Shown: in pieces, positions 1-64,000 of the stretch
Numbering within the stretch: position 1 is the first letter of the stretch
Layout: every line of letters begins with the position of its first letter
Assembly: GCA_016933965.1 (NCBI GenBank)
Contig: JAFGTS010000055.1
Coordinates: 1-64,000, forward strand
Length of the DNA: 64,000 nucleotides
Source: Deltaproteobacteria bacterium
Lineage (GTDB): Bacteria > Desulfobacterota > Syntrophia > Syntrophales > UBA2210
Direction of reading: 5' to 3'
The notes under the pieces: generated by a model
Seen by the model: the letters and a program-made list of their open reading frames with translations, nothing else
Database searches by the model: none
What the model was told of the DNA's origin: nothing
Position numbers and translations under genes: made by a program

Positions 1-1
1 G

Positions 2-1120
2 CCCTATCCGAGCAACCGTTCCTACATCGTCGTCGAACTGGAACCCACGGTGACAGCGGCACTCGCAGTTGGAGCGCAGGAAGATGATATCTGCGTATTC
101 GTCGATCCTGAAGATATGGATGGGTTCGCCATCGGTGACGAACTGGCGATAGGAGATTTGGAAGAAGACTATGAGCTGATTTCATTCGATGTCACGAGAG
201 GCCTCTTTTCCATAGACGATGGTCTTGATCTTGATGTCGAAGAAGGTGCCGCCGTTTCCTGGATCGGTCCGATGCAGAGGGGATATGAATCCGTAGAGAC
301 CGAGATGTACGAGGATTCGATGTATTTTGCCGACCACATTATTGTGGCCAATCCCGATAATCTTGATTTCGGTTCCTGCACAGGATCGGTAAGGATAACA
401 GCCCCTGAAGAGACTGAGGTTGAAGATGCTTATTATAACGGTGAAGGGTGCGGTTTCGTGGTGTACGCACTCGAACTGGATGTTGATCTGTCCATGGCCT
501 ATGCGTCCGGCACTCCTGTCGAGGGATATAACTACAACTTTGCCGGAGCCTATAATACAGTCGTGGTAAGTGGCCCCTACACGGCAGGTGTCACGGAAAT
601 AGAGGTGGACAATGCATCAGGATTAGAGGCCGGTGACGGGATCCTGTTCGATGAGGGCGGGATGCCGGTATTTGCCGTCATCGAAAGTATCGATGGAAAT
701 GTACTGACCCTCACGGCCGGTCTGAGCGCGGACGTTGCCAGCGGTGTGACCGCTGAAGAAGCGACGTTCATATCCACGGAGATGGTAACGGGATATCCCT
801 TTGTGCTGGTAAAGAACATGATCGGCGTTAAGCCCAACAGCACGGTCACCTTCGACGATGGTGTGGAAACGGACAGTGCCACGGTTGTCGGCGCTCTCTC
901 TGATGGGTCGGGAGCAGGGTATCTGGTGATAGACGATATCACGTCCAATTCCGAAGGGAATCCCTATAACTTTGATGCTGATACCACCGTGGTAACGATC
1001 GGTTCATCGAGAGATGCCGATGTTCTCCAGGTCAAAGTACTTGACCGCTCAGGCAACCCCAGTTGTGCCTGGTTCGACGAGGTCGGGTTCGACGAGGACG
1101 GTGACTGGGATATCTTCTAA
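2..1120 (+). CDS. 3' part of an acidic, probably secreted protein of unknown function
   Basis: The frame is open to the left edge of the window, so the gene begins upstream. A GTG at 50 could start translation, but the preceding codons read on in the same style, so truncation by the window is more likely. The product is very rich in Asp, Glu, Gly and Val with few Lys and Arg, typical of exported beta-rich proteins that bind cations. The middle (window codons about 190-260) contains an alternating pattern of beta-strand-like segments. I recognise no catalytic motif and no family. The gene ends just before a strong terminator. What it does cannot be told from this fragment. Confidence 0.7.
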   Translation, partial: PYPSNRSYIVVELEPTVTAALAVGAQEDDICVFVDPEDMDGFAIGDELAIGDLEEDYELISFDVTRGLFSIDDGLDLDVEEGAAVSWIGPMQRGYESVETEMYEDSMYFADHIIVANPDNLDFGSCTGSVRITAPEETEVEDAYYNGEGCGFVVYALELDVDLSMAYASGTPVEGYNYNFAGAYNTVVVSGPYTAGVTEIEVDNASGLEAGDGILFDEGGMPVFAVIESIDGNVLTLTAGLSADVASGVTAEEATFISTEMVTGYPFVLVKNMIGVKPNSTVTFDDGVETDSATVVGALSDGSGAGYLVIDDITSNSEGNPYNFDADTTVVTIGSSRDADVLQVKVLDRSGNPSCAWFDEVGFDEDGDWDIF

Positions 1121-1144
1121 ACATCAGCATACTGCTGCATAAAT

Positions 1145-1174
1145 AAAAAAGGCGGCCTTCGGGCCGCCTTTTTT
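1145..1174 (+). terminator. Rho-independent terminator of the first gene
   Basis: A perfect GC-rich stem (GGCGGCC, loop TTCG, GGCCGCC) is flanked by an A-run and followed by six T, 24 bases after the stop codon at 1120. The A- and T-runs extend the stem and make it potentially bidirectional. Confidence 0.93.
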
Positions 1175-1177
1175 ATG

Positions 1178-1237
1178 GATTGGGATTAGCGGATTAAAGG
1201 ATTAAGCGGATTACGAATTACGGGTTAAGAGGGTTAT
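1178..1237 (+). repeat. Degenerate GGATTA heptamer array
   Basis: A run of imperfect 7-base units of the type GGATTAG/GGATTAC starts immediately after the terminator. The same unit recurs downstream of six other gene 3' ends in this window, in the same sense as the upstream gene. No open reading frame of interest lies in it. Confidence 0.8.
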
Positions 1238-1298
1238 ATAACGAGAGGCGATTGCGGCAATTGCCCTTTGGTTGAGCTCATAAGTTCATAAGGGTTGT

Positions 1299-1418
1299 AG
1301 TTGCCCGATTTATCGGGTGCTTTTTGCGTGTTTGTCATTGCGAGCGAAGCGAAGCAATCTTAAAGTGCAGGCAAACCCATGAGATTGCCACGCCCACCTT
1401 CGGTGGACTCCAATGACA
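1299..1418. repeat. REP-like hairpin followed by TCATTGCGAG element, full copy
   Basis: 1304-1317 is a small hairpin (CCCGAT, loop TT, ATCGGG). 1333-1418 is an element of about 86 bp that begins TGTCATTGCGAGCGAAGCG and ends CAATGACA, so its ends are inverted repeats of each other. A second copy lies in opposite orientation at 24294-24377 and a fragment at 13824-13851. It lacks coding capacity and resembles a non-autonomous or REP-type dispersed element. The spacer 1238-1298 holds nothing else that I recognise. Confidence 0.8.
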
Positions 1419-1436
1419 GAAGGCCCCAATCCCGAA

Positions 1437-2387
1437 TCACGAATCCCGCTGCCACTTTGAAACGATCCTTTCCGCTTCGGCGATGACGTCGTCTATGACC
1501 TCGCGGACGCTTTTCAGTTCCCGGATCATGCCGCCGATCTGGCCGCAGTAAACGGAACCTTCCTCGGTGTCGCCTTCGATGCTGGCCATGGCGGAGCGGC
1601 CTTCTCCGATCAGTTCGAATATTTCCTCCTGAGAGGCCTGCCGCTTTTCCGCTTCGAGGATCATCGCCGTCAGTTTGTTCTTGATGCCCCGTGTGGGCCC
1701 GACGGTCGTTCTTCCCGTGAGTGTCGTTCCATCAGCCGCGACCCGCAGGATAGCTTCCTTGAAGCGGGGGTGTGCTGCCGATTCATGAGTGGCGACGAAA
1801 CGTGTTCCCATCTGGACCCCCTGTGCTCCCAGGGCCAGGGCGGCCATGAATCCCCGGCCGTCCGCGATCCCACCAGCGGCCACGACCGGTATGGAGACAC
1901 GGTCAACGACCTGGGGGACCAGGGCCATGGTGGTGATCTCGTCGAAGCCGTCGTGACCGCCTGCCTCGATCCCCTCGGCGACGATAATATCCACTCCGGC
2001 GTCGGCGCACTTATCGGCGAACGAGACCGAGGGGACCACATGCATGACCGTGCAGCCCGCGTCCTTTATCATGGCGGTGAATTTTTTCGGGCTTCCCGCC
2101 GATGTCGAGACGGCCGTCGCGCCCCCCTTGATGCCGGCCTCGATCAGGTCCCAGGCATCGGGACGCGCCAGGGGAACATTGATACCGAAGGGTTTTGTCG
2201 TTATGTCGCGGACCTTTTTCGATTCCTCTATGACCTCTTCAACGGTCATGCCCCCCGTGGCGAGAAGGCCGAGGCCTCCCGCCTCGGAGACGGCCCCCGC
2301 AAGCTTGGCCTTGCCGATCCATACCATGCCGCCCAGAATGATCGGATACTCGATTCCCAGAATGTCGCAGACCAGTGTTTTGAACAT
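1437..2387 (-). CDS. Nitronate monooxygenase / FMN-dependent NPD-family oxidoreductase
   Basis: A 316-residue TIM-barrel flavoprotein of the 2-nitropropane dioxygenase (nitronate monooxygenase, FabK-like) family. The N-terminus has the family's typical start followed by YPIILGGM, the active-site segment GGHDGFDEIT is present, and the FMN-phosphate loops AAGGIADG and GVQMGTRF follow. The ATG at 2387 is preceded by AAGGAGG with good spacing. In anaerobes such proteins often accompany acyl-CoA pathways and may act as enoyl or nitronate reductases, so the oxygen-dependent name should not be taken literally. The stop codon lies inside an intergenic heptamer array, so the last residues (RDS) are encoded by repeat sequence. 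It is separated from the next upstream gene by about 300 bases of repeats and may be transcribed alone. Confidence 0.88.
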   Translation of the reverse strand: MFKTLVCDILGIEYPIILGGMVWIGKAKLAGAVSEAGGLGLLATGGMTVEEVIEESKKVRDITTKPFGINVPLARPDAWDLIEAGIKGGATAVSTSAGSPKKFTAMIKDAGCTVMHVVPSVSFADKCADAGVDIIVAEGIEAGGHDGFDEITTMALVPQVVDRVSIPVVAAGGIADGRGFMAALALGAQGVQMGTRFVATHESAAHPRFKEAILRVAADGTTLTGRTTVGPTRGIKNKLTAMILEAEKRQASQEEIFELIGEGRSAMASIEGDTEEGSVYCGQIGGMIRELKSVREVIDDVIAEAERIVSKWQRDS

Positions 2388-2693
2388 GAATGCCTCCTTG
2401 GCTGAGTTCTTGAGTTCGTAAGTTCATATGCTTATGAGCCGATATGCCCATGTGCCCGCGCGTACTGTAATGTATGGATTCACACAAGGTTTTTCAAGAA
2501 TACAGGATTAACTGATTCCCGGTCAGAATGCAAGGTTCATGAGTGCCTGAGTACAGGAATCGTGATTCGAGAAACGTGAACTGGGGATTCGGGATTGCAG
2601 TTGCCCGATTCATCGAGCTCTTTTTAAAAAGCCGATACATCGGCATACTACAAAACCAGACTGACAACATACCTGTCTGATAACCCGTAATCC
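2388..2693. repeat. Repeat-filled spacer with several degenerate unit types
   Basis: No gene is visible. The first part (about 2395-2460) is a degenerate octamer run of the type GAGTTCTT/GAGTTCGT/AAGTTCAT. About 2525-2600 has TGCCTGAG-like and ATTCGGG-like units. 2601-2655 contains a TTGCCCGATTCATCG motif and a small hairpin GCCGAT-ACATCGGC similar to those at 1304 and 3606. 2680-2722 is a TAATCC run (GGATTA on the minus strand) that overlaps the 3' end of the neighbouring SDR gene. Confidence 0.7.
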
Positions 2694-3563
2694 CTAATCC
2701 CTTATCCGCAATCCCGAATCCAGTTCCCCTTCAGACGCCTCATTTTCAGCCGCCTCATTTTCAGCCGCCTGTTTCCGATAGAATTCATACACACCGGACA
2801 ACCTGAGAATGGTGGTCATGATGGCAGGATGGATCGCTTCACAGAGCTTCATTATCAGTACCGGGCCCGGATTAACGATGATCTCCTGCTTGTCCTCTCT
2901 GATAGCGTGAATAACCGCCTTTGCAACCTTATCAGGTGTTGTTTCACCAGTCATGGCCGGCGCGCGTTTGTTGTAAACTGCAAACATTCCTTTTTCAGAT
3001 ACAAAGCCGGGGCAGACAACGGAAGCACTGACCCCCGTGCCCCGCAGTTCCTCCCTGAGTCCGCTCGTCCATTCAATAAGTCCCGCCTTTGTGGCGGCAT
3101 ACGTTGCTGAATAGGGTGACCCCTTTTGCCCTCCAAGGGAAGACATGGTCACAACATGTCCCTTTCCCCTTTCCAGCATGTGCGGGAGGAGAAGACGCGT
3201 CAGCAGAAGAGGGCCCCGCAGATTAGTGTCGATGATACGGCGTATATACTCGAGCGATAATTTGATATAACTGCAGACCCATTCTATACCTGCGTTGTTG
3301 ATCAGGATTTCTATGCTTCCAAGTTCACGGTGTGCCTGTTCAACGAGTTTTTTGAGAGAATCAGCATCGGTTATATCAACAGGAACGGCGACCGTTCGTG
3401 TGCCATGAACTGAGAGGTCTTTTGCAACGATGGTCAGTTCTTCTTTTGAACGGGCCGCCAGGACAAGATTGACACCTTCTTTCGCAAGTGCCTCGGCAAT
3501 GATCGGCCCGAGGCCCCTCGATCCTCCAGTGACGATAGCGTTGAGCCCTTTTATATTTTTCAA
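2694..3563 (-). CDS. Short-chain dehydrogenase/reductase with repeat-derived C-terminus
   Basis: A 289-residue SDR. The NAD(P)-binding glycine motif TGGSRGLG is at residues 12-19, NNAG at 89-92, Ser141/142 and the catalytic pair Tyr155 and Lys159 (YAATK) follow, so it should be an active oxidoreductase on a hydroxyacyl or sterol-like substrate. The start is a TTG at 3563 with AAAAGGAG upstream. The C-terminal tail is odd: a 15-bp tandem duplication encodes AAENE twice, and the last residues and the TAG stop are encoded by the GGATTC/GGATTA array that fills the spacer. It probably belongs to the same catabolic set as the genes at 3824-10112, from which it is separated by a 260-base repetitive spacer. 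Confidence 0.9.
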   Translation of the reverse strand: MKNIKGLNAIVTGGSRGLGPIIAEALAKEGVNLVLAARSKEELTIVAKDLSVHGTRTVAVPVDITDADSLKKLVEQAHRELGSIEILINNAGIEWVCSYIKLSLEYIRRIIDTNLRGPLLLTRLLLPHMLERGKGHVVTMSSLGGQKGSPYSATYAATKAGLIEWTSGLREELRGTGVSASVVCPGFVSEKGMFAVYNKRAPAMTGETTPDKVAKAVIHAIREDKQEIIVNPGPVLIMKLCEAIHPAIMTTILRLSGVYEFYRKQAAENEAAENEASEGELDSGLRIRD

Positions 3564-3823
3564 GCTTTTCGTCTCCTTTTCCAGTGGTTACTTCTCATCA
3601 AAGACATCGATATCGGCACACTGCAAAAACTTTGACCTCAGGAATCCCTGATTCCATCAGCAGCGCCTCAGTGCCTGGTTGATCCCCCTTTGAAAAAGGG
3701 GGATTGAGGGGGATTTTCAAGTATATAAATCCCTCCCGGCCTCCCTTTGCTAAAGGGAGGTGAAAAACCGTAATCCGTAATCCATAATCCCCATTCCCGA
3801 ATCCCGCCTCCTGATCCCCTCAC
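3564..3823. repeat. Composite repeat: double-hairpin element A between inverted octamer/heptamer arrays
   Basis: 3682-3768 is copy A of an 86-bp element with two hairpins, CCCCCTTTGAAAAAGGGGG and CCTCCCTTTGCTAAAGGGAGG-like. It is preceded by a short TGCCTG unit (3669-3677) and followed by TAATCC and CCCGAAT arrays and a CACTCAGGCAC unit (3818-3833) that contains the stop codon of the next gene. Copies B (12984-13069) and C (26917-27002) have the same flanks. 3606-3622 holds another GCCGAT-type small hairpin. Confidence 0.82.
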
Positions 3824-5266
3824 TCAGGCACTGTGAAGCCCCACCAGCTTCCGGGCTGCTTCCTTGTATTTTTTCATGGGTGCTTCGACCATGAGCATCA
3901 TCTTCTGCGATGCAAAGGAACCTTCGGCGTGAACGGTACAGACCTCGTGCCATGCGGCGAAATCGCTTCCCACAACATGGTGGAGCATGCTCATCAGTTT
4001 CATGCGCGTTTCCGCGTCATATCCTTCGGCACCGCCGAGATAGCGCTCCAGGTACGGCCGGAGGTCGGGATTTTCCCAATCCCGGTATGTCGGCTGAGTT
4101 ACCAGTATGCCTCCTGTGATATCCTGGATGAGCCTGATGAACTCGTGAAAGTGTGATGCGAAGAAAAGCTTCGCCATGTTGCAGGTAAGACGGTTGGGGA
4201 CGAAAAGTCCCGACCCGCCGAAATCCTCCGGTTCATACATTGCTGCCTTTGCCAGGGACCGGGTGGTTTCCGTGTATTTTATCATTTCGATAAATGCTTC
4301 TCGAATATGAGAAGATCTGTTGATACCGTTCGCTTCAGCCGCAAGTATTCCGAGACCTGTCATGAATTCCAGGATCGGTATTTTATACGTAACGGCAGTG
4401 AATCGATGAAAGGCGGCAAAGGCGTAAGCAAGGGCCTGTGCAAACTGCCATTCCCGCTGCATGAATACCCGTTCCTTTGGTATCCTGACCTCATCGAAGA
4501 TCAGAAGTGATTCAATATGCCCTCTTTTCGGCTTGGGAGTAGGAAAGTGGTTCCTGTCCTCGAACCTGAAATTCGGCCGGCATATCTGTGTAATGCCCGG
4601 TGTATCGACGGGGACCGCGAAGGCAACGGCGTAATCGGCTTCCTTTTCAGTCAGGTTCCTGGTAGGAATGACAAGAATTTCATCAACATACGTCCCTGCG
4701 GTGATATGCGCCTTCGCCCCGGAAACAACTATTTCATCGGCTGTTTTATCAACGATCCGGAGATAGTAATCGGGGCTTTCCTGTCCGGAAGGGCCTTTCT
4801 TACGGTCTCCCTTCACGTCCGTCACTGCTCCGGCCAGTGACAGGTCCTTTCCGGCACAATACCGGCGGTAATCGTTCACCCGTTTTTCATATTCCTTGTT
4901 TCCCGTCAGCCGTGATGCGACTGAAAGGGCGTTGATAATATCCGTTCCCACGTCTTTCACGAAGGGGATCGCGCCATCGGCGTAGTAACAGGCTTCCAGG
5001 ATGAGATTGTGCCTTTTGCGTACCGATTCGGGATGGTCGGGAACTTCAAAGTAGGCACTTATGTCTTCGCCTGTTTCGGGGTCCTTCATAACCGCGATTT
5101 CCCGTTTCTCCGGGTCGTGTGCGAGCAGAAAGTCGTGCGCCGCCGTTTCCACACCTACTTTGATATAAGGGTCTTCAGTGACGTCTGAAACCGGGTTTCC
5201 CATGATATACACGGTCCTGCCGTCCCTCAATCCTTGCCTGTATTCATCGGCCGTTCTCAAAGCCAT
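3824..5266 (-). CDS. HpaB / 4-hydroxybutyryl-CoA dehydratase-fold flavoprotein lacking the Fe-S cysteines
   Basis: A 480-residue protein of the 4-hydroxyphenylacetate 3-hydroxylase / 4-hydroxybutyryl-CoA dehydratase superfamily, an acyl-CoA-dehydrogenase-like FAD fold. The family start (residues 1-30, RTADEYRQGLRDGR) and the FAD region around residues 150-200 are clear. In the Clostridium aminobutyricum dehydratase the [4Fe-4S] cluster is held by two Cys four residues apart, a His, and a third Cys seven residues after it. Here only Cys93 remains of the first pair (residue 97 is Asp), His287 is kept, and the third position is Tyr294. A cluster-free flavoenzyme is therefore likely; reaction unknown. 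ATG at 5266 has GGGAGG upstream. It follows the acyl-CoA ligase by 21 bases, so it probably acts on that ligase's CoA ester. The stop lies in a TGCCTGAG unit. Confidence 0.82.
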   Translation of the reverse strand: MALRTADEYRQGLRDGRTVYIMGNPVSDVTEDPYIKVGVETAAHDFLLAHDPEKREIAVMKDPETGEDISAYFEVPDHPESVRKRHNLILEACYYADGAIPFVKDVGTDIINALSVASRLTGNKEYEKRVNDYRRYCAGKDLSLAGAVTDVKGDRKKGPSGQESPDYYLRIVDKTADEIVVSGAKAHITAGTYVDEILVIPTRNLTEKEADYAVAFAVPVDTPGITQICRPNFRFEDRNHFPTPKPKRGHIESLLIFDEVRIPKERVFMQREWQFAQALAYAFAAFHRFTAVTYKIPILEFMTGLGILAAEANGINRSSHIREAFIEMIKYTETTRSLAKAAMYEPEDFGGSGLFVPNRLTCNMAKLFFASHFHEFIRLIQDITGGILVTQPTYRDWENPDLRPYLERYLGGAEGYDAETRMKLMSMLHHVVGSDFAAWHEVCTVHAEGSFASQKMMLMVEAPMKKYKEAARKLVGLHSA

Positions 5267-5287
5267 TATATCCTCCCTTTTTGCGAC

Positions 5288-7165
5288 TTAACTGATCGGT
5301 TTCATCATCTCGCGGAGCTTTGCCATGAATCCCACATCCCCTTCGATCTTCAATTTTCCCGTCACCACGGCCGTGATGCCGTCAAGTTTGCCCGTGACGA
5401 TATCGTGGTAATCGCAGTCCCGTGCCACGAGGTACACCGTCGGCTCCGTGAGAATGCCCTCGCTCAGGGTCATCGTCCCGTCCTGTATGGTGATCGTCCA
5501 CTTTCCGCCCCCTTTGCCGGTGATGTTGTAACTGACGGTTGCTGATACTCCTTCTGCTTTTTCAGGGATGAATCGTTTCGGCATATCCTCGAAGAAATGG
5601 GCAACCGGGACCGGCTCCGCTGTCGCTTCTTCCTCAAGGAGCCGGATAAGGTCCTTTTTGATCACCTTGCCGACGGCATTGGTAGGAAGCCCCTCGCGAA
5701 AGACATAGTACTGCGGTACCTTGTATGCCGCCATATGCTGCCGGCAGAATTCCCGGATCTCGTCTTCTGTTGCTTCTTCGCCCCGCTTCAGTACGATACA
5801 TGCCTTTGCGACCTGGCCGTATTTCCTGTCGGGTTCGGGGATGACGGCCACCTGGCTTATTTTCGGATGGGTGTAGATAATGCTTTCCAGCTCCTTTGGA
5901 TAGACGTTCACACCGCCACGGATGATCATGTCTTTCATGCGGTCGACGATGAAGAAGAATCCATCATTATCAACGTAGCCGACATCCCCGGTATGAAGCC
6001 AGCCATTCGTAATGGTTTCCGCCGTCATTTCGGGGTTGTTAAAATAGCCCATCATAACCGTATCTCCCTTGACGACGATTTCACCGATCTCTCCCGGCGG
6101 CAATTCCCGGTCTTTTTCATCAAATATCTTCACATCGATTCCCATGAAGGCCATTCCGATCGAGCCGTCCTTCCTGCTGTCAAGATGATTTGCCGTTGTG
6201 CCGCCGGTGTTTTCCGTGGAGCCGTATGCTTCGATAATTGGAATTTTAAATCGTTCCTCACATTCCCTGAGTTGTTCCGGTGGAATGGGGGCCGCCCCTG
6301 AAAGGCCGAATACGAGAGAACTTGTATCGACGGTTTTTGATTCCGGTGCGTTGAGCAGGATGTTCCACATGGTTGGGACTATGTAGAAGGCGTTTATTTT
6401 GTTGTTTTCGACGCATTCCCAGAATTCCGATGCAGAGAATCCCTTTCTCAGAACGATCGTTGCGGCCCGGTACATACAGGGAAAGGCAAGGTCGTTCAAC
6501 CCTCCGGAGTGAAAAAGGGGAAGGACACACAAGGCCCTGTCTCCCGGATTGAGAGGAAAGGGTTCGGTCTTGATCTTTGCACCGAAGATGGTTCCCCTGT
6601 GGGTGAGCATTACACCCTTCGGCGTGCCCGTGGTCCCGGAGGTATACATCAAGGTAGATATATCGTCCGGTCCAGGTGGTGAATCGATATCCGGTTTGCC
6701 GCCGGAGCGTGCAATAATGGCCGGCAGATAGTCATGAGGATAATCGAGGTCCAGCGGTTCAGGGGAATTGATCACGATCGCCTTAACGGACGGCATATCA
6801 TCTTTGATCGCTGATACGATAGGGGCGTATTCGGCATCCATGACAAGGATCTTCGGTTGCGAGTCGTTCACGAGAAAGCGAACTTCTTCCGCCTGCCACC
6901 AGCAACTGATGGGGCCGCCAACGGCACCTATCTTCTGCGCGCCGAGAAGGGTGTAGAAATAATAGGGGCTGTTTCCCAGCATGTAGGATACGACATCACC
7001 CCTCCGGACCCCCTTATCAAGCAGATAACGGGCAAAGGCATCGGTCCGTTCTTCAAGTTTCTCGTAAGTTACGAGGTCATCGTAATAATTCAGAAAAACG
7101 GTATTTGGGTGGTTCCGGGCGTTCGCCGCAACCAGTTCCTGAATGGTGCGTGGTTCCTGTTCCAT
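5288..7165 (-). CDS. AMP-forming acyl-CoA ligase fused to a C-terminal SCP2 domain
   Basis: A 625-residue fusion. Residues 1 to about 510 are an ANL-family acyl-CoA synthetase: ATP-binding motif YTSGTTGTPKGV, the YGSTENTGG adenylate motif, GWLHTGDVGYVD, and the catalytic C-terminal Lys in NAVGKVIKKDL. About residues 520-625 form a sterol-carrier-protein-2-like domain, which in other proteins binds hydrophobic acyl chains or sterols. The start chosen is the ATG at 7165 (MEQEPRTIQEL), which has GGAGGGA upstream; the frame is open further but without a good ribosome site. It lies between an epimerase-type dehydrogenase and the HpaB-like protein, so a bulky hydrophobic carboxylic acid is a reasonable substrate guess. 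The fusion is uncommon. Confidence 0.92.
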   Translation of the reverse strand: MEQEPRTIQELVAANARNHPNTVFLNYYDDLVTYEKLEERTDAFARYLLDKGVRRGDVVSYMLGNSPYYFYTLLGAQKIGAVGGPISCWWQAEEVRFLVNDSQPKILVMDAEYAPIVSAIKDDMPSVKAIVINSPEPLDLDYPHDYLPAIIARSGGKPDIDSPPGPDDISTLMYTSGTTGTPKGVMLTHRGTIFGAKIKTEPFPLNPGDRALCVLPLFHSGGLNDLAFPCMYRAATIVLRKGFSASEFWECVENNKINAFYIVPTMWNILLNAPESKTVDTSSLVFGLSGAAPIPPEQLRECEERFKIPIIEAYGSTENTGGTTANHLDSRKDGSIGMAFMGIDVKIFDEKDRELPPGEIGEIVVKGDTVMMGYFNNPEMTAETITNGWLHTGDVGYVDNDGFFFIVDRMKDMIIRGGVNVYPKELESIIYTHPKISQVAVIPEPDRKYGQVAKACIVLKRGEEATEDEIREFCRQHMAAYKVPQYYVFREGLPTNAVGKVIKKDLIRLLEEEATAEPVPVAHFFEDMPKRFIPEKAEGVSATVSYNITGKGGGKWTITIQDGTMTLSEGILTEPTVYLVARDCDYHDIVTGKLDGITAVVTGKLKIEGDVGFMAKLREMMKPIS

Positions 7166-7224
7166 GGGTGTTCCCTCCTGTCGGTGTTGAGTATTCATGC
7201 ATGGCAGCCGGGATGTCGCGTCCA

Positions 7225-8256
7225 TCAGATCCTGAACCATCCGCTGTCCCGGTACCATTTCAGCGTTTCCCTCATTCCCTCCGGCATGGTGGGATAGAGG
7301 AATGTAAATCCGGTGGCCTTGAGTTTGCTGTTGTCCCAGACCCTGTCGCAGGTGAGGTAATGGAGCGTTGCGGTTTCAAGAAGCGATTTTGTTCCAAAAA
7401 GTCGTGCCAGAAATTGCGAAAGGGCCGCCACGGGAATAAGGATGTTCTTGGGTACGTGAATAAAGTCTTTTTCTTGGCCAAGGAGTTCGCGGGAGATCAG
7501 TCTGAAGAACTCGGCTGTCGTGATTCGCGTATCGTCGCTGATATTGTAGGCCTCTCCCACCATGGCCCCGGTGTCATAGGCATGGATCGCCGCCCGGCAG
7601 ACATCCCGGACATGAACAAAGGCCTCGATCCGGTCACCCCGGCCGATCATCAGCATCTTTTTCTTCCGGCGGTCCTGGTACACCTGCTTGAATGCGTTGT
7701 AGAGGCCGTATTCACAACGGGTCCCGTAAATCGCCGCCGGTCTCAGGATGGTGGCCTGCAGGTTCTTATCTTTCATGTATTTCCAGACCACCTGTTCCCC
7801 TTCCCATTTGGTGATATTGTAATTGTTCAGAGGCGGTGTCAGTTTCCGGTCATCTTCCGCGACCGGCTTTCTCTCGTGCCAGTCATAACCGTAGACGCCG
7901 ACCGATGACCAGTGGATGAGCCGTTCCACGCCGGCCGTCACTGCAGCATCGCATATGTTCTCTACCCCGCCTACATTAACGGCCTGTATGATCTCGTCGG
8001 GCGTTGAATAATCATGAATGCCGGCGACATGAAAAACTCCTTCAACCCCGTCGGTCAGCCGGTCCAGGCCGTTTCTTTTCGTCAGGTCCGAGGCTATGAA
8101 TTCAACGCCAAGGGCCTCAAAAAGGGCACTGTAGTATCGACTCGAAACATCGGTCGCCCGAACCCTGAACCCTGCCGCCACGGCCTCCATGACCATGTGA
8201 TGACCGGTAAACCCGGCGGCGCCGGTGACAAGAACATTCCCTCGCTTTTTATCCAT
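7225..8256 (-). CDS. NAD-dependent epimerase/dehydratase (3-beta-HSD-like)
   Basis: A 343-residue extended short-chain dehydrogenase. The Rossmann motif TGAAGFTG is at residues 11-18, Ser117/118 and the catalytic Tyr146 and Lys150 (YNITK) are present. The C-terminal half has the substrate domain of the epimerase / 3-beta-hydroxysteroid dehydrogenase group. The start ATG overlaps the stop of the upstream AOR gene by one base (TGATG) and is preceded by GGAGGGG, pointing to translational coupling. The likely role is oxidation or reduction of a ring or side-chain hydroxyl in the pathway encoded by this operon; the exact substrate cannot be read from sequence. Confidence 0.9.
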   Translation of the reverse strand: MDKKRGNVLVTGAAGFTGHHMVMEAVAAGFRVRATDVSSRYYSALFEALGVEFIASDLTKRNGLDRLTDGVEGVFHVAGIHDYSTPDEIIQAVNVGGVENICDAAVTAGVERLIHWSSVGVYGYDWHERKPVAEDDRKLTPPLNNYNITKWEGEQVVWKYMKDKNLQATILRPAAIYGTRCEYGLYNAFKQVYQDRRKKKMLMIGRGDRIEAFVHVRDVCRAAIHAYDTGAMVGEAYNISDDTRITTAEFFRLISRELLGQEKDFIHVPKNILIPVAALSQFLARLFGTKSLLETATLHYLTCDRVWDNSKLKATGFTFLYPTMPEGMRETLKWYRDSGWFRI

Positions 8257-10112
8257 CAGAACCCCTCCTGTTGGGAAATTCCCAATCGATCAAGAACCGC
8301 CTGAGTGGGGTGCCCCGTCGGGTCCCAGCCGCGCAGGTGATAGTAACTGTCGAGCATGGACTCAAGTTCGATTGACGGCCACCCGTCTTCTCTGACTTCA
8401 TTCAACAGGCGGGGGGGCAGGGTATCGTCGGCCCTGTTGATGCCTTCGCGGCAGTTCATGAGCCGTTCGAGATTGAAGATACGTTCCCCTATCTCGTAGT
8501 ACTCGCTTTTTGAAATCCTGTATCCGAGAAGCCCCGACATGAGCGCGGCATAATCGGACAGATCCGTGGTCTTGACGGCTATGGCGGGGAGATTCCGCAT
8601 GATGAACTGCATGATGGGAAGGGGTGTATATTTGTACGCGAAGTTTTCCTCAAGGAAGGGATACATGGTCTGTATGCAGAAGATAGAGGAATTGACCGCG
8701 TCGGTCAGATCCTGCATGAACTTGACGAAGTGGGGTTTGCCCTTTGTTCCATGCTGGCTCAGATAGGTGTTGACTTCTATGGCATGGGTGCTGCCTGAAA
8801 GATGAGTGGCGCCGCAGTTGGCGGTCGCATATGCCAGGCCCTGGCCGGTGCATCCCCGCGGGTCATAGGCGGCCATTTCCAGACCTTTGACATGAATGGC
8901 GAAATCCTCGCCGCTGTATTTTTCAGAGAGTCGTTTCACTCCCTCGGCAAGCTCATCCCCCAGTCCCCTTCGATAGGCGATATCCTGAAGGAGTTCGGAA
9001 ATGCCGGAGGCGCTTCCAAAGGAAAGGGTACCGGAAAGCATACCGCGTTCCATCAGTTCCATGGCAAAACCGATCGTCCCGCCGGCACTGATTGAGTCCA
9101 TGCCGAGCCGGTTCAATATGTCGTTCCATTCGGCCACCATCGAAAGGTCGTCTATCATAAGGTTCGATCCCATCAGGCCGATGGTCTCATACTCTGGCGA
9201 TACCAGTTCCCTGCCGCCATAACGACCCATGCGCCCGCACTGAATAGGACATCCGACACAGCCATGATTTTTGACATAGTGCTCGTTCTTTATTTTCTCG
9301 GCGCTCAGATGTTGAATCTTATCGAAATTCGACACGCTGAAATTTCGCACCGGTGTGATGCCCGATGTGCCATAGAGCATCACGTTCTGCGGGGTCCCGA
9401 GTTCCCTGAGCTGCGTGCCCGTGTTCGGATGGGAGGCAACCTTTTCCTGCGCCCGTTTTACCGCTTTTTCAAAGAGTCCCGGATCGGCGGGACGAAATTT
9501 TCTGCCGCCTCGTGCCACGATGCCTTTAAGGTTCTTTGAACCCATGACGGTGCCGAGACCGCAACGTCCGGAGACTCGTCGCCCCGATACGATGACGGCG
9601 TACCGTACGAGATGTTCACCGGCAGGACCGATGACCGCCCAATCTCCTTCGTGCTTCCGTTCTTCCTGGACCTGATAGGTATCCATGCCCCAGAGAGAAG
9701 AGGCATCTTCAATGACGGCACCATCATCAGTGACCTTGATGTAGACCGGAGAATCCGAACACCCCCTGATCACGATCCCGTCAAACCCTGCTCGTTTCAG
9801 GCTGAGGCCGACGCGCCCGCCGGCGAGAGACGAGCCGAATATGCCGGTGAGAGGGGACTTGCCGGCAACAATGAAACGGCCTCCCGCTGGAGAGGGGGTT
9901 CCCGCGGTGGGTCCCGTCATCATGACAAGGATATTGTCGGGAGACATCGGGTCCGTTCCCGGCCTGATAGCGTCGTGTAATATCTTCAGGGCTATCCCTT
10001 TGCCGCCGAGGAATCGGCGGCGGTCTTCCGGGGAAACATCCATGTGATCGATGTGACCGGTGGTAAGGTCAACATCGAGAATCCTGTCGTTTACCGGACC
10101 GGGTGTTCCCAT
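8256..10112 (-). CDS. Aldehyde:ferredoxin oxidoreductase family (tungsten/molybdopterin)
   Basis: A 618-residue AOR-family protein, the usual length. The N-terminal domain starts with the common pattern ILDVDLTTG and shows GGKGIALKIL. The [4Fe-4S] ligand motif CVGCPIQCGR lies in the middle and the fourth conserved Cys is in LMNCREG near the C-terminus. The enzyme oxidises aldehydes to acids with ferredoxin, or runs in reverse, and binds a bis-pterin tungsten cofactor in the cytoplasm. The ATG at 10112 with GGGAGGGA upstream is preferred over a TTG at 10145. It is the first enzyme gene after TetR, 38 bases from it, and could feed the acid to the ligase two genes later. Confidence 0.94.
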   Translation of the reverse strand: MGTPGPVNDRILDVDLTTGHIDHMDVSPEDRRRFLGGKGIALKILHDAIRPGTDPMSPDNILVMMTGPTAGTPSPAGGRFIVAGKSPLTGIFGSSLAGGRVGLSLKRAGFDGIVIRGCSDSPVYIKVTDDGAVIEDASSLWGMDTYQVQEERKHEGDWAVIGPAGEHLVRYAVIVSGRRVSGRCGLGTVMGSKNLKGIVARGGRKFRPADPGLFEKAVKRAQEKVASHPNTGTQLRELGTPQNVMLYGTSGITPVRNFSVSNFDKIQHLSAEKIKNEHYVKNHGCVGCPIQCGRMGRYGGRELVSPEYETIGLMGSNLMIDDLSMVAEWNDILNRLGMDSISAGGTIGFAMELMERGMLSGTLSFGSASGISELLQDIAYRRGLGDELAEGVKRLSEKYSGEDFAIHVKGLEMAAYDPRGCTGQGLAYATANCGATHLSGSTHAIEVNTYLSQHGTKGKPHFVKFMQDLTDAVNSSIFCIQTMYPFLEENFAYKYTPLPIMQFIMRNLPAIAVKTTDLSDYAALMSGLLGYRISKSEYYEIGERIFNLERLMNCREGINRADDTLPPRLLNEVREDGWPSIELESMLDSYYHLRGWDPTGHPTQAVLDRLGISQQEGF

Positions 10113-10150
10113 ATCCCTGTTCCCTCCCTTGTTGCTGTTGCACAATCGTG

Positions 10151-10828
10151 TTACTGAGTGTACGGTTCTTCGAGCCTGAGCAGAACTTCAAGAGGACCCC
10201 GTTCATTCTTCTTCTCCACTGCCCGTATTACCATGTCGAACAGGATGTCCCGGTAGGCTGAAATGCTCTCAGGCCGTCCGACGACCAGCCACTGGATGGT
10301 CAGATGCTCTATGAAGCCGAGCACCATGTTTCTGACAATGTAAGGGTCAAGGTCCTCTCTGAAAACCCCTTCTTCAATTCCCTGCTTGTAGGCTTCTACA
10401 ATAGTGTGGGAAGCCTCCCGGACGGTCAGGTACGCCGGGGACTGGGTAAATCTCTTGTTTCCCTTCAGGGTCAGCAGCGCCACCGAAGTATACAGAGGGT
10501 TGTTTTCATAGAACTCAAGATACCCCTGGATGATGAGACGTATTTGTTCCTTCGCTCCGTGAACGTAACGGCTTACCTCCCGCATCCGGTCGAACTCTCT
10601 TTTTGTGTATATCTCGGGGATGGAAAAGAGGACCTCTTCTTTCGAGGTAAAATATTCATAGAGGGTGGCATCGGAAATCTTAGCGGCCTTGCAGATATCC
10701 GATATGGTCGTCGCCTCGTAACCCTTTTCACCGAAGACCGTCAGTGCGCCTTCCATGATGTTCACGGCCTTCTGCAGGTTCTGTTTTCTGTCCTTTTTCT
10801 GAGTGTTTTTCCGTGCTTTCTTTTTCAT
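10151..10828 (-). CDS. TetR-family transcriptional regulator
   Basis: A 225-residue repressor-type protein. A lysine-rich N-terminal tail is followed by the TetR helix-turn-helix at about residues 22-65 (FGEKGYEATTISDICKAA, then SDATLYEYFTSKEEV). The rest is the ligand-binding and dimerisation domain with the fatty-acid-regulator style seen in FadR/PsrA-like proteins. ATG at 10828 with GGAAAGG upstream is chosen; the frame extends 53 codons further but through AT-rich promoter DNA. It heads the minus-strand catabolic operon and diverges from the crotonase gene, so it most likely represses both and responds to an acyl-CoA intermediate. That is inference from position. Confidence 0.9.
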   Translation of the reverse strand: MKKKARKNTQKKDRKQNLQKAVNIMEGALTVFGEKGYEATTISDICKAAKISDATLYEYFTSKEEVLFSIPEIYTKREFDRMREVSRYVHGAKEQIRLIIQGYLEFYENNPLYTSVALLTLKGNKRFTQSPAYLTVREASHTIVEAYKQGIEEGVFREDLDPYIVRNMVLGFIEHLTIQWLVVGRPESISAYRDILFDMVIRAVEKKNERGPLEVLLRLEEPYTQ

Positions 10829-11002
10829 TTTCCAACCTTTCCCGTCCATAATGAACGGCGATTTCTTACGGTCATACAGCATTTCATTTGCCGATGTCAA
10901 GAAAAAATCATAATAACACTTTAATATAGAGTAAAAAACAATATAGGCATTAAGATAATGAGATGATAATCTAGATACATATATCAAAATATGATTTTAT
11001 TC

Positions 11003-11030
11003 TTGACACTGTATTGAATATGTATACAAT
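11003..11030 (+). promoter_or_regulatory. Sigma-70 promoter of the crotonase-amidohydrolase unit, possible TetR site
   Basis: TTGACA at 11003-11008 and TACAAT at 11025-11030 are separated by 16 bases. The -10 side carries an ATTG/CAAT dyad (11013-11030), a possible operator for the divergent TetR gene. The whole 10830-11050 spacer is AT-rich. Confidence 0.7.
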
Positions 11031-11066
11031 CCACGAATAATCACTTCAACAAACGAGGAGGCGGGT

Positions 11067-11849
11067 ATGAATTATCGCGTACTGGAATATGGGGTGATCG
11101 ATGATGTTGCCGTTATCACCATGAACAATCCACCTGTTAACGCCCTGGGTATTCAATTTCTCGAGGATATTACGACGGTTCTCGATCAGATCGAATCTCC
11201 CGGCGCTGCACGGGCCGTCCTCATCACCAGTTCCTGCCCCGGCTTCTTTTCAACCGGAGATGATGTGGGACCGCTGAAGGATATCGACGATGAAATGATT
11301 AACATGCTGCCCGCGGCCCACGCCTTCCTCGACAGGCTCGAGGCTCTTCCTCTGCCGACTGTTGCGGGCATCAACGGTCACGCGCTCGGTGGAGGGTTCG
11401 AGCTTGCCCTCGCCTGCGATTTTCGTTTTATGGGTAGAGATTCAGGAAGTATCGGAATGCCGGAAGTACGCCTCGGCATGATACCCGTCATGGGTGGAAC
11501 GCAACGTTTGCCGCAGATAGTGGGGCGCGCGAAGGCCCTGGAGATGATGATAAAAGGCCGTGCGCTTACCCCCGGGGAAGCGAAGGAATCAGGCATTGTC
11601 ACTGATATCTTTCCTCAGGAGGAACTTTTCGAACGGTCTCTTGAGTATGCCCGGCGGCTGGCCCGTCAGGCGACAATGGCCATCGGGCGGATCAAGCGGT
11701 GCGTCATGACAGGATTGAAAGACGGTTTCGATGCCGGTATGGCCATGGAGTTTCAGACCTTCCGGGAAAATATCCGCACACATGACGCCCGGGAAGGTAT
11801 CGATGCCTTCCTGACGGGACGCAGGCCGGAGTTCAGGGGAAGGGACTGA
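11067..11849 (+). CDS. Enoyl-CoA hydratase/isomerase (crotonase) family protein
   Basis: A 260-residue crotonase. The oxyanion-hole glycines are in FSTGDDVG and ALGGGFELALACD, and both catalytic acids of a true hydratase are kept: Glu112 (GGGFE) and Glu133 (MPEVRLG), matching Glu144 and Glu164 of the rat enzyme. It should therefore add water to an enoyl-CoA or remove it. GAGGAGG precedes the ATG. It lies 74 bases before an amidohydrolase gene and is divergent from the TetR regulator, suggesting that it works in the same pathway as the minus-strand operon. Confidence 0.93.
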   Translation: MNYRVLEYGVIDDVAVITMNNPPVNALGIQFLEDITTVLDQIESPGAARAVLITSSCPGFFSTGDDVGPLKDIDDEMINMLPAAHAFLDRLEALPLPTVAGINGHALGGGFELALACDFRFMGRDSGSIGMPEVRLGMIPVMGGTQRLPQIVGRAKALEMMIKGRALTPGEAKESGIVTDIFPQEELFERSLEYARRLARQATMAIGRIKRCVMTGLKDGFDAGMAMEFQTFRENIRTHDAREGIDAFLTGRRPEFRGRD

Positions 11850-11923
11850 GGGTTCTGATGGAATGAGACAAGATCGAAGAAGTAAAAAGAGAAGGTTCAA
11901 TAAGACAGATAAAGGAGGGAATC

Positions 11924-12859
11924 ATGATCATCGATATGCATTGCCACCTGTATACCTGGAGTATGATATCGGATCGATACTGGGATGAACTTGTAGAGAT
12001 CGCTTTGGATTTTTTCAGAAAAAACAATCTGGGTGAACCGCCGAAGGAAGAGATCAGGAAGAATATCATGGATCCCATGATGGACCCCGACGGCTCAAAG
12101 CTATTCGCCTCAATGGATGCCGCCGGTGTCGATATTTCCGTGATACTTGTGACGGACTGGGGATACGGGATCGGTGAGCCGGAGGACACGATCGATGATA
12201 TCAACAAAGTATATGGTTCGATCGGCAAAAACTATCCCGACCGTATCATTCCCTTTGCAGGCGTTGACCCGCGAAGGCCCGGCGCCGTCGATATCCTGGA
12301 CCGGGCAGTCAACGATTACGGGTGCAAGGGGCTCAAGTATCACCCTACGTCGGGGTTCTATCCGGATGGCGAGGAATCGTACCGGGTACTCGAGAAGGCC
12401 GAGGAACTCGGCATTCCGCTCCTGTCACATCTGGGTCCCATATCGAAACCGCTGAAGAGCAAGTATGCTATGCCGATCAACCTGGATGCCGTCGTCACCG
12501 ATTTCCCGAAACTTACCGTCATAGGCGCTCATATGGCCTTTTCCTGGTGGCATCAACTGGTCAATCTCATTGCTGCCAAGGCGACGACCTTTTACGCTGA
12601 CTTTTCGGGAATGCAGGTCCTTGCACGGAGAAACTTCGGCGAGTTCTGTCATATGTTGAGGGCGGCCTTTGATGAAGCGGGGGCTGAAAAGTTTCTCTGG
12701 GGGACGGACAATCCCATACTGGAGAACGTGATCCCCGTAAAAGACTGGCTGCAAATGGTCCGGGAGCTCCCCGAAAATGCTCCCGACGGCCTTGTCTTCA
12801 CAAAGGAAGAGATCGAGGCCGTTCTTGGCGGGAATGCGAGGAAGATATTGAATATATGA
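11924..12859 (+). CDS. Amidohydrolase-2 (ACMSD-like) metal-dependent hydrolase or decarboxylase
   Basis: A 311-residue TIM-barrel protein of the amidohydrolase-2 family. The metal ligands are visible: His6 and His8 (MHCH), a His in PLLSHLG at about 169, a His in GAHMAF at about 203 and an Asp in WGTDNP at about 262. Family members decarboxylate aromatic or alpha-amino-muconate-type acids or hydrolyse ring bonds. ATG with AAAGGAGGG upstream. With the upstream crotonase it forms a two-gene unit. A ring-cleavage or decarboxylation step on a CoA-free or CoA-bound intermediate is plausible but unproven. Confidence 0.88.
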   Translation: MIIDMHCHLYTWSMISDRYWDELVEIALDFFRKNNLGEPPKEEIRKNIMDPMMDPDGSKLFASMDAAGVDISVILVTDWGYGIGEPEDTIDDINKVYGSIGKNYPDRIIPFAGVDPRRPGAVDILDRAVNDYGCKGLKYHPTSGFYPDGEESYRVLEKAEELGIPLLSHLGPISKPLKSKYAMPINLDAVVTDFPKLTVIGAHMAFSWWHQLVNLIAAKATTFYADFSGMQVLARRNFGEFCHMLRAAFDEAGAEKFLWGTDNPILENVIPVKDWLQMVRELPENAPDGLVFTKEEIEAVLGGNARKILNI

Positions 12860-13107
12860 ACGGGGGATTAACGGGGTACGGATTAGCGGATTACGGATTA
12901 ACGGATTAGTTATTTTATTCACAAATCTGCATCCCTGATCACGCCCATGGTGCCTGAGTGCCTAAATGCGTGACAAAACCTGCTTCCCCCTTTGGGAAAG
13001 GGGGATCGAGGGGGATTTCAAATACATAAATCCCTCCCGGCCTCCCTTTGCTAAAGGGAGGTGAAAAACATAATCCGATAATCCGTAATCCATAATCCGT
13101 TACTCAG
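12860..13107. repeat. Composite palindromic repeat with double-hairpin element B
   Basis: In order: GGATTA heptamer array directly after the stop codon (12860-12908), two TGCCTGAG units (12949-12966), the 86-bp double-hairpin element (12984-13069), and an array of TAATCCG units (13070-13105), the inverse of the first array. The outer arrays could pair and form a long cruciform around the hairpins. No gene is present between 12860 and 13176. Confidence 0.85.
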
Positions 13108-13176
13108 ATTTCATTGACAACTCCCTGGAAATGGATTACAAGACCGGCCACAAAATCGTGCCGGGGAGAGACGTCT

Positions 13177-13740
13177 ATGTATTCCGCCAGTGACCTGAAG
13201 AAGAACCTGAAGATACAGATCGATGGTGAACCCTATGTTATCGTCGATTTCGAATTTTCAAAGCCGGGGAAGGGGCAGGCGCTTTATCGCTGTAAGCTGA
13301 AGAACATGATCACCGGTTCCCAGTTCGACCGCACCTTTCGTTCCGTTGATAGCTTCGAGCCGGCGAACCTTCAGGAAAAAAAGATGCAGTATCTCTACCG
13401 CGACGAGAGCAATTACTGCTTCATGGACAATGAGACCTACGAACAGGTCTTTCTCATGGACGACCAGGTGGGTGACGCCCGTAACTTTCTCATTGAGAAC
13501 CTTGATGTGGAAATACTTTTCTTCGGTGAAAAGGCACTGGGCATCACGCTTCCCAACTTCATCGATGTCACGGTGATAAAGGCGGAACCCTGGGCCAAGG
13601 GTGATTCGGTCACGGGGAAGACCAAGCCCGCTGAAGTCGAGACGGGATATATCGTACAGGTTCCCCCCTTCGTAGAGGAAGGGGAGCGGATCCGCATCGA
13701 TACCAGAAGCGGGGATTATGTGACAAGGGTCAAAGAATAA
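13177..13740 (+). CDS. efp: Translation elongation factor P
   Basis: A 187-residue EF-P with the normal three-barrel layout. The loop that reaches the ribosomal P-site is KPGKGQA with Lys32, the residue that EpmA beta-lysylates, and the gene for EpmA follows 146 bases later. EF-P rescues ribosomes stalled at polyproline stretches. The ATG at 13177 with GGGGAGAG upstream gives the canonical length; a longer in-frame ATG at 13114 lies in non-coding-like sequence next to the repeats. Confidence 0.97.
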   Translation: MYSASDLKKNLKIQIDGEPYVIVDFEFSKPGKGQALYRCKLKNMITGSQFDRTFRSVDSFEPANLQEKKMQYLYRDESNYCFMDNETYEQVFLMDDQVGDARNFLIENLDVEILFFGEKALGITLPNFIDVTVIKAEPWAKGDSVTGKTKPAEVETGYIVQVPPFVEEGERIRIDTRSGDYVTRVKE

Positions 13741-13823
13741 GCGGCGATTCTGTAAAAAGTCCCCAGTCATGCCATAGCGGTGTGCATTGCAATAGAAAGT
13801 AATAATAAAGGAATGTTCTTTGC

Positions 13824-13851
13824 GAGATCGCTTCGTTTCGCTCGCAATGAC
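13824..13851. repeat. Fragment of the TCATTGCGAG element
   Basis: The terminal portion of the dispersed element (GAGATCGCTTCG, then CTCGCAATGACA) sits between efp and epmA. It is diverged from the copies at 1333 and 24294. Confidence 0.7.
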
Positions 13852-13886
13852 ATCCTGATTATGGCATTTTTGAGGGTGCTCAATAA

Positions 13887-14816
13887 TTGACGATAGATGA
13901 ACAACGGATAGTGGCGGGGCGCCGGAACAATCTGCGGGTTCGCGCGGAGATGCTCCAGGCGGTCCGCCTTTTTTTTATCGAAAGAGACTATCTTGAAGTG
14001 GAGACCCCCATCAGGGTCCCAACCCTCGCTCCGGAGTCACATATCGACGCCGTCTCATCCGGGGAGTGGTTTCTCCAGACCTCACCGGAACTGTGCATGA
14101 AGAGGCTTCTGGCCGCCGGGTATGACAGGATATTCCAGATATCGAAATGTTTCAGAGGCGCGGAGCGGGGGAGTCGCCACGTTCCTGAATTCACGCTTCT
14201 CGAGTGGTACCGCCGCGATGCCGGGTACGAAGACCTCATGGATGAATGTGAGGACCTTCTGCTGTTTGTGTCGGGCCGCCTGGGACGGGGTACGCGTCTT
14301 CGATATCGTGACGAGTGGATCGGTCTGGCAAGGCCCTGGGAGCGGATATCCGTGAGGGATGCCTTTCTCCGGTTCTGCCCGGTGCCGGTGGAGCAGGCCC
14401 TTGATGACGGCAGTTTTGACGAGCTCATGGTCACCCATATCGAACCCCGTATCGGCCGGGGAAAACCGGTTTTTCTTTACGATTATCCAACATCCCTGGG
14501 TGCCCTGGCACGGAAGAAACAAAGCGACCCCACCGTGGCGGAACGCTTCGAGCTTTACCTGGGTGGTCTCGAGCTGGCGAACGCCTTTTCCGAGCTGACA
14601 GAGGTGGCGGAGCAGAGGGACCGCTTTCGGAAAGAGGAGGAATACCGCCGGAAGGCCGGTAAAACCCCTTATCCCCCGGCGGAAAAATTTCTGCGTGCCC
14701 TGGAGCGCATGCCGGAATCGGCCGGGATCGCCCTCGGTATCGACCGGCTTGCCATGATTTTTGCCGATGCAACCTCCATTGATAACGTGCTGAGCTTCAC
14801 GCCGGAGATGCTGTGA
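13887..14816 (+). CDS. epmA: EF-P--(R)-beta-lysine ligase
   Basis: A 309-residue class-II aminoacyl-tRNA-synthetase-like protein, the size of EpmA (PoxA/GenX), without the anticodon-binding domain of LysRS. Motif 2 (FQISKCFRGAERGSRHVPEF) and motif 3 (GIALGIDRLAMIF) are clear. It ligates (R)-beta-lysine onto Lys of EF-P. The start is TTG at 13887, directly after an in-frame TAA, with GAGGGTG upstream. An EpmB aminomutase is not in the window. GTGAGA-ACGA-TCTCAC right at the stop codon may be a weak terminator. Confidence 0.95.
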   Translation: MTIDEQRIVAGRRNNLRVRAEMLQAVRLFFIERDYLEVETPIRVPTLAPESHIDAVSSGEWFLQTSPELCMKRLLAAGYDRIFQISKCFRGAERGSRHVPEFTLLEWYRRDAGYEDLMDECEDLLLFVSGRLGRGTRLRYRDEWIGLARPWERISVRDAFLRFCPVPVEQALDDGSFDELMVTHIEPRIGRGKPVFLYDYPTSLGALARKKQSDPTVAERFELYLGGLELANAFSELTEVAEQRDRFRKEEEYRRKAGKTPYPPAEKFLRALERMPESAGIALGIDRLAMIFADATSIDNVLSFTPEML

Positions 14817-15013
14817 GAACGATCTCACCATATCCGTCAAATTCTTTTTAACCAGCATCCCGATTCAACACACACTTTTCAACTGAAATATTCTTTGCCC
14901 GGCGCCAGTGGCTGTGATAAATTAATTTGCCTTTCATAATTTCCACGGCGTCAATATTCTTTCGTCAGCCCGTGTATGCAGACAGAATAAACCTGCCAGG
15001 AGGGTGGTGAATC

Positions 15014-18000
15014 ATGAAAATTGCCTGGGTGAAACGTCTGAAATCCATTCTTTTCCTTTGTATCTCAATATCGTTGTTTATTATCGTCGGTTGTGCCGGT
15101 TCCGGTGATGACAACGCGTCGGCAAAGGAAGAGAAAGACCTTTTTTATCTCTCGGTCAGTACGGATGAGCTGACTGAACGATACCGGGACTGCTCGATCG
15201 GAACGGCCGTGACGGTTTCCTTCAACAAGGCCCTGGCCCTTGAACCCGCCGGGACGGGAACGAAATCCCTTGCCGCGGATGATGATATGTCGGCCGTCGA
15301 AGGTGCCGGTCTGATGAAAGTCTTCAAAGGGGAGCAGCTGGAAGAAATAACGGGAACGCTATATCTTTCCGGGGATGGACGGGAGCTTACCTTTGTTCCC
15401 GATGAACTCCTTGCTCCCGGAGCGGCCTACACCGTTCTCGTATCGTCGGTGATCCGTTCCATCGACGATGATTGTCTTGGCGAGGACTACTGTTTTCAGC
15501 TTGCAACGAACGATACCACCACGGTGGTGGACATCCTGGCGGACCCCGCTGTGATCCTCCAGGGTGAGCAGGTAACCTTTGCCGTTGATTCCACCGTCCC
15601 CTACCGGTCGGTCCTCTGGACGTTCAACAGCGGTGACGCCGATTCGGTGACGTCGTACGGGACCGGTCCCTTGTATACCTATAATGCCCCCGGGATCTAC
15701 CGCGTCACGCTGAACGTCGAAGACATCTACGGAAGGGAGTTCACCGCCGGTAAGGACATCCGGGTGTTCAAGAACATTGCCGCGGCCATGACAGAAAAGG
15801 GCGGGTTCCTCGATGTGCAGATGGTCGATCCCTCGGCGCTTGATGAGGGGACGCTCTCGTCGCTCGTCGACACTTACTCTGAAGATGTCCTGGCGGCGGT
15901 GACCGCCGATGTGTATACCTCGGGGGGAAAGGGGAAGGCGACACGCGCCGAGCCATCCAGGGTGGAAACGCTGGCGGAAATCATTCCCGGCCGGCCGCTT
16001 ACGTCCCTTGCCATAAGACCGGAACGGATCGCCTCCTTCGGGGCGGACTATATAAAGACGCTCATCAGAGAAGGTCGTTTTCTGGGAATCGTGAGCTTCA
16101 AGGGATTTCCCACCATCCTGTCCTACTATCCGTTGAACGACTACTATGTCCTGGAAATGTTCGTCAATGAAGGCAACATCAATGTTCAATACCGCGACGA
16201 CATCTATGATATCGACATTACCTCTACGGAAATGAGCCCCACCCCCTGGCTCCACCAGATGTCGATCCCGATCTGCCAGGAGGTTCTTGATAATCTCCAG
16301 CGATACCTGCCGAAAATGATCAGGCGGCCGCTGGATGTGTTCTATACCCGTAACGGTTTCTTCCGGCTTGATACCATCGAGGAGGCCCGGGAGACAAAGT
16401 CGGTAACAGGGGGATATGCTCGCAAGTGGAACATCGGCGGCAGCTTTTCCCTCGGACCGGTGACGTTCAGCGCCAGCGTCGGAAGCGGCGGTGTCAGCGC
16501 CGATGTCGATGTGGATGACAGCCTGACGGATCTTTACAATCTTCTGACGGGGGACCTTATCGACCTCCTCACGGGGTTGAAGGACTTCGTTCTCAAGATA
16601 GTCGACATGAACCCCTTTCAATATCTTGAAGACGTGAAGGACGGCTGCGAAGACATAAAAACGGAGTTCGTCTCGCTGCACAGTACGTTCAGTTCCGCCG
16701 GCGGCATCGTAACAGGAGCCACGGACCCGGCGGCGCTGATCGGTGATGTACGGGACCTGCTCTATACGAGCGCGGGCGCCTCGGTCAAATCCGTGGCTGA
16801 AGAAGCCATCAATGTGCTGAACTGTACGGGTGGCGCCTTCGAGCTCATCTCGGAACCGCTGCTGGCCGTCGGGGACGCCGGCACCTTCCTGGCGGGATTC
16901 GTCCCGTCGTTATCGACCGATTCTTATATTGTTTTCCATGTGGGCACGGACGAACTTTCACTGAAGGTAAAGGCGGGTTCTGTCCAGCAGACCCTGTCGC
17001 TGGATACCCTGAACACCCTCCTTGAATATGCCGATACGGTTCTTGATGAACTGGGCGCCGATTTTCCCTTGAGCGACGTTGTGAGCAAGATGGGGATAAT
17101 TGATGCGGCCCTCGGCTCCGGCGTTGCCGGCGAGGTCGGATTTTACTACACGGGAAGCCGTCAGGAACTGAAATTCCAGTTTTCCGTCCTTACAGGGAGC
17201 ACCGAGCTTTTCAGGCTGCGGGTGATGCTCTCGCCCACGTCATCGGGGCTCGACATAAAAGTGACGAACCCCCTGCAGACGGACACCTATGTCCTTCTTG
17301 AATATCAGCCCTTCTCTCTGCCGTCGGGCACGGACGATACGGTGGCCATGATGTTCGACATACTCGCTCTTGCGTCGAGTCCCTTTCCCGATATCACGCT
17401 GACCATGCAGACGAAGTACCGGGACATCATCATGCAGATCACCTCACGCCTCCGGCCGGATTACGGGTTTACCGCCTATATCAATCTGGGGGTGGAACTG
17501 GATTACTATATCGGTATCGGCGGAAAGGGAGAAGTGGGCGTCCAGATATATGTGGGTGTCGATGGAAGCGCCATCTCCGGCGAGGTGGTAAAGAACGCGG
17601 CCAAGAGCGCCTTCACGGCCGGCCGGGATTCCTTCTCCCAGTTCTTCAGTACCGTCAGCGGTGACGGCGGTTCCTATAACCGTATGAATTTCCCCGACGA
17701 GGACCAGTTCATTGATTTCCTCTATACCTTCATGGGAGATCTGCGTACCCAGCTGGTGGCGAACGGCGTCGCGGAAAGTCTCCTGGGGGCAGTGACGGTC
17801 GGTATCTCTCCCTCGGCGGAGATCGGTATCGGTCTCGGCGCCGGCGGCACGGGAACGGGCGGCGGTGCCGTAAATCTTTCCCTGGGGACGGCCTTTGACA
17901 TGAACGCGAACCTTCTCTTTTTCCGTGATACCCTGCTCGCCTATTACCGGAACAAGGATGTCAATACCTTCCTCATGACACCCCTCATGGAATCGATGGA

Positions 18001-21000
18001 GGCCATGAACGCGTCTGACCGGAGCAATCCCTTCGATGTGAAGGGCATCGCAAAGCTCTTCGAGGAAGGATTCATGGAAATAATCGAACAGCTGCCGGCG
18101 GGCTCCGAGACCGAGACGACAAAGTACAATGCCATCAACGGGCTCTTCAACAGCATGGCGCAGAATGTCAGCTTCGGCCTCAGTTTCCAGGCCGGGATCG
18201 ACGGCGAGCTTGAGGAGGGTGGAGACATCGAAGCCGGTTTTGCCCTCGGTCCCTCGATCTCCGCGAACGGGGAGTTCGTCTTCAACACCCTCTATCCGGT
18301 CCTGTCAAAGGCATTGACGCTCAAAGGCGCGCCGCAGACCATAAAGGACCGTTTGATCGTCCTGGACCAGCCGGGGATATTCCCCGAGGTTTCCTTCACC
18401 CTTCCCCTGAGTGGAAGCATCGAGCTGGGATTCGATGAAGCGGTGCAGGTGAACCTGGGCGTGGGAGCCCAGATGAACTTCATCGAGGGAACGGTCACCC
18501 TCCAGGGAGACCCCTTCCGGACCGTGACGGCCGGCGGGATCTACGGAACGAAGAAACTGCGTACCTACCCGGTGGTGGCCATGACACAGTCACCGTCGAC
18601 GGCGGTACGGGGCCAGGCGGTAACCTTCTCCGTCAGCCAGAGCGAACTGAAGACGGGGACGACCATAGCCGATACCACATGGTATATCAACGGCCAGGAG
18701 ATCACCGGGAACGGGGCGGTAATAGAGAACAGTGAAACGATAGCCACTGTGACCGATACAACCTCTGCCACGGCGATAACCTTTACGCCGGGTAAGATCA
18801 TGGAATATCGTGTCCGATGTGATGTGACGGACAGTGACGGACGGAATGATTTCGACTATATCGTGTACGTTACGGCCAACCAGGTGCCGACACAACCCGT
18901 CCTTACCCTCCTCGACAACGCCCAACTGACACGGATCGACCGGATCCCCCTGAGCGCCACCGATCCCGACGGGGATCCGCTGACCTTCGAGGTCAAGATA
19001 TCCTGGGATGCGGGTTTCACCAATGTCCTCTACAGCTATACCTTTACGGGAACGGAGATCGCGCTTCCCTATTCGATCATCGACGGAAACTCTTATTACA
19101 TAAAAGTGCGGGCCTATGACGGAATGGATTACGGACCCTGGAGCGCCGTCAAGTATTTTTCGGTCATCCCCCTGCCTGTGGAGCTCATATCGCCTGTGAA
19201 CGGCCAGAACTTTATTTATGGGGCCCAGGATATCATCACCTTTGAGTGGGACAGCGATGCCGATTATTATGACTATCGATTTATGATTGCCGATAACACG
19301 TCGTTTGTGTCTCCCATAGTCGATGAATTCGCAGGAACCGCTCGTCTGTATGAGTTTTCCGGCACGGAGCTTGAAGGGACACCCCCTGGAGTGTATTACT
19401 GGCGTGTGGCAGGCTACAACCTGCAGGCCGAAGCCCTTGACTGGGGAGAAACCTGGAGCTTCACACTGGGCCCTCCGCCGACCGTGCTCTATGACCCGGC
19501 CCACAAAGCAAGTATTTCGCACACCCAGCCGGTCCACTTCGAGGTGGAAGACCCGGGCGATGTCGATTCTTTTGAATTCCAGTATTCCGTTACCCCCTCG
19601 TTCGGGTGGGGGAATGTGGGAAATGTAAGCACGTCGACCATCTGGGAGACGGGGCCACTTCCAGTAGGCACCTATTTCTGGCGCGCACGAACGCTGGCGA
19701 ACGGTATCCCAAGTGCCTGGACGGAGGCACGAATGTTCTGGGTCACGAACACGGCACCATCGAAGGTTACCCTCACCGGTCATCAGAAGGGCGGTTGCAT
19801 TGACGGGACGCTGAAACTGAACTTCACTTCTACGGACCCCGATGGGGACGCCATTACCTACCTGGTGTATCTCAGGGCCGGGGCTGATGATGGCGGCGGA
19901 CTGCCGACATATGACCTTTTGAAGTCCTACACTGTCACGCAGAATCAGATCACCTTCGATCTCACTGAGGGCGGCTATGATTTCTACGTCGACATCCAGG
20001 CCATGGATGCCCTCGGCGCACTCTCCCCCGGCTGGGACAAGAATCAGATGTTCCATGCGTATACGTATAACTGTCCGCCGGAACCGCCGAAGCCGCTCTC
20101 TCCCATCGACGGCTATGAGGTCATTCGTGACAACGTGACCCTTACCGCCCAGGTACCGACCGATCCCGACGGTGATCCCATCACCCAGTATATATTCCTG
20201 ATAAAGAAAGGGGCCACGGAAATACAGAAAACCTCAGCGATACCTCAAGTCTTGGTGACGGACCTTGAACAGGGTGAGTATACATGGAAGGTCCGGGCCG
20301 TCTCGGGTACCATCGTTGGAGTCGACATGCTGCAAAGCGGGTACGGTGAGGAACGCCGGTTTACTGTTCTCGACAATCAGGCCCCCGAGACGATCAATGA
20401 ATCGCCGGCCGACGGCAGCGTTTTTCCCGCCGTCAACTGGATCACCCTGACGGTGCAGGTGAACGATCCCGAGGAGGATGAGATCCTCTCCTGCACGTTC
20501 GAATTGGCCGACAGCAGCTCCGTGGTGGCTGATTACAAGGATATCCACAGTTCATCGGTCGAGGTCGGCATGCAGCTTCCCCCTGAGATCTATTATTGGC
20601 GGGCCTTTGCCGCCGACGCGGGAGGCCCCGGCGAATTCGGCCCTGCCACCTGTTTCAGCGTCATAGACGGTGTTATCCCGCCGAACATTGCGGGCGCAGA
20701 GGTGGGGAATGAGATTGAATTTCTCCGTGTCGACGGCGTGGTGGCCCTGACCTTCAAGGCGCATACCTATACAACGAACTGCCTCGGTGAATTTACGGGG
20801 ACCCTTGAGTATGAGATCCGCGACGATGAAAGCGTGCTTGCCGTTCCCATCGGCAACTTCGAAAACGGTGTCCCCTTCGGCCTTGAACTTCCGGTGGGCG
20901 ATTATTTCTGGAAGGCGCGCCATGTAGTGGCCGGGATGGCCAGCGCCTGGAGCGAGCCGCTGGTGATCACCGTTCAGGAAGCGAACGAACGACCCCTGGC

Positions 21001-22801
21001 GGAAAATCTCACGCCCGTGGCGGGGGCCATATTCAACACCGATGATGATATCCTTCTGACAATGAACGCGACGGACCCCGATGAAGACCCCATCCAGTCC
21101 CACGATTTTCAGTACGATCCAGACCCGGAATTTTCCGAGCCCGTCGAGTTTACCGACCTGCCGGTGGATAGCGTCGGAACCGGGACCCTCACGCCGGGTA
21201 TCTATTACTGGCGGTGCCGGGCGGCCGATGAGATCGGCGAAGGTGACTGGAGCGAGCCGACCTGCTTCACGGTCATCGATACCGTTGCCGTACCGGATAT
21301 AGAAGAAGCCGGAAATCCAACGAGTTACCGCCAGGCCGCCGGGGAATTGGAGATCACCTTCCATGCCGTGACCGACCTGCGCGACTGTCTGGAAAATCCC
21401 GTTGCCGGTGTTCTTCACTATAAAATTTCCTATTCCGCGGGCGACGACATTGTGGGGACCTTTGAAAACGGTGTGCCCTTTTCCCTGGAACTCGCCCCCG
21501 GGGATTATGTCTGGCGGGCCCAGCACGAGGTTGCCGGCATCCTGAGCGGGTGGACAGAGCCCTTCGCCTTTGAGGTGCTCGAAGAGAACGGGCTTCCCCT
21601 GTCCGAGAATGTGACACCCGAAGCCGGAGCCGTATTCCCCATCGAGAATGTTATTACCCTGACGCTGGGTGTGACTGATCCCGATGAAGACCCCATTCTT
21701 ATGTATGATTTCGAGTACGATACGAGCGCGGGCTTTGACGATGATCCCCAGCAGGTGATCGGTGCCGTAACAGGCTCGGTAGACATCGTACCCCCTGTTC
21801 TTCCCGCCGATACCTACTACTGGCACGGCCGGGCGGCCGATGCCGAGGGATACGGCGACTGGAGCCAGCCCACCTGCTTCAGTGTCGTCGCGAACGTGGC
21901 GACGCCGAACATCACCGACGCGGGGAACGCGACGGAGTTCGAGGAAGATGACGGCGAGGTGGATCTTACCTTCAATGCCATTACCTATACCACGAACTGC
22001 CTTGAACAGCATGTCGGTGAACTTCGCTACCAGATAGCCTGGGATGATGAATTCGAAGAAATCGACGCCGAGGGAGTGTTCGTCAACGGCGTGGCCTTTA
22101 CCCTTGAGATGAATCCGGGTTCCTATTACTGGCGGGCGGCCCACGTGGTCGAGGGGGTGTGGAGCGAGTGGAGCGCGGCGGAGACCTTTACTGTCACCGA
22201 GCCGGTGCAGGCCCTCTTCAGTGAGGACTTCGAATCCGGCCTGGGTGACTGGAGCCTGGTCCAGAGCGGTGCGGGGATATTCGTCCTTGAGACGATCGTT
22301 GACGGTGACAGCACTGTGTTCCATTACCGTCGGTCCAATTCGAACGGCGGCGGAGGTGAGGGCGGCATCCAGCAGTCCCTGGATGCAATCGGCATTACCG
22401 GTTATTCGGCAGTGTATCTCGAATTCGATGTCAAGCTCATCAGCCACAGCCTGACGAACAGCGGTTCATGGACCTTCAATAACGGTGGTACCGGGGAATT
22501 CCCCGCCGATGTGCTGCTCTATTTCACGGATACGAACGAGGACGATTATATCTGGAATCACGGATTCATGCTGAACGTCGATTCCTACGGGAGACAGAAC
22601 TACACAGTGCTGACGGCAGGGCAGTGGTACCATTACACCTCGCCCAACCTGATCGGGGAGCAGACGACACAGACGCCGGGGGGGAGTGTTACGCCGATAC
22701 CGAGCGGAACGATTGGAATTTTAAATACCCTGAGGCTTCGGGGCCATGGCTGGGACTTCGAGGGAGAGTTCGACAACGTAACGATAACCTTCGTTCCCTG
22801 A
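15014..22801 (+). CDS. Giant multi-module lipoprotein (PKD and FN3/Ig-like repeats)
   Basis: 2,595 residues. A type II signal peptide ends in the lipobox IVGC with Cys27. About residues 45-150 resemble a bacterial Ig-like (Big_5) domain, and 170-255 a PKD domain (YNAPGIYRVTLNVEDIYG). Residues 256-1185 are a large region I do not recognise, with many Gly-rich amphipathic beta segments. From about 1186 to 2398 there are some twelve modules of about 100 residues, many with ATDPDGDP-type loops; the last six form three tandem pairs of about 200 residues (1791, 1992, 2193 onward), each with TDPDEDPI-like and YYWRxRAAD-like motifs. About 2399-2595 look like a jelly-roll carbohydrate-binding-type domain starting FSEDFESGLGDW. 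It is probably anchored in the outer membrane, acting in adhesion or matrix binding. GGAGGGTGG precedes the ATG. Confidence 0.88.
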   Translation: MKIAWVKRLKSILFLCISISLFIIVGCAGSGDDNASAKEEKDLFYLSVSTDELTERYRDCSIGTAVTVSFNKALALEPAGTGTKSLAADDDMSAVEGAGLMKVFKGEQLEEITGTLYLSGDGRELTFVPDELLAPGAAYTVLVSSVIRSIDDDCLGEDYCFQLATNDTTTVVDILADPAVILQGEQVTFAVDSTVPYRSVLWTFNSGDADSVTSYGTGPLYTYNAPGIYRVTLNVEDIYGREFTAGKDIRVFKNIAAAMTEKGGFLDVQMVDPSALDEGTLSSLVDTYSEDVLAAVTADVYTSGGKGKATRAEPSRVETLAEIIPGRPLTSLAIRPERIASFGADYIKTLIREGRFLGIVSFKGFPTILSYYPLNDYYVLEMFVNEGNINVQYRDDIYDIDITSTEMSPTPWLHQMSIPICQEVLDNLQRYLPKMIRRPLDVFYTRNGFFRLDTIEEARETKSVTGGYARKWNIGGSFSLGPVTFSASVGSGGVSADVDVDDSLTDLYNLLTGDLIDLLTGLKDFVLKIVDMNPFQYLEDVKDGCEDIKTEFVSLHSTFSSAGGIVTGATDPAALIGDVRDLLYTSAGASVKSVAEEAINVLNCTGGAFELISEPLLAVGDAGTFLAGFVPSLSTDSYIVFHVGTDELSLKVKAGSVQQTLSLDTLNTLLEYADTVLDELGADFPLSDVVSKMGIIDAALGSGVAGEVGFYYTGSRQELKFQFSVLTGSTELFRLRVMLSPTSSGLDIKVTNPLQTDTYVLLEYQPFSLPSGTDDTVAMMFDILALASSPFPDITLTMQTKYRDIIMQITSRLRPDYGFTAYINLGVELDYYIGIGGKGEVGVQIYVGVDGSAISGEVVKNAAKSAFTAGRDSFSQFFSTVSGDGGSYNRMNFPDEDQFIDFLYTFMGDLRTQLVANGVAESLLGAVTVGISPSAEIGIGLGAGGTGTGGGAVNLSLGTAFDMNANLLFFRDTLLAYYRNKDVNTFLMTPLMESMEAMNASDRSNPFDVKGIAKLFEEGFMEIIEQLPAGSETETTKYNAINGLFNSMAQNVSFGLSFQAGIDGELEEGGDIEAGFALGPSISANGEFVFNTLYPVLSKALTLKGAPQTIKDRLIVLDQPGIFPEVSFTLPLSGSIELGFDEAVQVNLGVGAQMNFIEGTVTLQGDPFRTVTAGGIYGTKKLRTYPVVAMTQSPSTAVRGQAVTFSVSQSELKTGTTIADTTWYINGQEITGNGAVIENSETIATVTDTTSATAITFTPGKIMEYRVRCDVTDSDGRNDFDYIVYVTANQVPTQPVLTLLDNAQLTRIDRIPLSATDPDGDPLTFEVKISWDAGFTNVLYSYTFTGTEIALPYSIIDGNSYYIKVRAYDGMDYGPWSAVKYFSVIPLPVELISPVNGQNFIYGAQDIITFEWDSDADYYDYRFMIADNTSFVSPIVDEFAGTARLYEFSGTELEGTPPGVYYWRVAGYNLQAEALDWGETWSFTLGPPPTVLYDPAHKASISHTQPVHFEVEDPGDVDSFEFQYSVTPSFGWGNVGNVSTSTIWETGPLPVGTYFWRARTLANGIPSAWTEARMFWVTNTAPSKVTLTGHQKGGCIDGTLKLNFTSTDPDGDAITYLVYLRAGADDGGGLPTYDLLKSYTVTQNQITFDLTEGGYDFYVDIQAMDALGALSPGWDKNQMFHAYTYNCPPEPPKPLSPIDGYEVIRDNVTLTAQVPTDPDGDPITQYIFLIKKGATEIQKTSAIPQVLVTDLEQGEYTWKVRAVSGTIVGVDMLQSGYGEERRFTVLDNQAPETINESPADGSVFPAVNWITLTVQVNDPEEDEILSCTFELADSSSVVADYKDIHSSSVEVGMQLPPEIYYWRAFAADAGGPGEFGPATCFSVIDGVIPPNIAGAEVGNEIEFLRVDGVVALTFKAHTYTTNCLGEFTGTLEYEIRDDESVLAVPIGNFENGVPFGLELPVGDYFWKARHVVAGMASAWSEPLVITVQEANERPLAENLTPVAGAIFNTDDDILLTMNATDPDEDPIQSHDFQYDPDPEFSEPVEFTDLPVDSVGTGTLTPGIYYWRCRAADEIGEGDWSEPTCFTVIDTVAVPDIEEAGNPTSYRQAAGELEITFHAVTDLRDCLENPVAGVLHYKISYSAGDDIVGTFENGVPFSLELAPGDYVWRAQHEVAGILSGWTEPFAFEVLEENGLPLSENVTPEAGAVFPIENVITLTLGVTDPDEDPILMYDFEYDTSAGFDDDPQQVIGAVTGSVDIVPPVLPADTYYWHGRAADAEGYGDWSQPTCFSVVANVATPNITDAGNATEFEEDDGEVDLTFNAITYTTNCLEQHVGELRYQIAWDDEFEEIDAEGVFVNGVAFTLEMNPGSYYWRAAHVVEGVWSEWSAAETFTVTEPVQALFSEDFESGLGDWSLVQSGAGIFVLETIVDGDSTVFHYRRSNSNGGGGEGGIQQSLDAIGITGYSAVYLEFDVKLISHSLTNSGSWTFNNGGTGEFPADVLLYFTDTNEDDYIWNHGFMLNVDSYGRQNYTVLTAGQWYHYTSPNLIGEQTTQTPGGSVTPIPSGTIGILNTLRLRGHGWDFEGEFDNVTITFVP

Positions 22802-22838
22802 TTGAGCTCGCGGCGGATCGTTCGCGGTACGGTGCAGC

Positions 22839-24110
22839 TTACCGGATGGAGAAGCCGAGGAACGATACGGTGTCGTCGAAGGAATTCGCCACGTAGACCT
22901 GGGTCCCGTCGTTGCTGACGGCCACGCCGAAGGGGCCGTCGCCGAGGGGGATCTCGTCGATGATGGTGTTATCCTCCACGTCGATGACGGTAAGTTGGTC
23001 GGCCTTGAAATTGGTCACGTACACGTAGTTCCCGTCGGGGGTCACGGCGATGTCGTAAGGCCCGGCGGCGACGGGGATGGTCGTTATGATGCTGTTGTCC
23101 GCCGTGTCGATGACCGTCACCGTGTCGCTTTCAAAGTTCGTCACATAGACGGTACTGCCGTCGGGTGTTATGACGATGTTGAAAGGGTCCGTACCGGCGG
23201 GTACCGTTTCGATCACTTCGTTCGTGGCCAGGCGCAGGACGGAGACCGTACCATCGTGGGAATTTGCCACGTACACGTAGGTCCGTTCATCGGGCATGGC
23301 GGCGAGGCCGTGGGGCCACTGTCCGACCGGTATCGTTCCCGCTACCAGGTTCGTCGCCGTTGATATCACCGACACCGTGTTGTCATCGGAGTTGGTCACG
23401 CAGACGTACCTGCCGTCGTAGGTGATGGAGACATCATAGGGACCGTTGCCCAGGGCGATCGTGTCGATCACCGTGTTCGATATTGGATTGATCACAGAGA
23501 GCGTTTTGTCATAGACGTTCGCCACGTACAGACGGGTGCCGTTCGGTTTTACCGCGATGCCATAAGGGGTGTTCCCTACGTCTATGACGTCCTTGATCCA
23601 GATGCGGGGAAGCCCGATCACCGTGACGATATTCTCGTCGTCGGCGTTGGTCAGATAGAGCGTGGAATCATCGGGAAGCACCGCCGGGAAGAGGGCCCCC
23701 ACGTAAATGGTTTTCACCACCTCATCGGGGTACCGCGTCCGCACCCTCACCCGGGTCGAGCGGGCTTTCCAGTCGCCCCGGTCATCGGTCGCTGTAAAGG
23801 TGATGATGTGGTGCCCCACTGAAAGACCGTCGGTGACGAACTCTTCCCCCGTTCCGAGTGTTCCGTCGATAGAGGAAGCCCATTCCAGCGAATCGCCCGT
23901 CAGCGGTTCACCTTTTGACGTTGCCGTTCCCGAAAAGGTGACGGCGTTTCCTTCCACATATTTTTCATTATAGGCAGGGCCGGTGATGGTGACCTTGAGC
24001 TGCTGCCTGCTGCTGTCACTGTCGCAGGCGACGATCATCGATGCAATGAAGGCGAGAAGAAAAACGCAATAGAAACAATACGGGATTGACCGGAAGGAAC
24101 TTCTTTTCAT
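22839..24110 (-). CDS. YVTN seven-bladed beta-propeller lipoprotein with Ig-like domain
   Basis: 423 residues. The signal peptide ends in a lipobox IVAC. An Ig/PKD-like domain (about residues 35-125) precedes seven repeats of about 42 residues, each built on VYVTN...TVTVIDT...I...IPVG...P.GIAVTPDG, the YVTN/NHL-type propeller found in surface-layer and surface lipoproteins. Start ATG at 24110 with GGAGGGGG upstream; an in-frame extension to 24200 lacks signals. It converges with the giant lipoprotein with only 37 bases between the stops. The two may form a surface complex, but that is only positional inference. Confidence 0.93.
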   Translation of the reverse strand: MKRSSFRSIPYCFYCVFLLAFIASMIVACDSDSSRQQLKVTITGPAYNEKYVEGNAVTFSGTATSKGEPLTGDSLEWASSIDGTLGTGEEFVTDGLSVGHHIITFTATDDRGDWKARSTRVRVRTRYPDEVVKTIYVGALFPAVLPDDSTLYLTNADDENIVTVIGLPRIWIKDVIDVGNTPYGIAVKPNGTRLYVANVYDKTLSVINPISNTVIDTIALGNGPYDVSITYDGRYVCVTNSDDNTVSVISTATNLVAGTIPVGQWPHGLAAMPDERTYVYVANSHDGTVSVLRLATNEVIETVPAGTDPFNIVITPDGSTVYVTNFESDTVTVIDTADNSIITTIPVAAGPYDIAVTPDGNYVYVTNFKADQLTVIDVEDNTIIDEIPLGDGPFGVAVSNDGTQVYVANSFDDTVSFLGFSIR

Positions 24111-24213
24111 CGTTTTCCCCCTCCTTCGATGAACGGTATATCGGATAACGAAACAAAATGAATGATACGAAAGATAAACAAATTCCCCGCTCATTTGCAA
24201 TGTTTTTTATGGA

Positions 24214-24635
24214 GCACTCAGGGATCGTGAATCGGTATTCGGAATTGATGATTCGGGAAACGTGATTTAAAATTCGGGATTCGGGTTTTCCATCATTGCG
24301 AACCCAACGAAGGTGGGTGTGGCAATCTCATGGGTTCGGTTGTACTTTAAGATTGCTTCGCTTCGCTCGCAATGACAAATAAGGTCAGTGGTTCGCAATG
24401 ACAAATAAGGTCGGTGGTTTGCCGATTCATTGGTGGCATTCGGGATGACGGATTACGGGGTACGGATTATGGATTACGGGGTACGGATTATAGATTACGG
24501 GGTACGGATTATAGACATAATGGATTATCGGATTACGGATTACGGATCAGGGTAATAAACGCTCACTTTGTCGTTTTTTGTAAATAATCCACTGTGTCAC
24601 TTTGTCGCTTTGCCCCTTTGTCACTCTGCCCCTTT
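24214..24635. repeat. Spacer stacked with five repeat families
   Basis: This 679-base divergent spacer has no gene. In order: CACTCAGG and ATTCGGG units (24214-24290); a full TCATTGCGAG element in reverse orientation (24294-24377); a 26-bp tandem duplication (24369-24420); a GGATTAC array (24450-24547) that includes a 21-bp unit repeated three times (24451-24513); and an octamer run of the CTTTGTCA/CTTTGTCG/CTTTGCCC type (24562-24635). The rest up to 24789 shows only the ribosome site of the next gene. Confidence 0.85.
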
Positions 24636-24789
24636 TTAAAAATTGTATCCCCCTGTATTTCATGATATGGGAAACAAGGCCTGTCGGCATTTCCGAACGG
24701 CGAAGCGAATACTGTCCCATTGAGTGCCGGAAGAGGGGGAAGTTCCGGTTGGAAATGACGTCATACTGCATGCAATAGAGGAGGGAACG

Positions 24790-25722
24790 ATGAAACATTC
24801 AAAGAGGATCATACCGGTCATTCTTGCACTGGCCGCCTGTCTTCTCCTGTCATCATGCGGTGTTTTCATGGAAACCATTCCCGCCGGCCGGATACTTTCT
24901 CCCGAGCCGGGTGACCACTTTACAACAATCGACGGCGTCCGTTACCATTACCGGGAATACCCCGGACAGGGAACGGACATTCTCCTGATCCACGGCTTCG
25001 GGTCTTCCACCTACACCTGGGAAGAGGTGGCGCCGATCCTGTCCGACGCGGGATACCACGTATGGGCCCTCGACATGAAGGGATTCGGCTGGTCCGACAA
25101 GCCCCGGGGGGACGACTACGATCCGGTCACGCTGGCAAGGGAAGTGAATGCCTGGGTGGAGGTGATGGGTATCGAACGGCCCGTCATCGTGGGTAATTCA
25201 CTGGGTGGCGCGGTCGGTATCATCCTGGCCGTCGATCATCCTGAGAACGTTGGCAGACTCGTCCTGATCGACGCGGCAGGCTACCACCAGAAAGCGCCGC
25301 TCATCATCAGGATCATGAACAGCGGTCCCGGCGCATTCGTTATGAAATGGACCTTCGGCAGGTGGCTCATCAAGGGGAACCTTACCATGGTGTTCTTTAA
25401 CAGGGATCTGGTGACGGACGAGAGGATCGATGCCTACTACGACCGGCTGCGAACTGTCGGGGCCAGGGACGCGCAGACGGCCGTCGCCAGGGCGATCCTG
25501 CAGAACGAGGCTGAGCCTTACCTTGAAAAGCTGTCCCTCATCACGGCGCCCACCCTGATTATCTGGGGCGCGGAGGACCAATGGATACCGGTTGAGTACG
25601 GGCATCGTTTTCAGAAGGACATCCCGGGAACGGTCCTGACGGTCATTCCCGAATGCGGGCATATCCCCCAGGAAGAATGCCCGGAAACCACCGCCCGGCT
25701 TATCCGGGAATTCGTGAAATAA
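24790..25722 (+). CDS. Alpha/beta-hydrolase lipoprotein
   Basis: 310 residues. A lipoprotein signal ends LLLSSC with Cys23. The alpha/beta-hydrolase core follows: oxyanion HGFG at 68-71, nucleophile Ser137 in GNSLGG, Asp263 in GAEDQW and His291 in ECGHIPQ. It is thus an outer- or inner-membrane-anchored esterase or lipase-like enzyme. ATG at 24790 with GAGGAGGGAA upstream; the frame extends to 24724 without a signal. It lies 33 bases before the first dehydratase-type gene and may share its transcript. Confidence 0.92.
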   Translation: MKHSKRIIPVILALAACLLLSSCGVFMETIPAGRILSPEPGDHFTTIDGVRYHYREYPGQGTDILLIHGFGSSTYTWEEVAPILSDAGYHVWALDMKGFGWSDKPRGDDYDPVTLAREVNAWVEVMGIERPVIVGNSLGGAVGIILAVDHPENVGRLVLIDAAGYHQKAPLIIRIMNSGPGAFVMKWTFGRWLIKGNLTMVFFNRDLVTDERIDAYYDRLRTVGARDAQTAVARAILQNEAEPYLEKLSLITAPTLIIWGAEDQWIPVEYGHRFQKDIPGTVLTVIPECGHIPQEECPETTARLIREFVK

Positions 25723-25755
25723 CAGCGGCTTACATGCCGGGGAAAGGAAGAATAC

Positions 25756-26874
25756 ATGGAATCTCTGCGGGACTTCTACCGGGTCACCGGTGATCCTTAC
25801 GGCTACGCCAGGGAACTGAAATCGACGGGAAAACACCTTATCGGCTACTTCTGTTCCTATACGCCCGAGGAGATCATCCATGCGGCAGGTGCCCACCCCC
25901 TGCGGCTTTTCGGGACCACGGAAGAGATCTCGAGGGCTGATGCCCACCTGCAGTCCTATTCCTGCTCGCTGGTCCGCAGCGCCCTTGAAGACGCCCTTTC
26001 GGGAAACCTTGATTTCCTCGACGGGACCGTCTTTCCTCACACCTGTGATTCCATCCAGCGGCTTTCCGATATCTGGCGGCTCAACACGGGATTTTCCTTT
26101 TTTGCTGATGTGGTGTTCCCCGTGAAATTGAATGGTGAGGGCTCCCGCCGGTATATGGTGGCCGTTCTGGAGCGGTTCCGCGCCGACCTTGGGAGAGGAC
26201 TGGGAATGGATATCTCCGACTCCGCCCTGAGGGCGTCCTGTAAGCTTTTCAACGACATCAGGCATGCGCTGAAAACGCTCTATGAATTGCGTTCTCGAAA
26301 CCCGGCGGCCATCTCCGGGCGGGACATGGACACCGTTGTCAGGGCCTCCATGATCATGGAACGGCAGGAGTTCCTTGAAAGAATTACGGCGCTTCTTGAG
26401 GAATTGAAGATGGCCGGGGAACCGGCTTCACGGGACGGCAGAAAACGCCTTATCCTCGCGGGAAGCATCTGCAACCATCCCGATATCTTCAAGGTTATTG
26501 AAGAATCGGGCGGTGTCGTCGTCTGGGACGACCTCTGCACGGGTACCCGTTCCTTCGAAGGGATCATTGATGATGGACCGGACCCGGTCGTGTCATTGGC
26601 CGACCGGTATGCCACGCGTCTCGTCTGTCCGGCCAAGCATATTTCGAACACCGCCCGCGGTGACGCGCTGGTGAAGATGGTAAGAGAACATCAGGCAGGG
26701 GGAGTCGTGTTCCTGCTGATCAAATTCTGCGATCCCCATGCCTTTGACTATCCCTATCTGAAGGAATTTCTGGAACGGGAGCGGGTCCCCGCCATGCTGC
26801 TGGAGATAGAGGACCGGCTTCCCTCGGAGGGGCAGCTCCGGACGCGCTTTGAGACGTTTGTGGAGACGATATGA
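25756..26874 (+). CDS. 2-hydroxyacyl-CoA dehydratase-family subunit, small type (pair 1)
   Basis: 372 residues of the HgdB/BcrB-C/FldBC superfamily. The N-terminal motif GYFCSYTPEEIIHAAG with Cys33, Cys70 (YSCSLV), Cys97 (HTCDS) and the later DDLCTGTR and KFCDPHAFDYP cysteines are the conserved set from which the [4Fe-4S] ligands come. Such subunits, activated by an ATP-driven electron from an HgdC-type protein, remove water from 2-hydroxyacyl-CoA or reduce aromatic CoA esters through ketyl radicals. GGAAAGGAAG precedes the ATG. Its partner is the 411-residue protein at 27085. A composite repeat lies between them. Confidence 0.9.
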   Translation: MESLRDFYRVTGDPYGYARELKSTGKHLIGYFCSYTPEEIIHAAGAHPLRLFGTTEEISRADAHLQSYSCSLVRSALEDALSGNLDFLDGTVFPHTCDSIQRLSDIWRLNTGFSFFADVVFPVKLNGEGSRRYMVAVLERFRADLGRGLGMDISDSALRASCKLFNDIRHALKTLYELRSRNPAAISGRDMDTVVRASMIMERQEFLERITALLEELKMAGEPASRDGRKRLILAGSICNHPDIFKVIEESGGVVVWDDLCTGTRSFEGIIDDGPDPVVSLADRYATRLVCPAKHISNTARGDALVKMVREHQAGGVVFLLIKFCDPHAFDYPYLKEFLERERVPAMLLEIEDRLPSEGQLRTRFETFVETI

Positions 26875-26880
26875 CTATCA

Positions 26881-27060
26881 GTGCCTGAGTGCCTGAGTGC
26901 CTGAGTGCAACAGAAGTCCCCCTTTGTAAAAGGGGGATTGAGGGGGATTTTCAAGTATATAAATCCCTCCCGGCCTCCCTTTACGAAAGGGAGGTGAAAA
27001 ACCCAAGGGTTGTTTGTTAATAATTACGACGGTTCGCACTCAGGAACTCAGGTACTCAGC
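26881..27060. repeat. Composite repeat with double-hairpin element C, inside the dehydratase cluster
   Basis: Three and a half perfect GTGCCTGA octamers (26881-26908) begin six bases after the stop codon. They are followed by the 86-bp double-hairpin element (26917-27002) and by CACTCAGG-type octamers in inverse orientation (27037-27060). It separates the two subunits of what is presumably one enzyme. Confidence 0.85.
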
Positions 27061-27084
27061 CACTTTGAAGAAAAGGAGCCATTC

Positions 27085-28320
27085 ATGTCCGACATAGATG
27101 CCGGCAGGGAAAAGAAGAAGCTCATGTCCGCGAAGAAGATGCGGGACATTATGACGACCTATTATATCGAGGCCAAGTCGGCGGAACAGAACGGAAAAAA
27201 GGTTGCCTGGATCACCAGCGGCGGTCCGGTGGAGCCGCTCATCGCCATGGATGTCATCCCGGTGTATCCCGAGAACCACGGGGCCATGATCGGTGCCTCG
27301 AAAATGGGCGGAGAATTCTGTGAAAAGGCCGAGACCCTGGGATACAGCATAGACCTCTGTTCCTACGCGCGGGCCGATATCGGCTGCTCGATCGTGGGAG
27401 GCGGGCCTGTCGGAGGACTTCCAAGGCCGGACATGCTGATCTGCTGCAACAACATCTGCGGAACGGTCATGAAGTGGTACGAGATACAGGCACGGTACTA
27501 TGATGTACCGCTCTTTATTTTCGACACTCCCTTCTGTCATGCCGGCTATCATGATGAAGTGAAAACCTACGTGCGCCGGCAGATCGATGAGTATATCCTC
27601 TTTCTCGAAGGGCTCTGCGGGAAATCCTTTGATCTCGACCGGATGGAGGAAGTGGGGCGTCTCTCCGTGGAGGCCCAGAAACTCTGGCAAGCCGTCCTCG
27701 ACACGGCGAGGAACAGGCCGTCACCCATGACCTGCTTCGACGCCTTCTTCTTTCTCGCCCTGATCGTGACCCTTCGCGGGACCCAGGTCACGGTCGACTT
27801 CTACCGGGAACTGCTGGCGGAGATGGAAGAGCGCGCCGCCGCGGGCATCGGCGCGGTCCCCCGTGAGCGCTACCGTCTTTTATGGGACAATCTGCCGATC
27901 TGGTACCGCATCAAGTGGCTCTCCGATGCCTTCGCGTCCCACGATGCCTCCCTGGTGGCCGACACCTACACGTCGGCATGGTGCGGGCAGCTCAAGTACA
28001 TGGATGAAAATAATTTTCTTGATTCCATGGCGGAAGGATACACCCGGATCTACCTCAACATCGGGGTCGATGAAATGATCGCCATCATCCTGGAAATGAT
28101 AGACCGTTACGATGTCGACGGTTTCGTCATGCATTCCAACAGAAGCTGCAAACCTTACTCGCTGGGGCAGTATGATATTCAGCGGGCAGTTCAGCGGGAG
28201 CGGGGCCTGCCGTCGATGATCATTGAGTCCCACATGGTCGATGACCGGAGCTTTTCCGAGAGCCAGGCGGAAACCCGCATCGACGCATTTATGGAAGTCA
28301 TCAAGGAACGGAAGAAATAA
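27085..28320 (+). CDS. 2-hydroxyacyl-CoA dehydratase-family subunit, large type (pair 1)
   Basis: 411 residues of the same superfamily as its neighbour, in the larger form. Conserved cysteines are Cys92 (DLCSYAR), Cys125 in NNICGTVMKWYE and Cys355 in NRSCKPYSLGQ, which are the expected [4Fe-4S] ligands. ATG at 27085 with AAAGGAG upstream; the frame extends to 27010 into the repeat. With the 372-residue subunit it should form the catalytic heterodimer activated by the ATPase at 29129. Substrate unknown; the family covers 2-hydroxyglutaryl-, lactyl-, phenyllactyl- and benzoyl-CoA. Confidence 0.9.
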   Translation: MSDIDAGREKKKLMSAKKMRDIMTTYYIEAKSAEQNGKKVAWITSGGPVEPLIAMDVIPVYPENHGAMIGASKMGGEFCEKAETLGYSIDLCSYARADIGCSIVGGGPVGGLPRPDMLICCNNICGTVMKWYEIQARYYDVPLFIFDTPFCHAGYHDEVKTYVRRQIDEYILFLEGLCGKSFDLDRMEEVGRLSVEAQKLWQAVLDTARNRPSPMTCFDAFFFLALIVTLRGTQVTVDFYRELLAEMEERAAAGIGAVPRERYRLLWDNLPIWYRIKWLSDAFASHDASLVADTYTSAWCGQLKYMDENNFLDSMAEGYTRIYLNIGVDEMIAIILEMIDRYDVDGFVMHSNRSCKPYSLGQYDIQRAVQRERGLPSMIIESHMVDDRSFSESQAETRIDAFMEVIKERKK

Positions 28321-28333
28321 CGGGGGACTGACC

Positions 28334-29098
28334 ATGAACAGGATATCTTACGGGCTGGCGGACAAGGTGGCTCTCGTCACCGGGGGGAGCAGGGGTATCG
28401 GTCTTGAGATAGTCCGGCGGCTTCTCGCGGAAGACGCCCGGGTGGTGATATGCGGAAGAAAACAGGAAAACCTCGACGCGGCGATGGAGCATTTAGGAAA
28501 TGACGAGCGGTTGACGGTCATACAGGCGCATATCGGAAAGGAAACCGACGTGGAGGCCATGTTCGAGGTGATCCGGGAACGCCGGGGGCATCTCGATATT
28601 CTTATCAACAACGTGGGGATGAATCTTTTGACCCTGTCGGTGACGGACACGGAACCCGCGCTCTGGCGGAAGATCCTTGAAACGAACCTGAACGGCACCT
28701 TCCTCTGTTCAAGAAAAGCGGCGGCCATGATGAAGGAGCGGCAACGGGGCAAGGTCGTCAACATTACTTCCATCGCTGGTCGGAAGGCATCACCGGGAAT
28801 GGGAATATACGGTATCGCGAAAGCAGGCGTGGAAATGCTCACCAGGGTGCTTGCCTCGGAGCTCGCGCCCTTCAACATCCAGGTCAACGCCGTCGCCCCG
28901 GGAATGGTAAGGACCGATTTCAGCAGACCGTTCTGGTCCAACGAGGAACTGCACGCCCAGATCGTGAAGAACATACCCCTCGGCAGGATCGCCGAACCGG
29001 CCGATGTGGTTCATCCGGTGCTGTTTCTCTGTTCCGACGCGGCCGACTATATAACGGGGCAGACGCTGGTCGTTGACGGGGGCGCCACGGTTGTTTAA
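28334..29098 (+). CDS. Short-chain dehydrogenase (FabG-like)
   Basis: A 254-residue classical SDR: TGGSRGIG at residues 16-23, NNVG at 92-95, Ser146, Tyr159 and Lys163 (YGIAK), and the C-terminal GQTLVVDGG. It should use NAD(P)H on a 3-oxo or 3-hydroxyacyl-type substrate. The ATG at 28334 has GGGG upstream and lies 13 bases after the large dehydratase subunit, so it belongs to the operon. It may provide or consume the hydroxyacyl substrate of the dehydratase. Confidence 0.93.
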   Translation: MNRISYGLADKVALVTGGSRGIGLEIVRRLLAEDARVVICGRKQENLDAAMEHLGNDERLTVIQAHIGKETDVEAMFEVIRERRGHLDILINNVGMNLLTLSVTDTEPALWRKILETNLNGTFLCSRKAAAMMKERQRGKVVNITSIAGRKASPGMGIYGIAKAGVEMLTRVLASELAPFNIQVNAVAPGMVRTDFSRPFWSNEELHAQIVKNIPLGRIAEPADVVHPVLFLCSDAADYITGQTLVVDGGATVV

Positions 29099-29128
29099 CG
29101 GATCCGGCCGCTGATATGAAGGAATCCT

Positions 29129-29902
29129 ATGTACACTGCGGGTATTGATATCGGTTCGATAACGGCGAAGGCCGCCGTTCTTATCGACGGGACGATAGCG
29201 GGAACACGGGTCATCTTCACGGGCTATAACGCGGAGCGTGCCGGCGTGACGGTCTTTGAAGAGCTGCTGGCGGAGATCGGTCTTGAACGGGCACATATAC
29301 AGAAGATCGTTTCCACGGGCTACGGCAGGAACAGCGTGAAGTTCGCGGACCGGGCCGTCACGGAGATCATCTGTCACGGAGCGGGTGCCCATTTCCTCGA
29401 TCCCCGGGTCCGCTCCATCATCGACGTGGGGGGTCAGGACAGCAAGGCCATGGTCATCAACGGTGAAGGGCGGGGCAGGGATTTTGCCATGAACGACAAA
29501 TGCGCCGCCGGGACGGGAAGGTTCCTGGAGGTCATGGCCCGCGCCCTTGAGGTCGATCTCGGTGATTTTGGGGCCATGTCGCTCACTGCCGAAAAACCGG
29601 CGAAGATAAGCAGCATCTGTACCGTCTTCGCCGAGTCGGAAGTGATCTCCCTGATCTCGAAAGGGGAGAAGCGCAGGAACATCATTGCCGGCATTCATGA
29701 ATCCGTGGCGGCGCGGGTCTCGGCACTCGTGCACCGTGTCGGTATTCAGCCGCCGGTGATGATGACCGGCGGCGTGGCACAAAATATCGGTGTGGTGACA
29801 GCACTGGAGAAGAAGCTCGGCACATCCATAGAAGTTCTTGATACGGCCCAGGTGAACGGCGCCGTGGGCGCGGCGGTTGTCGCCGCACGACTCGACGAGT
29901 GA
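29129..29902 (+). CDS. 2-hydroxyacyl-CoA dehydratase activator ATPase (BcrA/BcrD/HgdC family)
   Basis: 257 residues with the ASKHA fold: phosphate-1 motif GIDIGSITAKAAV at the N-terminus, IDVGGQDSKA, NDKCAAGTGRF and phosphate-2 MMTGGVAQN. The two cysteines in NDKCAAG and SICTVF are those that in HgdC bridge a single [4Fe-4S] cluster between two monomers. It hydrolyses ATP to inject one low-potential electron into the dehydratase. The length fits the HgdC type, not the pair of ATPase subunits of benzoyl-CoA reductase. Only one activator is present for two dehydratase pairs. GAAGGAATCCT precedes the ATG. Confidence 0.95.
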   Translation: MYTAGIDIGSITAKAAVLIDGTIAGTRVIFTGYNAERAGVTVFEELLAEIGLERAHIQKIVSTGYGRNSVKFADRAVTEIICHGAGAHFLDPRVRSIIDVGGQDSKAMVINGEGRGRDFAMNDKCAAGTGRFLEVMARALEVDLGDFGAMSLTAEKPAKISSICTVFAESEVISLISKGEKRRNIIAGIHESVAARVSALVHRVGIQPPVMMTGGVAQNIGVVTALEKKLGTSIEVLDTAQVNGAVGAAVVAARLDE

Positions 29903-29947
29903 GAAGCACGGCGAAACCGTCATCACGTGAAAAGGAGGTCCTGAGCA

Positions 29948-31069
29948 ATGCCTTCTCAGCCGGCGGCACCATTTTATGAGGTCCTGAAAGAGAATGAACG
30001 GGTGACTCCGGCACTGTCCGGGGAAAGATACGTCGGCTATTTCTGCACCTACACACCGATCGAGATCATTCACGCGGCGGGGTTCACGCCTTTCCGGGTT
30101 GCCGGCGGTCTTGACAGCGTATCGCTGGCGGATACGCTGACCCCGAACTTCATCTGTCCCTACATGCGTGTCGCCACGGAAAAGGCGCTGCGCGGCGAAT
30201 ACGGTTTTCTGTCGGGTCTCGTTCAGGGGTATACCTGTGACGTGGCCTGCGGGCTCATCAATATCTGGAAGGACAACATCGGCGGCGACCCCTGTCACCT
30301 CGTGCCGCTTCCTTACAATGACAATGAGGCATCGAGGGATTTTCTCCGCTCGGCCCTGAAGGAACTGATCGAGAAGCTCGACCGTGCCGGGGGATGCTTC
30401 TCGGAAGAGCGCCTGGAGCACTCCCTTTCCCTTTATGACGAGATCCGTCGTGTCATCCTTGACCTTTATGACAGGCGATATGAGGGTTCTCTCCCTTTCT
30501 CCGCCGGTGATTTCCTTACCGTGATCCAAGCGGGTTATGTCACTCCGCCGGAACGATATCTGGGCCTCCTGAAAACCCTGAGAGATGAAGCGGACCATGA
30601 GCGGGAAGACGGGCAACCACCGAGTATCCCCGTTCTGGTATCCGGGAGCCTTGTCGAAGAGCCGCGAATTCTGGAAATAATCGAGGAGTCGGGAGGACGG
30701 ATCTGTGCCGACGATCTCTGTACGGGGTTTCGACAGTGGAGTCCCGCCACCGGGAGCGGTGCACGGCCGCTTGACCGTGTGATCGATCGTCACATGCGGC
30801 GCTTTCCCTGTCCCTCGCGATCGCGGGCACGGGACCGTGCCCCCCTGATCATCGACCTGGTCAGGCGATCGGCGGCACGGGGCGTGATATTCCTTTTCCA
30901 GAAGTTCTGCACCCCCCATCTCGCCGATTACCCGATCCTCAATGAAGAGCTCAAAAAGGAGCGTATCCCTGCCACGGTGTTCGAAATGGAAGAAACGGGC
31001 ATTATGGAGGGCCAGTTGCGGACAAGGATGGAAACCTTTTTTGAAACACTGGGTGAGCGTGATGGATAA
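29948..31069 (+). CDS. 2-hydroxyacyl-CoA dehydratase-family subunit, small type (pair 2)
   Basis: 373 residues, a clear paralogue of the protein at 25756: GYFCTYTPIEIIHAAG, with Cys33, Cys70 and Cys97 at exactly the same positions and DDLCTGFR and KFCTPHLADYP later. AAAAGGAGG precedes the ATG. Its stop overlaps the next gene by eight bases, so the two are translationally coupled and form the second heterodimer. Confidence 0.9.
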   Translation: MPSQPAAPFYEVLKENERVTPALSGERYVGYFCTYTPIEIIHAAGFTPFRVAGGLDSVSLADTLTPNFICPYMRVATEKALRGEYGFLSGLVQGYTCDVACGLINIWKDNIGGDPCHLVPLPYNDNEASRDFLRSALKELIEKLDRAGGCFSEERLEHSLSLYDEIRRVILDLYDRRYEGSLPFSAGDFLTVIQAGYVTPPERYLGLLKTLRDEADHEREDGQPPSIPVLVSGSLVEEPRILEIIEESGGRICADDLCTGFRQWSPATGSGARPLDRVIDRHMRRFPCPSRSRARDRAPLIIDLVRRSAARGVIFLFQKFCTPHLADYPILNEELKKERIPATVFEMEETGIMEGQLRTRMETFFETLGERDG

Positions 31070-32315
31070 GACGAAAAAGTCGACGAAACGGCTCAGAACG
31101 GCGAAGGACCTCAACCGGCTGGTCATCGACTACTATCTGGAGTGTCATGAGGCAAAGCGGCGGGGAACGCCCGTGGGCTGGATGCCGCCGATGAATGGTG
31201 CGATAGAGCTGTTCTACGCCATGGACCTCCAGCCCGTTTTTCCCGAGAACTGGTCTCCCGTCTGCGCCGCCTTCGGCCTGACACCGGGTAATTTCGATGT
31301 AACCGACGGCCTGGGCTATTCCCGCGATCTCTGCGGGTATCTCAGGAACATCACCGGTTATGTCCATGGGTTCATGAATGATGAATCGATCCCTCTCGGC
31401 GGGCTGCCCGAGCCCGATATTCTGCTCAGCCCGGGCGGCGGCTGCGTGCCGGTCATGAAAATATTTCACATCCTCGAACGCCGTTTTCCGAAGGCGAAGG
31501 TCTTTTCGGCCGATCTTCCCCAGGTAGCGGTGGAAGATATCCGGAAACATCATCTGGACTATGCGGTATGGGAAATGAACCGTCTCATCGATTTTCTGAC
31601 GGAGGTGACCGGTCACCGTATGGACCATGACCGGCTCGCGGAGGTGGTGAAGCTCTCTGACCAGGCCTGCGCCCTCTGGGACGAGATCATGTCCTACCGC
31701 CGATTCATTCCCACGCCCCTGTCGGCGGCGGAGATCGGCATTATGTTCGTCATGGTCACACGTCAGGGAACGCAGATCGCTGTTGATTTTCTGACGGCCG
31801 TGCGGGATGAGGTGAAGGAGCGTGCCGAGGCGGGTATCGGTGTTATCGATGATGAAAGGATCCGGCTTTTCTGGGACAACATACCGCTCTGGTACAATAT
31901 GGGCCTTTTCAATTATTTCGAGAAAATGGGCGGCGTCGCCGTGGCGGAAACCTATTCAGCCGCCTGGTCGCTGCGGCTCGATACGGAGCATCCCCTGGAA
32001 GCCCTTGCAATGAAGAGCCTCATGTCCTATCCCCTGGTATCCTGTGTATCAATCCGGAAACGAAAGGAAATGGTTCTCAAGGCCTGCCGGGAATACTCCA
32101 TAGATGGTGCCGTCCTGCACCGGAACAAATCCTGTGTCCCCATCACCCTCGGCCAGATGGATATAAAGAGGGCCCTTGAAGAGGAGTTGGGCGTGCCCTC
32201 GGTCATCATAGACGCCGACCACATGGATGATCAGAATTTCTCGGTAGCCCAGTTCGAGACCCGCGTCGATGCGTTCATGGAAATGCTCTATGAGAAGAAA
32301 GGACTGAAGCTCTGA
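31062..32315 (+). CDS. 2-hydroxyacyl-CoA dehydratase-family subunit, large type (pair 2, divergent)
   Basis: 417 residues, paralogue of the protein at 27085. Cys91 (DLCGYLR) and Cys358 (NKSCVPITLGQ) match, but the segment NNICGTVMKWYE of pair 1 is here GGGCVPVMKIF, keeping only the Cys (Cys128) and losing the surrounding consensus. The product may have another substrate or a modified cluster site. The start is ATG at 31062, overlapping the upstream gene by eight bases; the frame is open to 30942 but that part only shadows the upstream gene. Confidence 0.88.
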   Translation: MDKTKKSTKRLRTAKDLNRLVIDYYLECHEAKRRGTPVGWMPPMNGAIELFYAMDLQPVFPENWSPVCAAFGLTPGNFDVTDGLGYSRDLCGYLRNITGYVHGFMNDESIPLGGLPEPDILLSPGGGCVPVMKIFHILERRFPKAKVFSADLPQVAVEDIRKHHLDYAVWEMNRLIDFLTEVTGHRMDHDRLAEVVKLSDQACALWDEIMSYRRFIPTPLSAAEIGIMFVMVTRQGTQIAVDFLTAVRDEVKERAEAGIGVIDDERIRLFWDNIPLWYNMGLFNYFEKMGGVAVAETYSAAWSLRLDTEHPLEALAMKSLMSYPLVSCVSIRKRKEMVLKACREYSIDGAVLHRNKSCVPITLGQMDIKRALEEELGVPSVIIDADHMDDQNFSVAQFETRVDAFMEMLYEKKGLKL

Positions 32316-32324
32316 AGGAGGCTC

Positions 32325-32984
32325 ATGAAGGTACAGGACATACCGGCACTGCCCGTGAAGGGCTTTCTCGATCATGATGAAGGAATGAGGCTTTATGAGT
32401 GCGCCCGCGAGGCAAGCCGGCTTGGCCCTTGCCTCGAGATCGGCGGATATTGCGGCAAATCGACCCTGTATCTGGGCCTGGGATGCCGTGACGGCGGCGG
32501 TCTTCTCTATTCAATCGATCATCACCGGGGCTCGGAGGAACAGCAGCCCGGTGAGGAATATTTCGACGCCGAGCTTTTTGATGAACGGGAGGGGAGGGTG
32601 GACACCTTCCGGTTCTTCCGGCGGACCATCGAAATGGCGGGTCTTGAGGATACGGTCGTGCCCATCGTGGCGGCCTCAACCCTGGTGGCCCGTGGCTGGA
32701 ACACGCCGCTGTCGCTGCTTTTCATCGACGGGGGACACAGCTATTCTGCGGCTTTCAGTGATTACTCGTCCTGGGTTTCCCATGTGATGCCCGGTGGATA
32801 TCTCGCCGTTCATGACATCTTTCCCGATCCGAACGACGGGGGCCAGGCGCCGTATTATATGTACCGGCTTGCCCTGGAGTCGGGCCTCTTCCATGAACTT
32901 CCCCGGATGAAAAGCCTGGGTATATTGCGAAGGCTTCAGGCTGGGGAAGTGCCCGGTCACATTTCAGGGATGAGAGACTGGTAG
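32325..32984 (+). CDS. Class I SAM-dependent methyltransferase (Methyltransf_24-like)
   Basis: 219 residues. The SAM-binding motif I is LEIGGYCGKSTLYLG, followed by an acidic residue in YSIDHHRG and the LLFIDGGHSYSA motif typical of the Methyltransf_24 group, which includes O-methyltransferases and cephalosporin-hydroxylase-like proteins. GAAGGAGG precedes the ATG nine bases after the dehydratase subunit, so it ends that operon. Its 3' end overlaps the convergent radical SAM gene by 21 bases. Substrate unknown. Confidence 0.85.
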   Translation: MKVQDIPALPVKGFLDHDEGMRLYECAREASRLGPCLEIGGYCGKSTLYLGLGCRDGGGLLYSIDHHRGSEEQQPGEEYFDAELFDEREGRVDTFRFFRRTIEMAGLEDTVVPIVAASTLVARGWNTPLSLLFIDGGHSYSAAFSDYSSWVSHVMPGGYLAVHDIFPDPNDGGQAPYYMYRLALESGLFHELPRMKSLGILRRLQAGEVPGHISGMRDW

Positions 32985-34556
32985 CATATCGAGGCGGTTG
33001 TTGTGGGTCCAGTACCATTTAAGACCCCCGTCCTCCGGACGGCACTTGAGAAATCCCGCTCTGGAAAGGTTGATGATCGTCCGGTTCACGATTCCGCCGT
33101 CCATGCCGGTGAGGGACGCAAGCTTATCCGCCAGGATCTCGGCGGGCTCACCGCTGCCGTTCATCGACGGAAGTCCCTCAATGATATCCTCGTTGAAGAG
33201 CCGGTAGATCAGCTGGGTCCGGTAATGCCCCTCAACCTTGAGGTAATCGATCCCCGTCAGCGTTCCCTGCCAGTATAGGTCCTCGATGTCCTTCCATTGT
33301 GCCATGAGTGAATCGTTAAAAGAAAAGACAAACTCTTCCATTTGCTCGGGTCCGAGGTGTGACGTGCGGACGATCGCCCGGTTGGCGTCGTACTTGCTCC
33401 AGTCATTGGTGAGGATTTCAAGGTCATAGCGGTCCACTTCGTCCCTGACGGTCGTGCCGGGAAAGGGGCACAGGAGATGATACCCGTATACGATGCCGAG
33501 TTCCTGGGCGAAGGCGCTTGTGTCCTCCATGGTTTGCCGCGATTCCCCGGGAAGACCGACCATGAAGGAGGCATGAGTTATCATGCCCGCGTCCTTGCAA
33601 TGCCGTGCTGCTTCCCGTGCCTGGTCGAGGGTTATCCCCTTTCTGATCCTTTTCAGCATCTCCTGGTTTCCCGATTCGATACCGAAGCTCACGGCGTCAC
33701 AGCCGGCATCCTTCATGTGGTCCAATACTTCCCGGTCCACCGTGTTGACGCGTGAGAAAGCGCTCCAGCCGAAGCGAAGGCCCCTCTTTCTGACCTCGTT
33801 GCAGAACTCGATGACCCGCTTCTTGTTGGCCGTGAAGAGATCGTCGGCGATGTTGATCCGCGTCCATCCGTAGGAGAGGATGTCCTCGATCTCGTCGACG
33901 ACCAGGCTAATTGTCCGGAACCGCACCTTTTGTCCCACCATGCGCCGTCCCTGGCAGAAAATGCATTTGTTCGGGCAGCCCCTGCTGGTGATGATGCTGA
34001 CGGGATACCCCAGGGCCTGGTAACGTGACATGGGCAGCAGGTGTCTCGCCGGAAGCGGCAGCGTGTCGAGATCGGCTATCAGTTCCCTCGGTTCCGTGAC
34101 GATCAGTTCCTCGTCCTCGAGAAAGGCGATCCCCTTGATATCCTTCCATTTGTTCCGCTCACGAATGACCGGGATCAGTTCCTGGATCGTCTCCTCACCC
34201 TCTCCGATGACGACCACGTCGATCCCCCGGTAGTTCCTGAGCGTGTCCTCGTAATCAAAGGAAACATGAGGGCCGCCCATCATGGTGATGATATCGGGAT
34301 CATGGGCCTTGGCTGTTTGCAGGATTTCAACGGCCGTGTAATAGTTGAGCGTTACCGACGACGTTCCCACCACGTCGGGGCCGAAGGCGTCCAGTTCCTT
34401 TGTAAGTTTTTCGGGACAGTATTTCCGAACGATATAGTCGATGATCGTGACGGTCGCGCCGGTCCTTTCACAGGCCGCGGCGGCATAGCTCAGTCCCAGG
34501 GGAGGCGCGGGCGCCTCTTCAAGGGGGTATGGTGTTCCGATAAACGCTACTCTCAT
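32964..34556 (-). CDS. B12-binding-domain radical SAM protein
   Basis: 530 residues. Residues 1 to about 135 form a cobalamin-binding-type Rossmann domain (PPLGLSYAAAACERTGATV, VVGTSSVTLN, MMGGPHVSF). The radical SAM core follows, with the cluster motif CPNKCIFC at about residues 195-202 and the FGIESGNQEML segment. About 120 C-terminal residues look like a small winged-helix-like extension. Such enzymes catalyse methylations, ring contractions or other rearrangements in lipid and natural-product pathways. The gene is last in a five-gene operon; substrate unknown. Confidence 0.9.
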   Translation of the reverse strand: MRVAFIGTPYPLEEAPAPPLGLSYAAAACERTGATVTIIDYIVRKYCPEKLTKELDAFGPDVVGTSSVTLNYYTAVEILQTAKAHDPDIITMMGGPHVSFDYEDTLRNYRGIDVVVIGEGEETIQELIPVIRERNKWKDIKGIAFLEDEELIVTEPRELIADLDTLPLPARHLLPMSRYQALGYPVSIITSRGCPNKCIFCQGRRMVGQKVRFRTISLVVDEIEDILSYGWTRINIADDLFTANKKRVIEFCNEVRKRGLRFGWSAFSRVNTVDREVLDHMKDAGCDAVSFGIESGNQEMLKRIRKGITLDQAREAARHCKDAGMITHASFMVGLPGESRQTMEDTSAFAQELGIVYGYHLLCPFPGTTVRDEVDRYDLEILTNDWSKYDANRAIVRTSHLGPEQMEEFVFSFNDSLMAQWKDIEDLYWQGTLTGIDYLKVEGHYRTQLIYRLFNEDIIEGLPSMNGSGEPAEILADKLASLTGMDGGIVNRTIINLSRAGFLKCRPEDGGLKWYWTHNNRLDMLPVSHP

Positions 34557-34571
34557 TGAAGGATCGATCTC

Positions 34572-35294
34572 CTAGTCTCCAGGTTTCGGGAAAAAACGGG
34601 CACGGAGCCAACCGAGAATGGTGTTGCCCCGCAACATGTCCCGGTCGATCTGCCGTATCTGCCTGAAAAGTTCATCGGGGTCGGCGAACCAGTCAGCCCG
34701 TGTCCTGATCGTTTTCCCCGGATCGAGCCGGCTCACGACGACGGCGGGATTACCCGCGGCGATGGTATTGGGAGGGACATCCTTGTTCACGACCGCGCGT
34801 GTTCCCACGATGCTGTTGTCCCCGATGGTGACCCCCTTGCATATGATGGCCCCGTCCCCGATCCATACGTTGTTGCCGATCCGGATGGGTCGCGCCGTGC
34901 TCAGGGGCTCCACGCGGTCATACACGCTGTGCCAGTCGGAATCGGTTATGTAGACGTCGCTCGCCATCATGCAGTCATTCCCGATGGTGACTTCCTTCGC
35001 GCAGCTGATCCGCACACCGGGGCAGATGAGACAGTGATCGCCGATATGGATCCCCTTGGGATGCTTTTCCTCCGACCATACGGTCAGCCGGACGCGCCGG
35101 TCCACGGTACAGATGACGTCGGCGAAATCCCCCAGTTCGATGGGCCAGCCGAATATTTCCATGTACCAGGGTTTCATGAAGGTATAGCCGTTACCGAGGG
35201 CGGTGAACTGGGGTCGCAGAAAATGCTCCACGTACCACTCACGGAACCGGAGGCTCATTCGTTTCAGATAGTATGGCCGGTGATCTCTTCTCAT
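34572..35294 (-). CDS. Hexapeptide-repeat (left-handed beta-helix) acyltransferase
   Basis: 240 residues. The central part shows repeated isoleucine-rich hexapeptides (IGDHCLICPGV, IGNDCMMASDV, IGNNVWIGDGAIICKGVTIG) ending in the NTIAAGNPAVVV motif of the maltose/galactoside O-acetyltransferase group. The N-terminal 70 residues are a family-specific extension. It likely acetylates a sugar or similar hydroxyl or amino group made by the neighbouring glycosyltransferase operon. It lies 15 bases from the radical SAM gene and 11 from the toroid gene. Confidence 0.92.
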   Translation of the reverse strand: MRRDHRPYYLKRMSLRFREWYVEHFLRPQFTALGNGYTFMKPWYMEIFGWPIELGDFADVICTVDRRVRLTVWSEEKHPKGIHIGDHCLICPGVRISCAKEVTIGNDCMMASDVYITDSDWHSVYDRVEPLSTARPIRIGNNVWIGDGAIICKGVTIGDNSIVGTRAVVNKDVPPNTIAAGNPAVVVSRLDPGKTIRTRADWFADPDELFRQIRQIDRDMLRGNTILGWLRARFFPKPGD

Positions 35295-35305
35295 GGCTGC
35301 GATCC

Positions 35306-36433
35306 CTACTTGGTCGAGAGGACAGGCTCCTCTTCAACATTCAGAAGGGCGTTCAGGTGCTGGGCGGCCGTGCTGAAGAACCGGCGGGGAAATGAGAGGG
35401 ATTCATGATAGCGGGACCAGAAGGTATGCTTGAAAAGCTGTGAAGCGGGAGTAATATTGTACACCGCGTCAACGGCCATGATGACCGCCGCGTTGGTCCA
35501 GGTGATCTTTTCTTCCGGCCAGATGACGCCGTCGGGAAACGTTACCCCGCACCAGTACGTGCCGTCATCGAACTTCTTATCGGCTATCCATTTCAGGAAC
35601 ATTTCCGCCAGCCCCGTATTACCCATTGCCACGAGCGTCAGGGCCAGTTCCGATGTCTCGGCCATGGTCACCCATGGTTCGTCGGACACGCACCGGACCC
35701 CCAGGTCTTCCACGACAAAGATGTCCCAGGATCTTTTGATGCGTTCCCGGGCATTCTTTCCCGTAACGGCGCCGCTCAGGATCGGATAGAACCAGTCCAT
35801 GGAAAATCGTTCTTTTTCCTTGTTAAAGGCTTCGGGGCGGTTTCTGATAGCCTCTCCCAGCAGCGCGAAGGCCTTCTGCCAGCCCGGCTCGTTCTTGCCG
35901 AGCAGATAGGCGATGGTCAGTGCGCATTTGAGGCTCATGTAAATGGAACTGGATCCCGTGAGGAGTGCCATCCTGTCTATTTCACCATCGGGGCTCTGGG
36001 CCCAGTAGACCTCACCGCCCGGCGCCTGGAGGCTCACCGTGAAGTCGATGGCGGCCTTCATCGCGGGCCACATGGTAGCAAGAAAGCGGGTGTCCCGTGT
36101 GACGAGGTAGTAATGAAAGAGGCCGACGGCGATGTAGGAAGACATGTTGCTTTCTTTCGTCATGTCCTCGGGTTCGCCGTTGCGGTAGGCGGAATACCAG
36201 CTTCCGTCCTCAAGCTGCGTGTCCGCCAGCCATTGAAAGGCATTGCGGGCCTCACGGTAAAACCCCCCGATGGTAAGCCCTATGGCGGACTCGACATGGT
36301 CCCAGGGATCGGTCTTCCCTCCCACGTGCCAGGGGATCTCTCCGGACTCTCTCTGCACATCGGTGATGGATGCGGCGAGAATGTCGATATCTATGGGAGC
36401 GGTATACTCACGCCGCGATACTTCAAGCTCCAT
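35306..36433 (-). CDS. Alpha/alpha-toroid (prenyltransferase- or glycosidase-like) protein
   Basis: 375 residues. The sequence consists of helical repeats with QLEDGSWYSAY, KKFDDGTYWCG and WVTMAETSELAL motifs, the QxxDGSW type seen in alpha/alpha-toroid proteins such as terpene cyclases, prenyltransferase-like proteins and six-hairpin glycosidases. No DxDD cyclase motif is seen. Its start overlaps the stop of the methyltransferase by 11 bases. It could be a polymer- or lipid-handling enzyme of this operon. Function unknown. Confidence 0.8.
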   Translation of the reverse strand: MELEVSRREYTAPIDIDILAASITDVQRESGEIPWHVGGKTDPWDHVESAIGLTIGGFYREARNAFQWLADTQLEDGSWYSAYRNGEPEDMTKESNMSSYIAVGLFHYYLVTRDTRFLATMWPAMKAAIDFTVSLQAPGGEVYWAQSPDGEIDRMALLTGSSSIYMSLKCALTIAYLLGKNEPGWQKAFALLGEAIRNRPEAFNKEKERFSMDWFYPILSGAVTGKNARERIKRSWDIFVVEDLGVRCVSDEPWVTMAETSELALTLVAMGNTGLAEMFLKWIADKKFDDGTYWCGVTFPDGVIWPEEKITWTNAAVIMAVDAVYNITPASQLFKHTFWSRYHESLSFPRRFFSTAAQHLNALLNVEEEPVLSTK

Positions 36434-37148
36434 ATTGATTCCCTTTCTTCAGATACAGCACGATGCTCTTCGCGATCAACGGATTCAAAACCCTGTCGAG
36501 CAGCCGGGTCAGGAACGGTTTTTCCATGATGTCCCAGACCAGAAAGCGATGGTACAGCTGAACGGCGGGCGAATCGTTGTTCTTGTGTCCCACGAAACAT
36601 TTGATCCACCAGTAGGGGCTGTGCAGGGCATGGGCGAACCCTCGCGATACACAGCGTGTTCCCGCTGATTCGAGGAGGTTAATAAGTTCCTTTTTCCGGT
36701 AGATCCGAACGTGCCCCCCCTTCTCGGTATGGTAATCCTCTGAAAGCGCCCAGCATATCCGTTCGGGAAAATACCGGGGAACGGTGACCACGAGGGATTT
36801 CCCCGGTTTCAGGACGCGTATGATCTCACGCACGGCTTTTTCGTGTTCCGGTATGTGTTCGAGCACCTCCGAGCAGATCACGATATCGAAAGACTCATCG
36901 GGGAAGGGGAGTTTCGTTATGTCGCTCTGCATGACGACCCAGGAACCGCCGCCGCTCTCTCCCTCGTGCTCCATTATATACAGCGTATCTTTCGCTTTGG
37001 CAATATCACCCTTGTTCAGGTCGATGCCGACCGCGTTGATGTTCCGGTATCGCAGGGCCTCACTCAAGTGGCGTCCCGTCCCGCATCCCGCGTCGAGAAC
37101 ATAATCGCCGGGCTTCAGGTTCAGTTTTGAGAAATCAACAGTGAGCAT
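36423..37148 (-). CDS. Class I SAM-dependent methyltransferase
   Basis: 241 residues. Motif I LDAGCGTGRHL, motif II acidic VGIDLNKG, and the FDIVICSEVLEHIPEHEKA segment define a Methyltransf_11-type enzyme. The ATG at 37148 (MLTVDFSKLNLKPGD) has GGGAGG upstream and overlaps the glycosyltransferase by 14 bases; the open frame further upstream only shadows that gene. Probably methylates the glycoside or lipid made in the operon. Confidence 0.92.
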   Translation of the reverse strand: MLTVDFSKLNLKPGDYVLDAGCGTGRHLSEALRYRNINAVGIDLNKGDIAKAKDTLYIMEHEGESGGGSWVVMQSDITKLPFPDESFDIVICSEVLEHIPEHEKAVREIIRVLKPGKSLVVTVPRYFPERICWALSEDYHTEKGGHVRIYRKKELINLLESAGTRCVSRGFAHALHSPYWWIKCFVGHKNNDSPAVQLYHRFLVWDIMEKPFLTRLLDRVLNPLIAKSIVLYLKKGNQYGA

Positions 37149-38430
37149 CCATAGCCTCCCTGTAGATCTCGGTGACCTGCTCGGCCGTGTTTCGCCAGGT
37201 AAAATGGCGCAGCACCCGGTCATATCCGGCCTTGCCCAGGTTTGCCCGCTTTTCAGGATTGTCGAGTAGGTCAATGATGGCCTTTTCCAGCGCCCGCGCG
37301 TCTCCGGGAGGAACCAGAACGCCGGCGTCACCGACCACCTCGGGGAGGGCCCCTCCCGTCGTGCTGATGACGGGAACACCGCAGGCCATGGCCTCACCTG
37401 CCGGCAGACCGAACCCTTCGTAGATGGATGGAATAACGGCCATGGTGGCTTCCCCGTAATACCGGGCGAAATCACGGTCATCGATGCGTCCCGTAAAGGT
37501 CACGCCTGAGCCGAGATGGAGCTGACGCACGAGCTTGTCGATGACGCCATCCTTTTTCGGTTGCCCGATCACGGTCAGTTTCACGTCCCTTTTCTTTCTG
37601 ATCGAAGCCAGCGCCTCCAGCAGGTAGCGGAGTCCCTTGAGGGGTGTGTCGGCGCTGTTCGTTACCATGAGCCGGTTTTCGAGACGCCTGACGGCCGGGT
37701 CGGGGTGAAAGACCTCCGTATTGATGCCGTTGGCCACGACCCTGAAGTTCTCCTTCGGTATCTTGAATGCCTTGCTGATGTCTTTTTTTGATGCCTCCGA
37801 GACGGTGATGATCCGGGAAATGCGTCTTGACGCCTGTCCCTGCATGGCAAGAAAGGAATACCAGCGCCACACCTTGACTTTCCGGTACCACTTGCGTTCC
37901 GATTCTATCTCCACGTCACGGTCGACGGTGATGGGGTGATGTATCGTGGCCACCAGGGGATGACCCAGGGACTGTATCCCCAGCAGGCCGTAAGCCAGGC
38001 ACTGGTTGTCATGGATAATGTCGTAAGAATGGCCGTTCCGGCGGAAGAACCGGTAGGCCCTCAGGCTGAAGGTCAGCGGTTCCGGAAAACCGCCGCTTGA
38101 CACGCTCAGCCACTCATACATGTTGATGGGAGAGGTCAGTTCTCTCAGGGTAGGGACCCTGAAAAGGTCATTTGGATTGTACAGATCAAGGCTCGGAAGC
38201 TTGTGGAGCTCTATGCCGTCGTCAAGATATGGATAGGGCGGACCTGATACGACATCCACCGTGTGACCGAGGTCTCTCAATGCCTTGCTCAGGCGCTTGA
38301 TATACACTCCCTGGCCGCCGCATGTCGGGTTGCCCCGGTAGGTCAACAGACATATGTTCAGTGGTCTTCCGGGGTCATTTCTCCTGTCGGTTTCGGGGGA
38401 TACTGAATTGACGTTCCACACTCGCTGCAT
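37135..38430 (-). CDS. GT4-family glycosyltransferase
   Basis: 431 residues. The N-terminal acceptor domain has the GGQGVYIKRLSKAL motif and the C-terminal donor domain has the EGFGLPAGEAMACGVPV segment (E-x7-E) at about residues 335-352, typical of retaining GT-B enzymes of family GT4. It transfers a sugar from a nucleotide donor to an unknown acceptor on the cytoplasmic side. First gene of a tightly packed five-gene operon; GGGG precedes the ATG. Confidence 0.95.
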   Translation of the reverse strand: MQRVWNVNSVSPETDRRNDPGRPLNICLLTYRGNPTCGGQGVYIKRLSKALRDLGHTVDVVSGPPYPYLDDGIELHKLPSLDLYNPNDLFRVPTLRELTSPINMYEWLSVSSGGFPEPLTFSLRAYRFFRRNGHSYDIIHDNQCLAYGLLGIQSLGHPLVATIHHPITVDRDVEIESERKWYRKVKVWRWYSFLAMQGQASRRISRIITVSEASKKDISKAFKIPKENFRVVANGINTEVFHPDPAVRRLENRLMVTNSADTPLKGLRYLLEALASIRKKRDVKLTVIGQPKKDGVIDKLVRQLHLGSGVTFTGRIDDRDFARYYGEATMAVIPSIYEGFGLPAGEAMACGVPVISTTGGALPEVVGDAGVLVPPGDARALEKAIIDLLDNPEKRANLGKAGYDRVLRHFTWRNTAEQVTEIYREAMDAHC

Positions 38431-38649
38431 GTCCCCTTTCTCGCATTACCTTTTTGTGAAGAATAAATGGTGAGCCTGAACGATAACTTCATCGTTTAAA
38501 CGTATGGCCTATATCAATATTACGATTATAAATCAATGAAAATCAGGTGTTCGATTTGTAAATTACAGAATTACAGGAGCGATGCACCTCTGTGACATGT
38601 GACGATGGTTGTGAACGCTGCACGGACCGTTTCAACTGTCGTCAACTCC

Positions 38650-38679
38650 TTGACAAACGGTGCGCCCTGCATTTACAAT
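38650..38679 (+). promoter_or_regulatory. Sigma-70 promoter of the sigma-54 activator gene with embedded half-site
   Basis: TTGACA (38650-38655) and TACAAT (38674-38679) with an 18-base spacer. The spacer contains CGGTGCGCC (38658-38666), identical to the left arm of the palindrome at 45733-45750 upstream of the sigma-54-type promoter. This suggests autoregulation by the encoded activator. The rest of the 351-base divergent spacer (38431-38781) shows nothing else I can name. Confidence 0.75.
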
Positions 38680-38781
38680 GCGCCATCCCACCCAAGCAAT
38701 AGAACATAAGCGGCATCGTTTCCCGATGTATGCCGCTCAAGGGTCGGTGTACATCGTCGGGACCGGAAAGGGAGGCGCCAT

Positions 38782-40425
38782 ATGGCTGTATCGGCTTTTG
38801 ACGGTATGCAGGATCTCAAGAACATGTTTCGCCGGCAGATTGATTATTCCTGGAAGAAGAGCATCACCGGCGGTATCGACCAGAGTATAAAAAAGGCACC
38901 CGTAAGATTCAGCGAAGACTATATCAACGAACGGTCCGAACGGATACGGTGGCTTATCGATACCGCCGTGCCCGTCATGGAGAAGTTCCATCTCTTTTTC
39001 GATCTTTCGCACTCTGCAGTGGCCCTTGCCGACGAGAATGCCGTCGTCATTGCCGGCACGGGAAACGGGAAATGGGGAGAGAGTGTGTTGCGCTGCGGTT
39101 TTGATATCGGGACCAGTTGCAGTGAGGAATATATCGGAACCAACGCGATCGGGACCTGTCTTGCCACCGGTAAGTCTATCTGTGTCATCGGAAAGGAAAA
39201 TTATGTGAAACAGTGGCAGGATTCCGCCAATGCGGCGACGGTGATTCGAGACCCCTTCACGGGGAACATTATCGGTGCCCTGTGCCTGACCTGCTTTGTG
39301 AAATACTTCCACGTTCTTTCGCTGGGGATTGTTCAGGCCATCGCCGATGTGATCGAGGAAAAACTGAGAAATAATGCTGTACCCGCACGGAGAAAAGACC
39401 GGCCGTCAAGAGCTTCAATAGCCTCCGTGTCCCGCGCTGTGGGAAGAATGTCCACGGGAGTATTCATGCTTGAAAACAGAGAAACATCGTCATATGCGCG
39501 TACAGGTGCCGATTTTGTGTTCGGTTCTTCCAGTATTGGTATTCTTCTGAACAAGGCAAAAAAAGCGGCTCAGTATGATTCTACGAAACTTATTGTGGGT
39601 GAAAGCGGCGTGGGAAAAGAGGTCCTGGCGCGCTTCATACACGAGCACAGTCCGCGGAGGTCCAATCCATTCGTGGCGATCAACTGCGCGGCCATCCCAC
39701 CCAATCTTCTGGCGAGCGAACTGTTCGGATACGAAACGGGTGCCTTCACAGGAGCAAAGCGGGGAGGAAATCCGGGCCGTTTTGAGCAGGCATCGGGCGG
39801 GACCGTGTATCTCGATGAAATCAGCGAAATGAGCATGGACCTCCAGGCCTGCCTGTTGCGGGTCATTGAGGAGAAAACGATAACTCCTCTCGGCGGTGGC
39901 AGGCCGCACCCGGTGGACGTTCAGATAATCGCCTCATCGAACCGTGACCTTATGGACATGATGGATGGAAAACAGTTCAGAAGCGATCTGTACCATCGCC
40001 TGAACGTGATATCCTTTCACATACCGTCCCTGAGGGAGCGCAGGGAGGATATCCCCCGGCTGGTGGAGTATTTCCTTGAAAAAATGCGCGACAAACACGG
40101 TGGCGACGTAAAGAAAATATCGGACCGCGCCGTGGAGGCGCTCCTCGACTATCACTGGCCCGGTAACGTACGGGAACTGGAAAATACCATAGAAAGGGCC
40201 TGTATCTTTTCGGAGGGACCGGTGATAGACGTGACGGACCTGAAAGAAGAAATAGGAAACGGCTGTCACGGGCAATCAGGGGGATACGGGGAATTACACC
40301 GCATCCTGTCCGTGCTCAGAAAGCACCGGGGAAACCTGTCCCGTACGGCCTGTTCGCTGGGAATAGCCCGTTCGACCCTGTACAGGAAAATGGCGCGGTA
40401 TAATATTTCACGAGCTTCAATATAA
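38782..40425 (+). CDS. Sigma-54-dependent transcriptional activator (AcoR/DhaR-like)
   Basis: 547 residues. About 60-205 form a GAF-like sensor domain (GTSCSEEYIGTNAIGTCLATG, as in AcoR/DhaR). About 245-480 are the AAA+ domain with Walker A GESGVGKE near 272, the sigma-54-contacting GAFTGA loop near 322 and Walker B VYLDEI near 342. About 505-545 are a Fis-type helix-turn-helix. It would bind an upstream palindrome and open a -24/-12 promoter in response to a small ligand. A matching promoter and palindrome lie upstream of the convergent operon at 45657-45750. Confidence 0.95.
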   Translation: MAVSAFDGMQDLKNMFRRQIDYSWKKSITGGIDQSIKKAPVRFSEDYINERSERIRWLIDTAVPVMEKFHLFFDLSHSAVALADENAVVIAGTGNGKWGESVLRCGFDIGTSCSEEYIGTNAIGTCLATGKSICVIGKENYVKQWQDSANAATVIRDPFTGNIIGALCLTCFVKYFHVLSLGIVQAIADVIEEKLRNNAVPARRKDRPSRASIASVSRAVGRMSTGVFMLENRETSSYARTGADFVFGSSSIGILLNKAKKAAQYDSTKLIVGESGVGKEVLARFIHEHSPRRSNPFVAINCAAIPPNLLASELFGYETGAFTGAKRGGNPGRFEQASGGTVYLDEISEMSMDLQACLLRVIEEKTITPLGGGRPHPVDVQIIASSNRDLMDMMDGKQFRSDLYHRLNVISFHIPSLRERREDIPRLVEYFLEKMRDKHGGDVKKISDRAVEALLDYHWPGNVRELENTIERACIFSEGPVIDVTDLKEEIGNGCHGQSGGYGELHRILSVLRKHRGNLSRTACSLGIARSTLYRKMARYNISRASI

Positions 40426-40472
40426 GGCGACTTCGTTCAAAGTCCATATCTGGAGCTTTTGACGAAGCCGCC
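40426..40472. terminator. Bidirectional hairpin between convergent genes
   Basis: GGCGACTTCGTTCAAA (40426-40441) and TTTGACGAAGCCGCC (40458-40472) pair with one mismatch and one bulge. The stem starts just after the activator's stop codon and may terminate both strands or be a REP-like element; T-runs are short. Confidence 0.55.
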
Positions 40473-40501
40473 ATATATCCCTTACCTTTATTAGGTATTC
40501 T

Positions 40502-40888
40502 TCACTCCTGCCCCGATTCCTCCAGGGCCCGCCGGTACCCCGAATACTCGGGATTGTCGATGGATACCTGCCCCGTAGTGGTTTCGTAAAGATGGTGGAA
40601 CAATACGCCGTCGCGATAGTCCATGCTCTTGTCCCGAAGACGGCGGCAGAGTTCCTCATTCAGTTCCGCAATACTACCGTCGGTCCCGAGCAATGTACGG
40701 AGCCGTTCATGTTCCTGAGAGGAGAGCAGCGGCCCCAGTTGGAGTTCCCTCCGCACCAGTGCCAGGACGTTGACGGCAACGCGGGTATGAAAGGCCCGGT
40801 GTGAATCGAGGACTTTGATGATCCGTTTTTCAAGAAACTCCTGGACGGCCTCAAGAAGTTCATCTGTAGTCGGTCGTGGTGATGCCAT
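40502..40888 (-). CDS. DUF6285-type small protein
   Basis: 128 residues. The pattern LLEAVQEFLEKRI, FHTRVAVNVLALVRREL, LNEELCRRLRDK and the DNPEYSGYRRAL end match my memory of the DUF6285 family, which is regularly encoded beside APH-type phosphotransferases and acyl-CoA genes. Function unknown; mainly helical and cytoplasmic. It lies one base after the phosphotransferase gene, last in the operon. Confidence 0.8.
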   Translation of the reverse strand: MASPRPTTDELLEAVQEFLEKRIIKVLDSHRAFHTRVAVNVLALVRRELQLGPLLSSQEHERLRTLLGTDGSIAELNEELCRRLRDKSMDYRDGVLFHHLYETTTGQVSIDNPEYSGYRRALEESGQE

Positions 40889-40889
40889 G

Positions 40890-41882
40890 TCATTCCCTCT
40901 CTTTCAGCAGGCGCAGCAGGTCGATTTCCGTTTCCGAAGTTCGCCGTCCGATGGCGGCCAGTTCGACGGAGCGTTTCATTCCAAGAAGATGGGTGAATCC
41001 CTGCATGATACAGGCGATGCCCCATTTCAACGTGCCGTATACTTCCCAGAAATGAACCGCCTCTGGATCGACGGGTACGCCCCCCGCTTCTTCGTATCCT
41101 GAGAAGAGGTCTTCCCGGGTGCCGAAACCCCCGACGGGCAGGTCGATATTGCCGAAGCGCCATGAGTTGACACAGATCCAGCCGAGGTCCTCCATGGGGT
41201 CGCCGAGATGGGCGAGTTCCCAATCGAGGACGGCTTGAATGCCGTCGGGACCGACGATGAAATTTCCGTTCCTGAAATCGCCGTGGACCAGACGCAGTTC
41301 CCCCTGATTCGGGAGGTGGTCCTGGAGCCAGCGCAGGGTAAATTCAAAGACAGGGTGTTTCTCACCAAAGATGTCTAAAAAGGTATACAACTCCTTCACC
41401 GCCGCTTCCGTCGTTTGTTTCTTGAGGGGCGGAAGAAGGCCGGTATCGACGGCATGTATGCCGGCAAGAATCGTTCCACACTGCCGGGCCATGATGTCCC
41501 GTGCCCGGGCGTACTCGTCGTCGCGCAGTATCTTCCGTGCGATGGTCTCACCCGGTACGCACTGCATGGCGTACCCGGGACCGATCTCGTCATCATCGTT
41601 GAGGATGAAACGAATGGAGGGGACGGGTACCCCGCCTTGTTCGGCCGCCCTGAGGACCTGTGCCTCCGTGAGACGGTCGAGGCGGTAGCCGTCTTTCTTC
41701 CCTCCCGGCGGCGACAGCCTGAGTATGAGCTCATGGCGGGTATCCCCGCAAAGAGCAACAAAAGACCACATCTCCGATGATGCGCCGCCGGAGAGCGGCC
41801 GGAGGCCTTCAATGACCGCCGTTTCTCCCAGATGTTGCGAAGCCGCGCCGGAGAGTATGCGGGCAAGTTCTTCCTGTTTCAT
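40890..41882 (-). CDS. APH-family phosphotransferase (ACAD10/11 N-domain-like)
   Basis: 330 residues with the aminoglycoside-phosphotransferase/choline-kinase fold. The catalytic loop LVHGDFRNGNFIVG (HxDxxxxN-type) and the metal-binding LDWELAHLGDPMEDL are intact. Homologues fused to human ACAD10/11 phosphorylate 4-hydroxyacyl-CoAs, so a hydroxyacyl-CoA kinase role fits this operon with its acyl-CoA ligase. That is inference from family and context. Confidence 0.88.
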   Translation of the reverse strand: MKQEELARILSGAASQHLGETAVIEGLRPLSGGASSEMWSFVALCGDTRHELILRLSPPGGKKDGYRLDRLTEAQVLRAAEQGGVPVPSIRFILNDDDEIGPGYAMQCVPGETIARKILRDDEYARARDIMARQCGTILAGIHAVDTGLLPPLKKQTTEAAVKELYTFLDIFGEKHPVFEFTLRWLQDHLPNQGELRLVHGDFRNGNFIVGPDGIQAVLDWELAHLGDPMEDLGWICVNSWRFGNIDLPVGGFGTREDLFSGYEEAGGVPVDPEAVHFWEVYGTLKWGIACIMQGFTHLLGMKRSVELAAIGRRTSETEIDLLRLLKERE

Positions 41883-41885
41883 GAT

Positions 41886-42920
41886 CTATTCCCATTCCTT
41901 TCCCGCCGGTTCGCCGTTGATGATCTGATCGAGATATTCCGACATGCCGTATCCGACCATGTCCTGATACCGGTATTCGGTCATTCCCTCGGTGATACGC
42001 GTCTCGAGCATTTCACCGGCCTTGTTCTTTCTCCGGTTGCGAAGCGGAATGAGCGACAGCACCTTTCCGTCGATGATGTATTCCCCGTCATCGGTATTGG
42101 CCTTCAACCGCAGGCCGGTCTGATAATAGTTCTTGTCCCAGTTCGTTTCCAGTTTTACTTCCTTGAAGGGAGCATACCGGTCCTTGTCAAGCATGATCCC
42201 CATCATCTGGTGATTTCCGTCCTTTTTCCCCATGATCATGAACATGAAACCCAGGTCGGGGCCGAAGTTCATAGGCAGCCACCGGTACCAGTGGATGTTC
42301 TGCCAGTACCGGGGACCCCATGAGTGGTCCCGCAGGCCGAAGCCGTCTATGTTCCACTCCCGGTCCTGGACGCGGATGGTACCGGTACCGCTCAGGTGTT
42401 GCTCGTAGTGTGCTTTGGCAAAGGCTTCCTCCGGGCGTTCCACAAAAGCAGTCCCGTCCTTATTGACCATCTCGCCGCCGAAAACCGGCCCGAGCCCCTG
42501 AAAATCAAGTGCGACCGAGCAGTCGACAATGGGATTTTCCGTAAAGGCCTTCGCCGGGTTTGCCAGGTCATGAGGGTTTTTCATAAGACAGACCTGGCCG
42601 TTATAAGTGACCCGCAGGCGCTTCAGCGGTTCCACGATTTCGAATTTCAAGCCCGCCGCATCAAGGGCGTCATTCGATGAAATTTCGGGGCGGCTGAAGA
42701 TAAACCCGACACTTCCGTCGGGAAGATACAGACAGCAGGACACCTCGGCCTTTCCCTCATTCGGGCGGTTGCCCACGCGAAACCAGCCGCCCATGACCTG
42801 CTTGAAGTCGAATATGTTGATATACATGCTCTCGTTGAAATTCTTCGCATCATCGACGGGGTGATTGTATTCATCTTCCGGCGCAATCCTGAATGACATG
42901 GTATCGAGCATATTTTTCAT
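41886..42920 (-). CDS. Lipocalin-like (AttH/CrtC-type) protein of unknown function
   Basis: 344 residues without a signal peptide. The protein looks all-beta, with GFGLRDHSWGPRYW and MGGWFRVGNRPNEGKAEV motifs reminiscent of the paired lipocalin domains of AttH/hydroxyneurosporene-synthase-like proteins; current databases may list it as a DUF. Members occur with steroid and acyl-CoA genes and probably bind or hydrate a hydrophobic ligand. Its start overlaps the ligase stop by four bases (ATGA). Confidence 0.65.
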   Translation of the reverse strand: MKNMLDTMSFRIAPEDEYNHPVDDAKNFNESMYINIFDFKQVMGGWFRVGNRPNEGKAEVSCCLYLPDGSVGFIFSRPEISSNDALDAAGLKFEIVEPLKRLRVTYNGQVCLMKNPHDLANPAKAFTENPIVDCSVALDFQGLGPVFGGEMVNKDGTAFVERPEEAFAKAHYEQHLSGTGTIRVQDREWNIDGFGLRDHSWGPRYWQNIHWYRWLPMNFGPDLGFMFMIMGKKDGNHQMMGIMLDKDRYAPFKEVKLETNWDKNYYQTGLRLKANTDDGEYIIDGKVLSLIPLRNRRKNKAGEMLETRITEGMTEYRYQDMVGYGMSEYLDQIINGEPAGKEWE

Positions 42921-44572
42921 GAAATATCTGCCTCCCTTTCTTTCATATATTCGTCCCGTAACATAAATCGCATGACCTTACCAAGTTCAAATCGCCGCGG
43001 GAGCTGATCGATGTACCAGATCGCCGACGGTGCCTTGTAGCTTGCCAGTTGTTCCTTGCAGAACCCGATGAGTTCTTCCTCAGGGGCCGTTTCAGCCGTT
43101 TCCCCCGGTGCCAGGACGACGGCCGCAATCACGCGGGATCCCCACGCGGGGTCGGGAACACCGAAGACGGCTGATTCCGTAACTTTGGGATGCTGGTTGA
43201 TCCTGCGTTCGACTTCAACGGGGAATATGTTCTCCCCGCCGCGGTTGATCATGTCCTTCGCTCGGTCGGCGAAGTACACATATCCGTCTTCGTCCATCCA
43301 TCCGGCATCACCGGTATGGAACCAGCCGTTTTTGTCAAAGGCCTTTGCTGTTGCCTCGGGATTCCGCCAGTAGCCGGGGGTTACTTTCTCGCCTCGTGAA
43401 ACGATCTCTCCCACCTCGCCGGTAGCCACTTCTTTGCCGAAAGGATCTAAAATTGTACTCTCGATCCCATAACGGAGGGGACGGCCTATGCCCTTCAACC
43501 GGGCGATCTTTTTCTTGACTTCTTCGTCGGAACCCGTCAGATCGTGGTCTTCGGGGAGCTTGGCTATATTGATGCACAGCTCCGTCGAACCAAAGGCATC
43601 CATATATTTGATACCCGGGGGAAATTTTTTCAGGATATCTAGGAGAAGGTCAGGAGCCATCGGCATCGCGCCATAGAAGACAAAGCGCAGGTTGCTGAGG
43701 TCGTACTTCCCAAAGGAGGGATCGTGGATGATGAAAAAGAACATGATCGGTACCAGGTAACACATGCTGACCCGCTCACGTTCCACGGTCTGCATGAACG
43801 CTTCCGGCACAAAATCCGTTGAGACAACGATGGTGTAGCCGTATTTCATGCCCACATAGAGTATTCCGATACCTGCAATATGATACACGGGAATAATCAT
43901 CATGACAACGTGATAGCCCAGATCGGGAGGTACCGTGTCATCGATGAGGTCTCCCAGTTCACCGTAAATATTCGTCATGAGCTGCCGGTGGGTGGCGATA
44001 GAACCTTTGGGAAGGCCCGTAGTTCCACTAGTGAAGCATATTGCCACAATATCGTCCAGGATCAAATCCGGCATTTCAGGTTCATCTCCCGTCTCCCGGG
44101 AGAGCGTTGTTTCATAATCGACCGCCCATTCGGGGCAGTCGCCATCACCGGTACACAGATAGTTTGTTACTCCCAGTTGATAGGAAAGAGTGGGCTCGAA
44201 AATTGGTATATACCGTTTTTCCAGTATCAGCGTTTTTGCCCCTGATTCATTCAGGATGAAAAGCGCCTCGGGACTTTTCAAACGGAAGTTCATGGGGACA
44301 CATATTGCGCCGAGTTTCAGGATCGCCAGGTACTGCTCCAGGTATTGCCAGCAGTTGTTCTGGAATATGGCGACGCGATCTCCCTTGCCCACCCCCAGAC
44401 CTGCGAGATAATGTACCAACTGGTTTGCCCGCTTGTTAACCTCCCCAAAAGTCTTTTTGACGCTTCCGTTGTCGGTAACGACGGCCGTTCTGTCGGGATA
44501 ATTATTAATGGTTTCAGTAATGTATTCGAGCAGATTGTTTTTCTCAAATGTTATCGGTACATACTCTGACAT
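42917..44572 (-). CDS. AMP-forming acyl-CoA ligase
   Basis: 551 residues of the ANL superfamily: CFTSGTTGLPKGSIATH, the DAFGSTELC adenylate motif, GWFHTGDAGWMDEDG, the hinge DRAKDMINRGGENIFP and the C-terminal Lys in FELGKVMRF. It activates a carboxylic acid as its CoA thioester. AAAGGAGGAAG precedes the ATG. It is the second gene of the operon read from the sigma-54-type promoter; its substrate may be the ring-opened product of the phosphotriesterase-like lactonase. Confidence 0.94.
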   Translation of the reverse strand: MSEYVPITFEKNNLLEYITETINNYPDRTAVVTDNGSVKKTFGEVNKRANQLVHYLAGLGVGKGDRVAIFQNNCWQYLEQYLAILKLGAICVPMNFRLKSPEALFILNESGAKTLILEKRYIPIFEPTLSYQLGVTNYLCTGDGDCPEWAVDYETTLSRETGDEPEMPDLILDDIVAICFTSGTTGLPKGSIATHRQLMTNIYGELGDLIDDTVPPDLGYHVVMMIIPVYHIAGIGILYVGMKYGYTIVVSTDFVPEAFMQTVERERVSMCYLVPIMFFFIIHDPSFGKYDLSNLRFVFYGAMPMAPDLLLDILKKFPPGIKYMDAFGSTELCINIAKLPEDHDLTGSDEEVKKKIARLKGIGRPLRYGIESTILDPFGKEVATGEVGEIVSRGEKVTPGYWRNPEATAKAFDKNGWFHTGDAGWMDEDGYVYFADRAKDMINRGGENIFPVEVERRINQHPKVTESAVFGVPDPAWGSRVIAAVVLAPGETAETAPEEELIGFCKEQLASYKAPSAIWYIDQLPRRFELGKVMRFMLRDEYMKEREADIS

Positions 44573-44625
44573 GTTGCTTCCTCCTTTGAATGGTATTTTG
44601 TGTCGGTATCGTTTGACGTACCGCG

Positions 44626-45600
44626 TTAGTCTCCCGCAAGGAGCCGCCGTGGATTATCGATCAGCATGGTATTGATCTGGTCGTCGCTGACGGCCGCCTT
44701 CTTAAGTGCCGGGATGATATCCTTGAATATGTGTGTGATATGGTAGTTCGGCATGACAAGGCCTATAATGTCAGAAACGCCCTGTCTGCCGAGCCAGTAA
44801 TTGACGAAATCATGGGAAATCATGATCTTGTCGGCGTAGCCGAGGCCGAGAAGGCCGATGAGACAGGCGATCCTGCGGGAATCTGGCGGCGTTCCGCCCA
44901 CGCCTTCAACACCGAAACGATCAAATCCGATAGAGACGCCCTTTTCAAGGACCCGAAGCAAGTAGTCGATATCCGTCGATCCGCCGATGTGGCCGATCAT
45001 GATCCGTTTCGGGTCGGCCCCTTCGGCGATAAGCAGATCGGCCTGCTCGGGACCGAGTTTCCCCTCCTGGGTATGGGTGATAATGGGGATCCCGTCCTCT
45101 TTTGAAACCCGTGCGGCTGCCTTGAAGAACATCGTTTCATAATCCGTGATCGCTTCCTTGCTGGACGCGACCTTGAAGACGGCGGGCTTGATACCGGTAT
45201 CCCCGACGCCCTTCGTCACTTCCGTCTTGAACATCTCGTAGACCTGTTCCGTTCCGTCACCAAGCTGGCTTCGAAGCTTGAAATAGGGCGGGGCTCCTTC
45301 TCCCTCGAAGTAGTATCCGCTGGAACAGAGAACGGTAAGGCCGCTCTTTTCAGAGATCTCCCTGAGCAGTTTCACGTCCCTGCCGCATTCGTTCGGTGTG
45401 GCGTCAACGATGGTCTTCACGCCCTGCTCCTTCACCGCCTCGGCCATCTTCAGACCGGCCTCCATACAGGCATCACGGTCAAAAGGGCCCAGCGTGGCGT
45501 CGCCCTGCCAGCCGGGAAATCCAAAGAGAAAATGCTCGTGTATCAGGGTCATGCCTAACTTCTTGGAAGGCACTGATCCCGAAACGGTGTTGATATTCAT
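44626..45600 (-). CDS. Phosphotriesterase-family (PTE/PLL-like) binuclear metal hydrolase
   Basis: 324 residues with a complete binuclear site: His21 and His23 (IHEH), the carboxylated Lys143 (VFKVAS), His176 (THTQ), His204 (IGHIGG) and Asp264 (SHDF). The family includes phosphotriesterases and lactonases; without a nearby organophosphate pathway, a lactone or ester hydrolase is the better guess. AAGGAGGGA precedes the ATG. First gene of the sigma-54-controlled operon, and so perhaps its first enzymatic step. Confidence 0.9.
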   Translation of the reverse strand: MNINTVSGSVPSKKLGMTLIHEHFLFGFPGWQGDATLGPFDRDACMEAGLKMAEAVKEQGVKTIVDATPNECGRDVKLLREISEKSGLTVLCSSGYYFEGEGAPPYFKLRSQLGDGTEQVYEMFKTEVTKGVGDTGIKPAVFKVASSKEAITDYETMFFKAAARVSKEDGIPIITHTQEGKLGPEQADLLIAEGADPKRIMIGHIGGSTDIDYLLRVLEKGVSIGFDRFGVEGVGGTPPDSRRIACLIGLLGLGYADKIMISHDFVNYWLGRQGVSDIIGLVMPNYHITHIFKDIIPALKKAAVSDDQINTMLIDNPRRLLAGD

Positions 45601-45656
45601 GGCCGTCCCTCCTTAAACGTATATTTGTGTGGTTCTGCATGGGTCGGTTTCCAGGG

Positions 45657-45672
45657 AGCAACATGCGTGCCA
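45657..45672 (-). promoter_or_regulatory. Sigma-54 (-24/-12) promoter
   Basis: On the minus strand the sequence reads TGGCACGCATGTTGCT, which matches the consensus TGGCAC-N5-TTGCW at every fixed position. It is 57 bases upstream of the phosphotriesterase-like gene and correctly oriented. Confidence 0.9.
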
Positions 45673-45732
45673 TGAATGTCGCCCGGAGTGGCTTTACCTC
45701 AATATATTGATATTACTAGATATCGGCCAGAT

Positions 45733-45750
45733 CGGTGCGCCAGCGCACCG
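45733..45750. promoter_or_regulatory. Perfect palindrome, probable activator binding site
   Basis: CGGTGCGCCAGCGCACCG is an 18-base palindrome with perfect 8-base arms, about 60 bases upstream of the -24 element, a usual distance for an enhancer-type site. Its left arm recurs in the promoter of the sigma-54 activator gene at 38658-38666. Confidence 0.75.
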
Positions 45751-45917
45751 CAGTCCTTCTTGCCGGGCTGTTGCGCCTGAATAAGACACTCTGTCCCATC
45801 GTGTTTCAGCTTGTGCCGGTTGAAGAAAAGCCGGGAGGCTTTACCGGGGACATCCAAGATTCCCTGCAAAGGGGGAAGAAAAGGGAGGACATACCCTTTC
45901 TATCGGCCAACAATTTC

Positions 45918-45946
45918 TTGACATGCACAGATACATCCTGTAAAAA
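45918..45946 (+). promoter_or_regulatory. Sigma-70 promoter of the Kelch-type lipoprotein
   Basis: TTGACA (45918-45923), a 17-base spacer and TAAAAA (45941-45946), followed by AT-rich DNA up to the gene at 46005. Within the 404-base divergent spacer 45601-46004 the other visible sites are the sigma-54 promoter and palindrome. Confidence 0.6.
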
Positions 45947-46004
45947 TACCTAAATTAATTTAATGATATTCAACATGGTTACATTACCTTAGAAGGGGTA
46001 GACT

Positions 46005-47549
46005 ATGAAAAATGCACTTTCTTGGAAAAAGGGATTTCTTGTATTCGGTCTGATCGTTCTGTCAATGCTGTTCATCCTCGGATGCAGCGATGATAACAAG
46101 ACGATCCGGATTCCCGATGATAATGACGAGCAAAACACATACTACCCCGGAAAGGCCGAGATCGTGACAGCTGACACGATCGCGTGGGGTGCTGTGAACC
46201 CGACGGTTGTTATTACGGCAATAGACTTCCAGTTTGATGTGAACATCACGGCTGCTGACCTGCAGGTGGACCCGGGGACGACGAATCTGCAATTGTTCCA
46301 GGTCACCTGGTTGAACGCGACGCAGATACGGGTGGCATTAACGGGAACGGCGGCCTACGGAGAGGTGCTGATCGAGGCTGATACATATGACACCGATACG
46401 CTGTCCATTGTCATCCCTCCCCACATAACATCGGCGGATACGATCCCCTGTGATGCCGTCGATCCGGCCGTTACCGTCACCGTGGACGACGGACTGGACT
46501 TTCAGGCCGGTATCACGGTCGGTGATATGACGGTGGATACGGGGACCACGGGTTTGACCTTCGATTCCGTTATCTATGTGAATGCGACGGAAATAACCAT
46601 CGTGTTCACGGGAACGGCAGAGGGTGGACGGGTTTCGATCCAGGCGAACGGGTCGGCCTTCGTGGCGGATGATGAAGAAGAAGACGACAGTAACATCCTG
46701 GTGTTTGGTGTCTGTGACCCCGTTGACCCCTGGGCCACGATCGCGACCGCGGACAATTGGCTCACGAACAATCCTTACTTTGACAAACACGATGGCGGGT
46801 GGGTCTACTCGCCCCGCGAAGACGTCCTGTACGCCTTTTACGGCAACGATGCGGGAACCACAGGAAGAAACCTCTATCGCATCGACCACATCGGGCAGAC
46901 GTTCACCCTCGCGACGGTCCTGACCTACGGCCGCCACGGGTCGCATCCGGTGATCGACGACACCGGCACGTACATCTACCTGCCCCCATCGCAGCAGACC
47001 AACGTTCTCGAGCGTTACAACACGGTGACGTTCACCCTGGAAACCCTCGCGGGGGCACCCGCGAACGGCACCTTCGCCCATGGGGCGTGGAAGAACGGTA
47101 AGCTCTGGATCGTGCTCAACAACAACCAGCTTTACAATTACGATCCCGCATCCAACACATGGACCGGTGTGCACGGGTTCAGCAGTTGGGCCAATGTGGC
47201 ATCTTCGGGTCCGGCGTCCGATCTCGTCTATGTCATTGTCGTGGGCGGGGCTCTTTACTCGCACAATACCGTCACTGACACAACCACCATTCTTGCGTCT
47301 CATCCCTATGGCTTCAGCCTCGGCGGCAACGGCCAGTTCGTCTGGTTCGGCACCACCATCGGTTACCTCTATGCCATGGGCGGCTGCAGCGGCACCCCTG
47401 CCATGTACGATATCGGTGCCAATACCTGGCATGCCATGGCAGACCCGAAGCCGAACTCGAACTGTGTCGGCCACGCGACCTACGATACCCTGCGACAGCG
47501 TCTGTATGTGGCGCATGGGAACAGCAGTGCTTTCTACTACCAGTATTAG
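46005..47549 (+). CDS. Lipoprotein with two Ig-like modules and a Kelch-like propeller
   Basis: 514 residues. The signal peptide ends in FILGC. Residues about 45-135 and 136-225 are two related beta modules (ITSADTIPCDAVDP and GTTGLTFDSVIYVNATEIT-type sequences). From about 240 to the end the protein has Kelch/propeller-like strands (NTVTFTLETL, YNYDPASNTWTG, MYDIGANTWHAM). A surface-exposed, outer-membrane-anchored binding protein is likely. Its upstream promoter and downstream terminator make it monocistronic. Confidence 0.88.
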   Translation: MKNALSWKKGFLVFGLIVLSMLFILGCSDDNKTIRIPDDNDEQNTYYPGKAEIVTADTIAWGAVNPTVVITAIDFQFDVNITAADLQVDPGTTNLQLFQVTWLNATQIRVALTGTAAYGEVLIEADTYDTDTLSIVIPPHITSADTIPCDAVDPAVTVTVDDGLDFQAGITVGDMTVDTGTTGLTFDSVIYVNATEITIVFTGTAEGGRVSIQANGSAFVADDEEEDDSNILVFGVCDPVDPWATIATADNWLTNNPYFDKHDGGWVYSPREDVLYAFYGNDAGTTGRNLYRIDHIGQTFTLATVLTYGRHGSHPVIDDTGTYIYLPPSQQTNVLERYNTVTFTLETLAGAPANGTFAHGAWKNGKLWIVLNNNQLYNYDPASNTWTGVHGFSSWANVASSGPASDLVYVIVVGGALYSHNTVTDTTTILASHPYGFSLGGNGQFVWFGTTIGYLYAMGGCSGTPAMYDIGANTWHAMADPKPNSNCVGHATYDTLRQRLYVAHGNSSAFYYQY

Positions 47550-47609
47550 TGCCTGGTTCAAGGGGACGCCCTGGAGGCGTTCCCTCGACCTTTCATAAGA
47601 CAATCTCGT

Positions 47610-47639
47610 GCGGGCCGGTTCATTATAATACCGGCCCGC
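47610..47639 (+). terminator. Terminator of the Kelch-type lipoprotein gene
   Basis: A perfect nine-base GC-rich stem GCGGGCCGG / CCGGCCCGC with an AT-rich 12-base loop, 60 bases after the stop codon. The following T-run is interrupted. Confidence 0.75.
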
Positions 47640-47685
47640 CGCTGTTTCTGGTCGTTTTTCGAAATTATAACCGGAAAGAACGATA

Positions 47686-47723
47686 AAAAAAGGGGTTACG
47701 GCATTAATGCCGCAGCCCCTTTA
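47686..47723 (-). terminator. Terminator of the tRNA-Phe gene
   Basis: Read on the minus strand, AAAGGGG pairs with CCCCTTT around an inner perfect stem CGGCAT/ATGCCG, followed by seven T. It lies directly downstream of the tRNA gene. Confidence 0.88.
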
Positions 47724-47729
47724 TTTTAC

Positions 47730-47805
47730 TGGTGGGTCAGGGCAGAATCGAACTGCCGACACCTGGATTTTCAGTCCAGTGCTCTACCGACTGAGCTACC
47801 GACCC
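47730..47805 (-). tRNA. tRNA-Phe (anticodon GAA), CCA encoded
   Basis: A 76-base cloverleaf on the minus strand: acceptor GGGTCGG with CTGACCC, D-arm GCTC/GAGC, anticodon arm CTGGA-CTGAAAA-TCCAG with anticodon GAA, T-arm GGCAG-TTCGATT-CTGCC, discriminator A and an encoded CCA. All stems pair (one G-U in the acceptor). Confidence 0.98.
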
Positions 47806-47889
47806 GGGATGCTGTTTCAAAGAGGGTTAGACTACTATCCAATCTTTCAGTCTTTGTCAAGAATTTTTGAGGAACAGCGGGACGACCAT

Positions 47890-48441
47890 TCACGGCTCTT
47901 CTCTGTCCCCTGAACCGGCGGTTTCCGGTTCTTCCATGACCGGTGGAAGGCGCTGCGGATAGATATCGCGCGGGGGCGGCCCGGTTCTCACCGGTGTGCC
48001 GAGCCGTGTTCGCACGACCACTGTTGCCGCGAGCTTGTCATGCCAGCCCTGTTTTCTGGCGTCCAGGGCGATCCAGAAGAACCCGAGGTAGAATATCACC
48101 TCCGACAGGAGATATCCCACCCAGCGAAGAAATCCCAGGCCGAGGGTGACCGGTTCTCCCGAAAGGGGCACCACCCTGAGCCCGAAGAGCTTCTTTCCCG
48201 GCGTCTGTCCCGTGGTTCCGTGAAAGTAGGTGAAGTAGAGCATGTCCAGTACGATGCTGGTGCCGGAGAACGATATGAGTACCGGTGACGCGAAGACAGC
48301 CGGCGTCAGGGAGAAGGCGCTGAGGTGAATGAGAATGAGCCCGGCCGCCGTCACGGATAGTGCGAGAATAGTGATGATGAGTTTGTCGGTCATGTATGCC
48401 GCGGCCCGCCGCCAGAAACCGCCGTAGATGGGATCCGTCAT
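47890..48441 (-). CDS. RDD-family membrane protein
   Basis: 183 residues with three hydrophobic segments and the family motifs GFWRRAAAYMTDKLI, GTTGQTPGKKLFGLRVV and ALDARKQGWHDKLAATVVV. RDD proteins are small inner-membrane proteins of mostly unknown role, some acting as ion or osmolyte transporters. The ATG at 48441 overlaps the stop of rsmE (ATGA); the longer frame to 48561 shadows rsmE. The C-terminal 30 residues are proline-rich and probably disordered. Confidence 0.92.
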   Translation of the reverse strand: MTDPIYGGFWRRAAAYMTDKLIITILALSVTAAGLILIHLSAFSLTPAVFASPVLISFSGTSIVLDMLYFTYFHGTTGQTPGKKLFGLRVVPLSGEPVTLGLGFLRWVGYLLSEVIFYLGFFWIALDARKQGWHDKLAATVVVRTRLGTPVRTGPPPRDIYPQRLPPVMEEPETAGSGDREEP

Positions 48442-49211
48442 GGCTGACAGCCGCTTTCCGGCGGATCGAACCCGCCTCGCTCGTACTGGACGATCGAGAT
48501 GATCGTGAGAGGGCTTGTTTCGGTTCTGAGGATGGCGTCGCCCAGGGTGACGGGAATGCATCCCCCTTGTCGCGCCGTTTCCACCTCGTTCTCCGAAAAC
48601 CCGCCTTCGGGACCGACGATGAGATCGAGCCGGGACCTGTGCCGGTATCGCTCGTCGGTAAGGATACCCCTGATGCTTTGTCTGCGTTCATGTTCCCAGA
48701 ATATCAGGCGAAGCGTGTCCTCCCCCGGTGCTTCGAGAAGTTCGTCGAAGGAAACGACCTCCGTTACCTCCGGTACCGTGGCCCGGCCGCACTGGCGGGC
48801 GGCTTCACGGGCGATCTTCCGCCATCGGTCCGCGCGGGCGTGTTTCTTCTCCTCGGTGAGGCGGGGGACCGACCGTGATGAAATGAAGGGGATTATCCGG
48901 TTCACGCCCAGTTCCGTCGTTTTCTGGACGATCAGATCCATCTTGGCGCCTTTTGGGAGCGACTGGGCGAGGGTGATCGAGCAGGCCGGCGGGGGCGTCC
49001 GTTCCTCACCGGTGATCAGAAGGGTGGCGGTGCCTGCCGAGACAGCTTCTATGCGGGCCGTGAATTCCCGGCCCCGGCCGTCAAAGAGGATGACCGTCGC
49101 GCCCGGCCTGAGCCTGAGCACCTGCCTGATATACCGGAAATCCGCACCCCCGAGAGTTACCGTCGTATCTTTGTCCGGCGGGAAGGGGTGATAGATCCTT
49201 GGGATCGTCAA
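48438..49211 (-). CDS. rsmE: 16S rRNA (uracil(1498)-N3)-methyltransferase
   Basis: 257 residues with an N-terminal PUA-like domain (HPFPPDKDTTVTLGGADFRY) and a SPOUT methyltransferase domain whose SAM-binding knot is LIVGPEGGFSENEVE and LGDAILRTET. It methylates U1498 of 16S rRNA. I choose the TTG at 49211, which overlaps the prmA stop (TTGA) and has AAAAGGAG upstream; a GTG at 49250 is the other option. prmA-rsmE adjacency is common in bacteria. Confidence 0.94.
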   Translation of the reverse strand: MTIPRIYHPFPPDKDTTVTLGGADFRYIRQVLRLRPGATVILFDGRGREFTARIEAVSAGTATLLITGEERTPPPACSITLAQSLPKGAKMDLIVQKTTELGVNRIIPFISSRSVPRLTEEKKHARADRWRKIAREAARQCGRATVPEVTEVVSFDELLEAPGEDTLRLIFWEHERRQSIRGILTDERYRHRSRLDLIVGPEGGFSENEVETARQGGCIPVTLGDAILRTETSPLTIISIVQYERGGFDPPESGCQP

Positions 49212-50146
49212 TCGGTCGTGCTCCTTTTGTGAAAGACGTAACAGACCCACTCACGCTCGGTGCCGATGTCATGAATATCGAGGTCTTCCGTGCGGAAGGT
49301 CTCTTCGATGGAATCCCGGTCCTGGTCGATGATCCCCGAAGCGATAAAGTAGCCGCCGTCTGAGATCATGCGGATCAGCGCGGCGTGATAGGTGGTGAGG
49401 GTGGCCGCCGTCAGGTTGGCGACGATCAGGTCGAACACCCTGTCGCAGGTTTCAACATCCTGGTTGATGACGGTGACGCGGTCGCCGACACCGTTGATCG
49501 CCACGTTTTTTGAGGCAATGTCCACGGCGCGGGGATCGATATCGATAGCGGTCACTTTCTCGGCGCCCAGCTTGGCGCAGCAGATGGCGAGGATTCCCGT
49601 GCCGGTGCCGATGTCAAGGGCGTTCCAGCTCCCATGCATCCGGTCCTTCGTGATGATCTCCTCGAGGGCCATGATGCACATGCGTGTTGAGGGGTGTTGA
49701 CCCGTGCCGAATGCCATGCCGGGGTCTATATCGACGACGATGTCCCGCCCCGCCGGCGCATACCGCTCCCAGGTAGGTTTGATGACGATCCCCCTGCTGA
49801 CCCGAAGCGGTTTAAAGAATTTTTTCCATTGTTCCTCCCAGCCGGGGTCAACGACGGTAACCGTCGTAAAGGCCGGTTTTTCGAGAGCAGGGAAGAGTTC
49901 CGACAGGCTGTCGATATATCGCTGAAGCAGGATGATCTTTTCCTTCGACTCCTGAACCGCGGGGAGGTATGCCTTCAGTTCATCGCGGCCGGCAATGCTC
50001 TCCTCCTGTTCGAAAGCGTCGGATTCTCCCTCTTCCTGTATGATCCCGAGGGTGTTCATCTCGATGAGAAAATTGGAAAGGGCATCGCTCAGTTCCGGCG
50101 GCGATGAAAGGGTGATCTCGATCCATTGTTCCTTCGCTTCGGGCAT
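49208..50146 (-). CDS. prmA: Ribosomal protein L11 methyltransferase
   Basis: 312 residues. After an N-terminal ferredoxin-like domain that binds L11, the methyltransferase core shows LDIGTGTGILAI (motif I), AIDIDPRAV and the DLIVANLTAATL motif replacing the usual NILA. The FGTGQHPSTRMC segment is typical. ATG at 50146 with GAGGAGA upstream. It methylates lysines and the N-terminus of L11. The in-frame extension to 50260 has no ribosome site. Confidence 0.95.
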   Translation of the reverse strand: MPEAKEQWIEITLSSPPELSDALSNFLIEMNTLGIIQEEGESDAFEQEESIAGRDELKAYLPAVQESKEKIILLQRYIDSLSELFPALEKPAFTTVTVVDPGWEEQWKKFFKPLRVSRGIVIKPTWERYAPAGRDIVVDIDPGMAFGTGQHPSTRMCIMALEEIITKDRMHGSWNALDIGTGTGILAICCAKLGAEKVTAIDIDPRAVDIASKNVAINGVGDRVTVINQDVETCDRVFDLIVANLTAATLTTYHAALIRMISDGGYFIASGIIDQDRDSIEETFRTEDLDIHDIGTEREWVCYVFHKRSTTD

Positions 50147-50454
50147 AGCCTGTCTCCTCTGAGGACATGGTGCTGTTGATGGGTTCCGCCTGATACCCCC
50201 GCGGACATCGCGGTGTTCTCCGGCACCGGGGACCCCGGGACCGTCCGGTCGGCCATGCATGCTCGGAAGGTCCGATGAACGACCGTTCTCAGACTAATAA
50301 CCTCTTTTTGAAGAGATTTCAAGTATCTTGAATTTTTATGTTCTTCGTGATAAAAAACTTTCCTTTATCTGAAGTGTTATGGATCACTCCCGGTCCGGAG
50401 CGGTGCCCGGAAAGTGAGCGTGTGAACGGGACCGGGATCCCCATAGGTGACACG

Positions 50455-51105
50455 GTGAAATATTACCCTGTTTACTTGAATATTCTCGATCGATCCTGTG
50501 TCGTTGTCGGCGGAGGCGGTGTTGCAGAAAGAAAGGTAGCACGCCTTCTTGAAAGCGGGGCGCGGGTAACGGTCGTGAGCCGCACGCTGACGGCACGGCT
50601 GGATGGTATCAGGAGGGAGAACGGGATCGTCCATATCGATGATGAGTACCGGAAGGAATATCTGACAGGCGCCCGCCTCGTCATCGGTGCCACCGACGAC
50701 CCGGTGGTGAACGGTCTCCTTTTCCGGGATTGCCGGGAGTTGGGGATTCCCGTCAACATAGTCGACGACCCCCTTCGGTGCGATTTTATACTTCCCGCCG
50801 TCGCCGAGCAGGGAGACCTTTCCATCGCCGTTTCGACGGCCGGGAAAAGCCCCCTTCTCGCCCGTCGTCTCCGGGAGGAGCTGGAGGAACGGTACGGCCC
50901 CGAGTATGCCGTTCTCCTGAAGATAATGGGAGACCTGCGGGAACGGATCATCGCCCGCGGCGGAGGCTCCGGCGATAACCGGGAGATATTCGAGAGGGTT
51001 CTGGATTCGCCGGTACTCGAGCATATACGGAACGGCGCCTGGGAAGAGGTGCGCAGGATCATCCGGGAAACGACGGGTGAGGAGGTCGATGTGGGAGGGG
51101 ATTAG
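50455..51105 (+). CDS. Precorrin-2 dehydrogenase (Met8/SirC-type), possible sirohydrochlorin ferrochelatase
   Basis: 216 residues. KYYPVYLNI at the N-terminus and the NAD-binding VVVGGGGVAERKVARLL are the signature of the CysG N-terminal domain/Met8/SirC family; AVSTAGKSPLLARRLREELE follows. It oxidises precorrin-2 to sirohydrochlorin and may insert iron. Start GTG at 50455 with AGGTGA upstream gives the canonical N-terminus; the open frame runs back to 50338. The TAG stop is inside a GGGGATTAG repeat unit. Likely co-functional with the heme block that follows. Confidence 0.92.
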   Translation: MKYYPVYLNILDRSCVVVGGGGVAERKVARLLESGARVTVVSRTLTARLDGIRRENGIVHIDDEYRKEYLTGARLVIGATDDPVVNGLLFRDCRELGIPVNIVDDPLRCDFILPAVAEQGDLSIAVSTAGKSPLLARRLREELEERYGPEYAVLLKIMGDLRERIIARGGGSGDNREIFERVLDSPVLEHIRNGAWEEVRRIIRETTGEEVDVGGD

Positions 51106-51220
51106 CGGATTACGGATTAGGGATTACGGATTAGGGATTACGGATTAATGTTCCCGAATCCCGAATAACGAATCCCGATTCACCAATCCCGGATCCCGCA
51201 CTCAGGCACTCAGGCACTTG
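51097..51220. repeat. GGATTA/CCCGAAT/CACTCAGG composite array (copy flanking the hem block, left)
   Basis: Seven or so GGATTAC/GGATTAG units, then CCCGAAT units, then two CACTCAGG octamers, starting inside the stop region of the upstream gene and running to within 12 bases of the next start codon. The stretch CCCGAATCCCGAATAACGA also occurs in the copy at 55777-55869. Confidence 0.85.
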
Positions 51221-51231
51221 GTTTTTTAACT

Positions 51232-52047
51232 ATGGAAAGCCTTTTATTCAAGACCGCCCTTTTGCTGTACGCGCTTAGTACCGTGGGATATATGGTATCC
51301 CTGCTCATGAAACGTGTGCTGGCGGCGAAGGTCTCGACATGGGTCCTTTGCGCGGCCTTTGCCGTGCATTCGGTTTATATTGTCTTCCGCTGGGTTGCGG
51401 CGGGATACAATCCCGCCGTCAACCTCTATGAGGCCCTCTCGTTCAGTGCCTGGGCGATAGCCGGCGTCTACCTCCTGTCCCAGGTCAAGACAAAGACGCG
51501 GGTGCTCGGGGCGTTCGTTTCCCCCATCGTCCTCGTCCTTGCCATCACGGCACTGCCCCGTGCGGCCGGCGACCTGGCGATCCCGGCAATGCTTCGGAGC
51601 ACCTGGGTTTCTGCTCATGTTGCGTCGATCCTTATCGCCGGTGCCCTGCTCGCCCTGGCCTGCATCGCGGGTATAGCGTATCTGGTTCAGGACAATCTGC
51701 TGAAAAAGAAGCGGGGGTATGGTTTTATCAGGCTGCTTCCGCCACTTCGGGACCTTGACCGGATAAATCATGTCTCCATCGTTGCGGGATTCTTCCTTTT
51801 GACCTTCGGTGTCGTGGCCGGTTCCGTCTGGGCCGGAACGGTCTGGGGAAGTCGATGGTACTGGGATCCGAAACAGGTGTGCACGCTGATTTCCTGGTTT
51901 CTCTATGCCGTTCTGCTCCACCAGCGGCTCGCCATCGGCTGGAAGGGAAGGAAGGCGGCCCTGCTGTCGATCATCGCTTTTGGTATTCTCCTCTTTGCCT
52001 TCGTCGGCGTGAATATCTTTTTTGTGACGGTTCATCATTTTGCATAA
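51232..52047 (+). CDS. CcsB/CcsA-family (CcmC/HemX-like) cytochrome c biogenesis membrane protein
   Basis: 271 residues with about eight hydrophobic segments. The heme-handling WWD-like motif appears as WGSRWYWDPKQVCTLISW, and conserved His residues lie in the membrane segments. It acts in heme delivery for cytochrome c maturation (System II) or as the HemX-type factor often placed before hemA. Start ATG at 51232 directly after the repeat, without a clear ribosome site. It ends five bases before hemA. Confidence 0.92.
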   Translation: MESLLFKTALLLYALSTVGYMVSLLMKRVLAAKVSTWVLCAAFAVHSVYIVFRWVAAGYNPAVNLYEALSFSAWAIAGVYLLSQVKTKTRVLGAFVSPIVLVLAITALPRAAGDLAIPAMLRSTWVSAHVASILIAGALLALACIAGIAYLVQDNLLKKKRGYGFIRLLPPLRDLDRINHVSIVAGFFLLTFGVVAGSVWAGTVWGSRWYWDPKQVCTLISWFLYAVLLHQRLAIGWKGRKAALLSIIAFGILLFAFVGVNIFFVTVHHFA

Positions 52048-52051
52048 GAAC

Positions 52052-53329
52052 ATGAACATAGTGCTCATCGGCATGAACCACCGGACGGCCCCCGTGGAGA
52101 TACGGGAACTCCTGGCGATTTCCTGCGAGGATGACATAAAGACCATCGATATGCTCAAAAGCGTTCCAACGGTGCTGGAAGCGCTCTACCTGTCAACCTG
52201 CAACCGCATCGAGGTCGTCGCCCATGTGCGGGATATGGACGATGCTCTGAAAAACCTGAAGGAATTTGTCTTTTCTCACGGAAACCTGCCCCGCCGGGAA
52301 CTCGAGAGATGCCTGTACGTCTATCGGAATGAGGATGCGGCGCGGCACCTGTTCCGGGTCGCCGCGAGCCTCGATTCGATGGTGATGGGGGAACCGCAGA
52401 TACTGGGGCAGGTGAAGGACGCTTATCGGCGAAGTGTCGAACGGGACGCGTCAGGTGTCATATTGAACCGCCTTCTTCACCACGCGTTCCGCACCGCCAA
52501 GCGGGTGAGGACGGAAACGGCCGTTGCCGGGAATGCCGTTTCCGTCAGTTACGCGGCCGTGGAACTTGCCAAGCGGATATTCGGCAGCCTGAACAACAAA
52601 ACGGCCCTCCTCGTCGGGGCCGGAGACATGGCGGAACTGTCGGCGCGGCATCTTATGAACAACGGTGTGGGGAAGGTCATTGTAGCGAACAGGACCTACG
52701 AACGGGCCTGTTCCCTGGCCGGTGAATTCCAGGGAGAGGCGATCGATCTCGATCACCTGGTGGACGGCCTCGGCAGGGCGGATATCATTATCAGTTCGAC
52801 GGGTTCTCCCGGATATGTTATTCAGGAACACATGATCGAGTCCGCCCTCCGCCGGCGGAAGAACCGGCTCCTTTTCCTCATGGATATCGCCGTGCCCCGT
52901 GATATCGAGCCCTCCGTGGGGCGTATCGATAATGTCTATCTCTACAATATCGACAATCTCCAGGAAGTGGTGGACCGGAACATGCGGGGACGTCTGAAAG
53001 AGGCCGAAAAAGCGGAGGCCATCATCGATGAGGAAGTGGAGGGTTTTTCCCGCTGGGCCCGGAGTCTCGAGGTGGTGCCGACCATCGTGGACCTGCGGGG
53101 GAAGGTGGACGGGATCATAGCCGGCGAGATGGAGCGGGCCGGTCCCTGGATAAAGGGCCTCCACGCCCGGGATAGAGAGAACGTGGATGCCCTGGTCAGG
53201 GCGATCATCAACAAGGTCCTTCATGACCCTGTCACGGGGCTGAAGGAAGAGAGCGAGAACGGCGGCGCGCATTCCTACGTTGCGGCGATGAAACGACTTT
53301 TCAGGCTCGAGAACGGCGACGACAAATGA
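52052..53329 (+). CDS. hemA: Glutamyl-tRNA reductase
   Basis: 425 residues. The catalytic Cys50 is in LSTCNRIEVV, the N-terminal GMNHRTAPVEIRE and the NADPH-binding LLVGAGDMAEL are typical, and the C-terminal dimerisation helix is present. It makes glutamate-1-semialdehyde, the first step of the C5 route to tetrapyrroles. ATG at 52052 lacks a strong ribosome site and follows the ccsB-type stop by four bases, so coupling is likely. A hemL gene is not in the window. Confidence 0.97.
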   Translation: MNIVLIGMNHRTAPVEIRELLAISCEDDIKTIDMLKSVPTVLEALYLSTCNRIEVVAHVRDMDDALKNLKEFVFSHGNLPRRELERCLYVYRNEDAARHLFRVAASLDSMVMGEPQILGQVKDAYRRSVERDASGVILNRLLHHAFRTAKRVRTETAVAGNAVSVSYAAVELAKRIFGSLNNKTALLVGAGDMAELSARHLMNNGVGKVIVANRTYERACSLAGEFQGEAIDLDHLVDGLGRADIIISSTGSPGYVIQEHMIESALRRRKNRLLFLMDIAVPRDIEPSVGRIDNVYLYNIDNLQEVVDRNMRGRLKEAEKAEAIIDEEVEGFSRWARSLEVVPTIVDLRGKVDGIIAGEMERAGPWIKGLHARDRENVDALVRAIINKVLHDPVTGLKEESENGGAHSYVAAMKRLFRLENGDDK

Positions 53330-54264
53330 ACCTTGAAGGAGAGATCAGGATCGGTACACGGGGCAGTGAACTGGCGCTGGTGCAGGCGCGTCTCGTGGCC
53401 GAGAGGATACGGAAGCGATATCCGGAACGTCCCGTGGAGATAGTCCCCATCAGGACACGCGGGGACCGGATGCAGGATATCGCGCTGGTGCAGATCGGCG
53501 GGAAAGGGGTCTTTGTCAAGGAGATCGAGGAAACCTTGCTGCGGTGTGAGATATCGATCGCCGTCCACAGCATGAAGGACGTCCCCGTCGACCTTCCCGC
53601 GGGTCTCGAGATCAGCGTCGTGCCGGAGCGGGAGGACCCCCGTGACGTCCTCATCGCGCGGGGGAAAAGGAAGCTCGAGGAGCTTCCACGGGGTGCCCGT
53701 ATCGGAACGGGATCGCTTCGCCGGAAGATGCAGCTCCTGAACCTCCTGTCCGATATCGAGGTCGTTCCGATACGGGGGAATCTCGGTACCCGGATAGGGA
53801 AGATGGAAACGGAGGGATTGGACGGCATCATCGCCGCCGCCGCCGGCATGAGGCGGATGGGATGGGTGCGCGAGGTATCCCAGTTCATCCCGACGGAGAT
53901 CATGCTGCCCGCGGCGTGCCAGGGGGTTATCGGGATCGAGGTCAGGAGTGATGACGAAACGATGAAAGAAGCCGTTTCCTTCCTGAATCACCCCGAGACG
54001 TCCATGGCGGTATCAGCGGAACGGGCCTTTTTGCGGCGCCTCGGCGGCGGCTGCCAGGTCCCGATCGCCTGCATGGCGAAGAGGGAGCGAGACACCCTGA
54101 TCATCAGAGGTGCCGTGGGGAACACGACGGGAAGGATCATCATAGCCGATGAGGTGCGGGGAGACTGTCGCGAGGCCGAACATCTGGGCATTGAACTGGC
54201 CGAGATCATTCTGTCCCGGGGCGGGAAAGCCGTGCTGGAATCGGTGTACGGAAGTGAGAGCTGA
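53326..54264 (+). CDS. hemC: Porphobilinogen deaminase (hydroxymethylbilane synthase)
   Basis: 312 residues. IGTRGSELALVQA at the N-terminus, HSMKDVP, and the cofactor-attaching Cys in GGGCQVPIACMA at about residue 242 are the family marks. It polymerises four porphobilinogens to hydroxymethylbilane. The ATG overlaps the hemA stop (ATGA). Confidence 0.97.
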   Translation: MNLEGEIRIGTRGSELALVQARLVAERIRKRYPERPVEIVPIRTRGDRMQDIALVQIGGKGVFVKEIEETLLRCEISIAVHSMKDVPVDLPAGLEISVVPEREDPRDVLIARGKRKLEELPRGARIGTGSLRRKMQLLNLLSDIEVVPIRGNLGTRIGKMETEGLDGIIAAAAGMRRMGWVREVSQFIPTEIMLPAACQGVIGIEVRSDDETMKEAVSFLNHPETSMAVSAERAFLRRLGGGCQVPIACMAKRERDTLIIRGAVGNTTGRIIIADEVRGDCREAEHLGIELAEIILSRGGKAVLESVYGSES

Positions 54265-54265
54265 C

Positions 54266-55786
54266 ATGACGGGGAAAGGATGTTTGTTCATCATCGGCGC
54301 CGGACCGGGTGATCCGGGCCTGATCACCGTTAAAGGTCTGGAATGCCTGAAAAGGGCCGATGTCGTCGTCTATGATTACCTCGTCGGGGAAGCCCTTCTG
54401 CGGCATGTCCGAAAAGACGCCCGGCTGATCTATGTGGGGAAAAAAGGAGGGCACCACACGGTTTCCCAGGATGAGCTGAACCGTATCCTTGTTCGGGAAG
54501 CGTCGACGGGAGCCGTTGTCGCCCGCCTCAAGGGAGGTGATCCCTTCATATTCGGACGGGGCGGCGAGGAGGCGGAGGTCCTTGCCGGCGCGGGGATCCC
54601 CTTTGAGGTGATCCCCGGTGTCACCTCGGCGATCGCCGTTCCCGCCTATGCGGGCATTCCGCTCACCCACCGCGAATTCACATCCACCGTGGCTTTCGTG
54701 ACGGGGCACGAGGACCCTGAAAAAAGTGAGAGCCGCATCGATTGGGACAAGCTCGCCACGATCGAAACACTGGTGTTTCTCATGGGGGTGAAGAACCTGA
54801 GCCAGATCGCGGATAACCTCATGTGGAGGGGCAGGGACCCTGAAACGCCCGCGGCGCTTGTCAGGTGGGGTACGACGCCCGATCAGGAGACCCTGGTGGG
54901 GACCCTCGGTAATATCGCCCGGCGGGCCGATGCGGCCGGCATGACCCCTCCCGCCATCCTTGTCGTCGGTGAGGTGGTGGGCCTGCGGGACCGCCTGAAC
55001 TGGTTCGAGACAAAACCGCTGTTCGGCAAGGGGGTCTTGATAACCCGGCCCGAGGAGCAATCGGGGGAACTGGTGGAACTTCTTTCGCGAGCCGGTGCAC
55101 GGGTGATATCGTTCCCGACGATCGGCATCGTGCCGCCGGAAAACTACGATGCCCTGGACCGGTCGATAGAACATATCGAGGAGTACCAGTGGATCATTTT
55201 CACCAGCGCGAACGGGGTCCGGTCCTTTCTCCTGAGATTGATGGAAAAGGGCGGGGACGTTCGAGACCTCAAAGGTATCAGGTTCTGCGCCATCGGTCCC
55301 GCGACGGCGAGGATGCTCGAGGAACGCGGAATATCCGTCGATGCCGTTCCTGGAGAGTACCTGTCGGAAGGTGTCGTGGAAGTGCTGAAAACATATGATA
55401 TGAAAGGAACACGGGTACTGCTGCCGCGGGCGGAACGGGCGCGGGACGTGATTCCCGAGGGACTCGCCGGAATGGGTGCGACGGTCGATGTGGTGACGGC
55501 ATACCGGACCGTCAGTTCCGGCCGTGACGGGGCCGAATTGGCGGGCCTGCTTGAAGAGGGCCGGATCGACGTCATCACCTTTACAAGCCCGTCAACGGTG
55601 AAACACTTTATGGAAATTCTGGGTAATGTTTCGGTCCTGCCCGGATCCACCAGGATCGCCTGTATCGGTCCCGTGACAAAGAGCGCCGCCGAGAAGGCGG
55701 GCCTGACCGTCGATATCATGCAGGGTCCCTATGTGATAGAGGGGCTGGTGGAAGCAATGGTGAGGTATTTTGAAAAGGGGGATTAG
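54266..55786 (+). CDS. cobA-hemD: Uroporphyrinogen-III C-methyltransferase / uroporphyrinogen-III synthase fusion
   Basis: 506 residues. Residues 1 to about 245 are the SUMT domain (IGAGPGDPGLITVKG, KGGDPFIFGRGGEE, PGVTSAIAVPAYAGIPLTHR), and about 250-506 the HemD domain (FTSANGVRSF, ITFTSPSTVKHF). The fusion cyclises hydroxymethylbilane and methylates the product to precorrin-2, feeding siroheme, the Ahb heme route and B12. The ATG at 54266 follows the hemC stop by one base. The TAG stop is inside the GGGGATTAG start of the downstream array. Fusions of this type are common in anaerobes. Confidence 0.96.
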   Translation: MTGKGCLFIIGAGPGDPGLITVKGLECLKRADVVVYDYLVGEALLRHVRKDARLIYVGKKGGHHTVSQDELNRILVREASTGAVVARLKGGDPFIFGRGGEEAEVLAGAGIPFEVIPGVTSAIAVPAYAGIPLTHREFTSTVAFVTGHEDPEKSESRIDWDKLATIETLVFLMGVKNLSQIADNLMWRGRDPETPAALVRWGTTPDQETLVGTLGNIARRADAAGMTPPAILVVGEVVGLRDRLNWFETKPLFGKGVLITRPEEQSGELVELLSRAGARVISFPTIGIVPPENYDALDRSIEHIEEYQWIIFTSANGVRSFLLRLMEKGGDVRDLKGIRFCAIGPATARMLEERGISVDAVPGEYLSEGVVEVLKTYDMKGTRVLLPRAERARDVIPEGLAGMGATVDVVTAYRTVSSGRDGAELAGLLEEGRIDVITFTSPSTVKHFMEILGNVSVLPGSTRIACIGPVTKSAAEKAGLTVDIMQGPYVIEGLVEAMVRYFEKGD

Positions 55787-55869
55787 GGGATTACGGATTA
55801 CGGAATAGGGGATTACGGATTACGGATTAGTGTTACCGAATCCCGAATAACGAGTCCCGTTTCCCGAAT
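55777..55869. repeat. GGATTA/CCCGAAT composite array (copy flanking the hem block, right)
   Basis: Begins in the cobA-hemD stop codon: GGATTAC units up to about 55830, then CCCGAAT units, ending 20 bases before the ahbC start. It resembles the array at 51097-51220 unit by unit. Confidence 0.85.
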
Positions 55870-55889
55870 TTACTGAATGGAGTTTTTTT

Positions 55890-57071
55890 GTGATCGGTAT
55901 TTCTAAATTATACTGCGGGGCGGTCGAGCCGTCCGATGTTCTTCGCTACGGCGGTGAATCATCGGAGCTGCCGTCGCACCTGCTTCAATTTTCCCGCGAT
56001 AAGCGGCCCGTGGTGGTCTGGAACGTGACGAGGCGGTGCAATCTCAAATGCCTTCATTGCTATTCAAGCTCGCAGAACCTGCGCTATGAGGACGAGATGA
56101 CCACCGATGAGGGGAAAGCGTTCCTTGATGACCTCGCCTCCTTCGGGTGTCCCGTGGTGCTGTTTTCCGGCGGGGAACCCCTGATGAGGCGGGACCTTCC
56201 CGACCTGATAAGCCATGCCGTCGGCCGGGGCATGCGGGCCGTCATCTCTACGAACGGTACCCTGATCACGGAAGAACGGGCGGATGTCTTCAGCCGCCTG
56301 GGACTTTCCTACGTCGGTGTCAGCCTTGACGGGATCGGTGAGGTGAACGACCGCTTCCGGGGTGTGCCGGGTGCCTTCGACGCGGCGCTCGGGGCCATCA
56401 GGACCTGTATCGCCAGGGGGATCAAGGTCGGCATCCGGTTTACCATAACAAGAAGGAACGCCGCCGAGATACCGGCCATCTTCGATCTTGTCGAGAAAGA
56501 GAACATCCCCCGGGTATGTTTTTATCACCTGGTCTATTCGGGGCGGGCCTCCGAACTTGTCTCGGAGGACCTTTCTCACGATGAGACCAGGCGGGTCGTG
56601 GACCTGATCATGGACCGGACCCGGGACCTTTTCGACCGCGGACGTCCGACGGAGGTCCTGACCGTTGATAACCACGCCGACGGTCCCTATCTCTATCTGC
56701 GGCTTCTGCGCGAGGATCCCCGCCGTGCCGCCGAGGTTCTCGAGTTGCTGAAGATGAACGAGGGAAATAATTCCGGTCGCGGCATCGGGTGTGTGAGCTG
56801 GGACGGGGAGGTCCACGCGGATCAGTTCTGGAGGAACATATCCTTCGGGAATGTGCGGAATCGCGCCTTCAGCGAGATATGGCAGGACGGGAGCAATGAA
56901 TTGATGGCACAGCTGAAGAACAAGAAAGAGTATGTGACGGGAAGATGCGCGCGGTGTCGCTGGCTCGCTGTCTGCGGGGGGAACTTCAGGGCCCGCGCCG
57001 AAGCGGTGACGGGAGATATCTGGGCGCCCGACCCGGCCTGTTACCTGACCGATGAAGAGATAGGCGTGTGA
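55890..57071 (+). CDS. ahbC: AhbC-type radical SAM enzyme (12,18-didecarboxysiroheme deacetylase)
   Basis: 393 residues. The start IGISKLYCG is characteristic of AhbC. The radical SAM motif CNLKCLHC has Cys50, Cys54 and Cys57, SGGEPLMR follows, and C-terminal cysteines (CVSWDGEVHADQF, CARCRWLAVC) bind extra clusters. It removes two acetate side chains from didecarboxysiroheme to give Fe-coproporphyrin III in the oxygen-independent heme route. GTG start with GGAG seven bases upstream. Confidence 0.93.
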   Translation: MIGISKLYCGAVEPSDVLRYGGESSELPSHLLQFSRDKRPVVVWNVTRRCNLKCLHCYSSSQNLRYEDEMTTDEGKAFLDDLASFGCPVVLFSGGEPLMRRDLPDLISHAVGRGMRAVISTNGTLITEERADVFSRLGLSYVGVSLDGIGEVNDRFRGVPGAFDAALGAIRTCIARGIKVGIRFTITRRNAAEIPAIFDLVEKENIPRVCFYHLVYSGRASELVSEDLSHDETRRVVDLIMDRTRDLFDRGRPTEVLTVDNHADGPYLYLRLLREDPRRAAEVLELLKMNEGNNSGRGIGCVSWDGEVHADQFWRNISFGNVRNRAFSEIWQDGSNELMAQLKNKKEYVTGRCARCRWLAVCGGNFRARAEAVTGDIWAPDPACYLTDEEIGV

Positions 57072-57142
57072 CCAGAGATGGTCACTATATGACAATGGAC
57101 ACAGGCTGTTGCCACGAGATGAATCCCTTTTTCGCTGGGCCC

Positions 57143-57260
57143 GAAACGTTTTTGATACATCTAAACGGCTTGCTTCAGGCGATCTCAAAACTCGCCTGCG
57201 GCTCAGACAGCTGAGATCGCTTATCTTACGCTTCGCCGAGATGTATGGCAAAAACGTTTC
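57143..57260. mobile_element. Palindromic MITE-like element
   Basis: GAAACGTTTTTGATACATCT (57143-57162) is repeated inversely at 57239-57260 with a two-base insertion. Inside, GCGATCTCA and TGAGATCGC form a second perfect inverted pair. The 118-bp unit could fold into one long hairpin and lies between ahbC and hemB. No ribosome site or conserved frame is associated with it. A non-autonomous transposable element or REP-like unit is likely; target duplications are not obvious. Confidence 0.65.
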
Positions 57261-57349
57261 AATGGCCGCTTCAAAAGAGATTCATCTCGTGCGAACTCAT
57301 CCAGAAAGTTTTGAAGGGTGAACCGGAAACAAAAAGAAGGAGCGGGAAG

Positions 57350-58324
57350 ATGTACTACCCTGAATACCGGCCGCGAAGGCTGAGGAAAAACGAGAACCTG
57401 AGGAAAATGGTGCGGGAGACGGTGCTCTCCGTCGACGACCTTGTCTACCCACTCTTCGTCCGGCCCGGGAAGAAGATCAAAAAGCCCATCGCGTCGATGC
57501 CCGGCCATTTTCAGCTTTCCCCGGACAATCTTGTCAGGGAGGTGCGGTCCGCCCGCGACCTGGGAATTCCGGCGGTCCTGCTCTTCGGGATACCGGAAAG
57601 CAAGGATGAAGAGGGAACCGGCGCGTACGACCGGGAAGGCATCATCCAGCGCGCCGTGCGGGCGATAAAGAAGAAGGTTCCCGATATGCTGGTCATTACC
57701 GACGTTTGCCTCTGCGAATACACGAGTCACGGGCATTGCGGGATTCTCGACGGTGATGATGTGGACAACGATGCCACGCTCGAGATCCTGGCCGAGACGG
57801 CCCTTTCCCAGGCCGAAGCGGGTGCCGACATGGTTGCCCCTTCAGCCATGATGGACGGGCAGGTCCTGGCCATCAGGGATATCCTTGACGAAGAGGGCTT
57901 CGAGCACATCCCTATCATGGCCTACGCGGCGAAGTATGCGTCCTGCTTTTACGGTCCCTTCCGAGAGGCCGCCGAGGGCGCCCCGCAGTTCGGCGACAGA
58001 CGGACCTATCAGATGGACCCGTCGAACAGTGACGAGGCCATGCGGGAGATCATGCTCGACGTGGAGGAGGGGGCGGACATCATCATGGTGAAACCGGCGC
58101 TGCCCTATCTGGATATCATCCGCCGGGCGAAGCAGGAGTTCGATCTTCCCCTGGCCGCCTATAACGTGAGCGGTGAATTCGCCATGATCAAGGCCGCGGC
58201 GAAACTCGGCTGGCTTGACGGCGACCGGGCGATGATGGAATCATTGACCGCCATCAAGCGTGCCGGCGCCGACATCATCATAACCTACTTCGCGAAGGAA
58301 GCGGCGAAGCTTCTGAAAGCCTGA
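57350..58324 (+). CDS. hemB: Delta-aminolevulinic acid dehydratase (porphobilinogen synthase)
   Basis: 324 residues. Two Schiff-base lysines are present ([10 protein letters not shown] at about 195 and [10 protein letters not shown] at about 247) and [14 protein letters not shown] carries the zinc-binding cysteines, so it is the zinc-dependent type. ATG at 57350 with GAAGGAG upstream. An in-frame ATG at 57245 lies in the palindromic element and is not used here. Confidence 0.97.
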
Positions 58325-58354
58325 GAGACACCCACGGTCGAGAGACGAGGAACC

Positions 58355-59443
58355 ATGTCCGAGAAACACGACAGATTGCTTCTTCCCGGAACCCTGCGTA
58401 TGGTCGCCTGGGAAGTGACCCGCTCCTGCAACCTCTCCTGCCTTCATTGCCGTGCCTCGTCCGAGCACGGCCCCTATGCCGGGGAATTCACGACCGGGCA
58501 ATGCCTGGCGCTCCTCGACGACATCGCCTCGGTGGGCAGCCCCGTGGTGATACTGACCGGTGGTGAACCCTATTTGCGGGGGGATATCTTCGAGATCGCC
58601 GCCTATGGCGACCGGGCGGGCCTGCGCATGGTCCTGGCCACGAACGGCACGCTGGTAACCGATGAGATCGCCCGCAGGACCCGTGAATCGGGGATACAGC
58701 GGATCAGCATCAGCCTCGACGGCCCCGACGCGGTCGGTCACGATTCCCTTCGCGGTGTCCCCGGCGCCTTTGAAGGCGCCCTGCAGGGCATCGAGGCGTT
58801 CAAGAGAGCGGGCGTGGAATTTCAGATCAATACGACCATTACGCGTCTCAACCTCCATCAGATCGACCGTATCCTTGAACGTTCGATAGAATTGGGCGCC
58901 GTGGCCCATCACATCTTTCTCCTTGTGCCGACCGGCAGGGCCCGCGATATGGCGGACCAGGAGATCTCGCCGGAATCCTACGAGGAGTGCCTGAACTGGT
59001 TCTATGAACAGGGTCGTTCCTGTCCCATTCAACTGAAGGCGACCTGCGCGCCGCAGTATTACCGGATCTATCATCAGAGGAAAAAGGAAGACGCCAACCT
59101 GATGAACAATGCCGCCGGGCCGCTCCATGCCATGACCCGGGGGTGCATGGGTGGGAGCTCTTTCTGCTTCATATCACACACGGGCCAGGTGCAGCCTTGC
59201 GGTTTTCTCGAACTGGACTGCGGCCAACTGACGAAACAGAGCTTCCGGGATATCTGGATCGGTTCGCCCATTTTTCAGGACCTTCGCGATCTTCGGAAAT
59301 TGCGGGGGAAATGCGGCGACTGCGAATTTATCCGGGTCTGCGGCGGCTGCCGGGCACGGGCCTATGAAATGACGGGTGATTACCTGGCCGAGGAGCCATT
59401 CTGTGTTTATAAGCCGGCAAAAAGGTCCGTGACCACCCGCTGA
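58355..59443 (+). CDS. ahbD: AhbD-type radical SAM heme synthase
   Basis: 362 residues. The radical SAM motif CNLSCLHC has Cys25, Cys29 and Cys32, then TGGEPYLR, and a SPASM-like C-terminus with CGDCEFIRVCGGCRA plus CGFLELDCG. It decarboxylates the two propionates of Fe-coproporphyrin III to heme b. The position between hemB and the AhbA/B-type gene supports AhbD over other SPASM enzymes. Confidence 0.93.
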   Translation: MSEKHDRLLLPGTLRMVAWEVTRSCNLSCLHCRASSEHGPYAGEFTTGQCLALLDDIASVGSPVVILTGGEPYLRGDIFEIAAYGDRAGLRMVLATNGTLVTDEIARRTRESGIQRISISLDGPDAVGHDSLRGVPGAFEGALQGIEAFKRAGVEFQINTTITRLNLHQIDRILERSIELGAVAHHIFLLVPTGRARDMADQEISPESYEECLNWFYEQGRSCPIQLKATCAPQYYRIYHQRKKEDANLMNNAAGPLHAMTRGCMGGSSFCFISHTGQVQPCGFLELDCGQLTKQSFRDIWIGSPIFQDLRDLRKLRGKCGDCEFIRVCGGCRARAYEMTGDYLAEEPFCVYKPAKRSVTTR

Positions 59444-59446
59444 AAG

Positions 59447-59926
59447 ATGCCTTCGAAGATGCCGGCACGAAAGAACATGATGGATGAGATCGACAGAAAA
59501 ATTCTGAACATGATCCAGGATGACTTTCCTCTGGAGGAAGAACCATTCCGGGTGATCGGGGAGCGGACGGGCATCGGGGAGGAGGAGGTTCTGGCGCGTC
59601 TCGGAAAGCTCAAAGAAAGCGGCGTTATCCGGCGCATCGGCGCCGTTTTCGATCCCCCGAAACTGGGGTTTGTCAGCACCCTCTGCGCCGCCCGGGTTCC
59701 TGACGACCGGCTGCCGGAATTCGTCGAGACCGTTAACTCATACCGTGAAGTGACCCACAACTACCGCCGGGACCATGAATACAACGTCTGGTTTACCCTC
59801 ATTGCCCCCGACAGGGGTGATATTGACCGCATTATCAGGGAAATTCAGGAAAAAACGGGAATTACGGATATACTCGACATGCCCGCCCGGCGGACCTTCA
59901 AGATAAACGCGAAGTTCGACCTGTAG
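59447..59926 (+). CDS. Siroheme decarboxylase subunit (AhbA/AhbB, Lrp/AsnC-like)
   Basis: 159 residues: an Lrp/AsnC-type winged-helix N-terminus (LLEEEPFRVIGERTGIGEEEV-like; DDFPLEEEPF is typical of Ahb proteins) and an alpha/beta ligand domain with VTHNYRRDHEYNVWF, the heme/siroheme-binding signature. AhbA and AhbB together convert siroheme to 12,18-didecarboxysiroheme. Only one such gene is here, so I cannot say whether it is AhbA, AhbB or a self-sufficient form. The start is uncertain: ATG at 59447, 59459 or 59477. Confidence 0.88.
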   Translation: MPSKMPARKNMMDEIDRKILNMIQDDFPLEEEPFRVIGERTGIGEEEVLARLGKLKESGVIRRIGAVFDPPKLGFVSTLCAARVPDDRLPEFVETVNSYREVTHNYRRDHEYNVWFTLIAPDRGDIDRIIREIQEKTGITDILDMPARRTFKINAKFDL

Positions 59927-59982
59927 CCCGGCGCTGGATCATCATTTCAATATTCCATTCTTCTCCCATTGAGTTGCAGAAA

Positions 59983-60020
59983 AGGGTTCGAGGGTTCAAG
60001 GTCTCAAGGGTTCAGGGGTT
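59983..60020. repeat. GGGTTCAA octamer array (left of the flavoprotein gene)
   Basis: Degenerate units AGGGTTCG, AGGGTTCAAGG, TCAAGGG, TTCAGGGG. The inverse array TTGAACCC lies at 62064-62119, on the other side of the flavoprotein gene. Confidence 0.75.
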
Positions 60021-60043
60021 ATATCTTTTTGTGGTGTTCGTAT

Positions 60044-61903
60044 CTATATCGAGCTTCCAATATGATACCCGTCTCTTATCGCGTCCTGGGCATTCCCTAT
60101 GTGCCGTGCGTCACCGATCACATGCACAGGTACGCTCCCTTTTAACTCATTTTCAAGCGTGTTACAGGGTGTCATCCCGGTGGATACGACAATAATATCG
60201 ATATCATTGAATTGTATATCCTCCCCCTTCCTCTCGGCGTATACGGTTTTCCCCTCAACCTTTTTTATGTAAGTGTAATCGCTGAAAACGGTCTCCTTTT
60301 CCCGCATGATCTTGAGGGAGAGATTCTTGGCGATCATTTCCATGTCCTCTCCAAAATCCGTTGTCCGTTTCACAATGGTTATCCTGTTGTTTCGCGGTAT
60401 CAGGCCCGTCGCGATGTCCACGCCGATAAGGCCGCCGCCGATGATCATGATGTTCTTGCCTTCCGGTACGTTTTCCTCCAACAGTATGTCGGCCCAGTAA
60501 AATGTATCCAATCCCGGAATGTCCAATGCGGAGGGCATGGAACCGGTCGCTACTATTACCCCGTCATATCTGTCGATCAGATCCGATCTTGTTGCTTCTT
60601 TGGAGAGCACGGTGACGTTCGTTTCCTTTAATTTCTCTATGAAGTAGGGGACCAGTTTCCCCATCGATCTTTTGTGTGGGGTCAACGGAGCCAGGTTGAA
60701 CTGTCCCCCCAGTGTATTCTTTTCGTACAGGTCAACATCGTGTCCTCTTTCCTTCAAAGTTATTGCGGCCTGCATCCCGGCCAGACCGCCGCCCGCGACG
60801 GCATACCGCTTCGGTTGTTCGGCTTTTTCAATAACAGCCGTTTCCTGCCCTACGCGCGGATTCACAAGACATTGAAGTCCCTGGCCTGATTTCACGCCTC
60901 CCAGGCACCCCTCGGCGCAGGCAAGGCATGGACGAACGATATCGTTCACCGACCCCTGATATTTTCCAATGAAGTCGGGATCGGCCACCAGGGCCCGACC
61001 GACGGCTATGTAATCCGTTGGAAATTCCGCTCGTATTTTGTTGATATCTTCAAAGGTATTGATCTGCCCGACGAATACGACGGGAATAGTTATCTGCTCT
61101 TTTATGGTACCCGCCATTTCCCATGTTTTTCCCTTGGGGACGAACATATGCTGGAAATACCAGGGTGGAGCGGAGCACACTGAACCCGCGGACACATGGA
61201 TGGCACTGACCCCATTTTCTTCAAGTATCCTTGAAAAGGACGTCATCTCCGGCAGCTTGATTCCCAGGGGGATCATTTCGTCGCCGCTTATACGGGCAAT
61301 GATGGGCAGATCAACCGCTTTTCGAACCGCTCGCAGGATCTCGAGCGGAAATCGGATCCTGTTCTCAAGATTTCCCCCGTATTTATCGGTTCTGTCGTTG
61401 ACAAAGGGTGAAATGAATTGGGACAGGAGATAGCCGTGACCGAATTGCAGTTCTATTATGTCAAAATGTGCCTTCTCAGCCCGCAGGGCCGCATCTGCAA
61501 ATAATTTTGCGGTGTGCTCAATGTCGTTTTTGTCCATGGGCCTTGGTATCGCTCCGCCGTTTTCGCATGCTTTATCGGTAGATGAGATGAAATAATTGCC
61601 GGGAATATTGGGATTTGCCATCCTTCCGGGGTGGTTCAGATGAGCTATGACCTTTGCGCCGGTTTCATGGATAGTAGAAACCAGTTCCTTCAGACCTTCG
61701 ATCTTGTCGTCGTCATCTATTCCCAGTTGCGTGGGGATCTCGCGCAATCCTTTGTCCAGATACAGCGGCTCAACGGTAACGGCTCCCACATATCGACTCC
61801 TGGCGGCATAAAAAGCGATATGCTTGCGGTTCACCACGCCGCTTCCGTCACTGTATCCGACCTTTATCGGGGCGAATATAAATTCATTCTTGAGGTTCAA
61901 CAT
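60044..61903 (-). CDS. NADH:flavin oxidoreductase / 2,4-dienoyl-CoA reductase-like (FadH type)
   Basis: 619 residues. Residues 1 to about 340 are an old-yellow-enzyme TIM barrel with FMN (HLNHPGRMANP, QFGHGYLLSQFISP). The linker CLACAEGCLGG...CLVNP binds a [4Fe-4S] cluster. The C-terminal part has an FAD-binding VAGGGLAGMQAA motif and an NAD(P)-binding IIGGGLIGVDIA motif. Family members reduce dienoyl- or enoyl-CoA, trimethylamine or related substrates. AAGGAGGAG precedes the ATG. It appears to be transcribed alone. Confidence 0.92.
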   Translation of the reverse strand: MLNLKNEFIFAPIKVGYSDGSGVVNRKHIAFYAARSRYVGAVTVEPLYLDKGLREIPTQLGIDDDDKIEGLKELVSTIHETGAKVIAHLNHPGRMANPNIPGNYFISSTDKACENGGAIPRPMDKNDIEHTAKLFADAALRAEKAHFDIIELQFGHGYLLSQFISPFVNDRTDKYGGNLENRIRFPLEILRAVRKAVDLPIIARISGDEMIPLGIKLPEMTSFSRILEENGVSAIHVSAGSVCSAPPWYFQHMFVPKGKTWEMAGTIKEQITIPVVFVGQINTFEDINKIRAEFPTDYIAVGRALVADPDFIGKYQGSVNDIVRPCLACAEGCLGGVKSGQGLQCLVNPRVGQETAVIEKAEQPKRYAVAGGGLAGMQAAITLKERGHDVDLYEKNTLGGQFNLAPLTPHKRSMGKLVPYFIEKLKETNVTVLSKEATRSDLIDRYDGVIVATGSMPSALDIPGLDTFYWADILLEENVPEGKNIMIIGGGLIGVDIATGLIPRNNRITIVKRTTDFGEDMEMIAKNLSLKIMREKETVFSDYTYIKKVEGKTVYAERKGEDIQFNDIDIIVVSTGMTPCNTLENELKGSVPVHVIGDARHIGNAQDAIRDGYHIGSSI

Positions 61904-62365
61904 GTTTACTCCTCCTTATTGATGAAGGCTTACCTCTGAAAAAAGGATTCAAGGGGCCAAGTGAAAAACCGGGGATGTGAAACAATTTGAATGTATTTTG
62001 TAACTCATGTCGATCATGCGTGGATACGAGTACCATAACAAAAGTATTTCCCTGAAAAACAATAACCCCTTGAAACCTTAAAACCTTGAACCCTCGACCC
62101 CTTGGCTCCTTGAACCCTCATTAAAAAACATCTTTGATCGCTAATACTGTTACATCAAGATGCATGCCAGCACGGTATCGAAGTGGCTCAAAAGACGTAT
62201 CATTCTGATATTGCTTATATAATGTTGGGCAAATAAGGGGCGGAGGTGCAGGAATAGAATGTTCGCGAGGTATTTGGGTCGCATATATGCTTCCCGTATG
62301 CCAAATATAAGTTGCAAAAACGCGAGCCGTGCGCTCTGCGATCAGGTGTGTTAAACGGTGAGTAC
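61904..62365. other. Gene-free spacer with a TTGAACCC array
   Basis: 62064-62119 is a degenerate TTGAACCC/CTTGAAAC octamer array, inverse to that at 59983-60020; a shorter trace (AAGGATTCAAGG) lies at about 61945-61965. The section 62120-62340 has an open frame of 83 codons on the minus strand, but no ribosome site or recognisable sequence, and I see nothing else in it. Confidence 0.6.
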
Positions 62366-62424
62366 TTGACAAAACAAGGATCGAAAGTATATTAGTAAAG
62401 TCGAATATATAAAAATTCTAATAT
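62366..62424 (+). promoter_or_regulatory. Promoter and probable operator of the ArsR gene
   Basis: TTGACA (62366-62371), a 16-base spacer and TATATT (62388-62393). Overlapping the -10 is ATATTAG (62389-62395), repeated inversely as CTAATAT (62418-62424), a dyad suited to a homodimeric ArsR repressor. The region is strongly AT-rich. Confidence 0.7.
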
Positions 62425-62435
62425 TGTGGTGATGT

Positions 62436-62717
62436 ATGGATACCGTTGATCATGAAAGAATGTCCTCTTTTTTTAAGGCATTGGGCAATCCTACGCGGCT
62501 TAAGATAGTAATGGAGATCATGAAGGGCGAACGGTGTGTAAGTGATGTGGAAGGCCTCGTGAGTGCGAGACAATCAAATATTTCTCAGCACCTGGCGGTT
62601 TTGAAGGAATGCGATATCGTTGAATGTCGCAAAGTTGGAAACATGCGATGCTACTCTCTGAAACAGCCTGTTCTGGTAAAAACCATTCTGGATGTGCTGG
62701 AAAAAGAGGGTGAATAA
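62436..62717 (+). CDS. ArsR-family transcriptional regulator
   Basis: 93 residues, nearly all winged helix: FFKALGNPTRLKIVMEIM, then the recognition region SARQSNISQHLAVLKECD and the wing VECRKVGNMRCYSL. Three cysteines (ERCVSD, KECD, MRCYS) could sense metal or thiol state. Likely autoregulated at the dyad overlapping its promoter and co-transcribed with the following thioredoxin-fold gene. Confidence 0.92.
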   Translation: MDTVDHERMSSFFKALGNPTRLKIVMEIMKGERCVSDVEGLVSARQSNISQHLAVLKECDIVECRKVGNMRCYSLKQPVLVKTILDVLEKEGE

Positions 62718-62739
62718 TACACGAAGGAGAAAAAAGAAC

Positions 62740-63795
62740 ATGCTACTTGATGACAAGACACGTCAGCAGATCAAGGCGAAATTCGATGCAGAGTTAACAA
62801 ATGATGTTTACATCAGGCTGTTTTCAACCGGCCTGATCACGGCAGCGGGAGATGACAGCAAAGAGTATGTGGAGTTCACAAAGGAATTCTTGCGGGAGTT
62901 GACGGAGTTGAACGACAGGATCCATGTCGAGTTTGATGACATGTATGGAGAGGAGGCGAAAAAGAGGGATATCAGCGTTTCACCGTCGGTCATTATCGGG
63001 GACGGCAATGGGTGGTATCCGGTGCAGTACTTCGGGGCGCCCGCGGGATACGAGGCGAGTTCCTTCATAGAAGCCATCTCGATGATCTCGAACAGGGATA
63101 GCGGTCTCGACACATCATCAAAAGAGAAGCTGCGGAACATCGATAGAGACCTGCTTATAGAGACGTATGTCACGCCCGGCTGTCCCCATTGTCCCAGAGC
63201 GGTCGTGCTGTCAAATCAGATCGCGATCGAGTCAGGCGGGAAAATAGTTTCACGATGCGTAGAAGCTCAGGAGATGATGGACAGGGCACGGTTGTTCAAT
63301 GTTTCATCAGTCCCCCAGCAGGTGATCAACGAAGAAAGAGGCTCTATTACTGTCGGTGTACAGCGGGAGAGCGCATTTGTAAATCAGGTGCTTGAATATG
63401 GGTCTTCCCGCGCGAAGGAGATACTGGAAAAAGAGGAAGAAGAGAGAAAAAGAAAGGAAACCCTGAACGATGTTCCTGATTCCCCGGTTGTTATAACCGA
63501 CAACAATATTGACGAGGCGATCGCCAAGTATCCCTTTCTTGTCGTTGATTGCTGGGCGGAATGGTGTATGCCCTGCAAGATGATCGGTCCTGTTATCGAA
63601 AAACTTGCGGTGAGCCAGAAGGGCGCTGTCGTTTTCGGCAAACTTGATGTTGACGGCAATCCTGATTCTTCGGCCAGGTTCAATATCAGGTCGATACCGA
63701 ACCTTCTTGTTTTTAGACATGGAGAGAAAGTGGGGGATATTATCGGTGCGATGCCGGAGGACGTGTTGTTGGAAAAGATCAACGCGTACAGATGA
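62740..63795 (+). CDS. Protein with three thioredoxin folds (PDO/AhpF-N-like plus thioredoxin)
   Basis: 351 residues. Residues 1-110 are a thioredoxin-like fold without CxxC, and about 125-225 a second with GCPHCP, the arrangement of the AhpF N-terminal domain and of bacterial protein disulfide oxidoreductases. After a charged coiled-coil-like linker (EEEERKRKE), about 255-351 are a complete thioredoxin with WAEWCMPCKM and the cis-Pro in RSIPNLLVF. It probably relays electrons between a reductase and target disulfides in the cytoplasm. GAAGGAG precedes the ATG. Follows the ArsR gene by 22 bases. Confidence 0.9.
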   Translation: MLLDDKTRQQIKAKFDAELTNDVYIRLFSTGLITAAGDDSKEYVEFTKEFLRELTELNDRIHVEFDDMYGEEAKKRDISVSPSVIIGDGNGWYPVQYFGAPAGYEASSFIEAISMISNRDSGLDTSSKEKLRNIDRDLLIETYVTPGCPHCPRAVVLSNQIAIESGGKIVSRCVEAQEMMDRARLFNVSSVPQQVINEERGSITVGVQRESAFVNQVLEYGSSRAKEILEKEEEERKRKETLNDVPDSPVVITDNNIDEAIAKYPFLVVDCWAEWCMPCKMIGPVIEKLAVSQKGAVVFGKLDVDGNPDSSARFNIRSIPNLLVFRHGEKVGDIIGAMPEDVLLEKINAYR

Positions 63796-63828
63796 AGAAA
63801 AACGTTGGATCTAAGCGGGGGGCTGTAA

Positions 63829-64000
63829 ATGAAGATCGTCATACCAAAAGAACGGTCGCCTGATGAACGGCGTGTTCCCATGATCCCGCCGGATGTGAAA
63901 CAACTTGTGAAACTGGGTGCGCAGGTTGAAATTGAAAAGGGGATGGGGGAATCCGTTGGCTATGCTGATGATGAATACATGGCAGCGGGGGCAACGATCA
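63829..64000 (+). CDS. 5' part of an alanine dehydrogenase / NAD(P) transhydrogenase alpha-subunit-type gene
   Basis: 57 codons before the window ends. MKIVIPKERSPDERRVPMIP, with the following VKQLVKLGAQVEIEKGMG, is the N-terminal domain shared by alanine dehydrogenase and the PntA subunit of NAD(P) transhydrogenase. The two cannot be separated from this fragment. GGGGGG lies upstream of the ATG. It follows the thioredoxin-fold gene by 33 bases and could be in its operon. Confidence 0.88.
   Translation, partial: MKIVIPKERSPDERRVPMIPPDVKQLVKLGAQVEIEKGMGESVGYADDEYMAAGATI

Follow-up and report, generated by a model that had tools for sequence, protein, structure and literature searches.

The lva operon of Pseudomonas putida (LvaR, LvaABCDEFG), which is associated with levulinic acid, includes the kinase LvaA, and this enzyme, with its mammalian counterparts ACAD10/11, phosphorylates 4-hydroxyacyl-CoA en route to beta-oxidation (PMC10164729, PMC12440821). 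At the orp1 operon of Desulfovibrio vulgaris, which requires IHF, the activator site lies at -131 and IHF sites lie at -79 and -42 (PMC3897727). Many activator sites of Clostridiales consist of TGT and ACA repeats spaced 10-12 bp apart (PMC6615313). Here, we describe a five-gene operon within a 64-kb window (the whole stretch of DNA that was analysed, 64,000 nucleotides) and compare it with these systems. In our reading, which we regard as likely, the locus is a self-contained sigma-54 catabolic operon with a candidate enhancer, a candidate IHF site, a promoter, and an adjacent activator.

The operon, its activator, and a related locus

The five genes are tightly packed. The genes for the acyl-CoA synthetase and DUF7064 overlap, gaps of only 1-3 bases separate DUF7064 from the kinase and the kinase from DUF6285, and 53 bases lie between the phosphotriesterase (PTE)-like gene and the synthetase gene. 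The PTE-like protein matches its family over its full length, has the HxH motif, and finds its best PDB matches in DR0930 and the Geobacillus lactonases (E about 1e-113), and the PDB matches of the kinase include ACAD11 (8v3v, 1.4e-8). A gene for an APH-family kinase also adjoins one for DUF6285 in Sulfitobacter, Variovorax, and Thermus; in the first two, acyl-CoA synthetase and dehydrogenase genes flank the pair, and in Thermus a dehydrogenase gene does. Across the phylum, the DUF7064, APH kinase, and DUF6285 genes also adjoin one another without a PTE-like gene (L146, L147, L148, L151, L144, and L145), and the data suggest that these three products act together. An in-frame TGA suspected in DUF7064 homologues was rejected, as it proved to be an ordinary stop codon in the one example inspected (L118).

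The activator gene adjoins the operon. Its product was originally predicted to be a GAF/AAA+/Fis protein, and two of these three parts were confirmed: the AAA+ sigma-54 interaction domain (PF00158, 211 bits), with the GAFTGA stretch ETGAFTGAKRGG in the translation, and the C-terminal Fis-type helix-turn-helix (HTH_8, 37.8 bits). The N-terminal domain can be called only GAF-like, with a GAF score of 21.6 bits that falls just below the Pfam cut-off of 22.4; DhaR chain 4lrx matches residues 77-200. The protein reached no NCBIfam equivalog cut-off. Its genome encodes about 20 sigma-54 activator homologues. A search of genome contigs with the activator returned mostly AAA+-domain matches and no full orthologue. 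Sensing of a pathway compound by this protein is plausible.

A genome of the same order, but of a different family (G020), carries the activator and all five operon genes with order and orientation kept. The operon enzymes are 74-83% identical to their counterparts, and the activators are 67% identical over their full length, with identical residues ARSTLYRKM in the helix-turn-helix. The predicted sigma-54 circuit pairing the operon with the adjacent activator was borne out here, in that promoter, operon, and activator stay together in G020. When DUF7064 was searched for across all 155 genomes of the order, the cluster did not turn up a third time, and a sample of 395 from the phylum yielded only partial, distant operons without the activator. 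In the distant DUF7064 operons that we inspected, any candidate sigma-54 promoter had at least two mismatches; with neither activator nor near-consensus promoter in them, the footprint could not be extended beyond the two loci. Outside G020, the N-terminal half of the activator found only weak matches in the phylum sample, at no more than 31% identity.

G020 has a second, TetR-neighboured cluster (L140 6206-11332) that encodes, on one strand, an APH kinase, an acyl-CoA synthetase, a PTE-like protein (65%), and a DUF7064 protein (53%). It contains no DUF6285 gene and no good sigma-54 promoter.

Features of the locus, with positions in the window (strand "." where none is assigned)
Feature	Position	Strand	Basis or remark
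PTE-like lactonase family protein, first gene of the operon	44626..45600	-	Pfam PTE
Acyl-CoA synthetase (AMP-binding)	42917..44572	-	Domain match
DUF7065/DUF7064 protein	41886..42920	-	Domain match; homologues elsewhere beside PTE or APH/DUF6285 genes
APH-family kinase, like LvaA and the ACAD10/11 kinase domain	40890..41882	-	Pfam APH; HGDFRNGN, DWE
DUF6285 small protein, habitual partner of APH-family kinase	40502..40888	-	Pfam DUF6285
GAF-like/AAA+/Fis sigma-54 activator, 547 aa	38782..40425	+	Pfam Sigma54_activat, AAA_lid_14, HTH_8; GAFTGA present
Sigma-70-like promoter of the activator gene, TTGACA-N18-TACAAT	38650..38679	+	11/12 matches; 0.7 expected by shuffling
Sigma-54 -24/-12 promoter TGGCACGCATGTTGCT	45657..45672	-	Perfect consensus, conserved in G020
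Candidate IHF site TATCAATATATTG	45700..45712	-	About -60, between the promoter and the candidate enhancer
Best candidate enhancer (UAS) of the activator, AGACACTCTGTCYCATYGTGT, read on the plus strand as AGACACTCTGTCCCATCGTGT	45784..45804	-	Conserved block
Originally predicted palindrome CGGTGCGC-CA-GCGCACCG	45733..45750	.	Function not supported
Originally predicted half-site CGGTGCGCC	38658..38666	+	In the 18-bp spacer of TTGACA/TACAAT; chance-level match

The sigma-54 promoter and the candidate IHF site

The perfect -24/-12 promoter predicted on the minus strand upstream of the PTE-like gene held up, and it recurs at the same position in G020. The element TGGCACGCATGTTGCT combines a GG at -24 and a GC at -12 at a spacing of 10 bases, and is separated by 56 bases from the PTE ATG, which is preceded by a good ribosome-binding site, TAAGGAGGG. 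Nothing else in the window matches TGGCACN5TTGCW, even with one mismatch allowed (1.4 expected). Across the genome, we found six perfect sites against two for the reversed control; of the five besides this one, three immediately precede an open frame. Given these counts, the consensus match alone is no proof and the promoter needs further support, which comes from its conservation. Its counterpart in G020, TGGTACATCTATTGCT (L025 16885-16900), lies 55 nt before the PTE ATG with one mismatch, and is the only candidate with GG and GC intact and at most two mismatches in the 19.9-kb G020 locus. Both genomes encode rpoN (RpoN, 473 bits against a cut-off of 277). Judged by these sequence features, the sigma-54 promoter of the operon is genuine and conserved.

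Between this promoter and the upstream block considered below lies the only exact copy of the IHF consensus, WATCAANNNNTTR, in the window (1.3 expected). The G020 equivalent, AAACAGTATGTTG, has two mismatches and likewise lies 28 bp from the -24 element. One gene for IHF-alpha scores above an NCBIfam cut-off; IHF-beta-like genes fall short of theirs.

A conserved upstream block and the neighbouring palindrome

Farther upstream, the two genomes share a 21-base block: AGACACTCTGTCCCATCGTGT and its G020 equivalent AGACACTCTGTCTCATTGTGT (L025 17012-17032) are identical at 19 of 21 bases, and each sits exactly 111 bp past the -24 element of its own genome. Its score was reached in none of 1,000 shuffles. 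The remainder of the upstream region is 40% identical (83/209) on the same diagonal, compared to 72-81% in the genes. A 20-base pattern of the block has one mismatch-free occurrence in each of the two genomes, at the operon promoter. With the start set 12 bases downstream of 45658, the block spans about -138 to -158, inside the 80-200 bp upstream range expected for an enhancer of such an activator. Its clearest symmetry is GACA-N3-TGTC or ACAC-N11-GTGT, and it shows no obvious long symmetric site. This footprint, drawn from two genomes only, makes the block a better enhancer candidate than the palindrome, which lies 34 bp closer to the promoter.

The palindrome CGGTGCGCCAGCGCACCG was found where it had been described, but its 18 bases are not perfectly symmetric, since 8-bp arms (CGGTGCGC and GCGCACCG) flank a non-palindromic CA (16/18 bases). 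The 9-mer CGGTGCGCC does lie inside the sigma-70-like promoter of the activator gene; it takes in the spacer base and is therefore not an identical arm, as had been claimed. The 8-mer arm occurs three times in the window against 2.8 expected, two of these being the palindrome's own arms, and the 9-mer twice against 0.87. The window contains 15 inverted repeats whose arms reach 8 bp or more with spacers no longer than 6. At the corresponding place in G020 (L025), 6 of the 18 bases are identical. The exact pattern was absent from the 154 other genomes of the order, almost none of which carries the operon. A terminator at the palindrome was considered and rejected, as there is no terminator-like site there and no gene end nearby.

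Other repeats were seen elsewhere in the window. One, a dispersed element some 87 bp long, occurs in three copies (3682-3760, 12985-13061, and 26917-26994; 93-97% identical) and comprises two adjacent hairpins, TCCCCCTTTG..AAAGGGGGA and CCTCCCTTT..AAAGGGAGG; related copies are found elsewhere in the genome (L212 2085-2165 and L195 2438-2501). A perfect 15-bp inverted repeat, ATAAAAAAGGCGGCC-TTCG-GGCCGCCTTTTTTAT (1143-1176), gives a hairpin that resembles an intrinsic terminator and can be read on either strand.

On the other side of the intergenic region lies a divergent lipoprotein-like gene (46005-47549, 514 aa) with a weak sub-threshold beta-propeller match only and a sigma-70-like promoter at 45918-45947; it is not present at the G020 locus. 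The palindrome is G+C-rich, symmetric, and located between two divergent genes of which the second has its own promoter, and it might be the site of a second, unrelated, lineage-specific dimeric regulator that would control either the operon or the divergent gene. We consider this possible but improbable: no second perfect copy exists in the genome or the order, and with three mismatches allowed the genome holds 20 other sites per strand, near the 15 of the reversed control.

A slightly smaller chance attaches to the view that the conserved block binds a different regulator while the adjacent activator serves another promoter. Another of the about 20 activators could bind the block, whose assignment to the adjacent one was made from sequence. 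However, the activator adjoins the operon in both genomes, no other genome searched had a full-length relative near 67% identity, and the only perfect -24/-12 site of the window belongs to the operon.

Well behind these comes the original prediction itself, which made the palindrome the enhancer and had the activator repress its own gene at the half-site. The palindrome, at about -95, stands at a workable enhancer distance, one 9-mer is common to it and the activator promoter, and an enhancer can be species-specific. However, neither role withstood the comparison with G020, where the palindrome is missing despite the identical helix-turn-helix residues, no CGGTGCGC was found within one mismatch upstream of the PTE-like or the activator gene, and the half-site does not occur. 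Arm and half-site appear at chance frequency in the window, which holds many comparable inverted repeats, and the block farther upstream is better conserved. In either genome, no segment beyond chance is common to the operon and activator upstream regions, and none beyond chance is shared between the two genomes' activator upstream regions. This prediction is thus very unlikely, and the palindrome is probably irrelevant to the circuit.

Least probable is a fortuitous -24/-12 match with the operon read from another promoter: consensus matches occur in coding DNA too and exceed the reversed control only as six to two, but in G020 a matching element lies equally far from the corresponding gene, beside a sigma-54 activator, and no sigma-70-like site was found on the operon strand upstream of the PTE-like gene.

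The proposed circuit and its place among known systems

We return to the reading of the locus as a self-contained sigma-54 operon. The promoter, the conserved blocks with their spacing, the domains, and the synteny are read from the sequences of the two loci, and they strongly support the pairing of promoter, operon, and activator in what appears to be an ordinary sigma-54 circuit. The G020 promoter carries one mismatch, and the IHF-like site there two. For activator binding, IHF bending, the inducer, and the pathway, we infer the following. The activator gene, which converges on the operon's 3' end, would be read from its sigma-70-like promoter. Its product would bind the candidate enhancer some 150 bp before the start, IHF would bend the intervening DNA, and the AAA+ domain would then open the sigma-54 RNA polymerase held at the -24/-12 element. 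Activation is probably triggered when the N-terminal GAF-like domain binds a pathway compound.

Our best guess, suggested by the gene content, is that the operon breaks down a lactone or 4-hydroxy acid. The PTE-like lactonase would open the lactone, the acyl-CoA synthetase would activate the hydroxy acid, and the LvaA-like kinase with DUF6285 would phosphorylate the 4-hydroxyl, toward beta-oxidation. An lva-like route requires an acyl-CoA dehydrogenase, and the operon has none. In the fullest version of this scheme, the activator may sense the lactone, the 4-hydroxy acid, or its CoA ester, the three enzymes may feed 4-hydroxy acids into beta-oxidation, and DUF7064/7065 may perform an undescribed step replacing the acyl-CoA dehydrogenase; taken as a whole, this scheme is speculative and rather unlikely.

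The analysis proposes a concrete sigma-54 circuit (enhancer, IHF site, promoter, activator, and operon) for an uncharacterised CoA-linked operon, and ties DUF7064/7065 and DUF6285, families without known function, to a probable lactone or 4-hydroxy acid breakdown. It also illustrates how the comparison with one related locus overturned the palindrome guess: the eye-catching symmetric sequence was unconserved, whereas its less symmetric neighbour was conserved.

Among known regulators, the activator resembles AcoR, DhaR, and NifA-like one-component enhancer-binding proteins, which likewise combine a GAF-like domain, an AAA+ domain with GAFTGA, and a Fis-type helix-turn-helix and stand beside the operon they control. 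Unlike them, it fits no NCBIfam equivalog, its N-terminal half stays at or below 31% identity outside G020, and it appears to have its own enhancer sequence. The control region is like that of orp1 in order and spacing, with the activator site at about -131 there and the candidate at about -148 here, IHF sites (a candidate one here) between, and a -24/-12 promoter, and the activator gene (DVU2106 for orp1; PMC3897727) is read by sigma-70 there and probably here. On the other hand, the operon is unrelated, the orp operons are divergent and have palindromic activator sites, and orp1 was experimentally tested, whereas the present circuit was built by sequence analysis.

With the lva operon, the locus shares a sigma-54 activator adjoining an APH-family kinase, a small partner, and an acyl-CoA synthetase, and it has the lva-type arrangement of an LvaA-like kinase with an adjoining small partner gene (DUF6285). 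However, LvaR is described as PrpR-like and divergent (PMC10164729), while the activator here is GAF-like and convergent, and we do not class the operon as an lva operon, because none of its five genes encodes an LvaC-like acyl-CoA dehydrogenase. It is also without the LvaD reductase, and instead carries a DUF7064/7065 protein and a PTE-like lactonase, which resembles DR0930 and GkaP over its full length and in its HxH motif and is a putative lactonase.

Follow-up and report, generated by a model that had tools for sequence, protein, structure and literature searches.

The intergenic gaps of this Syntrophales MAG carry lineage-specific islands of 7–8 bp tandem units which, on balance, we consider likely to be insertions that are tolerated only between genes and so come to abut stop codons and assume their function. 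The stronger regularity of these islands is the orientation of their G-rich strand, to which array pairs remote from stops and those in divergent gaps also conform. The preference of the arrays for stop codons is real, but it is modest (approximately 1.5- to 2-fold) and looks secondary. The genome (2.85 Mb, 96.7% complete) had its best protein matches in Syntrophales MAGs, and 2.65 Mb of it was covered by the repeat census. Genes (2267) were called with a purpose-written ORF caller based on codon usage, whose stop positions can be trusted more than its start positions.

Stop codons within repeats in the window

The window, i.e., the whole 64-kb stretch of DNA that was analyzed, contained the following arrays of four unit families (A to D):

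1177–1236, plus strand: family A array, facing the array at 1426–1445 within one convergent gap
1426–1445, minus strand: family B array of approximately 2.5 units, within which the NMO-like gene (1437–2387, minus strand) has its TGA stop
2681–2721, minus strand: family A array, inside which the SDR gene (2694–3563, minus strand) terminates
3771–3790, minus strand: family A array downstream of the HpaB-like gene, whose stop at 3824 has a single, weak family C unit
12865–12908, plus strand: family A array, just past the stop at 12859
13071–13098, minus strand: family A array, facing 12865–12908, both in one gap
24443–24549, plus strand: family A array in a divergent gap, distant from both start codons
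24592–24635, minus strand: family D octamer array (GACAAAGN/GGCAAAGN), facing 24443–24549
26880–26908, plus strand: family C octamer array, just past the stop at 26874
51099–51147, plus strand: family A array (GGATTAC/GGATTAG) of seven units, the first of which provides the TAG stop of the SirC-like gene (50338–51105)
51152–51198, minus strand: family B array (GATTCGG-type heptamer), opposite to the preceding family A array and its head-to-head partner
51199–51218, minus strand: family C octamer units (AGTGCCTG), oriented as the family B array at 51152–51198
55780–55829, plus strand: family A array with the cobA-hemD TAG stop in its first unit
55838–55871, minus strand: family B array, head-to-head partner of 55780–55829

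Direct reading of the window sequence placed four stop codons inside short-unit repeats (1437, 2694, 51103–51105, and 55784–55786). The SirC-like gene ends in GGA GGG GAT TAG, its TAG (51103–51105) being part of the first GGATTAG unit of the array, and cobA-hemD ends in GGG GAT TAG. The stop of the SDR gene is a TAG several units deep in its array, inside GGATAAGGGATTAGGGATTACGG, and approximately seven C-terminal residues of the SDR protein are encoded by the repeat. That of the NMO-like gene is a TGA inside GATTCGTGATTCGGG, within an array of only about 2.5 units. Five genes had been listed as ending in repeat by the initial annotation; four of these stand, and the fifth, the HpaB-like gene (minus strand) with its TGA in GTGCCTGAGTG, is a weak case in which the repeat extends over little more than one octamer unit. 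The two further arrays reported just past stops were confirmed, beginning approximately 4 bp after 12859 and 7 bp after 26874. A G-rich block was followed by a C-rich block in the window pairs 1177/1426, 12865/13071, 24443/24592, 51099/51152, and 55780/55838 (named by their first positions).

Some other features of the window were recorded. T runs were located between the islands and the next gene at 51220–51228 and 55880–55890, in the hem gene cluster. An additional octamer family (AAGGGTTC) was found at 59982–60020 and, elsewhere in the genome, at C1:55030, also in a G-first inverted pair. The stretch 15014–22801 was occupied by a very long open reading frame (2595 codons).

Genome-wide distribution of the arrays

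Counted against reversed-core controls, the census gave 106 vs. 4 arrays for family A (GGATTA heptamer), 17 vs. 0 for family B (GATTCG), 17 vs. 4 for family C (TGCCTG octamer), and 26 vs. 1 for family D (GACAAAG octamer). The arrays were situated almost only between genes and were rare in coding sequence. Across the genome, 15 arrays of the four families touched a stop codon and none touched a start codon; family A arrays within 10 bp of a start were likewise absent genome-wide. The GGATTA core of family A was followed by the linkers C (161), T (50), or AC (25), and the most frequent array size was four units. Comparison by thirds along the arrays (0.82, 0.88, 0.80) revealed no clear age gradient.

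Overlap with a stop, or a beginning less than 10 bp after one, was observed for 27 family A arrays, vs. 12.9 expected under uniform placement in the same gaps. The expectation rose to 15.4, 17.5, and 18.4 when 25, 60, and 100 bp before starts were kept clear, respectively, and the excess had a P of about 0.001 or less. The genome-wide count at stops proposed with the initial annotation therefore returned an excess (27 vs. 13–18 expected). Because this excess shrank as more room before starts was kept clear, neither recognition of stops nor growth at stops is required for the larger part of it. The suggestion that repeats are recruited to, or expand at, gene 3′ ends is thus borne out as to the excess itself, but the excess is modest and can mostly be explained without either process. 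It was carried by tandem gaps (17 vs. 7.5–10.5 expected for family A); in convergent gaps, family A alone was not significantly enriched near stops (10 vs. 8 expected), and the four families together gave 14 vs. 9.7 expected (P about 0.045).

Orientation of the G-rich strand

Among the near-stop family A arrays, the G-rich strand was the sense strand in 25 of 27, and in 17 of 17 in tandem gaps. Blocks with a stop as the 5′ neighboring edge lay at a median of 12 bp from it, vs. 184 bp on the far side. Where the 5′ neighboring edge was a start, the block was closer to the 5′ ORF in 45 of 71 cases, so that the edge rule was weak there. A general G skew after stops was rejected as the cause of the polarity, the skew being weak in repeat-free gaps (only +0.07 vs. 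+0.37). Safety provided by stops in three frames was also rejected: the dominant sense unit, GGATTAC, is free of stops in every frame, and it is the disfavored antisense orientation that has a TAA in each unit.

Between neighboring blocks within a gap, the orientation switched from G-rich to C-rich in 35 cases (19 in tandem, nine in convergent, and seven in divergent gaps) and from C-rich to G-rich in none. A de novo, motif-free count with Tandem Repeats Finder likewise gave 27:0 in favor of the G-rich block preceding the C-rich one. Eight unordered family pairs, unrelated unit families included, all followed this order; counting each type of pair once, the ratio was 8:0 (two-sided p about 0.008). 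Modules recurred, e.g., family A joined directly to reversed family B through GGATTACGAATCCC, or family A with reversed B and C, and were probably copied, so that the 35 pairs do not represent 35 independent events. A fixed mobile element with set ends was rejected, since the families at the ends formed at least eight pairings, though some modules recurred. Under a stricter count of partners (at least three GATT cores), six pairs were G-first and none C-first, and a partner was found for four of the 27 near-stop arrays, indicating that many arrays are single-armed.

Selection at the RNA level could have set the polarity at gene edges through the loss of wrongly oriented arrays: immediately downstream of a stop, C-rich RNA would recruit Rho or leave the message open to degradation, and G-rich RNA resembling a Shine-Dalgarno sequence would misdirect ribosomes if placed just ahead of a start. 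The 25:2 sense bias of family A near stops agrees with this, as does the ratio of one sense to nine antisense at 10–29 bp before starts in tandem gaps. Divergent pairs, however, obeyed the rule in seven of seven cases, and in six of these the distance from either block to a start codon was 59 bp or more, which makes proximity to gene edges no easy explanation of the rule, and single blocks in divergent gaps showed only a slight edge polarity (24/37). RNA-level selection therefore accounts for the edges but not easily for the divergent pairs, and we consider it rather unlikely as the origin of the polarity.

The abrupt beginning of arrays at stops, their sense polarity in tandem and convergent gaps, and the involvement of several unrelated G-rich units would also be expected if the naked transcript behind the last ribosome formed R-loops that exposed a G-rich non-template strand to slippage, each stop opening a prone zone. 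This appears improbable, given that the head-to-head rule holds also in divergent gaps, which are not 3′ ends, and that the presence of one unit at about 100 loci requires copying between loci rather than local slippage.

Gene ends and comparison with relatives

An order-level search returned no other genome of the same genus and consequently no empty site in a close relative, so the comparison was made with distant orthologues. Among 54 relatives, 49 had sirC and ccsA separated by −5 to +4 bp; here the gap at this operon junction was 126 bp, mostly repeats, beginning at the sirC stop. The C-terminus of SirC was within about three residues of the ends of most orthologues, and GAT-TAG-like ends (residue D followed by TAG) were already present among SirC relatives, so the SirC stop may be native. 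IspDF (C7:33094; L251) had a C-terminal tail, GLRDYGLTDYGLRD, of about 15 residues that was wholly encoded by GGATTAC-type units; relatives were without this tail and ended roughly 10–15 residues earlier. In PccB (C48:10654), the stop was the TGA of a GTGACAAAG unit, at a position where nine of ten relatives had TAA or TAG, and the protein length equaled that of the relatives within one residue. RapZ kept its native end, with an array 4 bp later. Replacement of native stops by repeats, as had been proposed for comparison with orthologous C-termini, thus fits IspDF and PccB but not necessarily SirC.

The pattern GGATTACGGATTA occurred 181 times in this genome, and not at all in the 18 other genomes of the family; no other genome of the order contained it more than twice. 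Arrays of the relatives used other units (CGGTTYAC, AACTGAT, AATAGTGAATGGTG, AAGGAGTGAAGAGT, ACTGAAGGCTAAAG, and AGTTCAG). Near stops these were sense in 12 cases and antisense in three, two of the latter coming from the second of two closely spaced convergent genes and hence double counts. Strict cases of the pair rule in relatives were few (L174 and L237). Judging from these comparisons, units appear to turn over fast among relatives while the stop-side polarity recurs. Since, in addition, several unrelated families obey the rule in this genome, it is hard to invoke a function tied to a single motif (e.g., a G-quadruplex, a protein site). In another MAG, an octamer (TTTTCGTG) and a heptamer (CTTTGAA) of its own formed arrays just past the sirC orthologue (L173, about 8677–8781); the sirC junction seems to have been hit independently there.

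Structure of the repeat regions

The arrays might act as structures of 3′ untranslated regions, i.e., as hairpin terminators, message-stabilizing stems, or G-quadruplexes. Folding was indeed strong at some regions (C41:3414, z = −5.9; C11:20353, z = −4.1), and the commonest array size of four units is like that of the G-quadruplex repeats of Rehm et al. Nevertheless, the mean z was −0.94 for 35 array-bearing 3′ regions and −0.86 for 150 control gaps, a non-significant difference (p = 0.44), on which grounds a hairpin or terminator function was rejected. Four or more GGG tracts were present in only five of 106 family A arrays; 71 of the 106 contained no GGG at all, and a G-quadruplex requirement was rejected as well. 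Units of the relatives, e.g., AGTTCAG or AATAGTG, are also devoid of G runs. A structural role of this kind is consequently unlikely.

Comparison with known repeat systems

The layout is known in kind from Xanthomonas and Nostoc, and the new point is its independence from motif. In these genera, GGGAATC and GGGGA(C/T)T repeats, respectively, were described to which no function could be assigned (Rehm et al., 2015; PMC4692102). The heptamer arrays are distributed genome-wide and, in Xanthomonas, are about 90% intergenic. Past stops, up to a distance of 50 bp and with some arrays overlapping the stop itself, the repeats are on the coding strand, and before starts on the non-coding strand, at an average of 28 nt from the 5′ ORF vs. 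160 nt from the downstream ORF (PMC4692102). Their unit number has a mode of four, and pairs in convergent orientation numbered 70 and 75 in two Xanthomonas genomes (PMC4692102). Transcription counts among the criteria for repeats of this group. The arrays described here share with them the intergenic location, the sense strand after stops (strongly), the antisense strand before starts (1:9 at 10–29 bp in tandem gaps), and the convergent pairs, which here made up 35 of 35 and, de novo, 27 of 27. They differ in their main unit (GGATTAC instead of GGGNATC or GGGGAYT) and in lacking, except in five of 106 arrays, the four GGG tracts of a three-layer G-quadruplex. Furthermore, a single genome here has several mutually unrelated families of 7- and 8-mers that all follow the rule, the units differ between related species, and the orientation rule was tested in divergent gaps and against C-first pairs.

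The TAACTGA repeats of marine Beggiatoaceae are found mostly directly upstream of starts and were proposed to be translation regulators (MacGregor, 2015; PMC4679880). They too are intergenic heptamer arrays with stop codons within the unit (PMC4679880), whereas the main unit here is another one and no family A array lay within 10 bp of a start. Relatives of this genome do have AACTGAT-type units, but its own main unit is not of this type. The STRR repeats of Calothrix are lineage-specific tandem heptamers. The heptanucleotide repeats of this name in heterocystous cyanobacteria, which are mentioned in PMC4692102, share that character with the present arrays.

Origin of the islands

The head-to-head layout of interstitial telomeric arrays is a sign of joined ends. 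If a telomerase-like process extended free 3′ DNA ends at breaks with G-rich repeats, the joined ends would form comparable scars, which would be G-rich to C-rich only, never the reverse, in any gene configuration and with mixed families on the two arms. Reverse transcriptases that synthesize tandem-repeat DNA are known from bacteria (DRT10; PMC12632851), and breaks have received interstitial telomeric repeats in primates, rodents, human, and horse (PMC7215372). The vertebrate sequences (PMC7215372, PMC8537989) are likewise short, G-rich internal tandem arrays, inserted at breaks; they are eukaryotic and consist of the telomeric unit, whereas here a reverse transcriptase was not found. A search for RVT_1 family reverse transcriptases had no match in this genome (96.7% complete) or in the heptamer-bearing genome G107, and Ku was not found in the 19 family genomes searched, so both were rejected as agents. 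One Y1 transposase was present in this genome. End addition at breaks thus predicts the inward G strand exactly but comes without an enzyme found here, and we regard a telomerase-like process as very unlikely. That a lineage-specific G-rich 7- or 8-mer was added to free 3′ ends in gaps and the ends joined, with the resulting telomere-fusion-like islands giving their neighbors stops and C-terminal tails, likewise has a low probability.

Insertion between genes, the explanation we favor, would proceed as follows. Short intergenic gaps would receive islands, either by insertion or by the copying of composite modules, and only islands leaving coding sequence, ribosome-binding site, and promoter unbroken would survive; the nearest such harmless site would be a stop codon. 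With both arms pointing inward, the arm that meets a stop would be G-rich in the sense direction. Units containing TAG, TAA, or TGA could then become the stop, with between 0 and about 15 residues added to the protein. The stop codon would accordingly be a landing site left by selection and not a target. Insertion rather than expansion in place is suggested by the distant orthologues, and selective removal from other positions by the absence of start overlaps together with the rarity of arrays in coding sequence. Two observations count against the landing-site reading: the excess of GGATTA arrays in tandem gaps persisted with 100 bp before starts kept clear (17 vs. 10.5), and single blocks with a start as the 5′ neighboring edge obeyed the edge rule weakly (45/71).

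The orientation rule suggests that these repeats have a common mode of origin or of tolerance, and the comparison of inward with outward pairs is a simple test applicable to any genome. For the genes concerned, the islands show a route to new stop codons and short C-terminal tails.

Dispersed palindromes beside the arrays

Two families of dispersed palindromes were also observed. The first (CACCTCCCTTTCGTAAAGGGAGGCCGGGAGGGATTT) was present at 3700–3770 of the window and elsewhere; of the 106 family A arrays, 13 had it on their downstream side in matching orientation and two had it reversed. The second, GCCCGATTYATCGGGC or GCCGATTTATCGGC followed by a T run, occurred at 1300–1330 and 2600–2660 of the window, also beside arrays.
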